In this document: positions 1-64,000 of the stretch, in pieces
How positions within the stretch are numbered: the first letter of the stretch is position 1
How the letters are laid out: every line of letters starts with the position of its first letter
Made by a program: the position numbers and the translations under genes
Source of the DNA: Chthoniobacter flavus
GTDB taxonomy: Bacteria; Verrucomicrobiota; Verrucomicrobiia; Chthoniobacterales; Chthoniobacteraceae
Direction of reading: 5' to 3'
Assembly (NCBI GenBank): GCA_945861435.1
Contig: CAMAUX010000001.1
Coordinates: 62,001 to 126,000 of the forward strand
Length of the DNA stretch: 64,000 nt
The notes under the pieces: generated by a model
Database searches by the model: none
Told to the model about the DNA's origin: nothing
The model's input: the letters and a program-made list of their open reading frames with translations, nothing else

Positions 1-727
1 TGTCGAAGATCAGCTCCTGGTTCCGCAAGCCGTGGCTGAGATGGATGTAAGCAGGTCCCTGCGCGTTCTCCGCGCTGATGACTCCGAGCCCGAAGGCGCC
101 ATTGAGCTCGCGCATCTTGTCCGCGCTGTCTCTCCATTGCCGGGGCTCGGGTTTGCCGTTGGCATCGACAAGATCGTACGCGTGGTCGAGCACCGCATCG
201 GCTGCCTTGAGATACTGCTCCACGTGATGCCGCGAGGTGCGCAACGCAGAGCCGATGTTGCGAAAGCCGTCCAGTTCTTCATCTCCGGGAAAGCTGGTGG
301 TGGGGTCGAAGTCGCCTGTGAATCCGAAGACGTCCTGCACCGTGTGCAGATACTCCGCGCGGTTCAGCCGCCGATGGACGACGGTGCCGCCCCGGGTTTG
401 TGCGGCGGATTGCGCGACGGTGAGCTGGGAGTCGATCCACTCAAGAATGGCCCGGCGTTCGGCATCGGTGGGCTGCTTCTTCTTTACCGGCGGCATCTCG
501 CCGAGTTGGAGTTGGTGGAGCACCTCCTGCCAGCGCTCGGCGGTGGCAATATCCGGACCGATGGTCAGAGGCAGATCATCGAGCCGACGGTCGCCCTTTT
601 GGGTGTCGGCGTCGTGGCAACCGAGGCAGTAGCGCGACAGGAAGGCGCCGGGTTTGAGGGGGGCGGGGTCCTCGGCGTGAAGGAAGCTGGATGCGATGAG
701 AATCGCGGCGAAAGCCTGGAAACGCAT
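1..727 (-). CDS. Planctomycete-type cytochrome protein, DUF1587/DUF1592 family (partial)
   Basis: The 5' part of a gene (242 codons) that runs off the left edge. It starts with a signal peptide (MRFQAFAAILIASSFLHAED) followed by a c-type heme motif CLGCH at residues 34-38 and the LPP-type text '...GEMPPVKKKQP', then 'RLNRAEYLHTVQDVFG', which is the usual start of the DUF1587/DUF1592 module. The family is exported and presumed to bind heme covalently; its reaction is unknown. The ATG lies one base after the stop of the DUF1552 gene, so the two are surely co-transcribed, as in the second pair at 10.0-13.9 kb. Full-length relatives are about 750-1000 residues, so most of the protein is missing from view. 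The family call rests on the N-terminal quarter only. Confidence 0.85.
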   Translation of the reverse strand, partial: MRFQAFAAILIASSFLHAEDPAPLKPGAFLSRYCLGCHDADTQKGDRRLDDLPLTIGPDIATAERWQEVLHQLQLGEMPPVKKKQPTDAERRAILEWIDSQLTVAQSAAQTRGGTVVHRRLNRAEYLHTVQDVFGFTGDFDPTTSFPGDEELDGFRNIGSALRTSRHHVEQYLKAADAVLDHAYDLVDANGKPEPRQWRDSADKMRELNGAFGLGVISAENAQGPAYIHLSHGLRNQELIFD

Positions 728-728
728 G

Positions 729-1985
729 CTACAGGAGCATTTGATTGAGGTTGCCTGTGCTCGAGCCGAAGCGGTCGCGTTCGATGCCCATCTGCTGAAG
801 CAGCGTGACGAAGAGATTGCAGAGCGGAGTCTGCTGGCGGCCCTGCTTCGGGAAGAAGAGGTGATGCCCGTGCTTGAATCCACCGCCGGCGAGAAGCACC
901 GGGAGGTTGGTGTTCGCGTGGGAGCTGGCATTGCCCATGCCACTGCCGAAGACCACGGTGGTGTTGTCCAGAAGGGAGGTGCCGCCGATGTCCTTCATCG
1001 AGGAAAGGCGTTCAAGGAAGTGGTCCAGCTCGGCCATGAGAGCCGACTCGATGACATGCAGCTGCCGCAGTTTGTCCGGATCCTGACCGCTGTGGGAGAG
1101 GTCGTGATAGCCGCGGTTGATGCCGCGCATGTTGGTCACGGGCAGGGCGCCGCCGATGTTGAGGGTGATGACGCGCGTGGCATCGGCCTGAAGTGCGAGA
1201 GCGGCCAGGTCGAAGTGGGCGCGCACACGCTCCATGCACCCTTCATTGCCACCCGCTGGCTTCGTCCCGTCGGTCGCCGGGGTTGGTTTGTCGAGCCATG
1301 CGGCCTGGGTGGTGTTGGATCGTTCGAAGTCACGGACCGCGCCGAGGAATTCGTCCAGCTTCTCGCGGTCCCACCGGTCCAGATCTGGAGCGAGGCGCCT
1401 TGCATCCTGTGCGAGCAGTGAGAGAACGGACTCATTCTCCGCGAGCTGTGCACGGCGCGCCTCCGTGGCGGATTTCTTCTGAGGCTTGAAGAGCATGTCA
1501 AAAGCGGCCCCCGGGTCTTCGAGTTTCGGGACCGCAATGCCTGAACGCGTCCATGAGATGGCATCGCCACCGCCCACTCCGAGGCAGAGCGACGGGAATC
1601 GGGTGAGGCCGCCGCAGTGTTCTTCGGCGAGCTGGTCCAACGACACACAGCCATCCGCAAACCCGGCCGCCTGCTCGCGGCGGACGCCACTGAGAAAGGC
1701 ATGCACTCCGTAGTGTCCCCCCTGCACGCCGGGATGCTCCAACTGGGAGAACACAGTCATCTTCCGGGTCCAGCGTTGCAGCGGTTGGAGCAGGGGGGTG
1801 AGCGCGAGATCCGGTCCGTGATCCGGTGGGAAGAACGACTCGGGACGGAGGCCGAAATCCAGCCCGACACAAACGAGACGGCGGGGCGCCGATGCAGCGT
1901 CCGCGGCGTGCAGCGCGCTGCGTGAGAGCCAGGGGAAGGAGAGCGCTGTGCCGCTGAGAGCGCGGAGGAAGTGTCTTCGGTTCAT
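729..1985 (-). CDS. DUF1552 (HxxSHH-motif) secreted protein
   Basis: A 418-residue protein. I chose the ATG that begins MNRRHFLRALSG because it gives a twin-arginine-like signal; an ATG 13 codons upstream has no such sense. The DUF1552 hallmark is present in altered form: the text YHDLSHSG keeps H-x-x-S-H but has Ser-Gly instead of the final His. The C-terminal part 'VFGSGMGNASSHANTNLPVLLAGG' (split: VFGSGMGNASSHANTN then LPVLLAGG) is typical. It is upstream of, and one base from, the DUF1587/1592 cytochrome gene. The family always travels with such cytochromes in Planctomycetes and Verrucomicrobia, so an exported redox or hydrolytic complex is likely, but no activity is established. Confidence 0.9.
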   Translation of the reverse strand: MNRRHFLRALSGTALSFPWLSRSALHAADAASAPRRLVCVGLDFGLRPESFFPPDHGPDLALTPLLQPLQRWTRKMTVFSQLEHPGVQGGHYGVHAFLSGVRREQAAGFADGCVSLDQLAEEHCGGLTRFPSLCLGVGGGDAISWTRSGIAVPKLEDPGAAFDMLFKPQKKSATEARRAQLAENESVLSLLAQDARRLAPDLDRWDREKLDEFLGAVRDFERSNTTQAAWLDKPTPATDGTKPAGGNEGCMERVRAHFDLAALALQADATRVITLNIGGALPVTNMRGINRGYHDLSHSGQDPDKLRQLHVIESALMAELDHFLERLSSMKDIGGTSLLDNTTVVFGSGMGNASSHANTNLPVLLAGGGFKHGHHLFFPKQGRQQTPLCNLFVTLLQQMGIERDRFGSSTGNLNQMLL

Positions 1986-2152
1986 GACTGCAGGGGTGGT
2001 TTCATGCGGCCCGCGAACCCACAAGCGCGGGCGGTGAGCCCATTGAGTGAGCGTCAGTGGTCCTACCAGACAATCTCAGCCCGATCGATTCCTTAGGGGT
2101 TTGAACGAGCGATCACGGGGCGAATGACAGCGGGCAGTCGCAGCCCCGTTCG

Positions 2153-3682
2153 TTACTTGGGAAGGTCGGTGCGGAAAGGGGACGCGGGCAGGCCGTCCTT
2201 GTTGTAGAGACTGGGAATGGGGACGTTCTCCCAGCCGTAACGAACGGCCTTGGGTTCGGCGACCTCGGCGCTTGAAACCACCACGGTGCCGCCGACGATC
2301 TCGGCCTTGGCGGGTACAAATTTCCTGTTCGCTCCGGCGATGGTGAAGCCCTTCAACTCGCCCTCCTTCACCACAAGCCCGCCGCCCGTGTGTTTGAACA
2401 TCAGCACAGCCCGGCCCTCTGCAAAAGTTGCGGTGTCGAACAAAGGGCCTGAATAAACGAGGTCTTCGTCATAAACGGTCGCCCGTGCCATGAGGGCGAG
2501 GCGTATCCCCACCGGACGCTTGTCGGCGGGATGGATATCATCGGCATCCCCGCAATCAATGGTCACCACCATGCCGGTGTGCGGAGTCTCGTTCCATGTT
2601 CGCAATTGCGCTTCGCGGATATCGGGCACCGTGCCCCTGTACTCTGGAAGCTGCACGAAGAGGAAAGGCAGGCCGGGGTTCTGCCAGAGCTCGCGCCAGC
2701 CGTCGATGAGGCCGCGAAAGAGGACGCGATACTCGCCCGCATGACCGCTATTCGACTCACCCTGGTACCAAACCACTCCGCGGATGGCGTAGGGCGCTAG
2801 GGGAAAGATTTTTGAGTTGTAGTAACCAGTGGGCCGGTAGGCGTCGGTGAATGGGTTGCGCGGGGGGGACGGCTTGCGCGGCTCAGGTTTGCCTTCCGCC
2901 TTCGCTTTCGTGACCGCGTCCGCGTACTCGGCAAGGAGGCGGGGTTCATCCGCCTGATACTTCGCGAGCTGTGCAGGATAGTCGGTCTTGGACTTCGCTT
3001 GGCGATCGAGGTTCCCCTTCAATTCAGGATGGGAGAGCAAGGTTTCCCTGCTCACCCACGAGGCCGCGCCGGTCGCACCCACGGAGGAGTTGATCAGGCC
3101 CACCGGCACACGGCGGCTGGTCCACAGATCGCGGGCAAAAAAGTAACCGACCGCCGTAAACTCGCCCACAGACATGGGTGTGCAAACCTCCCATTTACCC
3201 GTCACCTCGGTGGCGGGCTCGTCGGCCGCCGATCCCCCCGTTCGGAAGTGGCGGATCATCGGATAATCCGCTGTGGCGGCCTCCTCCCCCCAGAAAGGTT
3301 GGCGCGGTTGCACAAATGCCGGGGGCACGACGGTGCGCGCCATGTTGGACTGCCCACTGCAGAGCCAGACCTCGCCGACGATCACGTTCTGTGCGGTGAC
3401 CACGTTGTCACCCTTGATCGTGAGAACCTGAGGGCCGGCTGGTTTCAGAGCATTCAGCACCACCTTCCATCTGCCTTCCTTGGCGACCGTTGTGGCTGAC
3501 TGGCCGGCGAACTCCACAGTGACCTTCTCCCCCTCGCGGGCGGTCCCCCACACGGGGACGGCGACGCCTTGCTGGAGCACTGCGTTGTCGCTGAAGAGCG
3601 CACTGGGTTTGACGTCTGCCCAGACCGGAGCAGTGGCGGCGAACGCGAAAACGAGAACAGCGGTGACAGGAGTTGGTTTCAT
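2153..3682 (-). CDS. Sialate O-acetylesterase family protein (SASA), copy 1
   Basis: A 509-residue secreted esterase. The chosen start (MKPTPVTAVLVFAFAATAPVWAD) gives a clean signal peptide; the open frame upstream has no family content. Block I is GEVWLCSGQSNM with the catalytic Ser in GQSN; WYQGESN follows in the middle, and GDADDIHPADK carries the probable catalytic His. The family removes acetyl groups from sialic acids or from hemicellulose and related glycans; substrate cannot be read from sequence. It is one of three paralogues in the first 28 kb (others at 20.3 and 25.8 kb). It stands alone, with a 615-base gap upstream. Confidence 0.92.
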   Translation of the reverse strand: MKPTPVTAVLVFAFAATAPVWADVKPSALFSDNAVLQQGVAVPVWGTAREGEKVTVEFAGQSATTVAKEGRWKVVLNALKPAGPQVLTIKGDNVVTAQNVIVGEVWLCSGQSNMARTVVPPAFVQPRQPFWGEEAATADYPMIRHFRTGGSAADEPATEVTGKWEVCTPMSVGEFTAVGYFFARDLWTSRRVPVGLINSSVGATGAASWVSRETLLSHPELKGNLDRQAKSKTDYPAQLAKYQADEPRLLAEYADAVTKAKAEGKPEPRKPSPPRNPFTDAYRPTGYYNSKIFPLAPYAIRGVVWYQGESNSGHAGEYRVLFRGLIDGWRELWQNPGLPFLFVQLPEYRGTVPDIREAQLRTWNETPHTGMVVTIDCGDADDIHPADKRPVGIRLALMARATVYDEDLVYSGPLFDTATFAEGRAVLMFKHTGGGLVVKEGELKGFTIAGANRKFVPAKAEIVGGTVVVSSAEVAEPKAVRYGWENVPIPSLYNKDGLPASPFRTDLPK

Positions 3683-4297
3683 CAATAGCGGAGTCGTAGT
3701 CCCCCTCGCGGAGACGCATCGGAGGGCTGCAGGGTACGGTGAGAAACGTTGTGTTTGAACTGCAGCGTGGAGAGTTGCAGTCCTTAATTTGGGGTGGGAA
3801 CGGGCAGACTTCAGTGCGCGTGGTGGCGGGCAGGCAGTTTGGAGAAACCCACTTTCATCGAGCGGATGCGCGGTGCGTCGTTTAACCGGACATCCGCCTT
3901 GCCACGCCCGTGGCAGCTCTGGGCATTGCCTGAGAACCAGCTTCGTTCGGGTATCGCCAGTCGGCCTGAGAGCCAGCGCGGAGAATGTGCGGCTTCTCCG
4001 GATCGCGCAGGCCGGCGTCGAATCCATGACGCTCTCCGCGTCCTGCTTCATGGGAATCCATGCGTTGATTTCTTGCCCCGACTTCTCTCTGGCGGCAAAG
4101 GCGTCAAACGGCGCGCAGCCATCGAACGGCGCCATGGTGTCGTTCGCGAATCTGCCGCCGCCCTTTTGGAACGACGTCGCCCACCCGTCGATGTTCTTGG
4201 CGTCGTCTGCAGCGGACGTTGGGAGACCGGTGCAAAGAAGTCGCGTGATCATGCGCGAGGACAACACGCTGGCGATGGCAGGCGTTCCGGCTCCGGA
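3683..4297. other. 615-base gap with no assignable gene
   Basis: No recognisable family, RNA or repeat is seen. On the minus strand a frame is open from about 4267 through the SASA gene; its first 90 codons (with text such as GWATSFQKGGGRFAND and QEINAWIPMKQDAES) look more protein-like than chance, after which the translation becomes Arg/Pro-rich and chance-like. A short gene or the remnant of one is possible, but I cannot support it as a call. Confidence 0.4.
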
Positions 4298-7200
4298 TTA
4301 CGGGGCGAATTTCAGCGTGCCCCAGTGACGGGGGAGCAGTTCGGCGCTGCCCGGTCGGTCGACCACGAGGCTCTCGCTCAGGCCGGTCCAGTGGGCCGCG
4401 CGAATCCGCTGGTCGCCCGCGGGATTGGCGACGCCGACGGAGGCGTCGAAGCCGATGGTCTTCCCCGCCACATCGCTCAGGCCGAGGCTCGCGAGAGGCA
4501 CGGCGATTTCCACGGTGTATTGGATATTGCCAGTCTTCTCGTTCTTGGGGCCCGCTGTGTAGGCGGCTTGCAGTCCGGGAACGGGACCGATGTGCTCGAA
4601 GTGCACCTGTGCCGCAGGGGATGTGATGGTCTGAGGATTCGCGCCGCCCGCTTTCTTCCGCCAGAAGCCCTGTTGATAGAGGGTCTCCGGAGCGGTGCCA
4701 TTGCGGACCTGCGCGACGATGACGCGCACATCCCCCTCGCGGACGTTCTGGCGCTGCGGGGTGGACCAATCCGGTGCGATGGAGAAGTCCACATAGGCTC
4801 CACTGACAAAGGGTGCGTAGGGCAGCTCGCTGCCGCTGTTGGCGGGCCCGGCGGGATGACTGACGGTGTAAGCGAGGTAGAGGTTCTCAGCATCATACAT
4901 CACGCTGACCCGGGACAGGCCTTGGCCGTCGAGCATGACCAGCATCGGCAGGGAGCGGTTGCCGTCCCCCCAGCCGAACCAGCCTTCGCGGCCGTTGAGT
5001 TGCCCGTCGATCTTCACCTTGATGGATCCCGGCGCCTTGTCCGGTGGAGTGCGGATGACGGTGTGGACAGGCTTGTCCGTCGGTGCGATGCCGTCGGGAT
5101 CCCATGGTTTCGCGGCTGCGGCCAGCGCGGTTGTGAGTGTGACGGCGGTGCCGGCGACCTTCTGCACTGCGGGAGGGATCAGCTCATGGACGCGCGTCTC
5201 GTTGCCGCAGCCGATGTGATATACCTTCGCGGTCTGCGGGTGCGTGAAGACGAAAGTGGACTGGATTTCGCCATAGGCCTCCTGGTCTGCGGGAAGGTCC
5301 TTCTCGCCTGCCTGATGATCCTTGAAGAGGTGGCCGACGAACAGCCCGTCGCTGTGCCAGAGCCAGAGCGGCCCGAGTGTGTCGGGCACGAAGATCATGT
5401 CGCCGCTGATGCCCGCGACCGACATGGGATGATACATCTGGCCGGGCTCGGCGACAGATGACGCGCGACGTCCCACAGACCATTGGAGAGCGCCGGTCGT
5501 GGCATCGAACTTGGTGAGCTTCTTGCGCCAATTGCGACTGGCCCACCATCCCGAGCCGTCGATGCCCGGAAGGTCCAGCTTTTGCGCGGGCTCCGGAGAG
5601 AGCACTGCATACAGCCCATTGGCCGCCTTCTGCGGAGTCGGCATACCCACGTTCCTGACATTCTTGCTGCCATCGCCGCCCGTGAAGTCCGGCGACTCGA
5701 AGGTGAGCTCTTTTTTTACCAGCGACCAATCATACACCGGCACGCCGCCCGGCAGGATTTTCGTGGGGGAGAGTACGAACTCGCCGCGGGGGGCTTTGGG
5801 ATCGCGCATGAGCATCTGGAGATGGACGTTGAGGTCTGCATCGAGCCTGCCAGCGGCAACGCGGATGACGCCCTCCAGCACCGGCACATCCTTCACGTGG
5901 ATGATTTCATCGGCAGACATGCGCCCGTCGCCATTGCGGTCGGCCCATGTCATCCACGCGTTCGGACCCTGATCGTAGCTGCCCAGATACCGGCCATCCG
6001 GTTGTTGGATCACATGATGATAACCGACGAGCGCGACGGGCTTGGGCTTTGCGTCCGCTGAGTATTGGAACACTGCGCCGTCATCGTTGCCGCCGCTGTT
6101 GATGAAGAAATTCTTCCCGCCGTGAGAGACGAAGTTGCGGCCTGCGAAATGAAACACGGGCCAGCGGGACTTGCCGCCGCGTGGTTTGGCGAGCGGATTG
6201 CCGCCATGTTCGTAGCCGAGATAAAGGTCGGTGCCGGAGAACACGTCCGCCCATGTGCTGTCGTAATACCATGCGGGCCGCCACGACTTACCGGCCCAAT
6301 CGAGTTCGTAGGCGCGGATACCCGGTTCATCGGCGAAGGCGTCGTAAGTGGCGATGAGTTCGTTGGGGCGCGCGGGGTTGATGGTTGGTGCATGGAGGTC
6401 GAGCTTGGGCGTGAACCATTCGCGCTCGAGTTTGCCACTGAACGACCAGCGCGATGTGCGGGGAAATCCGGTGGGCGTGTCCTGAATCCAGAGTGCATCG
6501 GCCTTCGGGGACAGACACATCGCAGCCACCAAGCCGATGCCTTGTGAATCAAAGCGCCCCGTCTTCGTTGCCCCGCCTTTTTTCCCGAGTTTCGAAAGGA
6601 GCTTTCCCTCCGCGTTGAAACGGGCGATTTGGCCGTCGGCTCCACTGGAGAAGAAGCCGCCTCGTGGATCCACCGCGAGCGCTCTGGGGTCGGATAATGT
6701 GCCTCCCTTCACCAGCGTGCGTTCGACTGCACCCGACAGACTGAGCCGGAGGATTTGGTTTCCGCTTTGCACGATGAGACCGCCGTTGGCCACCTTCACA
6801 TCGCGTGGCGAGGTGAGGGTGATCTGCTTGCGAATCGCACCCGTCTCGCGGTCGATGAGGAACAACGCATCGTCGGCCGTGATCGTGGCGTAGAGCGTGT
6901 CGTCGGTCAGCGCCATGCCGTCGATCGATGCGGTGAAGCGGCCCCGCCACCGGGTCTCCCCCTGTTCCTCGTGCGGTTGGGTCGGCAGGACGGCGAGGAT
7001 CTTCCCGCGGGGTTTGCCGAGTTCATACGCTGCGATTTCCACCTGCTTCTTCCCGGTGTTCAGGATGCCGAGATAGAAGTTCCGGTCGTCCATGGCGCCC
7101 GCGAGCCGCCCGTCCCACGGATAGAACGAGAAATAACGCATGAGGATATTACCCTCCGGATCCATCTGCTGGATTCCGGTGATCTGGCTGTCCTCCACGC

Positions 7201-7633
7201 AGCCCCAGACCATCATGAGGCTTTCAGAGTTGGAGCAAATCGCCGCCGGCGCTCCGAGGTTTGCACCCCAGTCGCCCTTGCCGTCCGGTGTGCGGTAGGG
7301 CGGATTCCCGCTCTTGCCGACGGTCATGACGTACTCGGCCCTCGGCTTGTTTGTGAAAAAGATGCCTTTCGTCGAGTAGCTGCCCGCGGGCTGTGGAATG
7401 CCGAGGTCGCTTGTCCCGTCCCATGCGATTGAACCGGCGCCTGCACTCACGGGCTTGGCGGAGAAGAGGCTGCGGACAAGCTGTCCACGCTCGTTGTAGA
7501 GCGCGAGGCTGAGAAAGCCGTCGGCCGGGGCGGAATATGCCACGGGAACGCTGCATTCCTTCGGTGCATCTGCGGCGCTCAGATCGAGCAGTGGAGCCAG
7601 TAGCAGCGCGGTAATGATGGAGTGGATACGCAT
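4298..7633 (-). CDS. Large secreted beta-propeller protein with Ig-like N-terminus and C-terminal CBM9/DOMON-like domain
   Basis: A 1111-residue exported protein (signal MRIHSIITALLLAPLLDLSAAD). Residues ~25-90 resemble a FlgD-type Ig fold (text LALYNERGQLVRSLFSA...WDGTSDLG). The middle (~100-800) is rich in repeats of NHL/YVTN-like propeller strands (for example YATITADDALFLIDRETGAI and LRLSLSGAVERTL). The last ~230 residues (IDGQLNGREGWFGWGDG ... YTVEIAVPLASLGL ... IGFDASVGVANPAG) match the CBM9/DOMON-like sandwich fold found at the end of many carbohydrate-active proteins. It may bind or act on polysaccharide at the cell surface. No catalytic residues can be named. Confidence 0.75.
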   Translation of the reverse strand: MRIHSIITALLLAPLLDLSAADAPKECSVPVAYSAPADGFLSLALYNERGQLVRSLFSAKPVSAGAGSIAWDGTSDLGIPQPAGSYSTKGIFFTNKPRAEYVMTVGKSGNPPYRTPDGKGDWGANLGAPAAICSNSESLMMVWGCVEDSQITGIQQMDPEGNILMRYFSFYPWDGRLAGAMDDRNFYLGILNTGKKQVEIAAYELGKPRGKILAVLPTQPHEEQGETRWRGRFTASIDGMALTDDTLYATITADDALFLIDRETGAIRKQITLTSPRDVKVANGGLIVQSGNQILRLSLSGAVERTLVKGGTLSDPRALAVDPRGGFFSSGADGQIARFNAEGKLLSKLGKKGGATKTGRFDSQGIGLVAAMCLSPKADALWIQDTPTGFPRTSRWSFSGKLEREWFTPKLDLHAPTINPARPNELIATYDAFADEPGIRAYELDWAGKSWRPAWYYDSTWADVFSGTDLYLGYEHGGNPLAKPRGGKSRWPVFHFAGRNFVSHGGKNFFINSGGNDDGAVFQYSADAKPKPVALVGYHHVIQQPDGRYLGSYDQGPNAWMTWADRNGDGRMSADEIIHVKDVPVLEGVIRVAAGRLDADLNVHLQMLMRDPKAPRGEFVLSPTKILPGGVPVYDWSLVKKELTFESPDFTGGDGSKNVRNVGMPTPQKAANGLYAVLSPEPAQKLDLPGIDGSGWWASRNWRKKLTKFDATTGALQWSVGRRASSVAEPGQMYHPMSVAGISGDMIFVPDTLGPLWLWHSDGLFVGHLFKDHQAGEKDLPADQEAYGEIQSTFVFTHPQTAKVYHIGCGNETRVHELIPPAVQKVAGTAVTLTTALAAAAKPWDPDGIAPTDKPVHTVIRTPPDKAPGSIKVKIDGQLNGREGWFGWGDGNRSLPMLVMLDGQGLSRVSVMYDAENLYLAYTVSHPAGPANSGSELPYAPFVSGAYVDFSIAPDWSTPQRQNVREGDVRVIVAQVRNGTAPETLYQQGFWRKKAGGANPQTITSPAAQVHFEHIGPVPGLQAAYTAGPKNEKTGNIQYTVEIAVPLASLGLSDVAGKTIGFDASVGVANPAGDQRIRAAHWTGLSESLVVDRPGSAELLPRHWGTLKFAP

Positions 7634-7908
7634 GGGATGAGGCGGGAGGGCGGGAGACTATGCGGGCCGCGGGTAAAACGGCGAGGCCCCCGAGGCGGCC
7701 GCGCAGGAAACATGGGGGCGAGGCGCCGATGAAAGTCATCTCCCCAGCGAACGATGTGCCGGGCGCGTGGGCGGGCCCTCCGTTGGGACAAAGCGGGGCT
7801 TTGCACATGAGGCATGGAGCAGGCCCCATCCATCGCCGGCCTTCGTGAAGCTGCTCCGGTGTGGGAGTGTCCGGCGACGGCTGATCCTTCGAAACAGCGA
7901 GGCAGGAG

Positions 7909-8334
7909 TTATGCGCCCCAGAGATTGAGGATGGGGATCTCGCGCGGATGATCGCTGATGTTTCGAGTGACGAGGGTCAGGTCGTTCGCGATCGCGGTGG
8001 CGGCAATGAGGCTGTCGAGTACGGGTAATCGGCGGCCTTTTTTTTCATGGCGGGCACAGAGCCTTCCCCACTCCCTCATCACGTGCGCGTCGGGAGGCAG
8101 CAGCCTTGAATCCCTGCCCTTTCCGGCCCATGCCTCCATGCGGGTGAACCACCGCTCGATTTCGTTGCGGCGTTTTCCCGGAGAAAGGAGCTCGATCCCC
8201 TTGATAATCTCGCCCAGTGAAATGGTGGAAAGGAAGAGTTCATGGTCATGCGCATCCATCCACTGCAGCACCCGCGGATCGGGGCGCGGAATCGAGGAGT
8301 CGCTCAGGACATCGGTATCCAACAGATAACCCAT
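7909..8334 (-). CDS. vapC: VapC/FitB-type PIN-domain toxin
   Basis: A 141-residue PIN-domain ribonuclease. The acidic metal-binding residues are visible: D6 and D8 in LLDTDVLSD, E42 in STISLGEIIKG, and the Asp in LPVLDSLIAATA, followed by the typical end LTLVTRNISDH. VapC-type toxins cleave tRNA or rRNA in the cytoplasm; FitB-like members are bound by their partner at the operon promoter. It lies 12 bases downstream of its Phd-type antitoxin gene on the same strand. The fold looks intact. Confidence 0.92.
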   Translation of the reverse strand: MGYLLDTDVLSDSSIPRPDPRVLQWMDAHDHELFLSTISLGEIIKGIELLSPGKRRNEIERWFTRMEAWAGKGRDSRLLPPDAHVMREWGRLCARHEKKGRRLPVLDSLIAATAIANDLTLVTRNISDHPREIPILNLWGA

Positions 8335-8346
8335 GAGCGTGGAGGC

Positions 8347-8586
8347 TTAGGATAAGCGCAGCGATCTTCCCTCATCCTTGTCGCGGGAGACCTTCCAGCC
8401 CTTCACAGGACATGCATGGAGAACGGTGGAAAGCTTCTCTCGACCGGACTGTTGGGTGAAGTCCTTGAAGTCCATGACGACCACGGTGGGAGCGCCGTGC
8501 CGTGTGATGGTCTGTGGGCCTTCACTGAGGGCGCGGTTCACGAGCTCGCTGAGCCGGTTTTTTGCATCTTGAAGCTGCCAGTTCAT
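8347..8586 (-). CDS. Phd/YefM-type antitoxin
   Basis: A 79-residue antitoxin starting MNWQLQDAKNRLSELVNRAL, with GPQTITRHGAPTVVVMD matching the Phd/YefM DNA-binding N-terminal fold. The C-terminal ~30 residues (GWKVSRDKDEGRSLRLS) would be the flexible toxin-neutralising tail. It is the first gene of a two-gene operon with the PIN toxin. Autorepression from the 129-base gap upstream is expected from the family; I do not see a convincing palindrome there. Confidence 0.92.
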   Translation of the reverse strand: MNWQLQDAKNRLSELVNRALSEGPQTITRHGAPTVVVMDFKDFTQQSGREKLSTVLHACPVKGWKVSRDKDEGRSLRLS

Positions 8587-8715
8587 GGTTCCAAAACAGC
8601 CCGACTAGCCAGAATGTCAAATTGGGTTGGGGTTTTCCCAATGACCTGTGCGCCGCGCGGGCCCAGGTCCTTGCGGGCTCCCGCCACCGGGCGCGTTGGC
8701 TCCAAGGTCGGCGCT

Positions 8716-9837
8716 TTACTGAGGCTTACCCAACGCGCCATCGCGCTGGAAAGCCTGCCAGTCGGCGGCGTAGGCGCCGTTGATCAACCAGGATGCGGTG
8801 GCCTTGTCTTTGGCAAAGGAGGCGAAGGGTGCGGTGGGCAGGGTTTGATAGCCGCCCTCGGTGGGATCCCAGTTTTGTCCGAGATGGCCGTTCTCAAGAG
8901 AGAGTGGGTTCAGCTTCACGGGACTCTTGCGCGCATCGGCATCCGCAGGCACACGCGCAGCGAAGGTGTGGCGAAGGAACGAGAAGACCAGAGGCCACGT
9001 CTTGTCACCCGGCCCGTGACCGGTCTTCGGCTCGACCGCGAAGTTCCAAAACGCCGCATGCTTTTTGCGCAGCGCCGGTACCACGGAAAGGTTCTCCTCC
9101 TTTGACGGGCGCACGAGGAAGGGATCGTCCTCGCCGAAGATCACCAAGCCCGGAACTTGTGCGGCGCCCGGTTGGTAAACTTGGAAGGTGATTCCGGGGC
9201 GCATGGACACCCAGCCCCAGACGCGCTCCGGCACATAGGAGGGGAACACCGCGGAAAAGCCGGTGCCGTTCGAGTGGCCGTAGAGGAAGAGGGGCGCATG
9301 AGCCAACTCGGAGTGGCCGGTCTTCGTGGCGAATGCCTGCAGGCGCTCGAATAGCAGGCTCCTCGGCCAGAACCCGCGCTGCATGGGATTGCCGACGAAC
9401 TTGAACAGTGCGAGGTGCAGCTCCTTGGCGAGCGCGCGCATGTCGGCCCGGCGAAACAAACTCTCGCCGCTGCCGTGCCCGGACATGACGACGATGCCCT
9501 TCGCCACATCGACGCCATCGGGCAGCCAGAACTCGAACTTCACGTCCTCGCTTTTACCCTCGCCCTTTTGCTTCACGACCTCGGCCCATTGGGCGTCGCT
9601 GATCTTCCAATCCCAGTTCCTGCCCACGACCTGCTGGGGCGACGGGGTGCCCCACCGGGCCTCGTCGAGCACACCATCCCAGCTCTTGGTATCCTTTGCC
9701 TGCACATTCGCGCTCACCCAGCCGAGGCTGTGGCACTCAGGGAGCTGAACGGTCTCGGAGAGTTCGATGTCGGCAGCGTGCAATGCTGTGGGCGAGGCGA
9801 GGACCAAAGCCGAGAGGAGAAGGATGAGGTGTTTCAT
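8716..9837 (-). CDS. Secreted alpha/beta-hydrolase
   Basis: A 373-residue exported hydrolase (signal MKHLILLLSALVLASPTALHAAD). The nucleophile elbow is YGHSNGT; likely acid is in FGEDDPF and the His in TGHGPGD, which gives a Ser-Asp-His triad. The oxyanion region reads VVMSGHGSGES. An esterase or peptidase acting on an extracytoplasmic ester is likely; the substrate is unknown. The start gives a standard signal peptide; an upstream in-frame ATG adds a non-signal leader and was rejected. It lies downstream of the second DUF1552/DUF1592 pair, 163 bases away. Confidence 0.82.
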   Translation of the reverse strand: MKHLILLLSALVLASPTALHAADIELSETVQLPECHSLGWVSANVQAKDTKSWDGVLDEARWGTPSPQQVVGRNWDWKISDAQWAEVVKQKGEGKSEDVKFEFWLPDGVDVAKGIVVMSGHGSGESLFRRADMRALAKELHLALFKFVGNPMQRGFWPRSLLFERLQAFATKTGHSELAHAPLFLYGHSNGTGFSAVFPSYVPERVWGWVSMRPGITFQVYQPGAAQVPGLVIFGEDDPFLVRPSKEENLSVVPALRKKHAAFWNFAVEPKTGHGPGDKTWPLVFSFLRHTFAARVPADADARKSPVKLNPLSLENGHLGQNWDPTEGGYQTLPTAPFASFAKDKATASWLINGAYAADWQAFQRDGALGKPQ

Positions 9838-10000
9838 GCGGTGCTTGTGGGAGAGATTGATCCAAATACCCGCACCAAGTCCCGCCGAGTTTTGCGGGAT
9901 GTTCTGCAACGGGCGCGGCTGCATTGCGGGGAGGCCGTGGCACGCGGCGGCTTCGCATGCGGAAACTCCCGTGAGACTCAGCGACCTGTCTTTCACCCCA

Positions 10001-12619
10001 TTACTTCCGCCGGAAGATCTCACTCTCGACGCAGAGTAATAGAAGGTCGCGCAGGCGATAACCGTCCATCGCCGCGGTCTCCAAAATCTGCCGGATCTGC
10101 GGGCGGTCCGTGACTTCGAGTTCGCGGCCGAGGGCGTGCATGAGGAGTTTCTCGACGAGGCAGCGGGCGAAGGCGGGCTCGCGTTTCAGGAGGGCGGCTT
10201 TGAAGTCCACGATGTCTTTGAACTCCTGCCCCTGAAAGCGACCTGCAGGGTCGATGGGCACGTACTGATCCTTGATGCGATAGTGTCCTCTCCAAGCGCC
10301 AATGGGGCTGAAGCTTTCCAAGGCAAATCCCGGTGGATCGATGTGCGCGTGGCAGGAGCGGCACGAGGCGTTGTCGCGGTGTTTTTGCAGCTGATCGCGC
10401 ACGGTCTTGGCGCCGCGAATATCAGGCTCGAGGGCCGGTATTCCGGGCGGCGGAGGTGGAGGGGGAGTGCCGAGAATGTTCTCGAGAAGCCAGGCCCCGC
10501 GGATGACGGGGGACGTGTCGACCCCATTCGCCGTCAGCGTGAGAATGCTTCCCTGCCCGAGCAATCCCCCCCTTCGGCGGTCTTTGAAAGTGATCTGGGT
10601 AAAGCGGGTGGAGGGGGAATCGCCCGCGCCGTCCTGTCTGAGAAAGCGCGCGTCCAGACCTGCGACTGTGTGGGTGTTCTGGGCCGCGAATTCGTCGGGC
10701 TTTATTCCGTAAAGCCGCGCCAGTTCTTTGTTGGCGAAGGAGTAGTCGGAATCGAGGAAGCGCGCCACGGGGCCATTGGTCTCGAGCAGATGCCGGAAGT
10801 AGAGGCGCGTTTCCTGCCGCATGGCGGGCTCGAGACGGTCGTCGTAGTAGAGGGCGAACGTGAGCGGATCGGGCGCCATGGAGCCGAGCTTCGAGAGCCG
10901 GAGCCAGCCGTCGAGGAATTGATCAACAAAGGCCTCCGCGCGCGGATCCGCGAGGAGTCGCAGGGCCTCAGCGCGGAGGGTTTTGGCCTCTTGGAGCTCG
11001 CCCGCAGCGGCGCGCTGGATCAGCCGTTCATCCGGCATCGAGGCCCAGAGGAAATAGGACAGGCGCGAAGCGACCTCGTGGCCGTTGAGCGCATCGGCTT
11101 TTTCCTCCCGGTAAATAAAGCCCGGTGAGCAGAGGATCGCCTTGAGGCCTTCACGGATGGCGGCTTGGGCATCCATCCCGCGGGATTCAGCGGTGCGAAC
11201 GAGATCCACCACGGGCAGCAATTCGTGGTCCTGTGCGGGACGCCGCCACGCGCGGGAGGCGAAGCGCCGCAACACCTCGGGTGCTGCCTCTGATTGGTAA
11301 GGCTGGTCGCCGAAGAGGATTCCATGGCTTGCGGGCGGCCACGTTTCATTCAGCGGGCCCTCGATCTCGATGGCGTGGAGGCGCACCCGTGGAGATTCCC
11401 CGAAGTGGAACGAGATCCATCCACCGTAGAGCTTCTTGCGTTCTTCGAACTGGGCGAGCGCCGCGGCATCGTACGTATCCGTCGCGAGCTGGTTGAAATA
11501 CTCGTTCATCCGGTAGTTCGCATTCGTCGGGCCGTTGGGAAAGCCGAGTCTCGGGAACTGGCCCTTGTCCAGCCACACGCGGCTTTCGAGCCAGATGCGG
11601 TTGTCGTCGGGCAGGTCCCATGTGGCCACGTGGCGCTGCCCGGCCTGCTCGTGGGTCGCCGCGAATGCGCGCGCCTCCTTGTTGGCGGGATCGATGCCTT
11701 GCAGGGTGGCGGTGAAGAGGGAGAGCCGAATGGGTTCGGTTTCATCCCAAAGCGACCGCCAGCGCTTGAACTTCTCCTGGACGAGCGCGTGGCGGAACTT
11801 GGCCTCGGCTTGGATGCGGACTCGATACCAGCCACTCACGGGGGCCCCCGTGTCACTCAGGTCATCGAGCGGATGATACATTGAATAAGGTGCACCTCCG
11901 GCTCCAATGCGCTGGCAGAGGTCTTGGTAGGGCTGGACCTGTTTCGTGGCCTTGTAGTAGCCGCGCGCTTGCCCCTGCTCCACTCCGGTGGTGCGGTCGA
12001 AGGGCGGCCGCAGTTCCCAGTGCTGCGTCTCCGGTTTCGGGCCGAACTGTACTGCGCGCTCCACGATGTCTTCCGCTGCCTCCAGATACTGGCGCAGCAG
12101 AAATCGTGAGGTGACGAGTGTGCCACCGTTGCTGATGAACCCGTGCGACCGCTGATCCCCCGGAAACGCCGCTGTGGGATCCGTGCCCAATTCGAGTTGG
12201 AGCAGGTCGCGGACAGTGTTGCGGTATTCGTCGCGGTTCAACCGGCGGAGGATGGCCTGCTGGTCTTGCCGGGGCTTGCGGGTGTGGTGCTGAACGAGAC
12301 GTGCCTCGAGATCGCGGATGGCCGCCTCGCGGGCCTCCGCTGTGGGTTGCTCCTTGTCCGCAGGCGGCATGAACCCCCGCTCGATCTGTTCAAGGCAGCG
12401 CATCCATGTGGCGGCATTCGCGTCGCTGATCGTTGTGGAGAGGTTTTCCAACGAGAGCTTCCCCTTTTTGGTGGAGTCATCATGGCAGTCCAGACAGCTC
12501 TGATTGATGAGTGCTGGGAGGCCGGCGGGTTCAGCGCGGCAGAGGAAGAGCGGGATGCAAAGCGTAGCGAACGCCAGTGCACGCCGCACGTGTCGCAGGA
12601 GATGGAAAATCGCGGACAT
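10001..12619 (-). CDS. Planctomycete-type cytochrome protein (DUF1587/DUF1592/DUF1588/DUF1585)
   Basis: An 872-residue exported protein. After the signal peptide comes the first c-type motif CLDCH (about residue 40), then RLNRDEYRNTVRDLLQLELG (DUF1587), a long central DUF1592 part (SRLSYFLWASMPDERL), DUF1588 (LTLTANGVDTSPVIRGAWLL and a second CRSCHAHIDPPGFALE) and DUF1585 at the end (GRELEVTDRPQIRQIL). The order and length are normal for the family. Two heme sites suggest electron transfer, but no reaction is known. It follows the DUF1552 gene by 25 bases and should be co-transcribed with it. Confidence 0.95.
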   Translation of the reverse strand: MSAIFHLLRHVRRALAFATLCIPLFLCRAEPAGLPALINQSCLDCHDDSTKKGKLSLENLSTTISDANAATWMRCLEQIERGFMPPADKEQPTAEAREAAIRDLEARLVQHHTRKPRQDQQAILRRLNRDEYRNTVRDLLQLELGTDPTAAFPGDQRSHGFISNGGTLVTSRFLLRQYLEAAEDIVERAVQFGPKPETQHWELRPPFDRTTGVEQGQARGYYKATKQVQPYQDLCQRIGAGGAPYSMYHPLDDLSDTGAPVSGWYRVRIQAEAKFRHALVQEKFKRWRSLWDETEPIRLSLFTATLQGIDPANKEARAFAATHEQAGQRHVATWDLPDDNRIWLESRVWLDKGQFPRLGFPNGPTNANYRMNEYFNQLATDTYDAAALAQFEERKKLYGGWISFHFGESPRVRLHAIEIEGPLNETWPPASHGILFGDQPYQSEAAPEVLRRFASRAWRRPAQDHELLPVVDLVRTAESRGMDAQAAIREGLKAILCSPGFIYREEKADALNGHEVASRLSYFLWASMPDERLIQRAAAGELQEAKTLRAEALRLLADPRAEAFVDQFLDGWLRLSKLGSMAPDPLTFALYYDDRLEPAMRQETRLYFRHLLETNGPVARFLDSDYSFANKELARLYGIKPDEFAAQNTHTVAGLDARFLRQDGAGDSPSTRFTQITFKDRRRGGLLGQGSILTLTANGVDTSPVIRGAWLLENILGTPPPPPPPGIPALEPDIRGAKTVRDQLQKHRDNASCRSCHAHIDPPGFALESFSPIGAWRGHYRIKDQYVPIDPAGRFQGQEFKDIVDFKAALLKREPAFARCLVEKLLMHALGRELEVTDRPQIRQILETAAMDGYRLRDLLLLCVESEIFRRK

Positions 12620-12644
12620 GGCTTTGGATGTGGGCGATGGGTGG

Positions 12645-13907
12645 TCAGGCTCCGAAGGCGTCCAGTGTCCCCGTGCTCTGTCCGAAGCGTTCCGTGTCCA
12701 CGCCGAACTGACGGGCCATGGCGAGGTAGAGATTGCAGAGTCGGACGCGTTTTCCCTTTTCCGAAGGCATCACGGCATGGGTGATGTGCCGGTGCGTTCC
12801 GCCCGCGAGCAAAACGGGCAGGTTGGAATTATGATGCGCGCTGCCATCTCCCATGCCGCTGCCGAAAAGGACCTGGGTGGAGTTCAGCAAACCGCGGTCC
12901 TCGAGCTTCTGGATGAAGCGCGCAAGGTGATCCAGTTGGTACTTCTCGATGGCGCGCTGCCCGGCCATCAGCGTCGGATCTTTTCCATGATGAGAATAGG
13001 CGTGATATCCCTTCGGTTCCAAACCCACGCCCTTCGCATCAAATCCGCCGGGGATCTCGATGGTGGCGACATGCGTGGAATCGGTCTCCAGCGCGAGAGC
13101 GACGAGATCGAACAGGATGGGCAATTGTTGGGTGACGGGCCCGTCTTTGGGCTCGGTGAAATCCACCTTCGGGAGCGGCCGCGGGATCCACTGTTTCTCC
13201 TGTTGGATGGTGGCTTCGACCTCGCGGACCGAGGTGAGATATTGGTCCATCTTCGTCTGGTCGCGCTTGCTGAGCCGTCGGTTCATCGCCTCGGCTTGGG
13301 CCTGCACTGCGTCAAGGATGGAGCCCTGGCGGTCATAGCGCGCGCGCTTCGTCGCGGCTTTGTCCGCGCTGTCTTCCACGAACAGCTTCCGAAACACGCC
13401 ACTGACATTCTGCATGGGCGGAACCAACACGCCGGAGTTCGTCCATGATAGTTCGCAGGAGCCGCCGTTGTCGCTGCCCGCTGATGTGTTGAGAACCGGG
13501 AACCGCGTGCGTCCTGCATTCGCCACTCCGAGAAACTGGTCGAGGGTGACATTGCCATTCGGCATCGCCGAAGCCTCCTGCACGCGCACACCGGAAAGAA
13601 ACGCATGGGTGCCGGAATGCCCCCCGCCGATTCCATGATCGAGGTTCGAGAAGACGGTGAACTTGCCCCGCAGTTTTTCGAAGCCTGCGAGGTTCGCCGG
13701 CAGCGCGGCATCGAGCCCGGTCTCTGTGGGGAAAAAGGCGTCGGCGATCATGCCGAACGGATTCGCGACACACACAAAGCGGCGCGTGGCGGGAGGCGTA
13801 TCAGCACGGGAGAGCGATTCAAGAAATGGCAGTGCGAGGCATGCGCCGGCGCCTCGCAGGAAATGCCGTCGGGACAGGGATCCGCGTTGGGTTGGGATAT
13901 TCATCAT
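12645..13907 (-). CDS. DUF1552 (HxxSHH-motif) secreted protein
   Basis: A 420-residue protein with a twin-arginine signal (RRHFLRGAGACLALPFLES). The family signature is complete here: GYHAYSHHGKD gives H-x-x-S-H-H, and VLFGSGMGDGSAHHNSN follows. The start is one of two adjacent ATG codons (13907 or 13904). It is the first gene of a pair with the 872-residue cytochrome protein, and a paralogue of the gene at 729-1985, which has lost the last His of the motif. Tat export implies that it is folded, perhaps with cofactor, before leaving the cytoplasm. Confidence 0.93.
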   Translation of the reverse strand: MMNIPTQRGSLSRRHFLRGAGACLALPFLESLSRADTPPATRRFVCVANPFGMIADAFFPTETGLDAALPANLAGFEKLRGKFTVFSNLDHGIGGGHSGTHAFLSGVRVQEASAMPNGNVTLDQFLGVANAGRTRFPVLNTSAGSDNGGSCELSWTNSGVLVPPMQNVSGVFRKLFVEDSADKAATKRARYDRQGSILDAVQAQAEAMNRRLSKRDQTKMDQYLTSVREVEATIQQEKQWIPRPLPKVDFTEPKDGPVTQQLPILFDLVALALETDSTHVATIEIPGGFDAKGVGLEPKGYHAYSHHGKDPTLMAGQRAIEKYQLDHLARFIQKLEDRGLLNSTQVLFGSGMGDGSAHHNSNLPVLLAGGTHRHITHAVMPSEKGKRVRLCNLYLAMARQFGVDTERFGQSTGTLDAFGA

Positions 13908-14121
13908 GGTCTGGGCGGGGGCAGAACGGGAGTGGATCGCTGGATGAAAATGGCTCCGCGAGATGTGCCGCGATGCAGCGGGGAGGCCGCCGAGCCGCAC
14001 GGCTTCGCCGCCTATCTTGCTGTGTATATCAAGCGCGACGCCGGGGTGAGAAGCCTCTCCATGCGCTGACGTCGGCGCGGACTGTCGATGCCGGATTCGG
14101 CGCAGCACGACGACCGGGGCA

Positions 14122-15390
14122 TCACTGGACAAATTTCACTTCCACCTTCGGCAGCAGCGCTTTGAGCTTTGCCTGCGTCTCCGGCGGATACCCTTTGGGG
14201 CGCAGCACGAAGCTGATGGATTTGAGAAAGGAGAACGCCTGCAATTGCGGCAGGCGTGCATCAGCGAGGGCGAGGTTTTCGATCTCAAGCTCCTGCAGCT
14301 GGCTCACGCTGGCGAGCAAGGCGAGATCGGCATCCGTGAACGAGCCGCCTCCGATCGACAGGCGGCGCAGCGTGGGGATGGATTTGATGGTGGTCAGTGC
14401 CTCGGTGGCGGGCGTGTTGGCGCCTGCGTTGAGCATCAGATATTCGATCGGGAGTTGGTTCAGGCCCTTGATTGCGGCGGCGGTGACCTTGGGGCCGTTG
14501 AGGTAGAGGCTTTTCAGTTTTGTCAGTTTTACGAAGTGCGCGGCGCTGGCGTCGGTGATGCCTTGCGAGTGGATGAGGTTGAGTGTCTCGAGGTTGGGGA
14601 ATCGTTCGCAGACGTAGCCCAGTCCTTCGTCATCCAGTTTGTTGGAGTGGAAGCGGATGTAATTGAGCTTGGTCCACCCCTCGAACTTCGCGAAGGCCTG
14701 CCCATGGATGGGCGATCCCCGGAAGGTGAAGCGTTCCAGATTCTTCAGCCCGGCAAGTTGCTCCAGTCCGGCGTCTGTGGCTTTGCCGAAGTATGCGAGC
14801 TCGAGGGCTGTGAGCCCGGGCATCTTGGCGAGTTGCTTGAGTTCAGCGAGGCTGGTGTCGCCTAGTCTGCCAGCGCCCTCGATGCTCAGGGACTTCAGGT
14901 TGTGGAGCTTCAAAAGCGGCGCCATCCAGGACTCGTCGATTTTGGGGGCCACGATTTTGACGGACTCCAATGCAGTGATGTGTCCGAGATGCTCGATGAA
15001 CGCGGCGTCATAGGGGTCGTCGTTGGCAGTGCGATAGACGTGCGGCTTGCCGTTGAGAATGGCGGTGCTGACAAGCGTGAGCGTGTCAAAGAGGGCGACT
15101 TCACCGCCCGCCGCGGCCTTCAGCGACTCCGGCGTGGTGTTGATCTTGTTCAAGGTGCCCGGCGCGCTCTCGATCGTGCGGATCACAGCTTCGACGTGCG
15201 GATGCTGATCGGCAGCGGCAAGAATGGCCGCGGCGTTGTCCGCCAGTGCTTTCTTTAATGGACGATCATTGGTTGCGGTGATGACGGCATCGAGGTCAGC
15301 CCGCGTGCTGATCTTCGACAGGTCAGGCTGCGCGGCGAGGCAGCAATGGGCGAGCAGGAGGGACGCGACGATGGGGAGATGAGGTTTCAT
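14122..15390 (-). CDS. Secreted leucine-rich-repeat protein
   Basis: A 422-residue protein with signal MKPHLPIVASLLLAHCCLAA. From about residue 135 it contains some nine LRRs of ~25 residues of the cysteine-containing/RNI-like kind (for example LKQLAKMPGLTALELAYFG, LAGLKNLERFTFRGSP, FPNLETLNLIHSQGITD, LTKLKSLYLNG). LRRs of this sort mediate protein binding. The first 120 residues are helical and without a family I know. No enzyme domain is present. It lies 215 bases upstream of the DUF1552 start on the same strand. Confidence 0.85.
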   Translation of the reverse strand: MKPHLPIVASLLLAHCCLAAQPDLSKISTRADLDAVITATNDRPLKKALADNAAAILAAADQHPHVEAVIRTIESAPGTLNKINTTPESLKAAAGGEVALFDTLTLVSTAILNGKPHVYRTANDDPYDAAFIEHLGHITALESVKIVAPKIDESWMAPLLKLHNLKSLSIEGAGRLGDTSLAELKQLAKMPGLTALELAYFGKATDAGLEQLAGLKNLERFTFRGSPIHGQAFAKFEGWTKLNYIRFHSNKLDDEGLGYVCERFPNLETLNLIHSQGITDASAAHFVKLTKLKSLYLNGPKVTAAAIKGLNQLPIEYLMLNAGANTPATEALTTIKSIPTLRRLSIGGGSFTDADLALLASVSQLQELEIENLALADARLPQLQAFSFLKSISFVLRPKGYPPETQAKLKALLPKVEVKFVQ

Positions 15391-15795
15391 GGAGGGAGAT
15401 GTGGGGGTGAGGAATGAGCCCTGCGAAGCTCTGTTCTAAGCGAGGCAGGTTGCTGTGAAGTGGAGGCCGTGGATCGTCTCCAAGTCCCGGCGGCTTGCCA
15501 GCCGGAATCGTCGGTGCCGCTTTCGCTTTTTTGCCCCCTAGACGGCCTCCCGGCTAAATGTGGCGGAGTCTCAATCCGCGGATGGAGGGGTTGCAGTTGG
15601 ACACGCGTCGCGAACAGGCTCCCGCCGGTCTGCCAGACCACCCGGCGCCGTGCGCAGCGAATGCCGTGTGACGATGTCTCGATGAACCACGTCGCGCAGC
15701 TGGACGGCTCCCTGCTGCGGCTCGACCCGCAACGCCGCTGCAAAGCCGCTGCGCGTGAGCGTGGCATTACCCGCCGGCTGCGACGCCCGCTCGTC
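15391..15795. repeat. Intergenic region with short perfect palindromes
   Basis: A 405-base gap. It holds at least two perfect small hairpins with the same core TGCCAG: CGGCT-TGCC-AGCCG at 15491-15504 and GGTCT-GCC-AGACC at 15627-15639. The repeat of the core in changed stems suggests small interspersed palindromic repeats rather than terminators (no T-run follows). Both strands have ORFs across it of up to 143 codons, but their composition is chance-like. Confidence 0.55.
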
Positions 15796-17463
15796 CTAGG
15801 GGATGAAGTCTGGCGCTTTCGCTGCGGCCTTTTTGGCGGGAGTCGGTGGCAGCTGGAGCATCTGGCCTTGGGCGAGAAGGCGCTTGCGTAAGACGGGATA
15901 CGGAAGGTCTTGCACCGATGCGTTCTGCTTTGCCGCGAGCGCGGCCGCGACGCCCGTGCCCTGACCGATCACCATCCACGCGCCTTCGATGCGCAGGGAT
16001 GCCATGGCCGCGTGCGTGCTCGAGAGGGCGACGGGCACGAGGAGGTTGGTGCATTGGGCGGCCTGCGGCAGCACCGAGCGGTAGGGCACGTGGTAGGCGT
16101 AGCCGAAGCCCGTGCCCGGGACGCGCACGGGGAGCACGGTGCCCTCGTTGATGACGCCGCCGCCCTTCAATGCGATGCGCTGGCAGTCGTGCGAATCCAT
16201 CGGGAAGGACGAGATGGCGATGGCGTCGTCCTTCTCCGGCGAGTCGGTGATGTCCCTTTGCGAGAGCACATGCATTCCTTTCATGCGCCGCGACTCGCGC
16301 ACATAGAGCGCGGGCGGGAAGTGCGCGGTGCCGGCAAACTCGTCCTTGCAGAGGCCGAGACTGGCGAACCCATCGCGGATCTTCTTGGGCACGGCCGGGT
16401 CGGTGCGGAGGAAATGGAGGAACTCGAGCGTGTACTGTTTGTGGTCCTCCCAGATACCGGCGCGGCCTGCCTCGTCCGCGGTGTGCCATGTGTTGCAGCC
16501 GCCGACGAGGCCGAGCGAGATCTGGCCTTGGATCGAGTTGTTGCCATCCAGCTTGCCTCCGGGCAGCGGGTAAAGGTCGAGGCCCACGCCGCGGACGCCG
16601 GCTTTGAATGCGCGGCGGGCGAGTTCGAAACGCGCGGGGTCGTAGTGCGCAGGCGCGGGCATGGGCACCATGTTCGCCGCGTCGCGCGTGAGGCAGAGCC
16701 GGAAGCTATAGGTCATCACGTTTCTGTCGCCCGCGTCCCGGGGCCCGGCATCACTGGTGGTGACGAGGGGCAGCAGGTTGCCGGCATCGTCGAAGCCGCT
16801 GATGTCCATTTCCTTTTTTGGGTACTGCTTGCCTGCGAACGATTCGCCGAACTCCGCGCGGCCCTCGCGCCCGATGGCCCAGTCCACTCCGGCGGCCGCC
16901 ATGAGGTCGCCTTCGTAGGAGCCATCCACGAAGACCCTTGCGGAAAATGCGCCGTCCTTCGTGACGACGGAAGTGATGCGAGTGCCGTTCTTTCTCACGG
17001 CGGTGAGACAGCGCTCCGTGAGCACTGTGACGTCCGCTTCCTTCAGCATTGCGAGGGTGACGCGCATCGCCACATGGGGCTCGAACGTCCACTTTGCCGC
17101 GTCTTTCAGAGCCGGGGTGTAGGGCGCCGCGAGGCCGCGGTCGGTGTAGTCCTTCACCACACGCCGGTGCCACTCATCAAAGAGGCCCATCAAGGTCTCG
17201 CGCCGCATCTGATTCGAGTCGCAGTGGCTCAACCCGCCGGTGCTCAAACCACCGACATGGGTCGTCGGTTCAAGAAGAATGACCGATGCCCCCTCTCGCG
17301 CGGCAGCGATCGCGGCGCAAAAACCGCCGGGGGTGGAGCCGTAGACGACCACATCCGACTCATGGGTGGGAACCGTCTGTGCAGCTTGCAGCGCCGCCAG
17401 CGGGGCAAGCAGCAGGGCGGTGAGAGGGGCCAGCGGCAGGGTGGCCGCAAGAAGACGTTTCAT
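15796..17463 (-). CDS. FAD-dependent oxidoreductase (FAD_oxidored family)
   Basis: A 555-residue exported flavoprotein. The signal peptide (MKRLLAATLPLAPLTALLLA...) is followed by the dinucleotide-binding start DVVVYGSTPGGFCAAIAAAR and LLEPTTHVGGLSTGGL, the normal N-terminal signature of the family. A second conserved stretch is VFVDGSYEGDLMAAAGV. Known members are covalent or tight FAD enzymes annotated as xanthan lyase-like or of unknown substrate; in PVC genomes they lie in glycan clusters. It ends a run of three genes (20.3-15.8 kb) with short gaps. Confidence 0.9.
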   Translation of the reverse strand: MKRLLAATLPLAPLTALLLAPLAALQAAQTVPTHESDVVVYGSTPGGFCAAIAAAREGASVILLEPTTHVGGLSTGGLSHCDSNQMRRETLMGLFDEWHRRVVKDYTDRGLAAPYTPALKDAAKWTFEPHVAMRVTLAMLKEADVTVLTERCLTAVRKNGTRITSVVTKDGAFSARVFVDGSYEGDLMAAAGVDWAIGREGRAEFGESFAGKQYPKKEMDISGFDDAGNLLPLVTTSDAGPRDAGDRNVMTYSFRLCLTRDAANMVPMPAPAHYDPARFELARRAFKAGVRGVGLDLYPLPGGKLDGNNSIQGQISLGLVGGCNTWHTADEAGRAGIWEDHKQYTLEFLHFLRTDPAVPKKIRDGFASLGLCKDEFAGTAHFPPALYVRESRRMKGMHVLSQRDITDSPEKDDAIAISSFPMDSHDCQRIALKGGGVINEGTVLPVRVPGTGFGYAYHVPYRSVLPQAAQCTNLLVPVALSSTHAAMASLRIEGAWMVIGQGTGVAAALAAKQNASVQDLPYPVLRKRLLAQGQMLQLPPTPAKKAAAKAPDFIP

Positions 17464-17497
17464 ATTTCAGGTTGGAGAAGTGGTGGCGTGGCGAACC

Positions 17498-18508
17498 TCA
17501 CTTCAGGTCCGGGCGCAGGTGGGTCTTGATGTAATCGATGTCGGTGGCGTGGTGCACATCCGGGGCGCCGGGATAGACGAGTTCGCACGGGACTTGATTG
17601 GCATCGCAGTGCTCCTTGAGCTTCACGCCGAAGTTCGCAGTGTGGGTGGGATCCTTTTCCTCCTGACCGAGGTTGGGAGGCGTGCTGTAGAAGAGGCCCA
17701 CGGGCGGGTCGCCGCGGGTGACGAGTTCGTAGGGCGAGTATTCTTTGATCCAAGGCAGGAGGCGCTCGCGGGCATCGTAGAACTCTTGGAAGGAGGAGGT
17801 TTTCTTCGTCGCGTCCCATGAGATGCCAAAGGCGTGGGAGCCGTATTTGCTGTTCGGCGTCCACGCGCGCATCTGGTGGGGATCAAGCGTGGTCTGTGCA
17901 CCGGAGACGGCGGCGCAGAGAACGCGGGTGGACTCGCGTGCCACGGGGTCGGTGCTGCTGGGGTCGGCCAGATCGTCATGAAAGGCCAGCCACAGGCTCG
18001 TACAGGCACCGGCGGAGCCGCCGGACAAGGCAACCCTGGTTTTATCGAGGTTCCACTCCCCGGCCTTGCTGCGGCAGAACTGGAGGGCGCGGGCGCAGTC
18101 GAGCATCGGTCCCTTCACCGGCGGCAGGACTCCGTCGGCGGTGGAGTCTTTGATGGTGCGGTATTCCACGGACGCCACCGAAATGCCGGCTTCAAGCGCT
18201 GGCAGGAGCATGCTGCGTACGACTGAACGGTCGCCGCCCTGCCAGCCACCGCCATGGATGTAAACGAGCAGCGGAGTGGGATGGTCGGACTTCGCCCGCC
18301 AGAAATAGATCACCTGCATGCGATGCGGGCCATAAGCGACGTTCTCGTCGGGCTCGACGGGAAGCGCATATTTCCGGCGCTCGGGATTGCCGTCGTAAAC
18401 GAAGGGTGCGGGAGCCTTGGGCGGCTCGGTCTTTGTTTTCGCCTGGGCATCCGCGGCGTGGAGTGGGGCTAGTGGAGCGAGGAAGAGAAGTGAGAGGAGA
18501 GCCTTCAT
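17498..18508 (-). CDS. Secreted esterase/lipase, HSL/BD-FAE-like alpha/beta-hydrolase
   Basis: A 336-residue protein with signal MKALLSLLFLAPLAPLHAAD. The oxyanion-hole motif YIHGGGWQGG (around residue 85) and nucleophile elbow LSGGSAGA (about residue 165) are those of the hormone-sensitive-lipase/alpha-beta-hydrolase-3 group; the late His is in PDVHHATD. Short-chain acyl ester hydrolysis is expected. The gene is 34 bases upstream of the FAD oxidoreductase and 55 bases downstream of another hydrolase, so an operon is likely. Confidence 0.88.
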   Translation of the reverse strand: MKALLSLLFLAPLAPLHAADAQAKTKTEPPKAPAPFVYDGNPERRKYALPVEPDENVAYGPHRMQVIYFWRAKSDHPTPLLVYIHGGGWQGGDRSVVRSMLLPALEAGISVASVEYRTIKDSTADGVLPPVKGPMLDCARALQFCRSKAGEWNLDKTRVALSGGSAGACTSLWLAFHDDLADPSSTDPVARESTRVLCAAVSGAQTTLDPHQMRAWTPNSKYGSHAFGISWDATKKTSSFQEFYDARERLLPWIKEYSPYELVTRGDPPVGLFYSTPPNLGQEEKDPTHTANFGVKLKEHCDANQVPCELVYPGAPDVHHATDIDYIKTHLRPDLK

Positions 18509-18563
18509 GGATGGGACTTCTTCAAGGGACGGGTTGGCTGCGCGACGGCTTAAGAAAATGGCT

Positions 18564-20294
18564 CTACGGCACCCATTTGAAGTCTGCGAAGAGGACCTTG
18601 GTCAGGTCGGAGCCTTGTTTGGGGAGAAAGTGAATCTTTCCGACTCGGGTCCAGTCGGGCATTGGCTTTTGGCTGAAGCGGTTGATGAGCCGCTCCGGGG
18701 CGATGGTCATCTCCTGCCAGAGGTCGGAGGCGGTGATCTCCAATTCGACCGTGTTGTAGTCCGCGGCGGCGAGCACCACGGTTTGTGGTTCGGTGCAGTA
18801 GAACTTGAAGCTCAGCCGCGAGCCAGCCGGGGCCTGCCATTTGGGGTTCTGCAGTTGCTCGGTGCCGGAGCCGCGGCCGTTGTTGGTCGAACGGAATCCC
18901 TTGATCCCTTTGGGTCCTTCAACCTCGGCGATGTTGCTCCAAGAGTTGTAGCCGCTGTCGGAAAGGTCATTGGATCGGTTGTCGGTGGCCTTTGCGCGGC
19001 CGAGCTTTGAAGGGACTGCAGCGTTGAAGTCGGTCGAGCGGACGATCGTCGTGTCGTAAGTGATGTTGGCGTAGCCGAAGACATAGTCGTCCACGCTGAG
19101 CACGGGCATCTTGCCGACCCATTGCCGGCCCTGCCTCACGCTGGCAGTGTCGCGCCAGGAACGGGCGAAGCTGCACGGGTTCTTGAGCGCGTAAAAAACC
19201 TCTACCTTGCGCACGGCGTCGGGCGATGCCGGAGTGATGACGAGCTCCGGCACGCCTTCCGCATCCAAACGGATCTCGGACTTCGGATGTTCCGGCCAGA
19301 CCACGTCTTTGCCGAGCACATGCTTTTCCAACCAGAACTTGGTGTCGTGCCCGATTTTCTCGGTGTCGTGATGTCCGCGCGCTTGGATCGCAAACGACCA
19401 AGGCACGGCTTCCGGGAACCTCTTGAAGCTCTCCAGCCCGCGTTCGTGACCGCCGTGATGATCGTTCGAGCCATTCAAAAACAAGGTCGCCGCCGTGATG
19501 AACGGCACATGGGCCTCGGGCGCGATCGACGCGAGGATGATCTCCTCGCCCGGCGATCTCGGTGGCTCGATGTACGGCACGTTGTAAAGCCAGACTTGGT
19601 GGTCGCGGTAGTAGTCATTGTAGCCGATGCCGAAGTAGGCGGCGACTGCCTTCACACGCGGATCGGTGGCAAGATTCCACATCAGCGTGCCACCATACGA
19701 ATAGCCCGTCGCGCCGAGTCGCGTGCGATCCACCTCCTTCTGCTGCTCGAGATAGCTCAGCACCCGGCGCTGAATGGCATACCACACATAGTCGGAAGTC
19801 TGCTTCGGGTCGGTGATTTGCTTTCCGTCCAGATCCTGTGCCCGCACCGGTCCTGCCACCGTGCGATCCATGTTTCCGTGCCGCAGCTCCGCCGGATATT
19901 TGGTGAACTGGGGGCGATCTCCCGTCCGGCCGCAGTAATCATGCGCCATCACCGCCCAGCCGTCCTCGACAAACTTCCGGTCGGGCTCCGGCGCCCCCAT
20001 CCAGCCATGCACAATCAGGAGGCCCGGAGCCTTCGTAGCCTCCGTTTTGACGCTGTAGCGGCAGTAAACACGGATTTCCTGCCCGAGCACATACGCGCTG
20101 ATGTAGGTGTCGCGCTTGAAGATGCCGTCCCGCGTTTCCTGCTTCACGATCTCTTCTTTGAAGCCGCCCTGATTGGGATCGTAGTCCTTCCACAGGGCGG
20201 CGGGAGTTGGGAGAGGATGGGCAGCCTGGGCCGAGGCGAGCGGTGTGAGGAGCAAACATGTCAAAGCCCGCGCCAGCGTCGTGATGATTTTCAT
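18564..20294 (-). CDS. Secreted alpha/beta-hydrolase, acetyl-xylan-esterase/DLH-like, with extra C-terminal domain
   Basis: A 576-residue exported protein. The hydrolase part covers residues ~40-340: LLIVHGWMGAPEPD (oxyanion region), ATGYSYGGTLMWN (nucleophile Ser), FLNGSNDHHGG (acid) and QARGHHDTEKIGHD (His). Residues ~350-576 form a second, beta-rich region ending DLTKVLFADFKWVP, perhaps a carbohydrate-binding sandwich. Such two-part esterases act on decorated polysaccharides. It is 29 bases downstream of a SASA gene, so these two and the next two genes probably form one transcript. Confidence 0.82.
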   Translation of the reverse strand: MKIITTLARALTCLLLTPLASAQAAHPLPTPAALWKDYDPNQGGFKEEIVKQETRDGIFKRDTYISAYVLGQEIRVYCRYSVKTEATKAPGLLIVHGWMGAPEPDRKFVEDGWAVMAHDYCGRTGDRPQFTKYPAELRHGNMDRTVAGPVRAQDLDGKQITDPKQTSDYVWYAIQRRVLSYLEQQKEVDRTRLGATGYSYGGTLMWNLATDPRVKAVAAYFGIGYNDYYRDHQVWLYNVPYIEPPRSPGEEIILASIAPEAHVPFITAATLFLNGSNDHHGGHERGLESFKRFPEAVPWSFAIQARGHHDTEKIGHDTKFWLEKHVLGKDVVWPEHPKSEIRLDAEGVPELVITPASPDAVRKVEVFYALKNPCSFARSWRDTASVRQGRQWVGKMPVLSVDDYVFGYANITYDTTIVRSTDFNAAVPSKLGRAKATDNRSNDLSDSGYNSWSNIAEVEGPKGIKGFRSTNNGRGSGTEQLQNPKWQAPAGSRLSFKFYCTEPQTVVLAAADYNTVELEITASDLWQEMTIAPERLINRFSQKPMPDWTRVGKIHFLPKQGSDLTKVLFADFKWVP

Positions 20295-20323
20295 CGGTTG
20301 TTCCTGTTGAATGACTGGTGTCG

Positions 20324-21862
20324 TTACTTCTTCTCCGCAGACGCAGGCCGGTCATCCGTGCGGAAGGGTGTCGCGGGGAGGTTGGCGGCGTTGGAGAGAT
20401 TGCAGGTGGGATTGTCCGCCCATGCATAACGCACGGCGACCGGGGCGGCGATGTCCGGGCTGCTGACAAGAACCTTGTCGCCATCGATCCTGACGGTCGC
20501 GGGTTTCCACTGCTGATCGGCGCCGGTGATCTGGAATCCCTGCACAGGCCCGCCGTCCATGGTCTTGAGTCCGCCGTTCGCGTGCTTGAACGTGACCGTG
20601 ATCGTGTTGCCACTGACGGATGAGACGGCTGGCAACGGGCCGCTGATGGCGGGCACGTTCTTGTCGTACACCGTGCCGAGGGCCCAAAGGGAGAGTCGGC
20701 GGCCGACCTCCTGCTTATTGGTGGGGTGAATGTTTTTGGCGTCACCAATGTCGATGGTGATGGCCATGCCAGTCTTCGGCAAAGCGAGCGTCTTCAGCAT
20801 CGCCTCGCGCATCCGTGGCCAGCCCTCGCCGGGCGAGTTGAAGTTGGGAAGCTGCACCCATGCGAACGGCAGCTCATCGTTCCAGAGGGAGCGCCAGCTG
20901 GTGACGAGCTGCGAGAGCTGCTTGTGGTAGATGCCTGGATTGCCCGCGTTGCTTTCGCCTTGATACCAAAGGATGCCGCGCAGGGTGAAAGGAGCGAGAT
21001 TCACGACTCTGCCGTTGTAGAGGCCGGCGGGCCCTCCCTTGCTTCTGATGTGAGCAATCAAGCGGCCGGGGTCGCCGGGCTTGTCTTTGTCTGCGGCCTT
21101 GCCCTGCTCGGCAGCGAGCTTCCATGCGGCGAGTTTCTTTTCGTAGTCGGACCGAAACTTCGCCTCGTCAAAGCCGACCCAGCTTTTCAGCTGGGCGTCG
21201 TATTCCGCCTTGGTCTCCGGATCCGAGGACTGAGCTTCGGCGGACAGCCATGATTCAATGTGCGTGGCTCCGGCCGAGGCGGTGATCAGACCCACGGGGA
21301 CGCCGACTTCGCGGTGAATCTCGCGACCGAAAAAGTAGAGGACCGCGGAGAAGCGGCGCACGCTCTCCGGTGTGCAGATCTGCCAGAGGCCTTTGCCCTC
21401 GGCTTGTGGTTTGTCGGCCGGGTCGGACGATGCGCTGTAGTAGCGGATGAGCGGCAAGTTCGCAGCGGCTTTTTCGGCTTCGAAGTGGTCCGCTCCACCG
21501 ACCGCCATGGCCATGTTGGACTGGCCGGAACCGAACCATACTTCGCCAACGAGGACGTCCTTCACCTCGACTTTGCGTCCGTCCTTGCCGCTGGCGGTCA
21601 GCGCGCGGGATTCGGTGGAGGCAGTAAGGATGTCGAGTTTGAGCGACCACTTGCCGTCAGGGCCGGCCTGGGTGGACTTCGACTGGCCGCCGAAGGAGAT
21701 CGTCACGGATTCACCCGTATCGGCCCAACCCCAGACGGCGACGGGCTTATCGCGCTGCAGGACCATGTGGTCCGCGAACGGCGAGCCCAGACGGAGGTCG
21801 CCGGCGTGGAGCGCGGGCAGCGCTGTGATGATCAGGGTGATGAGGAAGAGGACGCGTTTCAT
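20324..21862 (-). CDS. Sialate O-acetylesterase family protein (SASA), copy 2
   Basis: A 512-residue protein with signal MKRVLFLITLIITALPALHAGD. Motifs are GEVWFGSGQSNM, ILWYQGESNAGNPG and GDAKNIHPTNKQ, giving the catalytic Ser and His of the family. It ends ATPFRTDD, the same tail style as the other two copies. It heads the run SASA - hydrolase - esterase - FAD oxidoreductase, which would remove acyl groups in several ways. An open frame extends 67 codons upstream but has no signal and no family match. Confidence 0.93.
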   Translation of the reverse strand: MKRVLFLITLIITALPALHAGDLRLGSPFADHMVLQRDKPVAVWGWADTGESVTISFGGQSKSTQAGPDGKWSLKLDILTASTESRALTASGKDGRKVEVKDVLVGEVWFGSGQSNMAMAVGGADHFEAEKAAANLPLIRYYSASSDPADKPQAEGKGLWQICTPESVRRFSAVLYFFGREIHREVGVPVGLITASAGATHIESWLSAEAQSSDPETKAEYDAQLKSWVGFDEAKFRSDYEKKLAAWKLAAEQGKAADKDKPGDPGRLIAHIRSKGGPAGLYNGRVVNLAPFTLRGILWYQGESNAGNPGIYHKQLSQLVTSWRSLWNDELPFAWVQLPNFNSPGEGWPRMREAMLKTLALPKTGMAITIDIGDAKNIHPTNKQEVGRRLSLWALGTVYDKNVPAISGPLPAVSSVSGNTITVTFKHANGGLKTMDGGPVQGFQITGADQQWKPATVRIDGDKVLVSSPDIAAPVAVRYAWADNPTCNLSNAANLPATPFRTDDRPASAEKK

Positions 21863-22084
21863 GAGGGGAAAGGGATTCAAGGTGGGTGCGGCATCGTCTG
21901 GCCGAGTTGCACTCGCGAGGTGGTTGCTGGGGTTGGGCCACGCTTTCTTTGTGCGCGCGGCGGCGAGGTCGTGGGTTTCGGGCGGGTCTGTGTCGTGGAG
22001 GCAGAGTGCGTTGCCGCGTCCGACTCGGTGTGGCGTCAGCGCTCGGTACAGAGGCCGATCCATCAGCCGTGCGGAACGGGAAAA

Positions 22085-23329
22085 TCAGCGGGTGATTTTG
22101 CGCAGGGAGTTTTCCGAGCGGAGATAAAGAGTGCCGTCGGCGACAGCGATGGATGCAAGCGTGGGCTCGCCAATATCGTTTTTAGCGAGCTGCTCGAATG
22201 TCTTCCCGGCTTTGAGCACGAAGGTGGAGCCCGTCTCGTTTTGGAAATACACGCGGCCCTCCGCTGCGAAGGGCGAGGCGGAGAACCCGCCGCCGAGGCG
22301 TTCGCTCCAGTGGATTGTGCCGGTCTTTGCGTCCGCGCAGCTTGCGATGCCGGCATCGGAGACAAAGTAGAGTTCGTCGCCGAGCACGAGCATGGATGCG
22401 CTGTGCGGGACACCTTTGATGTGCGTCCACGCGACGTTGCTTTCCGTCGCATCGCCCTTTGCGCCATCGGGCTTCACGGCATAGAGCACGGGCTTGTTGA
22501 AGCTGGAGCTCACGTAGAGCAGGCCATGCGCGAAGACGGGGCGGGGGACGACGGAATAGCCTTCGCCGTAGTTCACGTGCCAGATTTCGTGGCCGTCTTT
22601 CGGATCGTAACTGCCGACGAGTCCGCTCCCGGGGAGGATGATCTGCGTTGCGCCGCCGACGTTGATCGGCAGCGGAGTGCAGAAGGAGAACTGGTTTTTC
22701 GCCGGCGAGTTGCGCGGCGTTTTCCAGCGCAGCTTGCCGGTCGCGGTGTCGAGCGCGGCGACGAACGGATCACTGACGCCGTCGCAGCTGAACACAAGCG
22801 CATCACCGATGAGAGCGGGCGAGGCGCCGGTGCCGTGCTGGGGCGTATAGGCGGCCTCCTTGTCCTGCTTCCACAGGATCTTGCCGGTGAGGTCGAGCGC
22901 AGCCGTGCCCATGTGGCCGAAGTGGACGTAGAGCCGGTCGCTGGTGACGATGGGCGAAGGGCTCGCGAGCGAATTCTTTTTGTGCATCACGGACGATGCG
23001 CCGGCCTCGGGTTTGAAAATCTCCGTGTCCCACAGGATCTGCCCGTCCTTCGCGTCCACGCACAGCGCGCGCAGCGACACGTCGGCGCCCTTCTCGCCGA
23101 TGGCGGTGGTGAGGTAGAGCCGACCCTTCGAAAGCACGGGCGATGACCAGCCTTTCCCTGGAATCTCCGTCTTCCAGACAACGTGCTGCGTATCGCTCCA
23201 CTCGACGGGCACGCTCTTCGCGTCCGAGAGGCCCTGTCCATCGGGGCCGCGGAACTGCGGCCACTCGTCTGCGGCGTGTGCGGTGACTGCGAAAGCCAGT
23301 GCTGCGAGGATGCGGGTGGGGCGGTTCAT
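22085..23329 (-). CDS. Secreted PQQ-like (BamB-type) beta-propeller protein
   Basis: A 414-residue protein with signal MNRPTRILAALAFAVTAHAAD and the usual start WPQFRGPDGQG. Propeller strands with the G-x-x-x-W pattern recur (AKDGQILWDTEIF, LDLTGKILWKQDKE, TATGKLRWKTPRN, AKTGTIHWSERLG). This group is common and multiplied in Planctomycetes and Verrucomicrobia; it lacks the residues for PQQ binding that can be named from sequence, so a scaffold role is as likely as a dehydrogenase. It has 222 and 230 bases on either side and is probably its own unit. Confidence 0.88.
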   Translation of the reverse strand: MNRPTRILAALAFAVTAHAADEWPQFRGPDGQGLSDAKSVPVEWSDTQHVVWKTEIPGKGWSSPVLSKGRLYLTTAIGEKGADVSLRALCVDAKDGQILWDTEIFKPEAGASSVMHKKNSLASPSPIVTSDRLYVHFGHMGTAALDLTGKILWKQDKEAAYTPQHGTGASPALIGDALVFSCDGVSDPFVAALDTATGKLRWKTPRNSPAKNQFSFCTPLPINVGGATQIILPGSGLVGSYDPKDGHEIWHVNYGEGYSVVPRPVFAHGLLYVSSSFNKPVLYAVKPDGAKGDATESNVAWTHIKGVPHSASMLVLGDELYFVSDAGIASCADAKTGTIHWSERLGGGFSASPFAAEGRVYFQNETGSTFVLKAGKTFEQLAKNDIGEPTLASIAVADGTLYLRSENSLRKITR

Positions 23330-23559
23330 GGGGTGGGGGTGAGGGGTAAGACGGAAGACCTTAGCGTGTGTGCGTTCAGTTTGACGAGCTTGTGGGAGGG
23401 CTCGCGGTGAGAGCTGCGCGAAGGGATTCGGAGCGCATCGAAGACAGCCGCTGAAGTGGAGTCAGCAACAACCGGCAAAACGTCTGCCGCGCGGATTTTG
23501 AAGAGATGCAGGCAGCGCGGAAGAGGGCGGGGGCGGGGGTCATAGAGGATGGGAGTTTC

Positions 23560-25305
23560 TCATTTCAGCCGCTGCAGGCGCACGGCCTGGACTTCGATGC
23601 CGGGGCCCGCGGTGACTTGGAGATCGTGGAATCCTTCGGGGATGGCGAGGGTGCCGATGCTCAAAGGCTTGAAGACTTTGTCCGGAACTTCCCAGCGTGG
23701 AATGAGATCGCGCCGCGGGATTTCGGGCGGATCATAGACGGTGCTGATGCTGGTGCGGGCTTGGATCTCGCCCATGCTGACGCGGACCTCGCCGCCTGTG
23801 TTTTTGGCGGTGTGCAGTGCGCTGACTTCGTAGTGTCCGGCCACGGGCACGGTGAGATGCCAGACCATCGCGGCGGTGGGCTTTTGGAAGGTTGCCCAGT
23901 CGTAGTCCCAGCCTTTGCCGAACAGCTGCGCGCCATCGATGCGGACGGCATTGGGAACGAGCAAATCGGTGCCTTCGGTCAAGGTGATGGGGAAGCGCTC
24001 CACATTTCCGCGAGTGGTTGCGGTGGCTTCATGAAGCCACGCTAAGAAGGCCTTCTCCAGTTCCGCAGCGAGGGCGGGTTCTTGCGCAGCGATGTTGGTC
24101 TTTTCGCCGGGATCGGTGCGCAGATCGAAGAGCATCGCCTGCTTGCCGTCGTGCACCCAGCGATGTGTGGGCGTTCTCGCAGTTCCGGGATAGTTGGCGA
24201 CCGATGCGCCGTCCTTGCCTCCGCGTCCGGTGATTTCGAAGAGCGTGCGCTGCGGCCAAGAAGGCGGGGAGCCTTGCAGGAGCGGGACGAGGCTGATGCC
24301 GTCGAGAGCCTTGTCTTTCGGAGGAGGCACGCCGGCAAGTTCGAGCAAGGTGGGGAAGACATCCACATGCTGCGCGATGTCGGCGATGCGGCTGCCTGCC
24401 TTCCATTGACCCGGCCAGCGGAGGAAGAAAGGCACCCGCATGCCGCCTTCAAAAACGCTGCCCTTGGCGCCTCGCATCCCGCCATTGAAACGTGCGGTGT
24501 TGGGGCCGTTGTCGCTGGCGAAGAGGACGATGGTGTTGGCCGCGAGGTCGAGTTGATCGAGCTTCTTGAGCAAGCGCCCCACGTTGCGGTCGAGATTCTC
24601 GATCATCGCATAAACCGCAGCGTCCTTGGGCTCGGAACCGCTGGCGTGGTATTTCTCAAACAAATCTTGTGGGGCCTGCATGGGCGAATGGCAGGCATTG
24701 AATGGCACGTAGCAGAAGAAAGGCTGCGCCTTGTGACGCTCGATGAAATTCATGGCCGCATCGGCAAGCACGTCAGTGATGAATCCGTTGGTCGGTGTGA
24801 TGACGCCATCGTGTTCAAGTGCGGGGTCAAAGTAGTTCGGGAAGAACCCGCCGCTGAAGCCGAAGAACTCATCGAAGCCCTGGCCGCGTGCAGTGGAGGG
24901 ATGGTTGGAGCCGTTGTGCCATTTGCCGAAGCAACCGGAGACATAGCCTGAGGGCTTCAGCGCCTCGGCCAGTGTGACTTCATTACCATGCATCACCTCT
25001 AGTCCGTCCGAGGTGTTGAGCACGCGTAGTCGCGCATGATGCCGGCCTGAGAGCAGCGATGAGCGGGTGGGCGAACAGATGGGGCTCACATAAAAATGCT
25101 CCAGCTCCACGCTCTGTGTCCTGAGCTTGTCGAGCGATGGCGTGGAGAGCTTCGCATTGCCGTGGCAGCGCAAATCGCCCCATCCCATGTCGTCGGCAAG
25201 GATGAAGAGAATGCTCGGCGGTACCACGGACGAGGGTTGGCCCACGGAACTCACGGACGACACGGAAAAGAGAAGGGGAATGAGGAGGCTGCGGAGGTGT
25301 TTCAT
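23560..25305 (-). CDS. Secreted sulfatase (formylglycine type)
   Basis: A 581-residue arylsulfatase-like enzyme. The nucleophile motif is CSPTR with C77 to be converted to formylglycine; ILADDMGWGDL gives the metal-binding Asp pair and CFGKWHNGSNHP the conserved Lys/His region. Hydrolysis of sulfate esters of polysaccharides is expected. A C-terminal extension of ~130 residues (after the usual end) is beta-rich. The start at 25305 gives MKHLRSLLIPLLFSVSSV; this signal peptide is encoded by an inverted-repeat element (25241-25333) almost the same as the one at 35310-35402. The gene lies 34 bases after a broken GxxExxY gene. Confidence 0.93.
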   Translation of the reverse strand: MKHLRSLLIPLLFSVSSVSSVGQPSSVVPPSILFILADDMGWGDLRCHGNAKLSTPSLDKLRTQSVELEHFYVSPICSPTRSSLLSGRHHARLRVLNTSDGLEVMHGNEVTLAEALKPSGYVSGCFGKWHNGSNHPSTARGQGFDEFFGFSGGFFPNYFDPALEHDGVITPTNGFITDVLADAAMNFIERHKAQPFFCYVPFNACHSPMQAPQDLFEKYHASGSEPKDAAVYAMIENLDRNVGRLLKKLDQLDLAANTIVLFASDNGPNTARFNGGMRGAKGSVFEGGMRVPFFLRWPGQWKAGSRIADIAQHVDVFPTLLELAGVPPPKDKALDGISLVPLLQGSPPSWPQRTLFEITGRGGKDGASVANYPGTARTPTHRWVHDGKQAMLFDLRTDPGEKTNIAAQEPALAAELEKAFLAWLHEATATTRGNVERFPITLTEGTDLLVPNAVRIDGAQLFGKGWDYDWATFQKPTAAMVWHLTVPVAGHYEVSALHTAKNTGGEVRVSMGEIQARTSISTVYDPPEIPRRDLIPRWEVPDKVFKPLSIGTLAIPEGFHDLQVTAGPGIEVQAVRLQRLK

Positions 25306-25333
25306 ATTCCGTGTATTCAGTGTGTTCCGTGGG
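25241..25333. repeat. Inverted-repeat element, family 2 (full copy A)
   Basis: Two 27-nt arms (25241-25267 and 25307-25333; 23 of 27 positions pair) around a 39-nt G/A-rich loop. Each arm is three 9-mers with consensus NNCACGGAA. The full copy at 35310-35402 has the same arm and loop lengths and agrees at about 80 of 93 positions by my count. The loop holds the start codon of the sulfatase and the inner arm encodes its signal peptide residues SVSSVSSVG; the 9-nt period keeps frame. Confidence 0.85.
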
Positions 25334-25339
25334 CTGCTG

Positions 25340-25719
25340 CTAATGGACAAAGCGTTCGATGACGACACCGCCTTTGGCGCCGAAGTTGATGAGGAGGCCG
25401 AGTTTCATGCCGGTGGCTTTGAGGTAATTGAGGATCTGAGAGCGATGCTTGTTGGTGAGATCCGACACGGCTTTGAGTTCGAGAATGATCTTGTCGTAGC
25501 AAATCACATCCGGGACGAAGGTGTGGCGCAGCTTGGGCCTTTGTAGGTCAGCGGGATTTGGCGCTGCGCGTCATAAGGGATGCCTTGGAGAGCCAGCTCC
25601 GTCTCCAGACATTCTTGGTAAATGAGTTCAGTGAAACCACAGCCTTTCTCCCTGTATACTTCGAACAGCGCGCTGTGGATGAGGAAGGTCTCGTCGGCGT
25701 AGAGGAGCGGCGGGTTCAT
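25340..25719 (-). pseudogene. GxxExxY protein (PDDEXK_3 fold), frameshifted
   Basis: The first ~60 codons (from ATG at 25719) include GCGFTELIYQECL, the G-x-x-E-x-x-Y motif. After the codons for LTYKGP the frame breaks at the GGG run at 25535-25537; restoring one base gives a normal second half, with FVPDVICYDKIILELKAV (the P-D...E-x-K nuclease core) and GLLINFGAKGG, to a TAG at 25340. The family has the PD-(D/E)XK fold but no proven activity. One missing base in a homopolymer could be a true mutation or a sequencing slip. Family 2 inverted repeats lie directly on both sides. Confidence 0.88.
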
Positions 25720-25735
25720 CGTGGTTGTGGAGGTT

Positions 25736-25811
25736 CACCCGCGGAACCGGCAGAACTCACTAAACGGATTTCTGATGTCCTGATTCGGTGCGTTCCGTGC
25801 ATTCGATGGGA
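25736..25811. repeat. Inverted-repeat element, family 2 (decayed copy)
   Basis: The right arm (25785-25811) is a good three-9-mer family 2 arm; the left arm (25736-25762) agrees at only about 16 of 27 positions but keeps the GAA spacing. The loop is short (about 22 bases). It lies between the start of the broken GxxExxY gene and the stop of the SASA gene, so the GxxExxY gene is flanked by the family on both sides. Confidence 0.55.
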
Positions 25812-25863
25812 CGTTATGGCTTGGTGTTGAGCGCCTCCTCATCTGTGCGGAAGGGTGCCGCGG
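25762..25863. repeat. 102-nt direct duplication, copy 1 (tail of SASA gene)
   Basis: This stretch, covering the last 16 codons of SASA copy 3 and the repeat arm just downstream, is duplicated at 28217-28318 in the same orientation, with the same length and nine mismatches by my count. Confidence 0.85.
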
Positions 25864-27940
25864 GCAGGTCCGCCACGTTGTAGAGATTGCAGGTGGGATT
25901 GTCCGACCACGCGTAACGCACGGCGATGGGTGCAGGCACATGAACAGAGGAGACGAGCACGGTGGCGCCGTCGATCTTCGCATCGGCCCAGACCCATTTC
26001 TTGTCCGCGCCGCAAATCGCGAAGCCCTCGAGCTGGCTGAGCGGGCTATTACGCACCAGCGACGCAGTCTTATCAGCTTTGCGCATCACGGCATAAGTCG
26101 CGGGCACATCCTTGGCGACGAGTCCGTTTTCGATGTGATCAAAGCTCAGTCGGATGGAGCCTCCTTCGATCTTCATGGACGCGTAGATCGGGCCGGAATT
26201 CGGAATGGCGCGCCCATAGGTTTTGGCGAGTGCGATTTTGGCGAGGCGTTCGCCCGCGATCTGTTTGGTCTGTGGATGAATGTCCTCGGACTCGCCGGTG
26301 TCGATGAGCACGGCCATGCCGGTGTTCGGGACGGCGAGTGTCTTCGACTGCGCTTCGCGCAGATCCGCCCAGATGCTTTCGCCGGGCTGGTCCGTCTTTG
26401 CGCGGTAGTTGGCGAGCTGGCAGAAGTAGAAGGGGAAATCGCCCTGCTGCCAGTGCTGCCGCCAGTCTTTGATGAGCAAAGGAAACGAGGTGCGGTAGAG
26501 CGCGGCATTGCCGGTGTTCGATTCGCCCTGATACCAGAGCACGCCGCGGATCGCGTAGGGCAGGATGGGATGCACCATGCCCTGAAAGAGCCTGCCCGGG
26601 AGAACGTGCTGCCCTGTGAGCGGCGGCACGGCTTTTCTCCCAGAGGGGTCGAGCGGCGGCAGTTCATACTCGGCCTTCGCCATCCAGCCACCGGGCATCT
26701 TCGTGCTGCCGATGCTGGGAAACCAACTGAATCCCGGTGGCTCGGCCGGTGCGAAGATGCGCACGGCTAATTGATTCACGCCTTCCTTCAAAAGCGCGGG
26801 CGGGATCAAGTAATGGCGGACGCTGATGAGGCCCGTAAAGCTGTCTGCCGTGCGCTGTCCGATGAGTGCGCCGTTCCAATACACTTGGTCAAACTGCGCG
26901 GAGGGACCGAATTGCAAAACCTGTGCCGCCCCGGTCTGCCTCGCGGTGAGCGTCACTTCTTTGCGAAACCAGAACGCACCGAGTTCCGGGAGCGCAGGAT
27001 GTGACGCGGGGCCGCTGTCCTTCACCGCCACCCAACCATCCTCTTTCGACACTGGCCGGGCGGTGAACGGCGCGACATCGCCGGGAGGGCGATCCTCGCG
27101 TTGCGATTGCTTCAACCACTCGCGATAGGCGCTTTTGTTGCGCTCACTCATCGCATCCATGTTCTTCGCGCCTGCAGCAAGTTCGGGTGCCGAGGCCAGA
27201 GATTCCGGACTGATCCACGGCTCCACCTTTGAGCCTCCCCAGCACACTTTGATGAGACCCACGGGCGTCTTGAGCTCACTCTGGATACTTTTTGCAAAGT
27301 AATAACCCGCCGCGATGAAATCCTCCGTGGTGCCCGGACGCGCCACTGTCCAGTAGCCTTGCACATCGTCTGCCGGTGTTCTGGCTGCAGGATTCTTGAG
27401 CACATGAAACTGCCGCAGCGTGGGATTTGCAGAGGCGTCGATCTCAGCTGTCGCGCTCGTGATCGCCTTCATGTCGAACTCCATGTTGGACTGCCCGCCG
27501 CCCGCCCAGACCTCGCCCACGATCACATCCGCAACCTTGACGCTGCGATTCCGGGCCGGCGATTGCACAACCATCTCGCGGGCGTCCGCGCTTGCCTCGA
27601 GGGCATTGAGTTTCACCGTCCATTTGCCATCTGCGTTTGCTGTCGTGCTCTGGCTCTGGCCGGCAAACTCCACGACGATCTGCTCCCCCACATCCGCCCA
27701 ACCCCATACGGGAACCGCTTTGGCGCATTGCAGCACCATGTGATCCGAGAAGATCGAGGGGAGCCTCAACTCGGCGGCGTCCAAAGCCGTTAGCGGCGCG
27801 AGCAGGAGGGCGGTGAGAGCCGGGCACAGCCACGCGTAGCGTAGCGGAGATAACCGGCGAACTTGATCATCAAATGGTCGGCCAGCAGCCTGCCAAACGG
27901 ATTTCAAAAAGACGCAGGTAACTGTGAGGGTGGTTTTCAT
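25814..27940 (-). CDS. Sialate O-acetylesterase family protein (SASA), copy 3, with inserted sandwich domain
   Basis: A 708-residue esterase. Motifs are GEVWAGGGQSNMEFD (Ser), VLWYQGESNTGNAALY and GESEDIHPQTKQ (His). Between blocks I and II (about residues 300-410) lies a galactose-binding-like sandwich (FDQVYWNGALIGQRTAD, LKEGVNQLAVRIF), as in the larger SIAE-type enzymes. The N-terminus is odd: a first short hydrophobic stretch, then an Arg-rich linker (RPFDDQVRRLSPLRYAWLC), then a second normal signal core LTALLLAPLTALDAAE. The true start may be lost or the linker may be inserted DNA. The gene lies 15 bases after the tail of a lost sialidase-like gene. Confidence 0.9.
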   Translation of the reverse strand: MKTTLTVTCVFLKSVWQAAGRPFDDQVRRLSPLRYAWLCPALTALLLAPLTALDAAELRLPSIFSDHMVLQCAKAVPVWGWADVGEQIVVEFAGQSQSTTANADGKWTVKLNALEASADAREMVVQSPARNRSVKVADVIVGEVWAGGGQSNMEFDMKAITSATAEIDASANPTLRQFHVLKNPAARTPADDVQGYWTVARPGTTEDFIAAGYYFAKSIQSELKTPVGLIKVCWGGSKVEPWISPESLASAPELAAGAKNMDAMSERNKSAYREWLKQSQREDRPPGDVAPFTARPVSKEDGWVAVKDSGPASHPALPELGAFWFRKEVTLTARQTGAAQVLQFGPSAQFDQVYWNGALIGQRTADSFTGLISVRHYLIPPALLKEGVNQLAVRIFAPAEPPGFSWFPSIGSTKMPGGWMAKAEYELPPLDPSGRKAVPPLTGQHVLPGRLFQGMVHPILPYAIRGVLWYQGESNTGNAALYRTSFPLLIKDWRQHWQQGDFPFYFCQLANYRAKTDQPGESIWADLREAQSKTLAVPNTGMAVLIDTGESEDIHPQTKQIAGERLAKIALAKTYGRAIPNSGPIYASMKIEGGSIRLSFDHIENGLVAKDVPATYAVMRKADKTASLVRNSPLSQLEGFAICGADKKWVWADAKIDGATVLVSSVHVPAPIAVRYAWSDNPTCNLYNVADLPAAPFRTDEEALNTKP

Positions 27941-27954
27941 GGCTGTGTAGGGAT

Positions 27955-28029
27955 TCACTTCTTCGGTTCAGGCGTCAGGCTCTTGACCCATGCGAGGTTG
28001 AAGACGTCGTGGTTCCGGCTGGTGACGAG
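27955..28029 (-). pseudogene. C-terminal remnant of a sialidase-like propeller gene
   Basis: The last 24 codons plus TGA of a lost gene. The translation (LVTSRNHDVFNLAWVKSLTP...) matches the end of the FGE-sialidase fusion at 33.2 kb (LITSKDHYVSNLAWLKALPA...) residue for residue over most of its length. Nothing upstream continues the frame. It shows that a sialidase-like gene once lay directly before the SASA gene. Confidence 0.8.
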
Positions 28030-28361
28030 TTAGAAGCGTTTGTGCCTGAGCTTCCGTTGCAGGTAGCAGCGGCGCGGCACCCTCATTTCAAAGCTCATCC
28101 GCTGCCATGTCCCGCCAGTGAAGCCGCCGAGGTGACGTCCGTTCTTCGCCATGGCCATCACGTTTTTCTCGTTGAGCCCGCGCCCGTCACGTGAAATTGC
28201 ACGGGTTGTCTTCTCGAAACGGGTTTCTGGTGTCCTGATTCGGTGCGTTCCGTGCATTCGGTGGGCCGTTACGGCTTGGTGTTGAAAGCCTCCTCGTCTG
28301 TGCGGAAGGGCGCCGCGGTGCGCTGCAATGGTTCCCAGCTCAGACTAAGCTGCGGCGTCAG
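28030..28361. other. Gap between gene remnants
   Basis: Besides the two gene tails and a lone family 2 repeat arm at 28236-28262, the stretch 28030-28210 has no assignable content. A minus-strand frame there (75 codons, ending LQRKLRHKRF) has no family I recognise and directly joins a gene remnant, so it is probably more decayed sequence. Confidence 0.5.
28269..28319 (-). pseudogene. C-terminal remnant of a fourth SASA gene
   Basis: Sixteen codons plus TAA reading TAAPFRTDEEAFNTKP, almost the same as the end of SASA copy 3 (PAAPFRTDEEALNTKP). It lies in the 102-nt duplication 28217-28318. The rest of the gene is gone; a plus-strand gene starts 42 bases further on. Confidence 0.85.
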
Positions 28362-28883
28362 ATGGATTTGAAAACGGTACTCTTGGAACTAAACGCGATG
28401 GAGGCGGACGGCATTGTTGAGCGTTACGCTATTGGGGGTGCAGTCGGCGCGACGTTTTACCTCGAGCCGGTTGCCACTCTCGACGTGGACGTTTTTATCT
28501 CATTTCAGGCACGGCCGGGGAGTTTACTCATCAGTCCGCAGCCTGTGTTCAAATACCTCACTGAGCGCGGGGCGCGAGTGGAGGGTGAATACCTGATTAT
28601 CGCGGATTGGCCTGTTCGATTTCTTCCGCCCACTGGACCGCTGGTGGAGGAGGCGCTTGCGGAAGCGGTGCAAGTTGAGGTTGAGGAAATCAGAACGCGC
28701 GTTTTTACGGCTGAACATCTTGCCGCTATAGCCCTCCGAACACGCCGTCCAAAAAACAAAGCGCGACTGCTACAGTTTCTAGAGTCGGGTGTGTTGTCTG
28801 CGGAGCGATTACAGAACATTATTGAACGGCACGCACTCTCGGGAGTTTGGAGGAAATTTGAGCAGCAATTTCTACAATCATGA
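28362..28883 (+). CDS. Nucleotidyltransferase-fold protein (AbiEii-like group)
   Basis: A 173-residue protein and the only plus-strand gene pair in this part together with its partner. The text YAIGGAVGATFYLEPVATLDVDVFI (split after 20: YAIGGAVGATFYLEPVATLD, VDVFI) has the GG of the nucleotidyltransferase fold (residues 25-26) and the D-x-D metal pair (D41, D43). Proteins of this size and shape resemble the AbiEii-type toxins, which add nucleotides to tRNA or other targets. Its TGA overlaps the ATG of a 47-codon gene. A toxin-antitoxin or defence role is an inference from size, fold and pairing. Confidence 0.75.
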   Translation: MDLKTVLLELNAMEADGIVERYAIGGAVGATFYLEPVATLDVDVFISFQARPGSLLISPQPVFKYLTERGARVEGEYLIIADWPVRFLPPTGPLVEEALAEAVQVEVEEIRTRVFTAEHLAAIALRTRRPKNKARLLQFLESGVLSAERLQNIIERHALSGVWRKFEQQFLQS

Positions 28884-29023
28884 CCTTCGAAATCGCCCAG
28901 ATCATCGAGAGTAAACGGGCCCATCGGGCGCGGTTGGCAAAGCGCCCGATAGCTGAAAAGCTGCGGATTTTGGAGGAGTTGCGCAAGCGGGCCCTCGCAA
29001 TCGCGGCCAGTCGCAGAAAATGA
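28880..29023 (+). CDS. Small basic helical protein, partner of the nucleotidyltransferase
   Basis: A 47-residue ORF that starts in an ATGA overlap with the gene before. The sequence begins MTFEIAQIIESKRAHRARLA and is Arg/Lys/Ala/Leu-rich with heptad-like spacing (IAEKLRILEELRKRALAIAA), so one or two long helices are likely. No family is known to me. Tight coupling to the nucleotidyltransferase gene supports translation and a joint role, perhaps as its antitoxin or nucleic-acid-binding cofactor. Confidence 0.7.
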   Translation: MTFEIAQIIESKRAHRARLAKRPIAEKLRILEELRKRALAIAASRRK

Positions 29024-29194
29024 GTGCGCAGTGACGGCAGCAGAATCGCTTGAGTCGCACTCTGGAGTTCGCGCGCGCGGCATTGTCACGGGGCGCGCTC
29101 GAGCGCGAGTGCCGATGAAGCCCAAGCCCTGAAGGCGCTCGCCGTCACCCAGAGACCATTGGCGTGATGCTCCGGGTAACCGGCCCACTTCAGG

Positions 29195-30433
29195 TCATCG
29201 CCGTTGTTGTTGAACAGGGATGCGCGGCAGGCGGGGGATTTCGAGCGACGCGCCCGGGCTTGCTTCGGCAGCCTCGGACAGGCTGGCGAGTGGAATCACC
29301 GTCATCTCCGCGCTGTTGTTGTTCCAGAGTTCCCGACCGGTGCCGACGCGGGTGGATTTGTCACCGCTGTTCGAGTAGCCGACGTAGAGCTTGCCTTCAT
29401 GCTCCACCGCATACGGGTAGGAGAGCGCGGCACCTTTGTTCGATTCGCCGGGGCCGCCGGGAAACTCAGCGTGGCGGATGACGAACACTTTGCTGAAGAC
29501 GGATTCGCCCGGCCTGCTGACGGCGATGGTCAAAGGCGAGCGCCGTTTGCCACTGTCCGCAGTGGTGGTGCAGACGAGATAACGCTGTCCGGTGCTCAAG
29601 GTGCCACCGCTAGGCTTGCTGGTGGCCATCGGCAGATTGCTGGGGCGCATCTCACCCCAAGTGCGACCGTAGTCCTCGCTGGTGGCGACGAGCGCCTCCG
29701 CTCCGTCGCCGTAGCGCGAGAGGCTCGTGACCCGCTTGCCATTCACGATGACGGTGGACTCACCCCACATCTTCTTGAGGTCCTTCGCCTGCGGGATCGG
29801 CACCACATCCCAGCGGGTGAAATCTTCGCCGTGACTGATGGCGACGACGGCAGGGTCGCCCGCGCCGACCTTCAGCCCGGCCATGATCCAATTGCCATCC
29901 TCCATCTTCTGCGGCTCCTGCATGGGCCAGAAGCCGTCTTCGATCACCTTGCCCTTCGACTGCCATTGCTGTGTCGCTTCATCGAGCACATACGCCCGAG
30001 TGTGAACGCTCTGCATCGTGCCGATGTAGGCTCCATGAAATGCCCACAGCGTTCCCTTGTGCGAAAGGAATGCACCATGGCTCACCCCGACAGGGCCTTC
30101 GCCTGCGTCCATCGTGCGCACCTCGCTCCATGTCCTGCCATCGTCATCGCTCACACAAAACCGAGCCTCCTCCGTGTCGGTGTTTTCGCCGCCTTTGTTG
30201 TGGCCGAAGGAGGCGTAGAGCCGGCCCTTGTGAAAGCAAAGCGCCACGCCATGCAGGAAACGGTAGCCGTCCTTGTGGAACTCGTAAGGCTTGATGACGG
30301 AGAACCGCGCGTCCTGTAGCCCCGGAAGTTCAGCGGTTTTGAGCAAAGGCACACGCTCATCCCAGAGCGGCGCGTTAGGTTCCGCAGCAATCAAGGAAGT
30401 GGCAGCGAGGAAGAGCGTGAGGGCGAGTTTCAT
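29195..30433 (-). CDS. Secreted sialidase-like (BNR) propeller protein
   Basis: A 412-residue protein with signal MKLALTLFLAATSLIAAEP. Asp-box repeats are visible (SDDDGRTWSEV, SEDYGRTWGEM), and the pattern of a six-bladed sialidase-like propeller covers the whole length. Arg residues of a true exo-sialidase triad cannot be assigned with confidence, so the substrate may be another glycan. It is convergent with the nucleotidyltransferase pair, 171 bases away. Confidence 0.85.
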   Translation of the reverse strand: MKLALTLFLAATSLIAAEPNAPLWDERVPLLKTAELPGLQDARFSVIKPYEFHKDGYRFLHGVALCFHKGRLYASFGHNKGGENTDTEEARFCVSDDDGRTWSEVRTMDAGEGPVGVSHGAFLSHKGTLWAFHGAYIGTMQSVHTRAYVLDEATQQWQSKGKVIEDGFWPMQEPQKMEDGNWIMAGLKVGAGDPAVVAISHGEDFTRWDVVPIPQAKDLKKMWGESTVIVNGKRVTSLSRYGDGAEALVATSEDYGRTWGEMRPSNLPMATSKPSGGTLSTGQRYLVCTTTADSGKRRSPLTIAVSRPGESVFSKVFVIRHAEFPGGPGESNKGAALSYPYAVEHEGKLYVGYSNSGDKSTRVGTGRELWNNNSAEMTVIPLASLSEAAEASPGASLEIPRLPRIPVQQQRR

Positions 30434-30839
30434 GATGGAGGACAGTTTGTAAAAGGGTAATGACGATTGTGGTCCTCAGGCCTTCAAAAGGATCACCCTC
30501 AGAGAACGAACTTCTTGTGGGTAAAATAGTCGCCCCCCCCTGCAAGCCAGCCCGCTTTTCCTGCCTTCTGTTCGATGTTGTGGGGACGCGGCGCTGGTGT
30601 GTCTTCCAACCTGGCGTCGGGGGCTTCGCGTGAGAGCGGTGTGATGGGGTGTGATGGGGTGTGATGGGGTGTGATGGGGTGTGATGCTGCGCGGGATCCG
30701 AATGGAGCTGCTCCCTCCAAAAGTGAAGTCGGACGACCTTCCGCCATGCAGCGCCTACTCCGGGGAGCTCAGATTCTGGAGTTCAACCTCAGCGATGGAT
30801 CCCTTGAAGGAAGGACGCCTCCCAGCTAAGATCCACCCC
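30434..30839. other. Gap with tandem repeat, no gene
   Basis: A 406-base region between divergent genes. Apart from the 10-bp tandem repeat at 30641-30686 nothing is assignable. A minus-strand frame of 82 codons runs over the tandem repeat and is His/Pro/Thr-rich because of it; I do not call it. Confidence 0.6.
30641..30686. repeat. 10-bp tandem repeat (GTGATGGGGT), 4.6 copies
   Basis: Four exact copies of GTGATGGGGT followed by GTGATG. Exactness shows recent slippage. Confidence 0.95.
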
Positions 30840-31052
30840 ATGAGCGAGATCGTCTTCGAGGTGAGAGAAGACGAGGGCGTCGGCGGTTTCCACGCGGCTG
30901 CATTGGGGTATGGGATTCATACACAGGGCGACACTCTGGAAGAACTTCGGGCAATGGTCCGGGATGCGGTGGATTGTTATTTTGATGGAACGCAGGAGGC
31001 GCCGCGGATGATTCGGCTGCACTTCGTCCGCGATGAGGTCCTAGCCCGATGA
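30840..31052 (+). CDS. hicB: HicB-like antitoxin-type protein
   Basis: A 70-residue protein (MSEIVFEVREDEGVGGFHAA...) with the partial RNase-H-like HicB fold: FEVREDEGVGGFHAAALG, then GDTLEELRAMVRDAVDCYFD. It has no C-terminal DNA-binding part, as in the short HicB class. Its TGA overlaps the ATG of a frame starting MRTPRDVDGPQL, a typical HicA start, but the rest of HicA is missing. The antitoxin is thus probably an orphan. I chose the ATG 15 codons inside the longer frame because it fits the family start. Confidence 0.75.
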   Translation: MSEIVFEVREDEGVGGFHAAALGYGIHTQGDTLEELRAMVRDAVDCYFDGTQEAPRMIRLHFVRDEVLAR

Positions 31053-31084
31053 GGACCCCGCGGGATGTGGACGGGCCACAACTC
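31049..31084 (+). pseudogene. 5' stub of hicA
   Basis: Twelve codons reading MRTPRDVDGPQL, like the start of HicA toxins (M-x-x-P-R-D-V-S-G-x-x-L), in an ATGA overlap with hicB. Downstream the frame stays open to 31312 but contains none of the HicA dsRBD-like core (no G-S-H-x-x). The identity rests on a short match and on the position next to hicB. Confidence 0.4.
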
Positions 31085-31265
31085 TTTGAGGATCTGCTGC
31101 TGAAGATCGACCTCCAGCCACGGGATCGCGTTCCAGATGCCGTCTGGTGGTGGGGTGGGCTTGGATGCTGCAGGCGTGATTGGGGGTCTGGGAGGTTTCC
31201 GAACACGATTGTCCTCAGCGTGCCGATGACTCATCGCGACGCATCAGTGAATGATTCGCCTGCGG

Positions 31266-31574
31266 TCACGGTGCGGCTGCCGGTTCATGGGCGATGTAGT
31301 CAATCTCCATGAACTCGGCGACTTCGGGCAGCCAGCGTTCCTGCACAAAGCCCACATGGTCGGGATGGTCGCTGTATTGCTGATATACAGCCGCATCCGC
31401 GAACTCCATGGAGAGGCCGAAGGTGAAGGGGTTTTTGGCGCTGACCTGCCGCAGGCACTCGAATCGTTCCACGCCAGGGATGCGCGCGAGATCGCTCGCA
31501 GCTTTGAGGAAATTCAGTTCGGCAGCCGAAGCGGCGGGATGCTTGAGGCGGAAGACCACGGTGTGGCGGATCAT
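31266..31574 (-). CDS. Dabb (stress-responsive A/B barrel) family protein
   Basis: A 102-residue cytoplasmic protein starting MIRHTVVFRLKH, the normal Dabb start, with VERFECLRQVSAKNPFTFGL and YQQYSDHPDHVGFVQERWLP. The family forms small dimeric ferredoxin-like barrels; most members have no known reaction. It has no signal peptide, unlike its neighbours. The open frame upstream (65 more codons) is not family sequence. Confidence 0.9.
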   Translation of the reverse strand: MIRHTVVFRLKHPAASAAELNFLKAASDLARIPGVERFECLRQVSAKNPFTFGLSMEFADAAVYQQYSDHPDHVGFVQERWLPEVAEFMEIDYIAHEPAAAP

Positions 31575-31728
31575 GGGCGGGTGGAAAGAGTGAGGGGTTG
31601 TTTCATGGCGAAGCTGCATCATCTGTGGGGCGGGCTTTCTAGCGTCATTCCCTTTCCGGTTGCGTGCGGGGTCCTGCGGCCCTTTGTGGCGGGGCGAAGG
31701 CGGGCGATTTCCTCTGTGGAGATGGGGT

Positions 31729-33195
31729 TTATTGAGCCGGGATGAAGCGGATGGAGAACAGGTCTGCATCGCTCATTTCGAAACGGAGCCGCACGGGTTT
31801 GCCCGTGAATGCAGCGAGGTCCGGAGCGCTCTTCCAACCGACGGTGCGCGCGATGTGATCGCCCCAGATCGGTTCGCAATCGTCGAGTGTGAAGCCGGGA
31901 ATGGCATTGCCGCCGGCGTTCTGGATTTCCACGCGCATCTGACCTGCAGCGCTGGTGGAGTAATTGATCTCGAGCTTGCTGCCGGTGAAGGTGAAGGGTT
32001 TGGTGACGAACTCGCCGCCTGCCAGCGGTGCGTGGACGGAGACAAAGCCGTCGAGTCGGAGTGCGTAGCGGCGGCCACCGGTGAGGAAGAGGGACATCTC
32101 GGCATCGCCGGTCTGATGGATGCCGATGGCCGCGTAGTTTGCGCGGTCGGCCCAGCCCTCCTTGCCGATGCCCGGACGGATGAAGCTCTCGGTGAATTCG
32201 CGATGAAACACGTCGGCGCCACGGGTGCTCATGAAGAGGATGTCCGTGGCGGCGCCGCGCTTGTCCATGAACCGCGTGGGGGTGGCGATGTAGATGTGTG
32301 GTGCTCGGAAATAAGGCTGCGTGCAGCTGGTGTAGAGATGCTCGCCCGGCAGGTTCACATCGATCTCGACGAAAGGGGTCCAGTGGATGAAGTCGGTGGA
32401 GGTGGTGCGCGCGATGCCGCGGCAGCCCTTGATGAAACGGCGGAAGTAACAGATGTAAGCGTGCTCGGACTCGCTCCAGAACGCGTAGTTCTGCGAGTCG
32501 AAGTACTTGCCCCATTCCTCGGGAACAATGGGTTCGTCGCGCAGTTTTTTCCAATGGATGCCGTCGGGTGAGGCGAAGGCTTTGAGGCCGCCGGGGCCGC
32601 GTTTCTCACGCACGGCGAGTTGGTGGGGTTGGTAGGAGATACCACCGAGCGCCTTGTATTTTTCCGCGGGTGGCACGCCGGGTTTGGTGTCGATGAAGGG
32701 CGTGAAGTTATGGTTCACGAGGAACTCATTCATGAGAACGATGTTGCCTTGGGGGAAGGTGTCGTGCGCGAAGAGGCCGAGGCTGGGGAGCGTCCAGTGG
32801 ATGGCATCTCTGCTCTCGGCGTAGAGCGTGACCTCGCCTGCATGGTACTGCTCGAGACCTTTCTTCCACGTGTTGCCCGGGATGGTGTCGCCCCGGTAGT
32901 AGAACTGGAATTTGTCGTCCGCCTTGAGGACGGTGGCGTAATGGCCGTTTGGGCGGGGCGGAGCGACGGGCGGCATCCACTGCGGCTCATGGAGTTTCAG
33001 CGTGGTGTTCTTCAGGTCGCTGACGAGGAACCGATCTACGAAAAGCTCACGGCGTGAGCCGATGTCTGGTGTGTCGGCGGCCTGCGAAGCGTGCACGAAC
33101 GGAAGCAGGAGGATGCTGAGGAGGAGGCGGAGCGAGCAGAGGCGCTGGCGCGGGCGCTTAAGTGACTCTTGGGTGATCGGCCGGGAAACGGCCAT
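31729..33195 (-). CDS. Secreted five-bladed-propeller glycosidase-like protein (GH32/43/130-like)
   Basis: A 488-residue protein (signal core RLLLSILLLPFVHASQAAD). It opens with RRELFVDRFLVSD, typical of a PVC family annotated as glycosyl-hydrolase-like, followed by blades with S-x-D-x-x-x-W (ESRDAIHWTLP, ASPDGIHWKKL, TSTDFIHWTPF). A C-terminal sandwich (FTFTGSKLEINYSTSAAG) follows from ~380. The fold suggests action on beta-fructosides, arabinans or mannosides, but catalytic acids cannot be fixed. It starts 46 bases after the FGE-sialidase gene and is probably co-transcribed. Confidence 0.75.
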   Translation of the reverse strand: MAVSRPITQESLKRPRQRLCSLRLLLSILLLPFVHASQAADTPDIGSRRELFVDRFLVSDLKNTTLKLHEPQWMPPVAPPRPNGHYATVLKADDKFQFYYRGDTIPGNTWKKGLEQYHAGEVTLYAESRDAIHWTLPSLGLFAHDTFPQGNIVLMNEFLVNHNFTPFIDTKPGVPPAEKYKALGGISYQPHQLAVREKRGPGGLKAFASPDGIHWKKLRDEPIVPEEWGKYFDSQNYAFWSESEHAYICYFRRFIKGCRGIARTTSTDFIHWTPFVEIDVNLPGEHLYTSCTQPYFRAPHIYIATPTRFMDKRGAATDILFMSTRGADVFHREFTESFIRPGIGKEGWADRANYAAIGIHQTGDAEMSLFLTGGRRYALRLDGFVSVHAPLAGGEFVTKPFTFTGSKLEINYSTSAAGQMRVEIQNAGGNAIPGFTLDDCEPIWGDHIARTVGWKSAPDLAAFTGKPVRLRFEMSDADLFSIRFIPAQ

Positions 33196-33241
33196 GGTGG
33201 TTGATTGGGGGGGGATGTGCATCACAGGGGGCTGGGTGGGT

Positions 33242-35374
33242 TCAATTCTTCGGTGCAGCCGGCAGCGCTTTGAGCCATGCGAGGTTGGAGACGTAGTGAT
33301 CTTTGCTCGTGATGAGCTGGATGCGGCCGTCGCGGGACTGGGTGAGGGCGAGGTAGCCGTTGGTGTCGGCGGTGGTCTTGCCTTCGAGAGCGATGAGGCG
33401 GCGGTCGGGCCAAGTCCTGCCTTCGTCGTAGCTGACGGCGGCGTAGAGGCCGATGCCGGTGTATTCGCCTCCGGTGGATTGAAAGGGGAGACCCTTGCGC
33501 TCGTTCTTTGGCGTGCGGGCTTGATCAGTGAAAGAGCAGAGAAGGATGGGGCCTTCTTTCAGCCGCAGCATGGCGGGCCGCTGCGTGTTGCTGACCACGG
33601 GGAACTCGCTGCTGTCCCACTGCCATGTTTCGCCCAAGTCGCTGGAGTAACTGGCGGGCATCTTGAGGTGGAAACGTTGTTGCGCGGGTTCCTCCGGCGA
33701 GAGGCGCGCATAGGCCATGAGACGTCCGTCGGCGAGTTCGACGATGGGCGAATGAATGCCCGCAATGAAGGGGCCTTTGCCTCCGGGTCGAATGTCATCC
33801 GATCCTCGGCGATGCCGCCCGGTTTCGCGCCATGTCCTGCCGTTGTCGCGGCTGATCGAGAGGCCCGAAAAGTCGAATGGGATGGCGATGACGCCCTCCT
33901 TGGTGCGGATGGGATTACCGGCGGACTCGCCGTGTGAGCGCATCACTTCCGCCTTGGACCAGGTCGCGCCGTTGTCGGTGGAACGGCGGATCAAGATATC
34001 GCCATGCTGGCGGCCCTCGACGATGTGGAAGATCGTCTGGTCGCCGTCCCACCAGATCTTGGGGGCGTGATCGTTCACGTCCTGTGCATCCCAGAAAGGC
34101 GAGGCGGGTTCCCATTCCATGGCGCCGAAGCGCAGGCGCGAGGCGGCGTTGGCGGTGGTGAGGTCGGTCTCGCCCAGCGTGGAGAACCAGACGGCGAGCA
34201 GATCGCCATTCGGGCATTCGGTGATGGACGGGCTGTGATTCTGGCTGATGAACACCGGGCCGACTGCGCCATCCGGGATGCGGACGAAGGGCTTCGGCCC
34301 CTCGAAGAACGGCATGGTGGGAGAGGGCGGTTGAAGCTTTGGCACGGTCTGGCTGACGTTCTGTGCATTCAGCGGTGGCGCGGCAACGGGCAACGGTTTG
34401 CCTTTCGGCAACTCGCCCTGCACGACGCGGAATCCGATGCGTTCACTCGCGGAGTTCGTCACCCACGAGCCGCGATTCGCGGAGCGGAGGAAGCGGATCA
34501 TGGAGGAATGGAACCCGCCGCGGAAGACGCGGCAGTCGCCATCGGCGCGGCCGAGGGGTTCGGTCTGCGGGCCGTTTTCGTAGGGCCCGTACCAGTCGCT
34601 GCACCATTCGGCGAGGTTGCCGTGCATGTCGTGGAGTCCCCATGGATTCGGGGTTTTTCGCGCCACGCGCAACGATCCCGCACCAGTGGATTTCGACTCC
34701 TTCTGCGGGTGATCGAGACCGAGGATCTGACCCTGCTTCAAGCTCGCGCCGGGTTTCCCGGGAGTTCGCCAGTCGTACTCGCGCGGCATGGGTCCTGGCG
34801 GGAAATACACGCCGCGGAGGTTTTCCTCACTGAACCATTTTTGGTGGCCGTCCGGCAGCGTGTCGCCGGTATGGAAGAGCGTTTTGGTGCCGGCGCGGCA
34901 GGCGTATTCCCACTCGGCCTCGGTGGGCAGTCGGTAGGTCGTGCCTTCTTTTTTTGAAAGCCATTCGCAGAAGGCGACGGCCTTTTCCCACGTGACACCG
35001 CTGGCTGCGTCGTCATCCGCGGGCTTCGACTTTGGATCGCTCGTTTTGAAGCCGGGATCAAACTGGCGATACTGCGCCACGGTGACCTCGGTGACGCCCA
35101 TCATGAACGGCTTCGTGATGGTGACTTGGTGCGCCGGTTTCTCATCGAAGTCGATCCGGTCGATGTCCTTGTGCATCTCACCAAAGCGCTTCTGCCGCAG
35201 GTAATCCTCCATGGGCGGTCCGTCCTGTCCCATCGTGAAAGAGCCCGCTGGGATGGGAACGAGCTGGATGCCGATGGAGTTGGTGCTGGCGATGGGCTCG
35301 GCGGTCTTACCCACGGAACGCACCGAAGACACGGAAAGGAGAAGGGGAATGAGGAGGGTGAGGGGCTGTTTCAT
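33242..35374 (-). CDS. Fusion of FGE-sulfatase-type domain and sialidase-like propeller
   Basis: A 710-residue exported protein in two parts. Residues ~30-315 are a formylglycine-generating-enzyme-like domain (VPIPAGSFTMGQDG, TEVTVAQYRQFDP, YRLPTEAEWEYACRAG, NPWGLHDMHGNLAEWCSDWY, RVFRGGFHSS). Residues ~350-710 are a sialidase/BNR propeller (STDNGATWSKAEV, SRDNGRTWRETG, SSDLGETWQWD, SYDEGRTWPDR). The FGE-like part lacks the two catalytic Cys pattern that I can verify, so it may be a non-enzymatic C-type-lectin-like domain. The start at 35374 and signal MKQPLTLLIPLLLSVSSV lie in an inverted-repeat element (35310-35402). Confidence 0.88.
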   Translation of the reverse strand: MKQPLTLLIPLLLSVSSVRSVGKTAEPIASTNSIGIQLVPIPAGSFTMGQDGPPMEDYLRQKRFGEMHKDIDRIDFDEKPAHQVTITKPFMMGVTEVTVAQYRQFDPGFKTSDPKSKPADDDAASGVTWEKAVAFCEWLSKKEGTTYRLPTEAEWEYACRAGTKTLFHTGDTLPDGHQKWFSEENLRGVYFPPGPMPREYDWRTPGKPGASLKQGQILGLDHPQKESKSTGAGSLRVARKTPNPWGLHDMHGNLAEWCSDWYGPYENGPQTEPLGRADGDCRVFRGGFHSSMIRFLRSANRGSWVTNSASERIGFRVVQGELPKGKPLPVAAPPLNAQNVSQTVPKLQPPSPTMPFFEGPKPFVRIPDGAVGPVFISQNHSPSITECPNGDLLAVWFSTLGETDLTTANAASRLRFGAMEWEPASPFWDAQDVNDHAPKIWWDGDQTIFHIVEGRQHGDILIRRSTDNGATWSKAEVMRSHGESAGNPIRTKEGVIAIPFDFSGLSISRDNGRTWRETGRHRRGSDDIRPGGKGPFIAGIHSPIVELADGRLMAYARLSPEEPAQQRFHLKMPASYSSDLGETWQWDSSEFPVVSNTQRPAMLRLKEGPILLCSFTDQARTPKNERKGLPFQSTGGEYTGIGLYAAVSYDEGRTWPDRRLIALEGKTTADTNGYLALTQSRDGRIQLITSKDHYVSNLAWLKALPAAPKN

Positions 35375-35402
35375 GGTCGGTGTGTTCAGTGCGTTCCGTG
35401 GG
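35310..35402. repeat. Inverted-repeat element, family 2 (full copy B)
   Basis: Arms 35310-35336 and 35376-35402 (27 nt each, 23 of 27 pair) around a 39-nt purine-rich loop that ends in the start codon of the FGE-sialidase fusion. The left arm encodes SVSSVRSVG of its signal peptide. Same size and layout as copy A at 25241-25333. Confidence 0.85.
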
Positions 35403-35443
35403 CTGCTGCGCATGGATAAAGCGGAGCCACGGATGGGAGTTGG

Positions 35444-35470
35444 CCCACTGAATGCACGGACGGCACGGAA
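35444..35470. repeat. Family 2 solo arm
   Basis: A 27-nt arm of three 9-mers (CCCACTGAA first), followed by a G/A-rich stretch like the loop of the full copies, but no second arm. It lies between the fusion gene and the DUF1501 stop. Confidence 0.65.
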
Positions 35471-35506
35471 ACGAGGAGGGGGGTGGCGATCCTCATGGAT
35501 GCTTTG

Positions 35507-36991
35507 TCAGGAGAGGATGTCGTGGATGACGTGGCCGTGGACGTCGGTGAGGCGGCGGCGGGTGCCGTTGTTGTAGAAGGTGAGTTTTTCGTGATCGACG
35601 CCGAGGAGGTGCAGCGCCGTGGCGTGCAGGTCGTAGCAGTAGGTGGGATGCTCTGCAGCCTTGGCGCCGAGTGCGTCGGTGCTGCCGTGCGCGGTGCCGC
35701 CTTTCACCCCACCCCCAGCCATCCATGCGGTGAATGCGCCCGGGTTGTGGTCGCGCCCCTTGCCCTGCGCTGCCGGTTGGCGGCCAAATTCAGTCGTGCA
35801 GATGATGAGCGTGCTTTCCAAGAGGCCGCGAGATTGGAGGTCGGTGAGGAGTGCGGCGGCGCCGGAGTCGAGGACAGGACCCCAGTAACCGTGGTCGCGC
35901 ACGACGTCTTCGTGGCTGTCCCAGTTTGGGCGGATTTTTTTCGCGGCGGTGTTTTCTGCGCCGCAATAGATCTGGACGAAGCGGACGCCGCGTTCGACGA
36001 GGCGGCGCGCGAGGAGGCATTGGCGGCCGAAGGGGCCGATGTCCTCGTGATCCAGCTGGTAGAGGCTTTTGGTGGCGTCGGTTTCGCCACGGAGATCGGT
36101 GGCCTCGGGCGCGCTCAGCTGCAGGCGCGCGGCGAGTTCGTAAGCGCCAATGCGGGCCTCGAGTTCGGAGTTGCCGGCGCGCGATTCAGCGTGGGCGCGG
36201 TTGAGGGTGTTGAGAAAATTGCGTCCGGCTTGTTCGGTGTCGCCGCGCAGGTGCGCGAAGTCTTTCTGGGGAAAGAGGTCGGCGATGGGCGGCTGTGCAG
36301 GGTCGGTGTTGAGAGTGGTGCCTTGGTGAATGGCGGGGAGAAAGCCTGCGCCCCAGTTAATCACGCCGCCGGGTGGAAGGCCGCGCGGGTCCGGCAGTAC
36401 GACGAAGGCGGGGAGGTCTGCGGATGCGCTGCCGAGGCCGTAGGTGACCCATGCGCCCATGCTGGGAAAGCCCGGGAGGATGAAGCCGCTGTTGGCCATG
36501 AACATGGCGGGACCGTGCAGGGCGGATTTGCTCTGCATGGAGTGGAGGAAGGCGATGTCGTCGACGCGTTGTGCGAGTTTTGGAAAGAGGTCGCTGATCC
36601 AGCGGCCGCATTGGCCGTGCTGGCGGAAGGGCCAGTAGCTGCCCTGACAGTTGCCGGGTTTGGAGGCGAAGAACTGGACTTTGCCGTCGGGGTCGAAGGG
36701 TTTGCCCTGTCGGTTGGTGAGCTCGGGTTTGTAGTCCCATGTGTCGACATGGCTGAGGCCGCCGGGACAGAAGATCTGGATGACAGCGGTGGCTTTGGGA
36801 GGATGGTGCAGGCCCTTGTGTGGGGCGTTGTCGGTGGCGGCTTGCGCTTCGTTGATGAGAGCGGCGAGAGCGACGCCGCCGAGGCCGCCTCCGATCTGCC
36901 AGAGGAAGTCGCGCCGGTGGAGAGGCTCACACGGAGGCACAAAGGCACCAAGGGGGGGGAGGGGTTGAGAGGGGAGGGGCGTTCTGGTCAT
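35507..36991 (-). CDS. DUF1501 secreted protein
   Basis: A 494-residue protein if started at the ATG at 36991. The family core begins LHRRDFLWQIGGGLGGVALA, a Tat-like signal with RRDF; FCPGGLSHVDTWDYKPEL and CTTEFGRQP...RDHNPGAFTAWMAGGG follow, as is usual. The ~20 codons before the core are encoded by repeat DNA of array 1; a GTG at 36940 (four codons before the core) is an alternative start. DUF1501 normally follows PSD1 directly; here 1.2 kb of repeats and a GxxExxY gene lie between. Function is unknown; family members are sulfatase-fold-like. Confidence 0.9.
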   Translation of the reverse strand: MTRTPLPSQPLPPLGAFVPPCEPLHRRDFLWQIGGGLGGVALAALINEAQAATDNAPHKGLHHPPKATAVIQIFCPGGLSHVDTWDYKPELTNRQGKPFDPDGKVQFFASKPGNCQGSYWPFRQHGQCGRWISDLFPKLAQRVDDIAFLHSMQSKSALHGPAMFMANSGFILPGFPSMGAWVTYGLGSASADLPAFVVLPDPRGLPPGGVINWGAGFLPAIHQGTTLNTDPAQPPIADLFPQKDFAHLRGDTEQAGRNFLNTLNRAHAESRAGNSELEARIGAYELAARLQLSAPEATDLRGETDATKSLYQLDHEDIGPFGRQCLLARRLVERGVRFVQIYCGAENTAAKKIRPNWDSHEDVVRDHGYWGPVLDSGAAALLTDLQSRGLLESTLIICTTEFGRQPAAQGKGRDHNPGAFTAWMAGGGVKGGTAHGSTDALGAKAAEHPTYCYDLHATALHLLGVDHEKLTFYNNGTRRRLTDVHGHVIHDILS

Positions 36992-37256
36992 GGGAGTATT
37001 TCTTGGTGCCATTGTGCCTTGGTGTGAGGTGCAGTTGAGGGATCTCACACGGAGGCACAAAGGCACCAAGGGGGGAGAGGGGGTGAGAGGGGAGGACGTT
37101 CTGGTGATGGGAGTATTTCTTGGTGCCATGGTGCCTTGGTGTGAGATGCAGCTGAGGGATCTCACACGGAGGCACAAAGGCACCAAGGGGGGAGAGGGGT
37201 TGAGAGGGAGAGGTGTTCTGGTGATGGGAGTATTTCTTGGTGCCTTGGTGTGAGGC
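36926..37256. repeat. Hairpin-repeat array 1 (family 1), three units
   Basis: Units begin at 36926, 37044 and 37161 (periods 118 and 117; the last unit is cut to ~95). Each unit has a 27-nt arm starting CTCACACGG, a ~49-nt G/A-rich loop, and a second arm complementary to the first at 24 of 27 positions (for unit 1: 36926-36952 and 37002-37028). The array begins at the stop codon of the GxxExxY gene and ends inside the coding start of DUF1501. Confidence 0.95.
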
Positions 37257-37646
37257 TCAGTTCGCTACGCGTTTGATGCCGTCTTTGAGCAGCTCTTCCC
37301 CAAAGTTGATGAGCAGTCCGAGGCGCGTGTCGGTGAGTCTGAGATAGGTGAGCAGTTGCTTGGAGTGCACCGGGGCGAGTTTTTCCACGGACTTCAATTC
37401 CACGATGAAACAGTCGTTGATGATGAGGTCGGCGCGGAATCCCATGTCGAAGTGCACGCCTTCAAAGGTGACGGGGATGGGTTTTTCACGTTCCACCTCG
37501 TAGCCTCGCTCCGTGAGTTTTTTCTGCAGAAGGACGGTGTAAACGCTTTCCAGAAGTCCTGGGCCGAGGGCGATGTGGAGGTGCAGGGCGTCGGCAATCA
37601 CGTCTGAGGCGATGGCGTCGAGTGCGTGCGGGATGGGGGCATTCAC
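37257..37646 (-). CDS. GxxExxY protein (PD-(D/E)XK nuclease-like fold, PDDEXK_3)
   Basis: A 129-residue intact protein with a GTG start (37646). The namesake motif is G30-LLE-SVY36. The nuclease-like core is RADLIINDCFIVELKSVEKL with D73, E83 and K85; LLTYLRLTDTRLGLLINFG and LKDGIKRV complete the family. No biochemical function is established for the family. It is embedded between two arrays of hairpin repeats: its stop codon is the border of array 1 and the first arm of array 2 begins 14 bases upstream of its start. The whole block separates PSD1 from DUF1501. Confidence 0.95.
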   Translation of the reverse strand: MNAPIPHALDAIASDVIADALHLHIALGPGLLESVYTVLLQKKLTERGYEVEREKPIPVTFEGVHFDMGFRADLIINDCFIVELKSVEKLAPVHSKQLLTYLRLTDTRLGLLINFGEELLKDGIKRVAN

Positions 37647-37660
37647 GGATGGAGAGGGAT

Positions 37661-38203
37661 GTCACACGGGGGGCACAAAGGCACCAAGGGGAGTGGAAGA
37701 AAGGGTTTTGGTCATCGTCAGGAGTTCTTCGCGAAAGACAGGATCGGTGGATCTCCCGCCGCGCCACGAAGGGAAGAAAATGGGGATGAGAGGTTGAGGG
37801 GGGAGAGGCGATCTGGTGGTTGGGGATCATCTTGGTGCCTTAGTGCCTTGGTGTGAGATGCAGCTGCGGGATCTCACACGGAGGCACAAAGGCACCAAGG
37901 GGGGAGAGGGGGTGAGAGGGGGAGGTGTTCTGGTGATTGGGAGTATTTCTTGGTGCCATTGTGCCTTGGTGTGAGGTGTGCAGCTGAGGGATGTCACACG
38001 GAGGCACAAAGGCACCAAGGGGGGAGGGGGTGAGAGGGGAGGTGTTCTGGTGATTGGGAGTATTTCTTGGTGCCTTGGTGCCTTGGTGTGAGATGCAGTT
38101 GAGGGATCTCACACGGAGGCACAAAGGCACCAAGGGGGGAGGGGGGTTGAGAGGGAGAGGTGTTCTGGTGATGGGAGTATTTCTTGGTGCCTTGGTGTGA
38201 GGC
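37661..38203. repeat. Hairpin-repeat array 2 (family 1), four units, first one interrupted
   Basis: Arms start at 37661, 37873, 37993 and 38108. The first unit is split by about 97 bases of unrelated sequence (37692-37788) between its left arm and loop remnant; its right arm is 37831-37857. The other units have periods of 120 and 115, and the last is truncated like the last unit of array 1. The array ends exactly at the PSD1 stop codon, with the same border text TGTGAGGCTCAG as array 1. Confidence 0.95.
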
Positions 38204-41122
38204 TCAGTCGAGGTAGACGAATTCGTTGGCGTTGATGAGCATCCGGCACAGAGCGAAGAGGTCTTGTTGGGAGACGAGCGCTTCTGCGGCCCGCAGCTCG
38301 GTGGGAGAGGGCTCACGCTGGAAGGCGAGCGCGAAGGCGCGTTGGATTCTGGCGGAGCCGACAGCGGCTTCCTTCTCGATGCGCGAGGCCATGTGGGTGG
38401 CCTGACGCAGCATGAACTCGTTGTTGGAAAGCGTGAGCGCTTGGAGGGCTGTGGTGGTGCGCATCCGCGCAGGGGCGAGGTTGGCGGGGTCGGGACAGTC
38501 CAGTGTGGTCATGAACCGATGCGGGGTGGTGCGGACGAGGAACCGGTAGATGCTGCGACGCCAAAGCTCCGGCTTCTCAGGCGCGACGTAGCGGTACACG
38601 GGAGCATACGCGCCGATGTAGTCGAAGTCTTTGAAGCCGGGACCGCCGGCCTTGAGGTCGAGCTTGCCGCTTGTCGCGAGGACGGCGTCGTGGACGGATT
38701 CGGCGTCGAGACGGCGCGGGTTCTGTCGCCAGAGAAGGCGGTTGTTGGAATCGAGCGCGGTGGCTTTGGGATCCGCGGTGAGCGAGGATTGCCGGTAGAT
38801 GGCGCTGGTGACGATGAGGCGGTGCAGGTGTTTGAGGCTCCATCCGGCGCGCAGGAGTTCTGCGGCGAGCCAGTCGAGCAGTTCGGGATGGGAGGGTTTG
38901 TCGCCGCCGAGCCCGAAATCGCTGGGGGTGGTGACGATCCCCTGGCCGAAGTGATGGTGCCAGAGGCGGTTCACGATCACCCGGCGCGTGAGCGGATTGT
39001 CGGGGTGGGTGATCCATTCGGCGAGGGCGCGGCGGCGTGCGCCTTCGGTCGTGGCGTTGTCGCCAAAGGCTGCGGGCGCGTGTTGCGCCCACGTGAAGGC
39101 GGACGGGGTGACCTCTGCGGCTTCGTCTTCGGGATTGCCGCGCCGATGCACTTTGATGACGGGCAGATCGGGCTGCGGAGTTGCGGCGTAGACCAGTTCG
39201 GGATCGACGAGTTTTTTGAGCGCGGATTCCGCCTGCGCGACTTGGTTGCGCAGTTCTTTGAGACGCGCTGTGTCGGCGGGGGAGAGCTGGGATTCCTCGG
39301 CGCCGGGGGCGAGTTTTGGGTCGCCGAGAAAGAGGAGGTCGCTGCCGATGCCGTCACCGCCGTCGGTGGCGATGAGCGAGAGGGTCCTGGCGTTGGGCGG
39401 GATTTCGATGTCGAGTGCGGCGGTCTCGTCTTTGCGCATCTTGAGCTTTTGGAATTTGAGCTCGGCATCGACATAGACGGTGAAGTCCGCGAGCGACGCA
39501 GCGGCATTGGCGAAGGCACCGAAGCCGACAAGGCCCGTGAGGCGCATGGAGCGAAGGCCCGCCATTTCGCGGAGTTTTGGGAGATCGAAGGTGATGCCGC
39601 TGTTGGCATGCATGCCGAGCATGGTGTGGCCCTTGGAGGCGAAATCGGTGTCACCGAGCTTTGTGCTGCGCTGGGCGTTGAGGGGGCGGTTTGCGATGGT
39701 GTCCCATGAGTGGCCGCTGGTGGACGGGACGCCCTTCACCGGGGTGTTGTCCGCGACGAGGACGGTCGTCCTGCCGTCGGGCACGAAGACTGCGAGGACG
39801 CCTGGGACGTGCTCGACCTTCTGGAGTTGGTTGGCCGGGATATCGCGGTGATAGCCCTGCTTTTCGTTGGTGATCGCGCCGCTTTTACGGTCGATGCCGG
39901 AGTTTTCGGGAAGGACGGAGGCGAGTGGGAGGCCTTCGCCGCTGAGCTTCACCAATTCGGCACGGAGATCGGTGAGGGTCTTGGTGAGACGCGTTTTGTC
40001 GGCGGTATGGCGTGCGACCTCGGCGGTGTCGATGGGGCGGTTGTCGCGTTTCACGCCGGCGAAGACGGCCCAGAGGCCGTAGTATTCGCGTTGGGAGATG
40101 GGGTCGAGTTTGTGGTCGTGGCAGCGGGCGCAGTTGATGGTGATGGCCATCGTGGAGGTGGCGACTTGCGTGACGATGTCGTCGAGGTCGCCGGCGCGGG
40201 CGGCGCGTCTGAGCATGGGGCTCTGGGTTTCGACGTGGCCGACGAAGTCCCACGGACCGGCGGCGAGGAAACCCGTGGCGATGACGGACTGCGGGTCTTT
40301 GGGAGCGAGGACGTCACCCGCGATTTGTTCCCGAAGGAAGAGGTCGTAAGGTTTGTCGGCGTTGAGTGAGGCGATGACGTAGTCGCGGTAGTGCCATGCA
40401 TTGGGGCGGAGTTGATCGCGCTCGAAGCCGTGGGTGTCAGCGTAGTGGGCGATGTCGAGCCAGTGGCGGGCCCAGCGTTCGCCGTAGTGCGGGGAAGCGA
40501 GGAGTTCGTCGACGAGGCGGTCGTAGGCGCGGGGATCGGGGTCGTGGACGAATTTTTCGACCTGTTCGGATGAGGGAGGAAGCCCGAGCAGATCGAAGCT
40601 GAGGCGGCGGACAAGCGTGCGTCGGTCGGCTTCGGGCGATGGGGCGAGTCCGGCAGACTGGAGCTTGGCGCGGACGAATGCGTCGATGGACGGGGCTGGT
40701 CCGAAGTCGGTTCGCAGCGGCTGGACGGACCAATGGTCGAGGCGCGAGTCGCGGGATGCTGCGCGGTCGGTGTCGTTGTCTGGCCAGACGGCGCCTTCCT
40801 CGATCCAGAGGCGCACGAGCGCGACTTGGGCGGGTGACAGGGGCTCGCCCTTGGGTGGCATCTTCTGGTCCTGATCTTCGGTGGTGACGCGTTGGAGGAG
40901 AGGGGATTTGTCGGGCTGGCCGGCGATGATGGCGGGGCCGGATTCGCCGCCCTTGAATGCGTGGGGCTTGGCGTCGAGGCGGAGGTTGGCCTTCACTTTT
41001 TTTTGGCCGTGGCACTCGATGCAGCGGTCGTGGAGAAGGGGGCGGATTTCCTTTTCAAAATCCACGGCGGCGCGCAGCACGGTGGTGGAGAGGAGGAGGG
41101 TGGCGAGGAGGCGGCGTTTCAT
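38204..41122 (-). CDS. PSD1-type cytochrome protein (PSCyt1 + DUF1549 + DUF1553)
   Basis: A 972-residue exported protein. After the signal, CIECH (residues 34-38) starts the PSCyt1 heme domain; DUF1549 follows (LVRRLSFDLLGLPPSSEQV, GERWARHWLDIAHYADTHG and a second CARCHDHKLDPI). The middle has a concanavalin-like insert (about 480-600), and DUF1553 forms the end (TRRVIVNRLWHHHFGQGIV, LHRLIVTSAIYRQSS, LDCPDP). Length and order are normal. The natural partner DUF1501 lies downstream beyond the GxxExxY/repeat block. It follows the alpha/beta-hydrolase gene by 10 bases. Confidence 0.95.
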   Translation of the reverse strand: MKRRLLATLLLSTTVLRAAVDFEKEIRPLLHDRCIECHGQKKVKANLRLDAKPHAFKGGESGPAIIAGQPDKSPLLQRVTTEDQDQKMPPKGEPLSPAQVALVRLWIEEGAVWPDNDTDRAASRDSRLDHWSVQPLRTDFGPAPSIDAFVRAKLQSAGLAPSPEADRRTLVRRLSFDLLGLPPSSEQVEKFVHDPDPRAYDRLVDELLASPHYGERWARHWLDIAHYADTHGFERDQLRPNAWHYRDYVIASLNADKPYDLFLREQIAGDVLAPKDPQSVIATGFLAAGPWDFVGHVETQSPMLRRAARAGDLDDIVTQVATSTMAITINCARCHDHKLDPISQREYYGLWAVFAGVKRDNRPIDTAEVARHTADKTRLTKTLTDLRAELVKLSGEGLPLASVLPENSGIDRKSGAITNEKQGYHRDIPANQLQKVEHVPGVLAVFVPDGRTTVLVADNTPVKGVPSTSGHSWDTIANRPLNAQRSTKLGDTDFASKGHTMLGMHANSGITFDLPKLREMAGLRSMRLTGLVGFGAFANAAASLADFTVYVDAELKFQKLKMRKDETAALDIEIPPNARTLSLIATDGGDGIGSDLLFLGDPKLAPGAEESQLSPADTARLKELRNQVAQAESALKKLVDPELVYAATPQPDLPVIKVHRRGNPEDEAAEVTPSAFTWAQHAPAAFGDNATTEGARRRALAEWITHPDNPLTRRVIVNRLWHHHFGQGIVTTPSDFGLGGDKPSHPELLDWLAAELLRAGWSLKHLHRLIVTSAIYRQSSLTADPKATALDSNNRLLWRQNPRRLDAESVHDAVLATSGKLDLKAGGPGFKDFDYIGAYAPVYRYVAPEKPELWRRSIYRFLVRTTPHRFMTTLDCPDPANLAPARMRTTTALQALTLSNNEFMLRQATHMASRIEKEAAVGSARIQRAFALAFQREPSPTELRAAEALVSQQDLFALCRMLINANEFVYLD

Positions 41123-41132
41123 TTCCAGCGGG

Positions 41133-42239
41133 CTATTTCGAAGTGATCTCCGCGGTTTTCACAGCGCCGCGCAGGGAGGATTTGAGGAAGGATTCGGTGA
41201 GGTTGTTTGCGGCCTGGGCATCGCCCTTGAGGTGCGCGTTCAAGAAGAGGAGGGTGGCGGCGCGTGTGATGGGTTGGACGTCTTCGCGCGTCGGTGACGG
41301 CTGTGCCTTGCGCTCGGAGCCTGTGGAATCGGTGAAGTCGAGGTGCCTTGCGTTTTCCAGCCAGAGAAACTTGTGGGCGCCCTGCGGCCAGAGGGCGAAG
41401 GCTTCGCGGCGGTTTTCGGCGGTGAGGCCGTTCTGCTGTCGGTCTTGGGAGCCGGAGATGCCGAGCAGCGGGGCGCGGAGGGAGGCGAAACTTTCCCGGA
41501 GGAAGAAGGGTTCGCCGACGCCTTGGGGGGAGAGGGCGACGCCGCACTTCACGCGTGGATCGCGGAGGTCGGGGCCAAGGCCCTTGCCGGGTTCGACGAC
41601 TGGGGTGAGCCAGTCGAGCGCGGGTCGCATGCCGCAGACGACCATGGTGGTGAAGGCGCCGAAGGAGTGCCCCATGACGCCGATGTGTTGGAGGTCGAGC
41701 TTGCCGCGGAGTTTTGCATGGGAGCGGTTCCATTCCGTGGCGCAATCGATGGCGAAGCTGATGTCCTTGGGGCGTGCGAAGATTTCGTTGGAGTCATGGA
41801 TCATGGCCTCGAGGTTCTTCATGAGCTGAAGACCCTGTGTGATGCGCTGGCGGTTGCTGCCGGTGTGTTCGAGGCAGAGCACCGCGTAACCGTGGGAGGC
41901 GAGGTGCTGGGCTTGTGCAAAGTGCGTATCCCAGTCTCCGCCCGCGCCGTGGGAGAGGATGACCACGGGGAAGGGGCCTGGGGTTCCGGGAATGTGCACC
42001 TTGAGGGGAACCTTGCGGCCGCTGGTGGGGTCTTCCTTTTCTGTGCGGGCCGCGAACAGGCGCGGGCGGTTGCGGGTTGTGGATGGAGCCGGCTCGCGGG
42101 AGGGGTCGGCGAGGTTTGGGAACTCGAGGGATTCGACTGGGAGCGGGCCGCGAGCGGAGAAGTCAGCGGAGAGGAGCGGGGCCAGCGGGGCGAGGAGGAG
42201 AGCGGCGAGGAGGGGGGCGATGCGGCTCATGGGGCTCAT
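41133..42239 (-). CDS. Secreted alpha/beta-hydrolase (PAF-acetylhydrolase/DLH-like)
   Basis: A 368-residue protein with signal core ALLLAPLAPLLSAD. Motifs: VVILSHGAGGDWDTH (oxyanion region), GVMGHSFGAFTT (nucleophile), ISGSQDRQQ (acid) and NARHLDFTD (His), the arrangement of the platelet-activating-factor acetylhydrolase/cutinase-like group. Two starts are possible, 42239 and 42230. It is 10 bases upstream of PSD1, so the two are co-transcribed; a lipase or deacylase for exported substrates is likely. Confidence 0.85.
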   Translation of the reverse strand: MSPMSRIAPLLAALLLAPLAPLLSADFSARGPLPVESLEFPNLADPSREPAPSTTRNRPRLFAARTEKEDPTSGRKVPLKVHIPGTPGPFPVVILSHGAGGDWDTHFAQAQHLASHGYAVLCLEHTGSNRQRITQGLQLMKNLEAMIHDSNEIFARPKDISFAIDCATEWNRSHAKLRGKLDLQHIGVMGHSFGAFTTMVVCGMRPALDWLTPVVEPGKGLGPDLRDPRVKCGVALSPQGVGEPFFLRESFASLRAPLLGISGSQDRQQNGLTAENRREAFALWPQGAHKFLWLENARHLDFTDSTGSERKAQPSPTREDVQPITRAATLLFLNAHLKGDAQAANNLTESFLKSSLRGAVKTAEITSK

Positions 42240-42341
42240 GGGGGGATGAACGGGGCGAGATTGGAGGGTGCGCGAGAGGTATGACCAGTAGATCTTTCCG
42301 TGGCGGGCTTCTTAGGCGCTTCCGGTTTGGGGAGGCGTCTC

Positions 42342-42383
42342 TGGAAAAGGAGAAGGCGGTGGAGCTTGCGCCCCACCGCCTCT
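42342..42383 (-). terminator. Rho-independent terminator of amtB-glnK
   Basis: On the minus strand a GC-rich hairpin (AGGCGGTGG / CCACCGCCT, 42354-42362 with 42373-42381) is followed by CTTTTCC. It lies 37 bases after the PII stop codon. Confidence 0.75.
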
Positions 42384-42419
42384 GTTTCCCCTGCTGAGTA
42401 TTGCTAACTGGCTGCCGGA

Positions 42420-42848
<429 letters not shown>

Positions 42849-44426
42849 TTAGAGGACGTAGCCTTCTTCGCCGTGGTCGCTGACATCGAGGCCGGCCTGT
42901 TCGTCTTCGGCGGTGGGGCGGAGGCCGATGACGGCCTTGATGATGTAGGCGATGACCGCGGTGGCCACGATGGAGATGACCAGGGTGATGGCGACCGCCT
43001 TGAGCTGAGGCCCGAGGAGGCTGCCTTCGGCGACGATCTTGGCGAGGCCGTTCTTGGCGGCGTAGGCGTTGGCTTCGAGCAGGTTGCCGTTCACTTTGTT
43101 GTCAGCGAGGATGCCGGTGATGACCGCACCCAGAGTGCCGCCGACAGCGTGCACGCCGAAGGTGTCGAGTGCGTCGTCATAGCCGAGGAGGCCCTTGAGC
43201 TTCATGACCGCGAAGTAGGGCACGAGGCCCGCGAGGACGCCGATGAGCATGGCGCCCGAGGTATTGACGAAGCCGCAGGCCGGGGTGATGACGACGAGAC
43301 CGGCGACGATGCCCGAGCAGAAGCCGAGGATCGAAGGATGACCGCGGAAGATCCACTCGGTGAGGGCCCACACGAAGCCAGCGGTGGCCGCGGCGAGGGT
43401 GGTGGTGGTGAAGGCGTTGGCCGCGATGCCGTCGGCGGCGAGGGCGGAGCCGGCGTTGAAGCCGTACCAGCCTACCCAGAGCATGCCGGTGCCGACCATG
43501 CAGAGCACCATGGAGTGCGGGGCCATCTTCTCTTTGCCGAAGCCTGCGCGCTTGCCGAGGATGAGGCAGAGGACGAGTGCGGACCAGCCGGAGGTCATGT
43601 GGACCACGGTGCCGCCGGCGAAGTCGATGGCGGGGATGGCTGCGTCGCCGTTCCAGACGCCGTTCATGAGACCGGAGACGCCCCAGACCATGTGAGCCAT
43701 GGGGAAGTAGACGACGAACATCCAGACGGTGATGAAGGCCATGACGGCGGAGTACTTCATGCGTTCAGCGATGGCGCCGACGATGAGTGCCGGGGTGATG
43801 ATGGCGAACATGAGCTGGTACATGGAGAAGACGTTCTGGGAAACCCAGTAGCAGTAGTCCGTGTTCGGGGCTGAGGTGACGTCCTTCATGAAGAAGAACT
43901 CCGAGCCACCGAGGTAGGCGCTCTCAAAGTTCTTCCCGAAGACGAGGCTGTAGCCGAAAGCCCACCAGAGGACGGCCACGAGGCCCGCGCAGCCGAGGCA
44001 CTGTGCGCAGACGCTGAGGACGTTCTTCTTGCGAACTAGGCCGCCGTAGAAGAGGGCGAGACCCGGGAGGGTCATGAAGAGCACCAGAGCAGCGCTCGCC
44101 ATGAGCCACGCGTTGTGACCGGGACCTGCCACGCCCACGGAGGGAGTGATGAGGCCTTCGGGGATGGTCGGGTTGCCGTCCTTATCCTTCGGGCCGGTCT
44201 TCAGTTCGGTCGTGGGATCGACGTTGTTGAGGTAAGCCTCCAACCCCGCCACACGCTGCTCGAGTGTGGGTTTGGGCGGCTCAGGCTTGGCGTCTGCAGC
44301 AGCAGGAGCCGGGGCGGCCGGAGCTGCGGCTGGCGGCGCGGCCGGATCCTGTGCGAGCATTGCGGGTGCCGCCCATGACAGCAGTGCTGCCAGGGCGATG
44401 GTCAGGGTTTTGTGGGTTCGTTTCAT
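42849..44426 (-). CDS. amtB: Ammonium transporter AmtB
   Basis: A 525-residue Amt channel. A signal peptide (MKRTHKTLTIALAALLSWAA) and an Ala/Pro-rich linker with a short coiled region (~residues 25-80) precede eleven membrane segments beginning near 105 (WLMASAALVLFMTLPGLALF). Key residues: DFAGGTVVHMTSG holds the Asp and first pore His, DTFGVHAVGG the second pore His. The ~80-residue extra N-terminus is known from other bacterial Amt subgroups. It is transcribed with the PII gene from a likely sigma-54 promoter at 44513-44530. Confidence 0.96.
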   Translation of the reverse strand: MKRTHKTLTIALAALLSWAAPAMLAQDPAAPPAAAPAAPAPAAADAKPEPPKPTLEQRVAGLEAYLNNVDPTTELKTGPKDKDGNPTIPEGLITPSVGVAGPGHNAWLMASAALVLFMTLPGLALFYGGLVRKKNVLSVCAQCLGCAGLVAVLWWAFGYSLVFGKNFESAYLGGSEFFFMKDVTSAPNTDYCYWVSQNVFSMYQLMFAIITPALIVGAIAERMKYSAVMAFITVWMFVVYFPMAHMVWGVSGLMNGVWNGDAAIPAIDFAGGTVVHMTSGWSALVLCLILGKRAGFGKEKMAPHSMVLCMVGTGMLWVGWYGFNAGSALAADGIAANAFTTTTLAAATAGFVWALTEWIFRGHPSILGFCSGIVAGLVVITPACGFVNTSGAMLIGVLAGLVPYFAVMKLKGLLGYDDALDTFGVHAVGGTLGAVITGILADNKVNGNLLEANAYAAKNGLAKIVAEGSLLGPQLKAVAITLVISIVATAVIAYIIKAVIGLRPTAEDEQAGLDVSDHGEEGYVL

Positions 44427-44512
44427 GATTAGGGATTTGTTGGTGGCTTCCTTTTTCCAGCGACTCTGCATCGGAGCCTTATGCATGGTCGGTGAGTCGC
44501 TACGCGGCCTTT

Positions 44513-44530
44513 AGCATCTGCCGTGCCAAG
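44513..44530 (-). promoter_or_regulatory. Sigma-54 (RpoN) promoter for amtB-glnK
   Basis: On the minus strand CTTGGCACGGCAGATGCT matches the consensus TGGCACG-N4-TTGCW except for one base (ATGCT). The GG at -24 (44526) and GC at -12 (44514) are 12 bases apart as required. Transcription would start near 44502, giving a ~75-nt leader. It fits nitrogen control by an NtrC-like activator. Confidence 0.75.
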
Positions 44531-44538
44531 CTTTGGCG

Positions 44539-44658
44539 GGCTGTCGTTTTCCCCTCGTAAAAAAGTGTTCTGAGGGGTGGATGAGGTGGGGATAAGGCCC
44601 TCATCAGCTGTGAGCAAAAGAAGCCACAGCGGGCTGGTGTGCGCGAAAAACGACAGCC
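44539..44658. repeat. Pair of 12-bp inverted repeats upstream of the amtB promoter
   Basis: GGCTGTCGTTTT at 44539-44550 is repeated as its exact complement at 44647-44658. The first copy is 9 bases upstream of the sigma-54 promoter motif and the second ~117. They could be activator sites or a large cruciform; neither is proven. Confidence 0.5.
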
Positions 44659-44668
44659 GCACAGGGGG

Positions 44669-44710
44669 CTCATACCAAGGCACGGAGGCACAAAGAGGTG
44701 TTCCGTGAGC
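44669..44710. repeat. Solo fragment of the family 1 repeat
   Basis: The text ACCAAGGCACGGAGGCACAA followed by an AGAGGTGTTCCGTGAG stretch resembles the arm of the hairpin units at 36.9-38.2 kb in a permuted form. No second arm or array is seen. Confidence 0.5.
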
Positions 44711-44736
44711 TGGGTGCGGGCGAATGGGCGCGTTGA

Positions 44737-45174
44737 TCAGGACGCCCTTCGCGTTTCGTATGGGGTGGATGGCGCGCCTGTCTGCGGAGCGGTGGCAGGA
44801 AATTTGTGTATTCCTCCCCACCCGCCCTGGCGCTGTTTTGCGCGGTAGTCGTCGATGAGGAAGGCGTGCGCCATGCTGCCTGCGAGGAAAAGGGGGACCA
44901 CGAGCAGGCTGAGCCCGATGGTGCCGGGCATGAGGACCACCGCGAGCGGGAGGATGAGGAGGTGCGCGACGGCGAACAGCGCCACACCCTCGAGAAAGTG
45001 ACCCTTGTAAAAATGACCCGCCCCGGGAATGAGGCTGAGGACCGCGGCGATCCAGCGACTGGTGTCTGGGGTGGTTGGCTCTGGCTGAACCCAGTCACAT
45101 CGGGTGCAGGAGTGAGGGGACTCTGTCAGCGGGGTGCCGCAGAGGGGGCAGGGGGAGGGATTTGGGCCGGCCAT
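44737..45174 (-). CDS. Zinc-ribbon membrane protein
   Basis: A 145-residue protein. A zinc ribbon (CPLCGTP ... CTRCDW, four Cys at residues ~9-26) is followed by a Pro/Thr linker and about three membrane segments (WIAAVLSLIPGAGHFYKGHF, GVALFAVAHLLILPLAVVLM, IGLSLLVVPLFLAGSMAHAF). The phrase PGAGHFYKGHF is like the TM2/DUF6677-type small membrane families. Function unknown. It is divergent from the tolC-type gene, with 182 bases between. Confidence 0.75.
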   Translation of the reverse strand: MAGPNPSPCPLCGTPLTESPHSCTRCDWVQPEPTTPDTSRWIAAVLSLIPGAGHFYKGHFLEGVALFAVAHLLILPLAVVLMPGTIGLSLLVVPLFLAGSMAHAFLIDDYRAKQRQGGWGGIHKFPATAPQTGAPSTPYETRRAS

Positions 45175-45356
45175 AGCGGGGTGGAGGAGGGGGGTTGGTG
45201 TGCAAGAACAGGATCGTGCACAGAGGGTTGAGGCGCGGTGAGGCGGGGGCTGGATGCGTGCATGAGGGCGCAATTCGTCGAAATGGTGAAACGGGCCGCC
45301 GGGTTTGACTGTGACGATGAGCCTAAGTTGAGGCGGGGCAGTGGGTTGACTCCCTG

Positions 45357-47885
45357 ATGGATACCCCCCTGGTCCATGTGGGCGCCGGCCTCGTGCTCGG
45401 AACGTTCCTCTGCTTCGGCAGCGGATGTTCCCGCGCGGACTATCGCAAGCGTGCGGACAGGGAGGTGGCATCGGCGATTGCAGCAAAGCAGGACGCGCTT
45501 TCGTTGGATGGGGCGCGGGTGGGCGGTGCGATGGATGCGGGGCCGGAATCGCGGTTTTTCGAGGCGTTTGATCCGGACCATCCGCCGATGCCGCCGGACG
45601 ATCCAGTTTCGCACGGGGAGATGTTGAAAGCCGGTGTGCGCGCGTGGAGGAAGCCCGGAGAGGAGCAGGCCGTGCAGAGTTCCGTGTGGCGGAGCTTGTT
45701 GCCACAAGACCGGGACGGGCAACTGGTGTTGAGCTTGTCGCGGGCGGTGCGGCTCGGGGCGCTGAACTCGCGGGATTTCCAAAACGAGCGGGAGGATCTT
45801 TACCTGAGCGCGCTGGATCTGACGGTGGAGCGGTTCGATTTTTCGCCGAAACTGGCGCTGGGCAGCGGCGGGGATTACAGGGTGGACGGGAAGTTAAAGG
45901 GAAGCCGGCCTGGGGTTGGGGGCAATCCGCGCGAGCAGCAGCACACATCGGTGCTCACGGATGGGAGCGTGCGGTGGATGGCGGCGACGGGCGGGGAGTT
46001 GGTCGTGAGGCTTGCGAATTCGCTGGTGTGGGATTTCAAGGGGGGGTCGACCAAGCACACGGCGGGCAGTCTGCTGAACTTCAGTCTGGCGCAGCCTCTG
46101 ATGCGGCTGGGAGGCCGGGCGTATACGCTGGAGGCGCTGACGCAGTCGGAGCGCAACCTGCTGGCCAACGTGCGGCAGATGGAGCAGTACCAGCAGGGGT
46201 TCGTGTTGAAGCTGACTGCCGGGCGATCCGCGGGCGAGGGGCCGTCGCGGCGCGGAGCCGTGGGGGCTTCGGGACTCGGAGTATTGGCAGGAAGTCCGAG
46301 TGGACGGACGGGCGCACCGCGTGCGGACGGTTATCTGGGACTGCTGGAGGATCAGCAGCGGATTCGGAACTTGGAAGCGAACGTGGCGCGGTTGCGGGAG
46401 AGCCTTGACCAGTTGGCTGCGGCGTTTGACGCAGGGCGGATCAGCAGTCGGCTGCAGGTGGACCAAGCGAGGCAGGCGCTTTTCAACGGGCAGAGCAACC
46501 TGCTGTCGTCGCGCGCGGCGTATCAGTCGCGTCTGGATTCGTACAAGATCGAGCTGGGGTTGCCGCCGGACCTCCCGCTGGTGGTGCGCGATCCGCTGCT
46601 GGCCCAGTGGATTCCCTCGGATCCATCGGCCACGGAACTGGACCGTCGGCTGGAGGTGGTGGAGGACGTGCTGAGGCGGCCGGACCTGTTCACGGAGCGG
46701 GGGCAGGTGCGCGCGCAGCTGGTGCGGTTGCGAGAGTTGGAGAAGCCATTCCTGGAACTGCTGCGGGTGGCGCAGGCGGATCTTGTGAACCTGCGCAAGG
46801 CGCTGCCCGTGCGGCATCAGCAGTTGGAGCGGCTGAAGCGCGGGGTGGTGGCGCAGCAGTTGAGCGTGGAAATGGAGCGCTTCGAGCCCAGGACGCTGGA
46901 CGCGAAGGTGAAGAATCTCGGTGAGCGGATGGCGGCTCAGGAGAAGGAGCTTGGGAGGCTTTCGGGCGATCTGCAGACGTTTGCGGGCGAGCTGGAGAGT
47001 CTTGAGGTGGAGCCTGCGCGCGCCCGTCTGAGCGCGATGGCGAGCGAGCTGTCGGGCATGCTGCTGAGCCTTTCACTGGACCAGACCGCGGCACGTCTGG
47101 AGGCAGCGACCCTTCCCTTGGTGGATCTTGAGGCGAAGCCTGCGCTGGCCATCGCGCGGGAGAACCGGCTGGACTGGATGAATGCGCGTGCGCGTCTGGT
47201 GGATGCGTGGCGCAAGGTGGATTACTCGGCGAACCCTTTGCGGCCGGGGCTGGGGCTGCTGGTGGCGGGGAACATGGGCACGTTCGGCAACAAGTCCGCG
47301 CGGTTCGATGCGCGCAGCGGGACTCTGAGCGGTGGGCTGCGCTTCGACTCGCCGCTGAACCGACTGGAGGAACGCAACGCCTACCGAGCGGCGCTGGTGG
47401 ATTACCAGCGGTCGCGCCGGGAGTTCATGCTGTTTGAGGATCGTGTGAGCCAGAGCCTTCGGAACACGCTGCGGATCGCGGAGATCAGCGAGCTGAACTT
47501 CGAGCTGCGGCGTTCAGCGGTCCAAGTGGCCATCTCGCAGGTCGACCTTGCCCGGCTGCGGCTGGGGGAGCCGCCCCGGCCTGGGGCACAGGCGCAGATC
47601 GGGGCGACGACCGCGCGCGACCTTGTGTCTGCGCTCAATGATTTGCTGGAGGCGCAGAATGATTTTCTCAGCCTGCAGGTGGGATACAGCGTGCTCCGGA
47701 TGGTTCTGGATTTCGAACTGGGCACCCTGAGGCTGGATTCCGACGGGCTGTGGTCCGATCCCGGGCCGATCAATGCGACTACGCTGGCGGCGAGGCGGCC
47801 GCGCTGGCGTGAGCAGGAGAGTGTGGTGCCGCCGGCCGTTGCGCCCCCGATTGCGGCTGGCCCCCGCCGTGCGTCCATGCGATGA
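45357..47885 (+). CDS. TolC-family outer-membrane efflux protein with long insertion
   Basis: An 842-residue protein, about 350 longer than usual TolC homologues. A hydrophobic start with Cys (FLCFGSGCS) suggests a lipoprotein, although the lipobox is poor. The two TolC halves are recognisable: N-terminal (ALNSRDFQNEREDLYLSALD ... QPLMRLGGRAYTLEALTQSE ... LDQLAAAFDAGRISSRLQVD) and C-terminal (AIARENRLDWMNARARLVDA ... VAISQVDLARLRLG ... VSALNDLLEAQNDFLSLQVG). Between them, residues ~425-580 are a charged coiled coil, and a Gly/Arg-rich stretch lies near 287-325. Its last codons overlap the HlyD gene (ATGA). It should form the outer channel for the MacB pump. Confidence 0.88.
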   Translation: MDTPLVHVGAGLVLGTFLCFGSGCSRADYRKRADREVASAIAAKQDALSLDGARVGGAMDAGPESRFFEAFDPDHPPMPPDDPVSHGEMLKAGVRAWRKPGEEQAVQSSVWRSLLPQDRDGQLVLSLSRAVRLGALNSRDFQNEREDLYLSALDLTVERFDFSPKLALGSGGDYRVDGKLKGSRPGVGGNPREQQHTSVLTDGSVRWMAATGGELVVRLANSLVWDFKGGSTKHTAGSLLNFSLAQPLMRLGGRAYTLEALTQSERNLLANVRQMEQYQQGFVLKLTAGRSAGEGPSRRGAVGASGLGVLAGSPSGRTGAPRADGYLGLLEDQQRIRNLEANVARLRESLDQLAAAFDAGRISSRLQVDQARQALFNGQSNLLSSRAAYQSRLDSYKIELGLPPDLPLVVRDPLLAQWIPSDPSATELDRRLEVVEDVLRRPDLFTERGQVRAQLVRLRELEKPFLELLRVAQADLVNLRKALPVRHQQLERLKRGVVAQQLSVEMERFEPRTLDAKVKNLGERMAAQEKELGRLSGDLQTFAGELESLEVEPARARLSAMASELSGMLLSLSLDQTAARLEAATLPLVDLEAKPALAIARENRLDWMNARARLVDAWRKVDYSANPLRPGLGLLVAGNMGTFGNKSARFDARSGTLSGGLRFDSPLNRLEERNAYRAALVDYQRSRREFMLFEDRVSQSLRNTLRIAEISELNFELRRSAVQVAISQVDLARLRLGEPPRPGAQAQIGATTARDLVSALNDLLEAQNDFLSLQVGYSVLRMVLDFELGTLRLDSDGLWSDPGPINATTLAARRPRWREQESVVPPAVAPPIAAGPRRASMR

Positions 47886-49510
47886 AACTCATGACCTTGA
47901 TTCCGAAACTTCCCCCCCAAGCGTCCAGCCTCCTGCGTTTCCTCAGACGGCCGCGCTGGCAGCGTATTACCGCGGGCGCACTGGTGCTTGTCCTGCTGGC
48001 GTGGTGGGCGTGGCCCTCGAAGGCTAGGTCGGGCAAACAAAGCAAACAAAGCAAGCAGGCCGCATGGAGCGCGGAACAGAGCGGACCACTGACAGGCTCC
48101 GTGATCTCCGGGCCGTTTGTGCAGGAAGTGGTGGAGCGCGGGGAGGTGGAGAGTTCGAGCAATGTTGAGATTCGATGCGAGGTGCAGTCGCGGCTGATCG
48201 CGGGCACGCCGATCATCGAACTGGTGGCGGAGGGCACGTATGTGTCGCCGGGGGATTTTCTGGTGAAGCTGGACGATTCAGGGCTGCAGGCCGATCTGGT
48301 CCAGCAGCAGATCGCCTGCAACACGAGCCGCTCGCTGGCTGTGGAAGCGGAGTCGGATAATGAGGCGGCGAAGCTGGCGCTGGAGGAGTATGAGATGGGG
48401 ACGTTCCTTCAGGAGGAGCGCACGCTGGAGGGCGAGCAGTTCGTGGGGAGGGAAAACCTGCGGCGCGCGGAAGAGTACCTGCGCTACAGTCAAAAGCTCG
48501 CCCAGCGCGGCTACGTGACGGATGTGCAACTGGAGGCGGACCGGTTCGCTGTGGAGAAGGCGCGCAAGGATCTCGACACCGCGGAAAGCAAACTCGACAT
48601 CCTGCGGAAGTTCACCCGGGTGAAGATGGTGAACCGGCTCAAGGCTGCGGTGGAGACCTCCGATGCGCGGCTCAAGGCGCGGCAGAACAGCCACAACTTG
48701 GACGAGGAGCGCCGCAAGTCGCTGGAGGATCAGCTGGCGAAGTGCGTGATCAAGGCGCCCACGTCGGGGCAGGTTGTGCATGCCAACTTACCCTCGGGCG
48801 ATCCGCTCATCATGGAGGGCAAGCCCGTGCGAGAGCGGCAGCTCATCATCCGGCTCCCGGATCCGAAGCGGATGCAGGTGCTGGCGCGCATCAACGAATC
48901 GCGTATCGACCGGGTGAAGGTGGGGATGCGCACGACGATCCGGCTGGACGCTTTTCCCGCGCAGGAACTCTCGGGGCAGGTGCGTTCGGTGAGCGAGTAT
49001 CCGCTGCCCGCCTCGTCTGTTTACAGCACCACCAAGGAATACGCCGCGGAGATCGAGATCGAGGATCCGCCCACCGGGGTGCGCACGGGGATGACGGCGA
49101 AGGTGGCCGTGGAGGTGGATCACCGGGAGAACGTGACGCAGGTGCCATTGCAGGCCGTGCTGGAGCGGGGTGAAAAGTATTTCTGCCTCGTGTCGCGCGA
49201 CGGGGAACTCAAACCGCAGGAGGTGACGGTTGCCGCTTCCAATGACCAGCACGCGGTGGTGGAGAAGGGGCTGCAGCCAGGCGACCTCGTGGTGCTTGCA
49301 CCGCAGGCTCACGAGCACGAGGTGGATCTGCCCGCCATCGCGCCCAAGGCCAAGAAGGTGGCCCGGGCACCGAAGCCCGGCGGAGCGCCTAATTCCAAGG
49401 GCGCGGCGCCGCAGCAGAAAGTGGCGAGGGGGACGGCGACGGGACCCATCAAGCCCGCAGTCGCAGCGAAGCCTGTGGACAAGGTGCTGCCGGTGAGCGC
49501 GGCTCAATAG
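47882..49510 (+). CDS. HlyD/MacA-family periplasmic adaptor
   Basis: A 542-residue membrane fusion protein. One N-terminal membrane anchor ([17 protein letters not shown]) is followed by the barrel-sandwich half ([20 protein letters not shown]), a long hairpin helix (~110-270), the second half ([20 protein letters not shown]) and a C-terminal region with [20 protein letters not shown] and [14 protein letters not shown]. The last ~60 residues are Lys/Pro/Ala-rich. It links the inner-membrane MacB with the TolC-type channel. It is the middle gene of three with overlap or 5-base gap. Confidence 0.92.
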
Positions 49511-49515
49511 CAGCG

Positions 49516-51597
49516 ATGAGTTCCGCAATCCGCCTGTCGAACGTCCGCAAGGACTACCAGCTCGCGGGAGAGACGGTGTCGGCATTGAAGGGGATCGACC
49601 TTGAGGTGCCCGAGGGGGATTACGTGGCGATCATGGGGCCCTCGGGTTCGGGCAAGAGCACGCTGCTCAATCTGCTGGGCTGTCTGGACCAGCCCACCGG
49701 CGGCGAGTTTTTCCTGGGTGACGACGATGTGGCGCTGCTGAACGACGACCAACTCGCGGCGATCCGTGCGACGCGCATCGGCTTCGTCTTCCAGTCCTAC
49801 AATCTGATCCCGCAGCTGACGGTGATGGAAAACATTGAGGCGCCGCTCACCTATCAGGGCCCTGTCAGCGAGGCGGGCCGGGAGCATTGCCGGAAGCTGG
49901 CCGAGTTGGTGGGGCTGGGGCATCGGCTCGGTCACCGTCCGCAGCAGCTTTCCGGCGGGCAGCAGCAGAGGGCCGGCATCGCGCGCGGGTTGGCGAACCG
50001 GCCGCGTTACATCCTCGCCGACGAGCCGACGGGCAACCTCGACTCAGTGACCACGGGCGAGATTCTCGCGATCCTTGGGAAGCTCAACGAGGAGGGTTGC
50101 ACGATTGTGCTGGTGACCCATGAGGAGGAGGTCGCCCGCAATGCCCGGCGCATCGTGCGTCTGCGCGATGGGATGATCCAGTCTGATGAACGGCTGAGAC
50201 CGCTGGAGGCGGCAACGCCCCGAGGCCCGGAGGCTGTCCTCGCGGGGGACGGGCCGACGGCGGCGGCGACGGGGTTTGGAGCGTCGATGCAGGCTCTTTT
50301 GAAGCAGGTGCATTTGGGGGTGAAGAACCTGCAGCTTCATCCGTTGCGCTCGCTGCTGACCGTGCTGGGGATGTTCATTGGAGTGGCGAGCGTGATCTGG
50401 CTGCTGGCGGTGGGCGAGGGCATCAGCGCGAAGGCGCAGGAGCAGATCGCCGAACTCGGTGCGAACAACATCATTCTCACCACCGCGCTGCCGCCGCCGC
50501 AGACCGGGGGGGGCAAGCAGAGGCTGGCCTACGGTGTGACGGTGAATGATTACGAGGGTCTCAAGGCCACCGTCCCAAGCATCGCCGCGACCATCCCGAT
50601 GCGGGAGATCCCGAAGCGGCTCTTCTCCTACGGAACCAAGCAGACGTTCGGGCGCGCCGTGGGCTGCACACCGGAATACGCGGACCTCAACCGCATGATC
50701 GTAGACCGCGGCCGGTTCATCGCCGGAACGGACGTGCGCGACGGCGCCAAGGTGTGCGTGCTCGCACAGGAAGTGGCCCGCGAACTCTTCGGATTCAGTG
50801 ATCCGGTGGGTAATAGCATTCACATCGGCACGGACTTCTACAACGTGGTGGGCGTGATGAAGGCGCGCGCGGCAACCGCCGAAATCCCGGGCGCGCGTGC
50901 ACGTCAGGAGTTCAGCCGGGATGTGTACCTGCCCATCACCTCGCTCTGGACGCGGTTTGTGGATTTCTACGCGCACACGGAGAGCGGCGTGCCGATTGCG
51001 ACACAGGTGACCCTCTCGCTGCGGGACACGCGCGAGGTGCTGGAGACCGCCGAGGTGGTGCGCCGCACGCTGGCACGCACGCATCAGCGGGAGGATTACA
51101 CCATCGCGGTGCCGCTGGAGTTGCTGCAGCAGGCGCGCAACAGCCGGCTGATGTTCATCGCGATGATGGGGTTGGTGGCTGCGATCTCCCTCGTGGTCGG
51201 CGGCATCGGCATCATGAACATCATGCTCGCCACCGTCACCGAACGGACCCGCGAGATCGGCATCCGGCGGGCGATCGGGGCGCGGCGCGCGGACATCACG
51301 TGGCAGTTCCTCGTGGAAACCGTGGTGCTCTCAGTGATTGGCGGGCTGACCGGCATTTTCGGCGGACTGTCGTGCGGACCGGTGTTCAAGCTCGCGATGG
51401 CGGCGGTGGCTTCCGCGTTCCCCTCGGCGATGGCGGCGCTTCCGGACGTGGTGCGCACGATGGTGCCGTTGATCGTCTCATGGTCGCTGCCACTCGCCTT
51501 CGGAATCTCGGTGGCGGTGGGCGTGGTGTTCGGGCTCTACCCGGCACGGCGCGCGGCGCAGATGAATCCGATCGAGGCATTGCGCCACGTCACCTGA
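49516..51597 (+). CDS. macB: MacB-type ABC transporter, ATPase-permease fusion
   Basis: A 693-residue protein of the MacB architecture. The N-terminal ATPase (1-~230) has Walker [10 protein letters not shown], signature [15 protein letters not shown], and Walker [15 protein letters not shown] linker to ~285 precedes the first membrane segment ([20 protein letters not shown]), a periplasmic MacB_PCD domain (~310-560), and three further segments with the FtsX end ([20 protein letters not shown] ... PIEALRHVT). It pumps substrate (macrolides, lipopeptides or lipoproteins) out through the adaptor and TolC-like channel; no substrate is implied by context. Confidence 0.95.
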
Positions 51598-51610
51598 CGT
51601 CCGTCGCTCG

Positions 51611-51653
51611 AAGCGGCTGCTTTAGCCGTCGCGTAAACCGCTTTCCCTTTTTT
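51611..51653 (+). terminator. Terminator of the efflux operon
   Basis: Nested stem (AAGCGG ... CCGCTT outside, CGGCT/AGCCG inside) at 51611-51643, followed by a run of six T at 51648-51653. It lies 13 bases after the macB stop. Confidence 0.8.
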
Positions 51654-51663
51654 GCTTTGAATA

Positions 51664-51687
51664 GGACGCGCATTGAAACGCGCGTCC
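51664..51687. repeat. Perfect hairpin
   Basis: GGACGCGC and GCGCGTCC around the loop ATTGAAAC. It follows the terminator and precedes the DUF4838 gene; perhaps a second terminator half or an interspersed palindrome. Confidence 0.6.
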
Positions 51688-51715
51688 GCTCTACTTGCCA
51701 GCGTTCCACCCCCCC

Positions 51716-54664
51716 ATGAAACACCTTCTCTCATTCGCAATCCTCCTGCTTGTTTCTTCAACGGGTCTCGATGCCGCCGCCGCGTTCCTCACCGAGAACG
51801 GGGAGCCGCGCGCGGAGATCATCCTGAGCGAAAAGCCCCAGCGTTCCGCCCGGCTCGCCGCGCAGGAGTTGCAGGATCAGATCGCAAAAATCAGCGGGGC
51901 GCGTCTGCCCATCCTCACACAGCCGACGGGGAAGGCGGTGAAAGTGTTTGTGGGAGCCAGCGCGCAGTCGCCGGTCAAGGCGGACGGGTTGCAGCACGGT
52001 GCGTATCGGATCGTCACCGGCGCGGACTGGATGGCGCTGGTGGGGGACGACACGGACTTCACGCCCACCGCGCCCTTTGCGCAGGGCAACGGCGACATCA
52101 AGCGCGCGCAGGCGGAATGGGAGAAGCTCACGGATTCGCACTGGGGGATGCCGGCCACGGGGACTTACAAATACCGGCTCCGGCTGCCCGGGCGCACGGG
52201 CAAGCCGGAGGGAGTGGTTGCTGAGAAGAACGAGACGTTCGATGTCTGGGGCCTCGACGAGCGGGGCAGTTTCAATGCGGTGTGCGGCTTCCTCCACAAG
52301 CTCGGTGCGCGCTGGTATCTTCCCGGCGAGTTGGGTGAGGTGCTGCCTTCCATCCCGAGCATCGCGCTGCCGGGGCTCAACGAAACCGTGCGTCCTGATT
52401 TCGCGCTGCGCCAGTTCAACTTCCGGTTTGGCACCGTCGGGCCGGAGACCTCGCAGTGGGCGATGCGTCTGGGGATCCGCAACAACGAGAAGCTTCAGAT
52501 CGCCCATGGCATGGACACGATGACCGGCAATGATGCGATCTTCGCGGCGCATCCGGACTGGTTCGCCCTGTATGGCGGGAAGCGCCACTACACGCCCGGA
52601 TCCAGCAAGAACCAGCTCTGCTACTCGAATGAGGAACTCTTCCGCGAGACGGTGCGATTTGCGCGGGCGATGCTGGACCAGTACCACTTTGAGAGCGTCT
52701 CCATCATGCCGCCGGACGGCTACACCTCGATCTGCCAGTGCGAGAAGTGCAAGGGGAAGGACTCGCCCGAGCGGAGCGATCGCGGGCTGCTGAGCGATTA
52801 TGTGTGGGACTTCGTGAACCGCGTGGCGAAGGAGGTGGGGAAGACGCATCCGCGCGCCAAGGTGCTGAACTGCGCGTATGGCGTGTACACGCTGCCGCCG
52901 CTGAAGATCGACAAGCTGGAGCCGAACGTCCTCGTGGCGATCGTGGGTGGACGCAGACCGATGAACAAGGCGGGCAGCAAGGCCGAGGGGGAGGCTGCTC
53001 CAGAGGCCCTGCGCGCGGCATGGATCAAGAAGACCGACAATCCCGTGCTCATTTTTGAGAACTATCCCTTCACCGATCGCGGCTGGTATCTGCCGGCGTT
53101 CGCGGCGCACGCACTCGGCGACAGCGTCAACGCCACGAAGGGGATCTCCCAAGGGGAGGATGTCTGGCTCACCGTGCGGCAGGATTTCGACAAGGTCGGC
53201 ATCGGCTTCAACCACTTCCTCGTCTACTTCACCGCACGCATGTACTGGGGCGGAAAGGACGCCGATGTGGGTGCGATGCTGCGCGAGTATTGCCGACTCT
53301 TCTACGGACCCGCGGAGCAGGAGATGCTGGCCTTCTTCACGAACTGCGAGGCGAACTGGATCGCGATGGAGGAGGACAAGGCGAAGGCCGACGCCGCACT
53401 CGCACTGTTCGAGAAGGGAAAGGCCAAGGCTGATGCCACCAGTGTTTACGGCAAGCGGATCGCGCTCATCGACGAGTTCCTCAAGGGCATGCGGATGAAG
53501 TCGCAGCAGCTGGGCCAGAAGCGCGGTCCCGTCCCCGTGGTGCGTCTCGTGGGCGATGCGAAGGGCATCGTCATCGATGGGAAACTCGACGATGCCTACT
53601 GGCAGAACTGCCCGGCCGCCGCCACGGGCCGTTTCCGCGAACTGCAAACCGGCCGCCAACCGCTTCTCGGCACGACCTTCAAAGCCGGATGGCAGGGGAG
53701 CAGCCTGTGCCTTGCGATCCGCTGCGAGGAACGGCCCGGCGAGAAACCGAACAACACGGCCACGAGGAACGGTGATCAGGCGCTGTGGTACGGGGATGCC
53801 GTGGAGATCGAGATTGCGACGGAAACGCATTCGTACTACTCGATCGCCGTGAGCCCCTCGGGGGCAGTCGTCGACCTCGATCGCGGTGCACCGCGCAGTC
53901 AGTGGTTCAGCTGGGATGCGAAGGCCGAGGTCGCCACCCAGATCGGCGAGGATCACTGGACGGTCGAAATCCGGATTCCGGTGACGCAGGACGAGAACGA
54001 TCCGCTGCACCAAGTCATCGGTCGCAAACCCACGCAGAGTCTTCCCTGGCACATCAACCTCTGCCGGCAGCGCATCCGCGAAGACGGCACCGAGTTGAGC
54101 GCGCTCTCGCCGACCGGGACGGCCGCATTTCACGAGACGATGAAGTTCGCGCATCTCTACGATGGCCGTTCGCACCAGTTCGAATCCGACCCGAGTGTCA
54201 CGGACTTCGTGATCGGGTTGCGCGATGTCGCCAAGCTGCGACAGCCCGCCGAGGCCCTTCCCGCCTTGCTTGCGCTGGCAGAGGGGAAGGTGACCGATTA
54301 TCAGAAATCCGTGGCGTTTGAGCAGGCGGCCGCCGCCGCAGTCGCGCTCAAGGACTTCGCCCAAGCGGATGCGCTTGCCGCGCGGATCCCGATCGCTGCG
54401 GTGCAGAAAACTGTGCAGATGCAGAACCTGCTGGGACAGGCGAAGGCGCCGCAGGTCGTCGCGCAGTTCGCTGAAGAGGACATCGCGAAGTGGCCTTTCT
54501 GGAAGCGGGGCGACGGTTATTTGGTGAGAGGACGCGCCCATCTCATTGCCAAGAACGCGAAGCAGGCCGGGGCGGATCTGGCGCATGCGCTGGAGTGGCT
54601 CGGCGACGACCGGTCCCGCAAGGCTGCGCAGCAGGGGTTGCAATCGGTTCAGTCAGCGAAATGA
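51716..54664 (+). CDS. Secreted DUF4838 protein with C-terminal CBM9-like domain
   Basis: A 982-residue protein with signal MKHLLSFAILLLVSSTGLDA. Residues ~30-130 match the alpha-glucuronidase/GH20-type N-terminal domain (LAAQELQDQIAKISGARLPI). DUF4838 lies at ~210-560 (FDVWGLDERGSFNAVCGFLH, SIMPPDGYTSICQCEKCKGK, a Cys-rich C-x-C-x2-C loop, and FTARMYWGGKDADVGAMLRE). A CBM9-like sandwich follows at ~610-800 (IVIDGKLDDAYWQNCPA ... WTVEIRIPV), then a helical tail. A glycoside-hydrolase-like role on acidic glycans is the usual proposal. Its stop overlaps the start of the next gene (ATGA). Confidence 0.88.
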   Translation: MKHLLSFAILLLVSSTGLDAAAAFLTENGEPRAEIILSEKPQRSARLAAQELQDQIAKISGARLPILTQPTGKAVKVFVGASAQSPVKADGLQHGAYRIVTGADWMALVGDDTDFTPTAPFAQGNGDIKRAQAEWEKLTDSHWGMPATGTYKYRLRLPGRTGKPEGVVAEKNETFDVWGLDERGSFNAVCGFLHKLGARWYLPGELGEVLPSIPSIALPGLNETVRPDFALRQFNFRFGTVGPETSQWAMRLGIRNNEKLQIAHGMDTMTGNDAIFAAHPDWFALYGGKRHYTPGSSKNQLCYSNEELFRETVRFARAMLDQYHFESVSIMPPDGYTSICQCEKCKGKDSPERSDRGLLSDYVWDFVNRVAKEVGKTHPRAKVLNCAYGVYTLPPLKIDKLEPNVLVAIVGGRRPMNKAGSKAEGEAAPEALRAAWIKKTDNPVLIFENYPFTDRGWYLPAFAAHALGDSVNATKGISQGEDVWLTVRQDFDKVGIGFNHFLVYFTARMYWGGKDADVGAMLREYCRLFYGPAEQEMLAFFTNCEANWIAMEEDKAKADAALALFEKGKAKADATSVYGKRIALIDEFLKGMRMKSQQLGQKRGPVPVVRLVGDAKGIVIDGKLDDAYWQNCPAAATGRFRELQTGRQPLLGTTFKAGWQGSSLCLAIRCEERPGEKPNNTATRNGDQALWYGDAVEIEIATETHSYYSIAVSPSGAVVDLDRGAPRSQWFSWDAKAEVATQIGEDHWTVEIRIPVTQDENDPLHQVIGRKPTQSLPWHINLCRQRIREDGTELSALSPTGTAAFHETMKFAHLYDGRSHQFESDPSVTDFVIGLRDVAKLRQPAEALPALLALAEGKVTDYQKSVAFEQAAAAAVALKDFAQADALAARIPIAAVQKTVQMQNLLGQAKAPQVVAQFAEEDIAKWPFWKRGDGYLVRGRAHLIAKNAKQAGADLAHALEWLGDDRSRKAAQQGLQSVQSAK

Positions 54665-55752
54665 GAGGAGCGCGCGGGATGTTGTTTGTGGCGCTCGCTT
54701 TTGCGGTGGTGATCGTGCCGTGCGTGCCAGCGTGCGCGCAGGCACTAGCCGGGGAAGCCCCGCGGAGGCTCATCGCCATCGACAACGTGTGCGCGTGGCC
54801 CAACCTCGTGAAGATGAAGGATGGGACGCTGGTGGCGGTTGTCTTCAACCAGCCCAACCACGGCCGCACGGAGGGAGATGTGGACTGCTGGGGCAGTACG
54901 GATGGGCTTTCGTGGACCAAGCTGAGCACGATCACGCAGCATGAGCCGCAGACGAACCGGATGAATCATGCTGTGGGATTGAATGCGAACGGCGATCTCG
55001 TGGTGCTCTGCAATGGATGGGACAAGATCGTTCCGGAACGCAATGCCGCCAGTCGTCCGGTGCAGACGGTCGTGAGCATTTCCCGTGATGGCGGCAGGAC
55101 GTGGGCGCAGGGGGGGGGCGTGCTGCCACAGGACGACGGGTTGTCGTGGCAGGTGCCGTTTGGCGACATCACGCAGGCGGCCAATGGGGATCTTGTGACC
55201 GGCACCTACGCCTTCGGTAGAAGCAGCGCGAACGGAGAGAAGATCGGAAACATTCACGCCGCGCGCAGCAGGGATGGGGGCAGGACTTGGCTTGTGATCG
55301 CACCGATTGTGAAGGACAGGCACTGTGAGTGTGCGTTGTTGCATCTGGGGAGTGGAAAATGGGTGGCGGCAAGCCGGCGCTTCGGTGTGCTCGATCTGGA
55401 GGTCTTTGCTTCCGACGACGACGCGTTCACATGGCACTCGGTGACGACACTCGACATCCAACCCGTGTCGTCCGCACATCTGCTGAAGCTCAGTGACGGG
55501 AGGGTGCTGCTCACTTATGGCAACCGGGCCAAGGGGAGCTATGGAATCGAGGCGCGGACGAGTTCGGATGGAGGTGCCACATGGGGGAAGCCGCAGCAGT
55601 TGGTGGCGCTGGAGCATAGCGATTGCGGCTATCCTGACGCGGTGGAACTGCCCGGGGGCCGCATCGTCGTCGCCTATTACGCCGACCGGATTGCGCAGCA
55701 TGAGCGGTATCATATGGGGGTGCTGAATCTCTCCATCGGTGAGCTGCGGTGA
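54661..55752 (+). CDS. Secreted sialidase-like (BNR) propeller protein
   Basis: A 363-residue protein, start MRGARGMLFVALAFAVVIVP giving a signal peptide. Asp-boxes: SRDGGRTWAQG, SRDGGRTWLVI, SSDGGATWGKP, and the variant STDGLSWTKL. The start overlaps the stop of the DUF4838 gene by four bases, so translation is coupled and the two proteins likely act on the same substrate. A long open frame upstream (in another frame of the DUF4838 gene) was rejected. Confidence 0.85.
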   Translation: MRGARGMLFVALAFAVVIVPCVPACAQALAGEAPRRLIAIDNVCAWPNLVKMKDGTLVAVVFNQPNHGRTEGDVDCWGSTDGLSWTKLSTITQHEPQTNRMNHAVGLNANGDLVVLCNGWDKIVPERNAASRPVQTVVSISRDGGRTWAQGGGVLPQDDGLSWQVPFGDITQAANGDLVTGTYAFGRSSANGEKIGNIHAARSRDGGRTWLVIAPIVKDRHCECALLHLGSGKWVAASRRFGVLDLEVFASDDDAFTWHSVTTLDIQPVSSAHLLKLSDGRVLLTYGNRAKGSYGIEARTSSDGGATWGKPQQLVALEHSDCGYPDAVELPGGRIVVAYYADRIAQHERYHMGVLNLSIGELR

Positions 55753-56270
55753 ATCCGCCGGGGCTGCGGGACAGTTCCGAATGGCCCTTAGTGAAGGGCA
55801 TCGGCCATGCGTCGATGGATAATTCGGTCCGCGAAGCAGTCGCCCCTACCGCCACCATGCCGGAGGCATGGAAGCCAATAGCCGGTCGGTGTGCGCCATC
55901 CGCAAAGCGGATGCCGGGAACCACCGGATCGTGTTTCCCCGCGCGACGCGCCCCGGCATGGGGCGCGAGAAGGCTGATGATGGGAGAGAGTTGTGCCTGT
56001 CCTCATCAGATCCACTCATGGCATCCGTCTGCCTGCCGACGTCGCGCCCAAATACCACGGCGATGCCCCTTCACGAGGTGCAATTCGGGACACTTCCCGC
56101 TGGAGTATTCTAGGCAGCCCATTAAACCCGAAACATAGATTCGAACGCAGGCGGATTTCCTTTGATATCTCTTGGTTCTCATAGGAATCCCCGCGACACA
56201 CCACCCCCCCCACCGCCGGCAGGCGCATGAAGGCGTATTGATGCCTTGGAGCGCAGGCCTCCCTCCCACC
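55753..56270. repeat. 518-base gap with hairpin and dispersed palindromic repeat (copy 1)
   Basis: No gene is seen. A perfect hairpin GCCCTT-AGTG-AAGGGC lies at 55784-55799. A repeat copy at 55852-55983 (minus orientation) has internal palindromes such as CATGCC/GGCATG and TCCGCTTTGCGGA, and is homologous to 59213-59330 on the plus strand. The last ~130 bases before the next gene are AT-richer and probably hold its promoter, but I cannot name its boxes. Confidence 0.7.
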
Positions 56271-59141
56271 ATGAATCTCAGGACTCTCCTTGCCGTGCTG
56301 TTCCTTGCCGCAAGTTTACCCACACGCCATGTCGCGGCCCAGCTGGCGAACCAGCCACGTGAGGCGCTTTGGATCGAGGGGGCCGATGGGAGCGGGGCTT
56401 TTGAGGGACGGTTCGAACATCGTGGCAAGTTGTTGAAGGCCATCCTGCTCGTGGCCGCGGAACAGGCGGTGGAGGTTGAGTTGAACGGGCGTTCCATGGT
56501 GCGGGCGGGGGGATCGAAGGAGGCGGTTTCCATCGACGTCACCGCCGGGGTGAGGGAGGGGGCGAATGTGCTGAAGCTCACAGGGGCGGGGAAGGTCGCG
56601 GCACTCCTGGAGTTAAACGGCGATCTAGCCCGCAAGTCGTGGATCGCCACAGGCCCGGACTGGCTCACCCCGGCCGGTCCCGTCCGCGCGACGCCGATCG
56701 ACCCGGGTGCGAACCCTTTTGATTTCAAGAAGACCTTCGATGCCTACAACTCGTGGCAGCTCGCGAAAGCCGGCACGCAGAGTGAGGCTACCGACCCAGC
56801 ATCGATGAACGCGCCCGCCGGTTTTCGTGTGGAGAGGATGCGTTCGGCGATGGGCGAGGAAGGATCATGGGTGGCGATGGCGTTTGATCCAAAGGGGCGC
56901 ATCACCCTTGCACGCGAGAAGCGCGGGCTGCTCCGGTTCGATCCGGGGACGGGTGCGGTGGAGGTGATTGAGGATACCCTGCTCGAATGCCGCGGGCTGC
57001 TTTATGCTGACGGTGCGCTGTTCGCGAATGCAAACAACAGCAAGGCGCTCTATCGCCTCCGGGATTCGCGCGGGGATGGGCGGTTCGACGAGAAGACGGA
57101 GATCCTGCGGACCGGCGGGGGCGTCGGGCACGGCCGCAATCACGTGAAGCTCGGGCCGGATGGCTGGATCTACGTGGCGCATGGAAACAACGTGGTGCTG
57201 CCGGAGAATCTCTCCACCCGATCTTCGCTGCGCAATTACGCGGCCGACCAAGTGCTGCGCAATCCATGGGATGAGACGATGTTCGACGGCAATGTGGAAC
57301 TGCCCGCGGGGCACGTGTTGCGCGTGAAGCCGGATGGCAGTGAGGTGGAGTTGCTCGCGGGCGGATTGCGCAATCCGCTGGATGGCGCGTTCAACCGCGA
57401 TGGCGAGTTCTTCGTGTTTGATGCGGACATGGAGCGCGATGTCGGAGCCTCGTGGTACATGCCGACCCGCGTGCTGCATGTGGTGCCCGGCGCTGATTAC
57501 GGATGGCGTCGCGGTACGGGACGTCAGCCTGCCTGGTATGCCGACACGCTTCCCAGTGTGGTGGACGTGGGCCTGTCTTCGCCCACGGGGGTGTTCTTCG
57601 GGTACGGCGCAAAGTTTCCCGCACGCTATCAGGATACGCTGTTCTGCCTCGACTGGGCGTATGGCCGGATTCTTGCCGTCACGCTCGGAGCGCGCGGAGC
57701 AAGCTACGAAGGGGTGCAGGAGACGTTTGTGAGCGGTCGTCCGTTGAATGTCACTGATGGCTGTATCGGTCCGGATGGAGCCCTGTGGTTTATCACCGGC
57801 GGACGGGGCACGCAGAGCGGACTTTATCGCGTCTCGTGGACGGGCGGTGCGGAGGCTGCGTCCGCTCCGCAACCCCTCACGGCCGCACAGCTGCTGCGCC
57901 GCAAAATCGAGCAGGGACGGGCGACGGAGGAGGAGGTGCATCTTGCGCTGGCTGCTGAGGACCCGTTCCTCCGGCACGCAGCGGTCCGGCATCTGGAGCG
58001 CACGGGTTCGATGCCGGCACGCGAACAGCTCACGCGCTTCACCGGCGGGTGGGAGGCGATTTCCCGCTGGCTCGTTGCCGTTCGTTCAGGGCAGGCGGAT
58101 CTGAGGGAGACCGCGATGAGGGCGGCGGTCCGAATGCCGTGGGAAGAGAGTTCCCCGTCACAGCGGCTCGCGAGTCTGCGGATCCTCGGGATTGGGATGG
58201 CGCGGGGCGGAACATCGGCGGACGCGTTTGCGGGTGAATGCCGGGTCCTTCTGGAGCCCCGGTTTCCAGCCCGCGAGCCGCGGCTCGACCGCGAACTTTG
58301 TGCGCTGCTGGTCGCTTTGAAATCGCCGCAGGTGATCGCGAAGGCGACGGATCTGCTCCGGAACGCGACGACCTCGGAGGATCTGGTCTTCTATGCGATG
58401 CAGCTGCGTTACCTCCGGGAGGGATGGACGCCGGAGTTGCGGCGTGTGGTCTTCGAGGCGCTCAACCGGGCCGAGGGATTCAATGGGGCGAGTGCTTATT
58501 TCAAAGTGATCGGGGACACGCGGAACGAGTTCGCGTCCGCGCTCTCGGCTGAAGAAGCGACACAGCTGTCGGGTGTGATTCATCCGCCCAAACCGGTGCA
58601 ATTGCTCGCGCACGCGCTTCCGGGGCACACGTTCAAGAACTGGAAGCTGGAGGATCTCGCGCCCCTGCTGGCCGGGGTGTCCAAGGGGCGTTCGTTTGAG
58701 AAGGCGCGGGCGTCGCTTGTCAGTGCGCAATGCGTATTCTGTCATCGCGTGAGTCAGGATCCCTCGATACCGGCGGGGGTTTTTGGTCCCGACCTCACGC
58801 AGGTGTCCGCGCGTTTCGGCCGGCTGGATCTGCTGCGTCACATTCTCGAGCCTTCGTTGGTGATTGATGAGAAGTACCGCAGCGTCGTCGTGAAGACGGT
58901 CGATGGCCGCGAAGTGGGCGGCACGCTGGAGAGCGAGGACGACGAGCGGGTGGTGCTCAAGCCGAACCCGCTTTCACCCGCGGTCGTGGAGATCGCCAAG
59001 GCGCAGATTCGGGAGCGCCGTGTGTCGGATGTGTCGCCGATGCCGGCTGGATTGCTCAACGCCCTGAAGGCGGAGCAGATTCTCGATCTGCTGGCGTGGT
59101 TCGAGGCGGGGGGAGACGCAGCCGGGGCTGCGTGGAAGTAG
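56271..59141 (+). CDS. Large secreted propeller protein with C-terminal heme (Pirellula/Verrucomicrobium-type) domain
   Basis: A 956-residue protein with signal MNLRTLLAVLFLAASLPTRH. Residues ~40-130 form a small sandwich; the propeller of the 'membrane-bound dehydrogenase' type runs from ~180 to ~530 (AMAFDPKGRITLAREKRGLL, GHGRNHVKLGPDGWIYVAHG, GLRNPLDGAFNRDGEFFVFD, DGCIGPDGALWFITGGRG); helical HEAT-like repeats follow (~540-780). The C-terminal heme domain has CVFCH at 821-825, GVFGPDLTQVSARF and a distal Met candidate in VSDVSPMPAGLLNAL. A sugar- or alcohol-oxidising quinoprotein-like role is the family suggestion. Related repeats lie on both sides in opposite orientation. Confidence 0.9.
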   Translation: MNLRTLLAVLFLAASLPTRHVAAQLANQPREALWIEGADGSGAFEGRFEHRGKLLKAILLVAAEQAVEVELNGRSMVRAGGSKEAVSIDVTAGVREGANVLKLTGAGKVAALLELNGDLARKSWIATGPDWLTPAGPVRATPIDPGANPFDFKKTFDAYNSWQLAKAGTQSEATDPASMNAPAGFRVERMRSAMGEEGSWVAMAFDPKGRITLAREKRGLLRFDPGTGAVEVIEDTLLECRGLLYADGALFANANNSKALYRLRDSRGDGRFDEKTEILRTGGGVGHGRNHVKLGPDGWIYVAHGNNVVLPENLSTRSSLRNYAADQVLRNPWDETMFDGNVELPAGHVLRVKPDGSEVELLAGGLRNPLDGAFNRDGEFFVFDADMERDVGASWYMPTRVLHVVPGADYGWRRGTGRQPAWYADTLPSVVDVGLSSPTGVFFGYGAKFPARYQDTLFCLDWAYGRILAVTLGARGASYEGVQETFVSGRPLNVTDGCIGPDGALWFITGGRGTQSGLYRVSWTGGAEAASAPQPLTAAQLLRRKIEQGRATEEEVHLALAAEDPFLRHAAVRHLERTGSMPAREQLTRFTGGWEAISRWLVAVRSGQADLRETAMRAAVRMPWEESSPSQRLASLRILGIGMARGGTSADAFAGECRVLLEPRFPAREPRLDRELCALLVALKSPQVIAKATDLLRNATTSEDLVFYAMQLRYLREGWTPELRRVVFEALNRAEGFNGASAYFKVIGDTRNEFASALSAEEATQLSGVIHPPKPVQLLAHALPGHTFKNWKLEDLAPLLAGVSKGRSFEKARASLVSAQCVFCHRVSQDPSIPAGVFGPDLTQVSARFGRLDLLRHILEPSLVIDEKYRSVVVKTVDGREVGGTLESEDDERVVLKPNPLSPAVVEIAKAQIRERRVSDVSPMPAGLLNALKAEQILDLLAWFEAGGDAAGAAWK

Positions 59142-59699
59142 GGCGACGATGCGATCCGGCCGAGGCCTGTAGACGATAGGGAACGGCGGAGGTTTCTCTT
59201 GTCATCATCCTTCTCGCTCGCCCAGCCCGGGGCGCATCGCGTGGGGAGACGCGATCCGGTGGTTCCGTGCGTCCGCGTTGCGGACTGCGATGACCACCGG
59301 CTAATTTCTCCCATGCCTCCGGCATCGCGGTGTCGCGAGAGCGTGTTTCTTGTCCTGATCTCTCAACAAAGAACGACGGGTGGCCTCAACCTAAAAGCGC
59401 GCATGGCCGTCCCGAAAACGGGGGCACGCGTTTCAAACGCAATGTTTTACGACGGACTGGATTGCCACCCAATGAGTTCAGTGCGGAGCAATGCGAATTT
59501 CCTGCCTTTGAACGGCTTCCGTTTCGACGCCTCGCCCGATCGCGTTTTTAGGCTCAACGCAGTGCCATTCGGGACGGATGATCTGTACTTACGCGAACCT
59601 GCGCCTTGGTTTGTGCGGCCTGTGAATTGAGGTGAGGAGGGCGAGGTCGAGTTCCTCGGAACGCGCCGCGCCGGTCGCGTGAGTCGCTTGGGTGTCTTG
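59142..59699. repeat. Gap with dispersed palindromic repeat (copy 2)
   Basis: A 558-base gap. The stretch 59213-59330 is the plus-oriented copy of the repeat at 55852-55983; shared blocks include GATCCGGTGGTTCC, the GCGGA palindrome, CACCGGCTA and CCATGCCTCCGGCAT. The rest (59331-59690) is AT-richer than its surroundings and has only chance-like short frames. Confidence 0.7.
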
Positions 59700-59816
59700 C
59701 TATTTTTTTGGCGCCCCGATGCCACGCTCCTTGAGAATGGCACCCCAGTACTCACTTCCTTCCAGACGATCCTTGAAATCCTTTCTGAAGATCTCTTTGC
59801 CTGGTTTGATTTTCGG
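59700..59816 (-). pseudogene. Cut-off C-terminal codons of the next gene
   Basis: In the same frame as the gene at 59817-60932, 38 good codons follow its TAG (PKIKPGKEIFRKDFKDRLEG ... ILKERGIGAPKK) up to a second TAG at 59700. The text continues the style of the protein without a break, so the TAG at 59817-59819 most likely replaced a TGG (Trp). Confidence 0.75.
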
Positions 59817-60932
59817 CTAGACGGCGTCAAAGAACGTCCACGCCTCCTTCTCGTTGCCGGTGTAGATGAGGTCCAGCATTGTCCCCCAGAATAGCTTGGT
59901 CGGTTCATCCGCATGTAAAAGTTGGTCGCCGAATTCACGCGACTCCCCCTCGTATGGATAGCTGCCCATAGCCGCTCTCGCCTTGGCAGCCATCGCCTTG
60001 AGTTTGGCCGGTGCAGGGGCAGGTTTCTTCATCGCCGAAAAACTCGGCCGCCAGTCGCCGTTTTTGAATTCGAGTACGACGGGAGGGAAGGGGGATCCCT
60101 CGAAGACGTTGTTCCAGCGCCTATAGCTGGCGTCCCCGGTTGACAGGAACAAACCTCCGCGTGGATTGACGCGGTCAGGACCTATAGGGCAGTCAACATT
60201 TGAAAGAACCGGTCTCTGGATGACCCGATCGCCAAGTTCGTAGAAATGATAGCCGAACCCGGGATGCGAAAGGCCCGACACAAAGCGTCCAATTGCGACG
60301 TCGGGCACTCCATCTCCGGTCTTGTCCTGCGTTTTCCAGAGCAAGGCCTGCTTGTCCTGAGCTTCTGCAATCACAGAGATGGAAGCATCGCATCCGAGGT
60401 CCAATAAGTCTGCACCGGTGCAAAGGTAAACCAGCCGCTTCCCGCTTTTCAGGATCTCTGCCCATGACCCTTGTGGCTCGTTGGAGGAATAGACATTAAT
60501 CGCGTATCCGTTCACCTCGCGGGTCGAGGTCCGCTTGCTTCCTTCTGGCAGTGCGAACTGATTGGACACGGTCGCCTCAAACTTGCGGGGCGCAGACTGT
60601 TCCGCTTCCGGTTCGTACTTGGACCTTATCGTCCGGAAGACGTACCTGCCGTTTTGGGGAAGAATGAGTGCGGGCAATACATCAGGGCCCTGTGCATCGA
60701 GGAGGTCCCTGCCGTCCGGTGCGCGCAGTTCGAATGTGTTGAATTCGTATCTGTCGCCCTGTCGGAGTTCCCAGTAATCGCCCTGTTTTCCCTCGAAGCT
60801 GAACTCCTTGGTCTTCCCCGGAGGAACCGTGAATTCGAGGGGGGCGTTGAACTGGAGGGGTTCGGGTTTTTCTGCAGGGGCAGAAACCAGAAGTGCTGCG
60901 AGGACTGCAGGCAGGCAGAGGAGCGTTTTCAT
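59817..60932 (-). CDS. Secreted protein of unknown family, ended by an early TAG
   Basis: A 371-residue protein with signal MKTLLCLPAVLAALLVSAPA. The first part (LEFTVPPGKTKEFSFEGKQG ... YEFNTFELRAPDGR) is a beta-rich secreted domain; the middle has TGDGVPDVAIGRFVSG, like an FG-GAP/VCBS-type strand. I do not recognise the family. It ends at a TAG but 38 in-frame codons of protein-like sequence follow to 59700, so the native product is probably 410 residues. The start at 60932 was chosen for its signal peptide. Confidence 0.75.
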   Translation of the reverse strand: MKTLLCLPAVLAALLVSAPAEKPEPLQFNAPLEFTVPPGKTKEFSFEGKQGDYWELRQGDRYEFNTFELRAPDGRDLLDAQGPDVLPALILPQNGRYVFRTIRSKYEPEAEQSAPRKFEATVSNQFALPEGSKRTSTREVNGYAINVYSSNEPQGSWAEILKSGKRLVYLCTGADLLDLGCDASISVIAEAQDKQALLWKTQDKTGDGVPDVAIGRFVSGLSHPGFGYHFYELGDRVIQRPVLSNVDCPIGPDRVNPRGGLFLSTGDASYRRWNNVFEGSPFPPVVLEFKNGDWRPSFSAMKKPAPAPAKLKAMAAKARAAMGSYPYEGESREFGDQLLHADEPTKLFWGTMLDLIYTGNEKEAWTFFDAV

Positions 60933-61314
60933 GGATGTGACTGTTGGGTTGGCGCTGCTGAGTGAGGGGTGATCGCGCGTGTCTGAAAAGTGTATGAAGT
61001 GCACTGGACAGCTGTTGTGTGTTTTACATTGCGGCACCGTTGGCGTCACTGGGAATCCCGCGGTCATCGGGGAAGGTTCCGGCGCGATGGACGCGGCTGT
61101 TCGTGAGTGCCAGCGGCGGGCCTGTCCGCTGGATGGCGGGATCTTGCCGACGGCGAGTCCCAAGGTGGGGGCTGCGTTGCGCCGCGACCGGTGAGGGCTG
61201 GGTTCGGCGCGCTTCGTGGGATGGCGGTCAGGGCCTCTGGAACCGCATTTCCGAGTGGATGAAAGGCTGGGCCCGCTTATGTCCCAAACAGAACAGGCCC
61301 GGGCGTGGCGGTGG
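60933..61314. other. 382-base gap, nothing seen
   Basis: No repeat, RNA or convincing frame. The minus-strand frame through it is an extension of the secreted-protein gene without family sense. Confidence 0.5.
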
Positions 61315-61641
61315 CTAGTGCAGCGGGACGCCCGATTTTGCAAGGAATCGGAGCACACCGCTGGCCAGCCACAGGAGCGCGGAAACCGTCGCCAGCATGC
61401 CCATCCCGATGATCATCGCTTTGCGGAAGGGAAGGACGCGTCCGCCGCGCCAGCGGGCGAAGAGCGCGGCAGCGAGCGCCACGTGCGTGACGCCGGACCA
61501 CGGGTGACCGGGGGGCCATCCACCTTTCCATCCGGAGAGGGAGTAATTCACCACCACCGCAAAGAGCGAGACACAGGCGGCCGCGAGAAGAGGCCAGCCG
61601 GAAGGACGCGCGGGCTCGGGTGTGAGAGAGGGATTGTTCAT
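61315..61641 (-). CDS. Small membrane protein
   Basis: A 108-residue protein starting MNNPSLTPEPARPSGWPLLA with three probable membrane segments (WPLLAAACVSLFAVVVNYSL, GVTHVALAAALFARW, AMIIGMGMLATVSALLWLAS). No family is recognised. It lies downstream of matB on the same strand (149-base gap), so it could be the last gene of the malonate operon or independent. Confidence 0.65.
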   Translation of the reverse strand: MNNPSLTPEPARPSGWPLLAAACVSLFAVVVNYSLSGWKGGWPPGHPWSGVTHVALAAALFARWRGGRVLPFRKAMIIGMGMLATVSALLWLASGVLRFLAKSGVPLH

Positions 61642-61790
61642 GGAGTGGGGTCTGCGCACACGGCGGTGGAATCTGCCAGAGCGCCGACCTCTTGGATGTT
61701 TAAGGCGGTGCCGTCAACCTTCTGGAAGGTCTGTGGGGGAGGGCAATTCCATGGACGACATGGACGACATGGACAGCGTGAAGGTGGGCT

Positions 61791-63287
61791 TTAGAAGAGG
61801 GTGCGCACTGCGGGCTTGGTGACCTTGCCCATCGCGTTGCGTGGAAGCTCTTTCACCACCACGAGGCGTTGGGGGATTTTGTAGGCGGAGAGCCGGTCCC
61901 GGCACCACTCGCGGACGGAGCCGAGTTCGAGGGATTGGTTCTCAGCCAGCACCACGGCGGCGGAGACGGCTTCGCCCCATGTGTCGTCTGGAAGGCCGAG
62001 CACGGCGCACTCGCGGATGGCGGGGTGTTCGAGGAGGGCGGCCTCGATTTCAAGAGCGGAGAGTTTATAGCCGCCGCTCTTGATAATATCGACGGAGAGA
62101 CGGCCCATGATCCGGTAGTAGCCGGTCTCGAGCACCGCCATGTCGCCGGTGCGGAACCAGCCTTCGTCGAAGGAGTCGGCGCTCGCTTCGGGCCGGTTCC
62201 AGTAAGCACGGAACACACCGGGGCCGCGTGTCTGGATCTCGCCGGGTGTGTCCTCGCCGGAGACGATGTCGCCGGATTCGGTCTTGAGGCGGACCTCGAC
62301 GCCCGGAAGAGGAACGCCAACGGCGCCGGGGCGGCGTTCGCCTGTGTAGGGATTGGAGAGGATCATGCCGGTCTCGGTCATGCCGTAGCGTTCGAGGAGC
62401 TTCTGTCCTGTGAGTGCGGTCCATTGTTCGTGGACGCTGGCGGGGAGTGCAGCGGAGCCGGACACCATGAGGCGCATGCTTGCGAATCCGGCGACGAGTG
62501 CGGCGCGGTCCGCGGGCGCGGCGGATTCGAGGGCTTGGATGATCTTCACGTAAATGGTGGGCACCGCCATGAAGAGCGTGTAAGCGCGGGCGCGGACGCG
62601 TCCCAGAATGGTGGCGAGATCGAAGCGTTCGAAGTGTTCCACCCGTGCGCCGGACCACAGCGCGCAGGCCGTGACATTGATGATCCCGTGAATGTGGTGC
62701 ATGGGGAGGAAGAGCGGGATCCGGTCGGCGGCGGACCAGTGCCATGCGGTGACGAGGCTCTCGACTTGAGCCTGAAGGTTGGCGTGCGTGGTGACCACAC
62801 CCTTGGGCCTGCTGGTCGTGCCGCTTGTGTAGAGGATCATGGCGCGACGGTCCGGTGTGAGTTCGGGGAGCGCGCCCGCAGCGTCGGATGCGGTTTTGTG
62901 CGTGTCGTCGGTGACAAGGATGCGCACGCCAAGACGCTCGCAAAGCTTACGGATCTTGGAGGCGAGCGCGCTGGTGGTGGCGAGGAGGGATGCGCCGGAA
63001 TCGGTGAGGGCGTATTCCCATTCATTCTCGGTGGCGGAAAGGCAGATGGGGATTTTGATTCCGCCTGCGCGCCAGATGGCCCACTGCGCTGCGGTGTAGC
63101 CTGGACCAGCCGGGGCGAGCAGGGCGACGCGCGCTTCGTTGAGGTCCGCCGCGCCGGCGAGCAGCGCCGAGGCGAGGACGGCCGAGTGGTCGATGAGTTG
63201 CTGGTAGGTGTGCGCTTCGGAGCCGGACTCGAAGGCGATGCTGGTGGCGTGCGCATGCGCACGGGCGAGGAAGGGCAGTTCGGTCAT
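61791..63287 (-). CDS. matB: Malonyl-CoA synthetase-like acyl-CoA ligase
   Basis: A 498-residue AMP-binding enzyme. Motifs: ILYTSGTTSRPKG (P-loop), LLERYGMTETGMILSNPY (A5), GYYRIMGRLSVDIIKSGGYK (A7/A8 hinge) and LPRNAMGKVTK (A10 Lys). Length and text are those of MatB, which makes malonyl-CoA from malonate, ATP and CoA in the cytoplasm. The start overlaps the stop of madM (ATGA), a malonate carrier, which supports malonate rather than another acid. An upstream-extended frame was rejected because it overlaps madM. Confidence 0.88.
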   Translation of the reverse strand: MTELPFLARAHAHATSIAFESGSEAHTYQQLIDHSAVLASALLAGAADLNEARVALLAPAGPGYTAAQWAIWRAGGIKIPICLSATENEWEYALTDSGASLLATTSALASKIRKLCERLGVRILVTDDTHKTASDAAGALPELTPDRRAMILYTSGTTSRPKGVVTTHANLQAQVESLVTAWHWSAADRIPLFLPMHHIHGIINVTACALWSGARVEHFERFDLATILGRVRARAYTLFMAVPTIYVKIIQALESAAPADRAALVAGFASMRLMVSGSAALPASVHEQWTALTGQKLLERYGMTETGMILSNPYTGERRPGAVGVPLPGVEVRLKTESGDIVSGEDTPGEIQTRGPGVFRAYWNRPEASADSFDEGWFRTGDMAVLETGYYRIMGRLSVDIIKSGGYKLSALEIEAALLEHPAIRECAVLGLPDDTWGEAVSAAVVLAENQSLELGSVREWCRDRLSAYKIPQRLVVVKELPRNAMGKVTKPAVRTLF

Positions 63288-64000
63288 GGGGTGGGAAAAA
63301 GAAGACGGACGATGAAGAACAACAGCGACGGACCGAGCAGGCAGCCGAGTCCGGTGTGAAATGTGGCCACGAGCGCGCCGTACGGGACGAGGCGGCGGTC
63401 GGTGGCGGCAAGGCCCGCAGAGACGCCGCTCACGGTGCCCGCAAGGCCGCCGAAGACCATTGCGGAACGCGGCGTCTTGAGACGGAGAAAGCGCGCGGCG
63501 GCCGGGGTGGAGATCATGACAAGGATGGCCTTCACCACACCGGTGGCGATGCTGAGAGCCATGATGTCGGAACTGGCGCCGAGCGCGGTGCCGGTGACGG
63601 GACCAACAATGTAGGTGATGGCGCCTGCGCCGAGGGTGGTCATGCTCACGGCATCGCGGTAGCCGAAAGCCCATGCCACCGAGGCGCCGACGAGAAAGGG
63701 GAGCACGGTGCCGAGCAGCAGTGCGATGGCGCCGACCCAGCCTGCGCGGCGGGCTTCCTCGGGCTGCACTTCAAAGGAGGTCGCGACGATGGCGAAGTCG
63801 CGCAGCATGTTGCCACCCATGAGTCCGATTCCACTGAAGAATGCGAGGTCCGCAAGGCCGCGGGTGCCGCCGGAGACCTTGCCGCCGACGTAAGCGAGCG
63901 CGAGGCCGATGAGGATGGCGAAAGCCGATCCCTGCACGCGGCCAAGTGTGAGCTTTTTGGAAAGGAAGGCGGAGAGGAGCGTGACTGCGCCGACGAGTGC
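63284..64000 (-). CDS. madM: Malonate transporter subunit MadM (partial)
   Basis: The last 238 codons of a membrane protein; the 5' end is outside the window. The text GRVQGSAFAILIGLALAYVG, GIGLMGGNMLRDFAIVATSF, GAGAITYIVGPVTGTALGAS and ATDRRLVPYGALVATFHTGL is closely that of MadM, the large subunit of the Na+-dependent malonate symporter MadLM. It is translationally coupled to matB. madL is expected just beyond the right edge. Confidence 0.92.
   Translation of the reverse strand, partial: ALVGAVTLLSAFLSKKLTLGRVQGSAFAILIGLALAYVGGKVSGGTRGLADLAFFSGIGLMGGNMLRDFAIVATSFEVQPEEARRAGWVGAIALLLGTVLPFLVGASVAWAFGYRDAVSMTTLGAGAITYIVGPVTGTALGASSDIMALSIATGVVKAILVMISTPAAARFLRLKTPRSAMVFGGLAGTVSGVSAGLAATDRRLVPYGALVATFHTGLGCLLGPSLLFFIVRLLFPTP

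Follow-up and report, generated by a model that had tools for sequence, protein, structure and literature searches.

A hairpin at the end of a GxxExxY cassette as the probable start and export signal of a Chthoniobacter flavus sulfatase

Results

The predicted sulfatase start lies within a repeated hairpin

How does a secreted enzyme come by a start codon and signal peptide that its relatives lack? The question is raised by a predicted sulfatase of 581 residues (23560-25305), with a PF00884 domain and an intact CSPTR motif, that is encoded in the 64,000-nucleotide stretch of Chthoniobacter flavus DNA analyzed here and termed the window (assembly GCA_945861435.1, contig CAMAUX010000001.1, positions 62,001 to 126,000). 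An initial annotation had proposed that a repeat element was exapted as the translation start and signal peptide of this gene, and that the element's folding may control translation. The sulfatase, the two window hairpin copies, the SASA-type, FGE, and GxxExxY genes, the left palindrome, and the arm remnant described below lie on the minus strand; all positions are given within the window.

The 93-nt hairpin that was claimed to hold the sulfatase ATG in its loop is present at 25241-25333. It runs from the 5' untranslated left arm, GCCCACGGAACACACTGAATACACGGAAT (25306-25334), through ATGAAACACCTCCGCAGCCTCCTCATTCCCCTTCTCT, to the coding right arm, TTTCCGTGTCGTCCGTGAGTTCCGTGGGC (25240-25268), and folds more stably than shuffled sequences on both the plus strand (z -4.05) and the coding strand (z -4.85). 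The first ATG of the sulfatase frame lies between the arms at 25305, at the edge of the loop MKHLRSLLIPLL (25269-25305), and the right arm is translated as SVSSVSSVG, as had been annotated, giving the protein N-terminus MKHLRSLLIPLLFSVSSVSSVGQPSSVVPPSILFILADDMGWGD.... The arm is followed by a probable extra repeat-derived tail (QPSSVVP, 25221-25239), similar tails being found in other copies and the last few bases being assigned by inference. Sulfatase-homologous sequence begins 3' of this tail; orthologue alignments start at PSILF/PNILL, the catalytic domain begins at about residue 29-30, and the PF00884 match begins at residue 30. The residues before approximately 29 are either repeat-derived or unalignable to orthologues. 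Counting against the ATG as the start is the spacing of the Shine-Dalgarno-like GGA, just two bases 5' of it.

The leader resembles native leaders in charge, hydrophobicity, and cleavage-like site. The proposal that the repeat yields a hydrophobic, Ser/Val-rich signal holds for the Ser/Val part, which the arm encodes together with the cleavage-like SVG↓Q, but not for the hydrophobicity of the arm, since the hydrophobic LLIPLLF is encoded by the loop and the arm portion is more polar.

At least 41 distinct copies of the hairpin, each at least 74% identical, were found in the organism's own genome (5.35 Mb in 105 contigs), a lower bound with 40 of 100 first-look candidates scored. Type A copies (n = 25) consist of the hairpin with short flanks, and type B copies (n = 16) of a unit of ~330 bp having the hairpin at its right end and ~90% mutual identity. 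The triplet at the position of the sulfatase ATG is ATG in 15 type A copies and ACG in 15 of the 16 type B copies. Eight type A copies, both window copies included, have the ATG and a leader frame open to the S-V end of the arm, and with the surrounding genes predicted mechanically, only two of the 41 copies, both in the window, lead long frames of recognizable exported enzymes. With its many dispersed copies (25 type A and 16 type B), its inverted ends, and its lack of an own transposase, the family is MITE-like in form, as is RU-2 of Yersinia. Neither an Rfam search of 23000-38500 (matches above gathering score) nor a plasmid search returned a match. The type B repeat, for example at about 1880-2310 of L025, with 15 others in L005, L022, L024, L026-L031, L033, and L035-L039, has a conserved left block of ~210 bp, and ATG stands at the loop start in none of its 16 copies.

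The leader was found in none of 12 close sulfatase orthologues. Five relatives (G034, G012, G059, L101, and L107) have the sulfatase as the C-terminal half of a larger protein, joined through a linker to a SASA acetylesterase, and six others (L100, L102, L105, L106, L119, and G003) have unrelated, ordinary leaders. In L104 the sulfatase, likewise with an unrelated leader, forms the beginning of a 1491-residue reading frame in which SASA is also encoded. The initial annotation had held non-repeat leaders in orthologues to speak against it. Such leaders do occur for the sulfatase; they show that the window leader was acquired and say nothing against its use. The element thus supplies N-terminal codons of a predicted exported protein whose orthologues have other signals. 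Because the repeat has at least 41 copies and the leader is missing from the twelve close orthologues, the sequence shows that the start codon and putative signal peptide derive from the repeat, as had been claimed, and that the hairpin at 25241 is the only plausible start and export signal of this gene.

The single frame at L104:4830-9305 encodes sulfatase, a further middle segment, and SASA, an order reversed relative to the fused proteins of G012 and G034; these domains appear to shuffle freely within the group.

The hairpin is the 3' end of a GxxExxY cassette

Examination of the region upstream of the hairpin revealed a decayed gene of the GxxExxY family (TIGR04256/PF13366) at 25349-25689. 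It was identified by profile match and is broken into two reading frames, TIGR04256 scoring above the cut-off over both 25349-25540 and 25528-25689. This gene lies between two palindromes: on its 3' side the abutting inverted arms at 25240-25334, with their 9-nt period, and on the other side a left palindrome (25738-25813) that is degenerate in the window and intact in L104. Together these parts form a cassette built around a GxxExxY (PD-(D/E)XK nuclease-like) gene, with the hairpin as its 3' terminal palindrome. The SASA-type acetylesterase gene (25814-27958), which is sulfatase-fused in five relatives, stops right at the cassette, and the sulfatase frame opens anew within the hairpin. A matching layout follows the same gene in L104, where the GxxExxY gene is intact (85% identical). 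At 28212-28318, a second copy of the SASA 3' end followed by the cassette left palindrome is 90% identical to 25757-25863, and is apparently the remnant of another SASA-cassette junction.

An exact-arm pattern matched only the organism's own genome among 213 genomes of the order, as did the leader peptide among 388 genomes of the phylum, and this version of the sequence is therefore private. Generality was approached instead through the GxxExxY gene and through orthologues. The GxxExxY family is present in 167 of the 213 genomes of the order, from which 90 loci were surveyed for arms. Strong inverted arms (score of at least 14) were found at 77% of the 86 usable loci, compared with 19% when arms were paired across loci and 1% for shuffled sequences. 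The arms have a median length of 33, their median distance from the stop codon is 4 nt, and in 67 loci the arms match themselves at a lag of 9 at 49% of positions versus 28% when shuffled. As a rule, GxxExxY genes are flanked on both sides by inverted arms that consist of a repeated 9-nt unit. The unit differs widely among loci (CACGGAGGA, CACGAAGAA, CACCAAGGC, CGCAGAGGA, CGCAGATTA, ACAGAATTT, and others). In loci L191-L220 and L230-L289 the two arms of one locus match although the unit varies between loci, and the arms must therefore be copied from each other or from a common target. The annotated 9-nt period that keeps the reading frame is upheld; it is explained as a general property of cassette ends, one that happens to keep the frame. 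The number of copies suggests that the cassette is mobile.

A second, intact GxxExxY gene (37265-37640) lies amid arrays of hairpin units (36926-38208), each 117 bp long and based on a different 9-nt unit. The next gene encodes a DUF1501 protein (35507-36916 plus leader) without the N-terminus of its relatives, and its in-frame starts lie inside the repeats. The ATG at 36991 is present only in the unit adjoining the DUF1501 gene, the other units differing at that spot. This gene is possibly another whose start was supplied by a cassette end.

Arm-coded leaders recur in other genes and genomes

Arm-coded SVxSVxSVG leaders, similar to the SVSSVxSVG type for which a search had been suggested, were found in other secreted proteins and in other genomes. 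A second hairpin copy in the window (35310-35409) gives the leader MKQPLTLLIPLLLSVSSVRSVG to an FGE-sulfatase (PF03781) and BNR protein (33242-35374), which starts within it as MKQPLTLLIPLLLSVSSVRSVGK; just upstream of this hairpin is the remnant of another hairpin arm (35444-35471). An FGE relative in L100 has the leader MKPIRLFLIPLSLSVSSVHSVGQ within a weaker hairpin, and three paralogues in G012 carry SVSSVYTVG, SVSSVYSVG, and the diverged SVSSLHFEG, while the FGE relatives in L101, G020, and G003 have ordinary leaders. On the FGE protein tree the arm-coded leader label changes five times. This gives no support to a single inherited gain and requires recruitment more than once, exchange of leaders, or recurrent loss.

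In L104, a sugar-isomerase-like gene following the cassette starts with MSRPLFFLVLSVLSVYSVGQAADLFDK, an arm-coded leader. Its orthologue in L105, where there is no cassette, starts with MKLVSLSLLLMASLCAPLAAADLFDK, and the two proteins are near-identical from AADLFDK on. L105 and L104 represent one site without and with the cassette, and both the SASA tail and the signal peptide of the next gene are altered. Judged from these sequences, the replacement of an existing, predicted signal peptide by a cassette end is seen most clearly in this pair. Altogether, arm-coded leaders occur in several genes in at least four genomes, and seven such leaders were examined. Of 25 GxxExxY loci with a right arm continuing into a long frame, nearly all have a next gene that seems to begin beyond the arm, and leader recruitment is therefore rare.

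The loop resembles ordinary signal-peptide starts

The loop consensus, ATGAAACAGACTCTCACCCTCCTCATTCCCCTCCTC, shares 25-28 of 36 bases with the best native signal-peptide starts, the median among 238 signal-like starts being 14. In an unbiased DNA search with the hairpin, the loop part alone matched the starts of four unrelated secreted proteins in relatives (four genomes). These likenesses suggest that the arms had captured a native signal-peptide start, and that this start later spread with the hairpin. The FGE gene was considered as the specific donor and rejected, as several ordinary signal-peptide starts are about as similar to the loop.

Hairpin pairing and the history of the locus

The initial annotation further held that the hairpin hides or exposes the ribosome site and so may control translation. 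In favor of a switch acting on a repeat-derived leader, both window hairpins fold strongly (z -4.85 and -5.22) and include the bases immediately 5' of the ATG. The fold is weaker in L100 (z -2.07), however, and the three G012 leaders and the L104 leader keep the coding arm without a hairpin (z about 0), so that four of the seven arm-coded leaders lack a pairing arm and fold no better than shuffled sequence. The other ~39 hairpin copies lead no long gene, and pairing therefore reflects the element. Since the G012 and L104 leaders keep the coding arm in the absence of the fold, the pairing is best read as a leftover of the element; the claim of translational control is not supported, and a working switch is improbable. 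Within SVSSV, the G012 leader MKRVHLF...SVSSVYSVG differs from the common FGE arm by synonymous changes (TCC to TCG and GTG to GTT), which is suggestive of constraint at the protein level, the changes being too few for a test.

We also considered whether the resemblance might run the other way, the leader being an ordinary signal peptide that merely looks like the repeat, or the sulfatase gene being the source from which the repeats spread. The loop does look like the normal signal-peptide starts of this group, but the arms belong to the 9-nt inverted repeats found on either side of GxxExxY genes, the leader is missing from the sulfatase orthologues, and other copies have the hairpin without sulfatase sequence; such an origin is very hard to credit. 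It is also quite unlikely that the sulfatase represents a non-functional remnant left by severing, or a chimera created during assembly at the repeat. The adjoining GxxExxY gene is broken, and the draft genome consists of 105 contigs and contains the hairpin many times; against this, the 581-residue frame and the CSPTR active-site motif are intact, the hairpin is presumably short enough for single reads to span, and like leaders occur independently in other assemblies.

A further question, subordinate to recruitment of the hairpin rather than opposed to it, is whether a fused SASA-sulfatase gene was split when the cassette entered it, the sulfatase half then gaining its start and signal from the hairpin. 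SASA and sulfatase are one protein of ~1250 residues in relatives, the window cassette lies exactly in the linker region, and the window sulfatase is closest (85%) to the fused proteins of L101 and L107. The best DNA tree nonetheless sets the window sulfatase outside the fused clade (support 62/65), with the alternative placement unrejected (p-AU 0.318), and the SASA tail before the window cassette (ALNTKP*) matches that of L104, in which SASA is not fused to a downstream sulfatase. A mosaic test of the SASA gene gave no clear recombination point. As replacement of the leader without severing is equally possible, we regard severing as plausible though falling somewhat short of probable.

Discussion

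The reading that we consider well supported, and hold with good though not full confidence, is that a cassette-end hairpin, having spread as a module, now serves as start and export signal of the sulfatase. A GxxExxY cassette lies between the SASA gene and the sulfatase, with the hairpin as its 3' palindrome. In this lineage, the two arms appear to enclose an ordinary signal-peptide start consisting of a start codon, a positive n-region, and a hydrophobic core. Each hairpin would for that reason be a ready-made module, in which the loop gives the start codon and hydrophobic core and the arm gives the Ser/Val c-region ending in SVG↓Q, and this module has multiplied to at least 41 copies in its own genome. 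Translation of the sulfatase would then begin at the 25305 ATG, the protein would be exported through Sec and cleaved near SVG↓Q, and the pairing arm, to judge from the relatives that lack it, would be a dispensable leftover.

A broader proposal can be made only tentatively, and we lean somewhat against it: that GxxExxY cassettes are undescribed mobile elements, with a PD-(D/E)XK-family gene and locus-specific 9-nt inverted arms, whose frame-neutral ends lie between co-directional genes and repeatedly become portable start-codon-plus-signal-peptide modules for exported enzymes. In the literature searched, where two papers mention GxxExxY, no account was found of a GxxExxY mobile cassette, of inverted arms with a 9-nt period, or of leader supply by such elements. 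To the extent of that search, this family of elements, with its 9-nt inverted ends and its recurrence, has no earlier description.

The GxxExxY family (TIGR04256/PF13366 PDDEXK_3) is itself known, the window cassette carrying a broken member and the L104 cassette an intact one. The arrangement resembles REP/RAYT and TIR-flanked tyrosine transposase elements in that palindromes akin to the termini of a small, gene-carrying element are dispersed (PMC3733652); the gene here, however, encodes a PD-(D/E)XK family protein rather than a tyrosine (HUH) transposase, and the GTAG or CGTC tag of REP/RAYT is absent from 25241-25333. Another comparison is offered by palindromic elements of Rickettsia. Those are mostly internal protein insertions, whereas the element here gives a start and a signal peptide. 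The likeness, as far as the cited account describes it, lies in palindromic repeats of ~100-150 bp, some of them in frame within proteins (Ogata et al. 2000, cited in PMC2229807).

The closest precedent found is RU-2 of Yersinia, which makes up codons 1-30 of YPO1552, a protein predicted to be exported. This role is experimentally untested, and the relatives of YPO1552 have unrelated signal peptides (Delihas 2007, PMC2759123; review, PMC2229807). In both cases a small dispersed repeat supplies a predicted signal peptide where the signals of relatives are unrelated, and the principle is thus already published. RU-2 is a different element of 168 bp, and the passages on it mention no GxxExxY gene or 9-nt period. 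The cases described here involve several genes in at least four genomes, and a repeat with an apparent captured signal-peptide start. They provide before-and-after pairs, at the level of sequence, of how selfish DNA can give a gene a new start and export signal, extend a single published locus to recurrence across genes and species, and tie the very common, unexplained GxxExxY family to a defined cassette structure.

Follow-up and report, generated by a model that had tools for sequence, protein, structure and literature searches.

A conserved tryptophan codon reads TAG in a probably accessory gene of Chthoniobacter flavus: a likely recent nonsense mutation

The window analysed here is a stretch of 64,000 nucleotides from Chthoniobacter flavus (assembly GCA_945861435.1, contig CAMAUX010000001.1, positions 62,001 to 126,000). 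On its minus strand, a reading frame starts at the ATG at 60932, runs through a gene body of 371 codons (59820-60932) and meets an in-frame TAG at 59819-59817, at the place of residue 372. It continues for 38 sense codons (59816-59703) up to a second TAG (59702-59700), which is likely the ancestral stop as read from the sequence. Across the 410 codons there is no sign of a further stop or of a frameshift beyond the TAG at codon 372. The same frame runs upstream to 61358 in the list of open reading frames; the ATG at 60932 is the likely start codon, rather than an extension to 61358. Re-reading of the minus strand confirmed the coordinates, the in-frame TAG and the second TAG at 59700 that a first-pass annotation of the window had given.

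The protein encoded by this frame combines a beta-rich domain, which bears a TGDGxPDL-type motif, with a helical end at the C-terminus. The N-terminus after the ATG at 60932 is hydrophobic and, judged by eye, resembles a Sec signal peptide. This N-terminal stretch has no counterpart in the relatives that we found, and the conserved domain starts around residue 130. The window protein gave no match in Pfam, NCBIfam, PADLOC or the PDB sequences. Its sequence features suggest that the interrupted gene probably encodes an exported protein of unknown function.

The gene faces a convergent neighbour at 56172-59141, which matches the putative heme-binding domain model TIGR02603 above the cut-off (74.7 bits) and the PVC-type CxxCH model TIGR02604 below the cut-off; its own stop is also a TAG. 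Between the two, at 59388-59552, lies a dispersed MITE-like repeat of 165 bases with the terminal inverted repeats CCTAAAAGCGCG ... CGCGTTTTTAGG. It is located downstream of the interrupted gene and does not break it. The loci compared gave 14 matches to this repeat at 80-93% identity; two of these recur because L085 and L087 overlap, and in these two loci a pair of copies stands in tandem. A second dispersed repeat, present in larger numbers and with identities of up to 90%, occupies approximately 59171-59350, contains an ATGCC-TCC-GGCAT hairpin and has an inverted copy at approximately 55852-55962. For the stretch carrying both repeats, the genome yielded at least 69 matches, counting the window, with 40 of 187 candidates scored.

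The first-pass annotation had described the frame beyond the TAG as open and protein-like. Openness by itself is no more than chance would give: 10126 of 18254 frames of 38 codons sampled on both strands of this window (55%) were free of stops, so that an open tail alone proves nothing and homology has to decide. Likewise, at least 38 open codons follow the stop in 26 of the 42 long ORFs ending in TAG, a set of mechanically called ORFs that includes the interrupted one. The protein-like character of the tail, on the other hand, was borne out by comparison with homologues. Of the distinct homologous loci, 12 reach the site and all of these extend past it, and a profile built from their 12 tails alone scored the window tail at 19.2 bits (hmmsearch, with the site entered as X). 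The best value was 9.2 bits for shuffled tails (4594 scored of 5000 made) and 5.9 bits for the other open segments of 38 residues in the window (n=2360). This indicates, from sequence comparison, that the tail beyond the TAG is homologous and not merely open.

Alignment across the site placed a tryptophan at the position of the TAG in each of the 12 loci (L003, L004, L005, L010, L011, L012, L013, L014, L015, L018, L067 and L068), directly followed by a proline in ten of them. The conserved Trp and tail proposed by the first-pass annotation were thus recovered. It had also named orthologues ending at the same place as the observation that would speak against its reading; we looked for them, and none of the 12 carries a stop at this position or ends there. 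With a homologous tail and a Trp in the homologues, a change of a Trp codon to TAG appears to be the simplest history.

Each stretch of DNA was counted once: L064, L065 and L066 are the same DNA as L003, L005 and L010, and L018 and L020 overlap within a single decayed copy. L006, L007, L008, L016, L017 and L109 were excluded from the Trp count as weak or as not covering the site. L014 holds the C-terminal part of the domain only, and the other frames of at least 40 residues in this locus gave no profile match. L010 to L015 and L018 (7/12) were found with a profile that reads the window TAG as Trp, which could favour relatives bearing the tail; L003 to L005 were also found with the TAG read as Trp. 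L067 and L068 were found with a profile made from three relatives alone.

The family to which the protein belongs is small and scattered. Neither the other 39 genomes of the bacterial family nor the other 212 genomes of the order gave a relative at E <= 0.001, and the genome itself holds one copy, plus a weak match of 53 residues at E 0.36. In the phylum sample (387 genomes), five other genomes matched at E <= 0.01, of which three were convincing; in the class sample (384 genomes), eight other genomes matched at E <= 0.001, the C-terminal region being present in six. The profile scan of the genome_contigs set gave five loci, three already known; the scan of the same set with the single protein returned 21 stretches and no relative. 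A second search of the phylum, for which the profile was enlarged, yielded no further locus reaching the TAG site, and the plasmid search gave no match. The members come from Verrucomicrobiota (Kiritimatiellae, Pontiellaceae, Verrucomicrobia) and, more distantly, from bins labelled Omnitrophota and Nanoarchaeota, labels that may be wrong.

When four relatives were scanned against Pfam, two showed FG-GAP_3 in the conserved domain, below the cut-off only. In L005/L065, from a Pontiellaceae bin, the conserved domain forms a fusion with a preceding FGE-sulfatase-type domain; in L067 its fusion partners are PEGA domains. Another genome of the class, the one that carries L018/L020 (G431 C5), has a decayed second copy there, in two frames and with parts missing, besides the open-frame copy L010.

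A single copy in the source genome, and no relative in the searches of the family (39 other genomes) and the order (212 other genomes), fit an accessory and dispensable gene that was probably acquired from outside the order. For the adjoining AMP-binding gene, too, the three other genomes of the genus gave no match at E <= 1e-100. Third-position G+C was 0.66 in the gene body and 0.55 in the 38-codon tail, which is too short to read much into, compared with a median of 0.74 for long ORFs; these lower values lend weak support, at the level of composition, to a foreign origin.

What the stop would remove was evaluated on AlphaFold models. The model of L064, an intact relative, has a mean pLDDT of 77.9 and combines the beta-rich domain with the helical end; Trp266 directly follows the helix 255-265, and two helices lie beyond it, at 273-286 and at 290-301; over residues 273-301 the pLDDT block means are 86-92. 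The window protein read through the TAG was modelled with a mean pLDDT of 50.1, and this model was used for the C-terminal helices only: past the TAG it has helices at 379-391 and 396-403, with block means of 78-83 and of 58 for the last ten residues. According to these models, the TAG removes the last 38 residues, predicted to form the two final helices of this end, and the shortened product would therefore probably be misfolded, degraded or inactive. With the L064 model, Foldseek gave nothing at E <= 0.001; its best hit, an integrin, had E 1.2e-3 and a TM-score of 0.26. Among the VIA rows for this model, PliI lysozyme inhibitors came first (Z 8.8 and 8.7 over 94-95 residues), but other beta folds followed closely at Z 8.5 to 8.0, and we claim no fold family.

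The state of the rest of the gene was assessed at conserved columns, defined by an agreement of at least 75% among the other full-length members. The window body departs from 10 of 28 such columns. Among the ten others the figures run from 2/24 up to 13/31, and L015 alone exceeds the window in share, which places the window second among the 11 members. In the tail, the window departs at 0 of 2 conserved columns. The sequence thus shows no clear sign of long decay. The comparison is a coarse one, however, and places the window copy with the more divergent members. An otherwise open frame and a tail that keeps its likeness to the relatives make a recent change probable; conservation of the tail would also fit a stop that is tolerated.

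The first-pass annotation had listed readthrough beside a null mutation and a sequencing error. One form of this alternative is that the TAG is leaky or programmed, so that some ribosomes pass it and both the short and the full-length protein are made, with the tail under selection. The conserved tail agrees with such a scheme. PMC7918605 holds readthrough of in-frame stops to be frequent in prokaryotes, and PMC11126739 reports that, depending on context, it can reach 80% in stressed E. coli. However, TAG is an ordinary, routine stop in this genome: it terminates 42 of 200 long non-overlapping mechanical ORFs (348,240 bases) and 30 of 112 ORFs of at least 400 codons. The prfA gene, encoding RF1, is present (461.6 bits against a cut-off of 423.25), and among the 41 tRNAs found by ARAGORN none reads UAG (anticodon CUA); all anticodons are ordinary, and one tRNA-Trp (CCA) is included. 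This set is probably incomplete: genome completeness is about 96%, and ARAGORN assigned no tRNA-Ile among the 41. The PylS model reached 30.9 bits, below its cut-off of 178.15; in control genomes it gave matches in 13 of 14, one above the cut-off. The RNA 3′ of the TAG folded no better than its shuffles (z -0.81, 40/200 as good), and no Rfam family reached threshold at 59000-61400. Moreover, the base after the TAG is a C, whereas the E. coli account in PMC11126739 has a following G favouring readthrough and Tyr, Gln and Lys inserted at TAG rather than Trp. The TAG is also shared by none of the 12 homologues. UAG reassignment, suppression or programmed readthrough is therefore not supported, and we consider a leaky or programmed stop highly improbable. 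The narrower proposal that a TAG tolerated in this lineage leaks through near-cognate tRNAs, so that less of the exported protein is made in full length and selection keeps the tail, deserves the least credence of all.

Two further explanations were weighed. The TAG might stem from an error in base calling or assembly, or be a minority variant picked by the assembler, the gene being intact in the organism. The base call rests on one draft assembly of 105 contigs, and the TAG is the sole lesion in an otherwise open and well-matching frame, as this explanation would have it. Against it, consensus errors from short reads are rare. In-frame stops are also common in real genomes according to PMC7918605, and we consider an error unlikely. 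Alternatively, the short form of 371 residues could be functional and the tail dispensable in this lineage: the body is open and within the range of divergence of the ten other full-length members. This is difficult to reconcile with the loss of a Trp found in 12 of 12 homologues, none of which ends here, and with a predicted loss of helices that belong to a confidently modelled end; we regard it as improbable. We consider it most likely, with good confidence, that an accessory gene recently underwent a nonsense mutation. The null or truncating mutation among the alternatives of the first-pass annotation is hence the one favoured, and systematic readthrough or recoding the one that found no support.

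The events under the nonsense reading would be as follows. The gene, probably acquired from outside the order, would have had its Trp372 codon mutated to TAG, cutting off the last 38 residues, and the short product would be misfolded, degraded or inactive, with loss of function as the probable outcome. The mutation would be recent, and the nonsense allele may be fixed or may still be segregating in the population. In-frame stops in bacterial genes are described as widespread and mostly short-lived in PMC7918605. The same survey argues that many of them are not pseudogenes, on the grounds of dN/dS below 1 and of frequent readthrough, which counts against a nonsense pseudogene here. The window gene resembles the bacterial nonsense pseudogenes and null alleles of the kind surveyed in PMC7918605 by its single in-frame stop, its otherwise open and alignable frame and a tail like that of its relatives; it differs in that no close relative was found, carrying either the same or the intact codon. 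With UAG recoding (pyrrolysine, amber suppression) or readthrough it shares an in-frame UAG followed by a conserved tail, but here PylS stays below the cut-off, no tRNA for UAG was found, RF1 is present and TAG is used as an ordinary stop.

The phenomenon is ordinary, and there is no sign of a new reading of the code. A guess about a single codon, made from the sequence alone, proved right and could be tested by homology. As a side product, the analysis brought together a small protein family, with a window member outside Pfam, NCBIfam and the PDB sequences, that is marked by a conserved Trp and a helical end.
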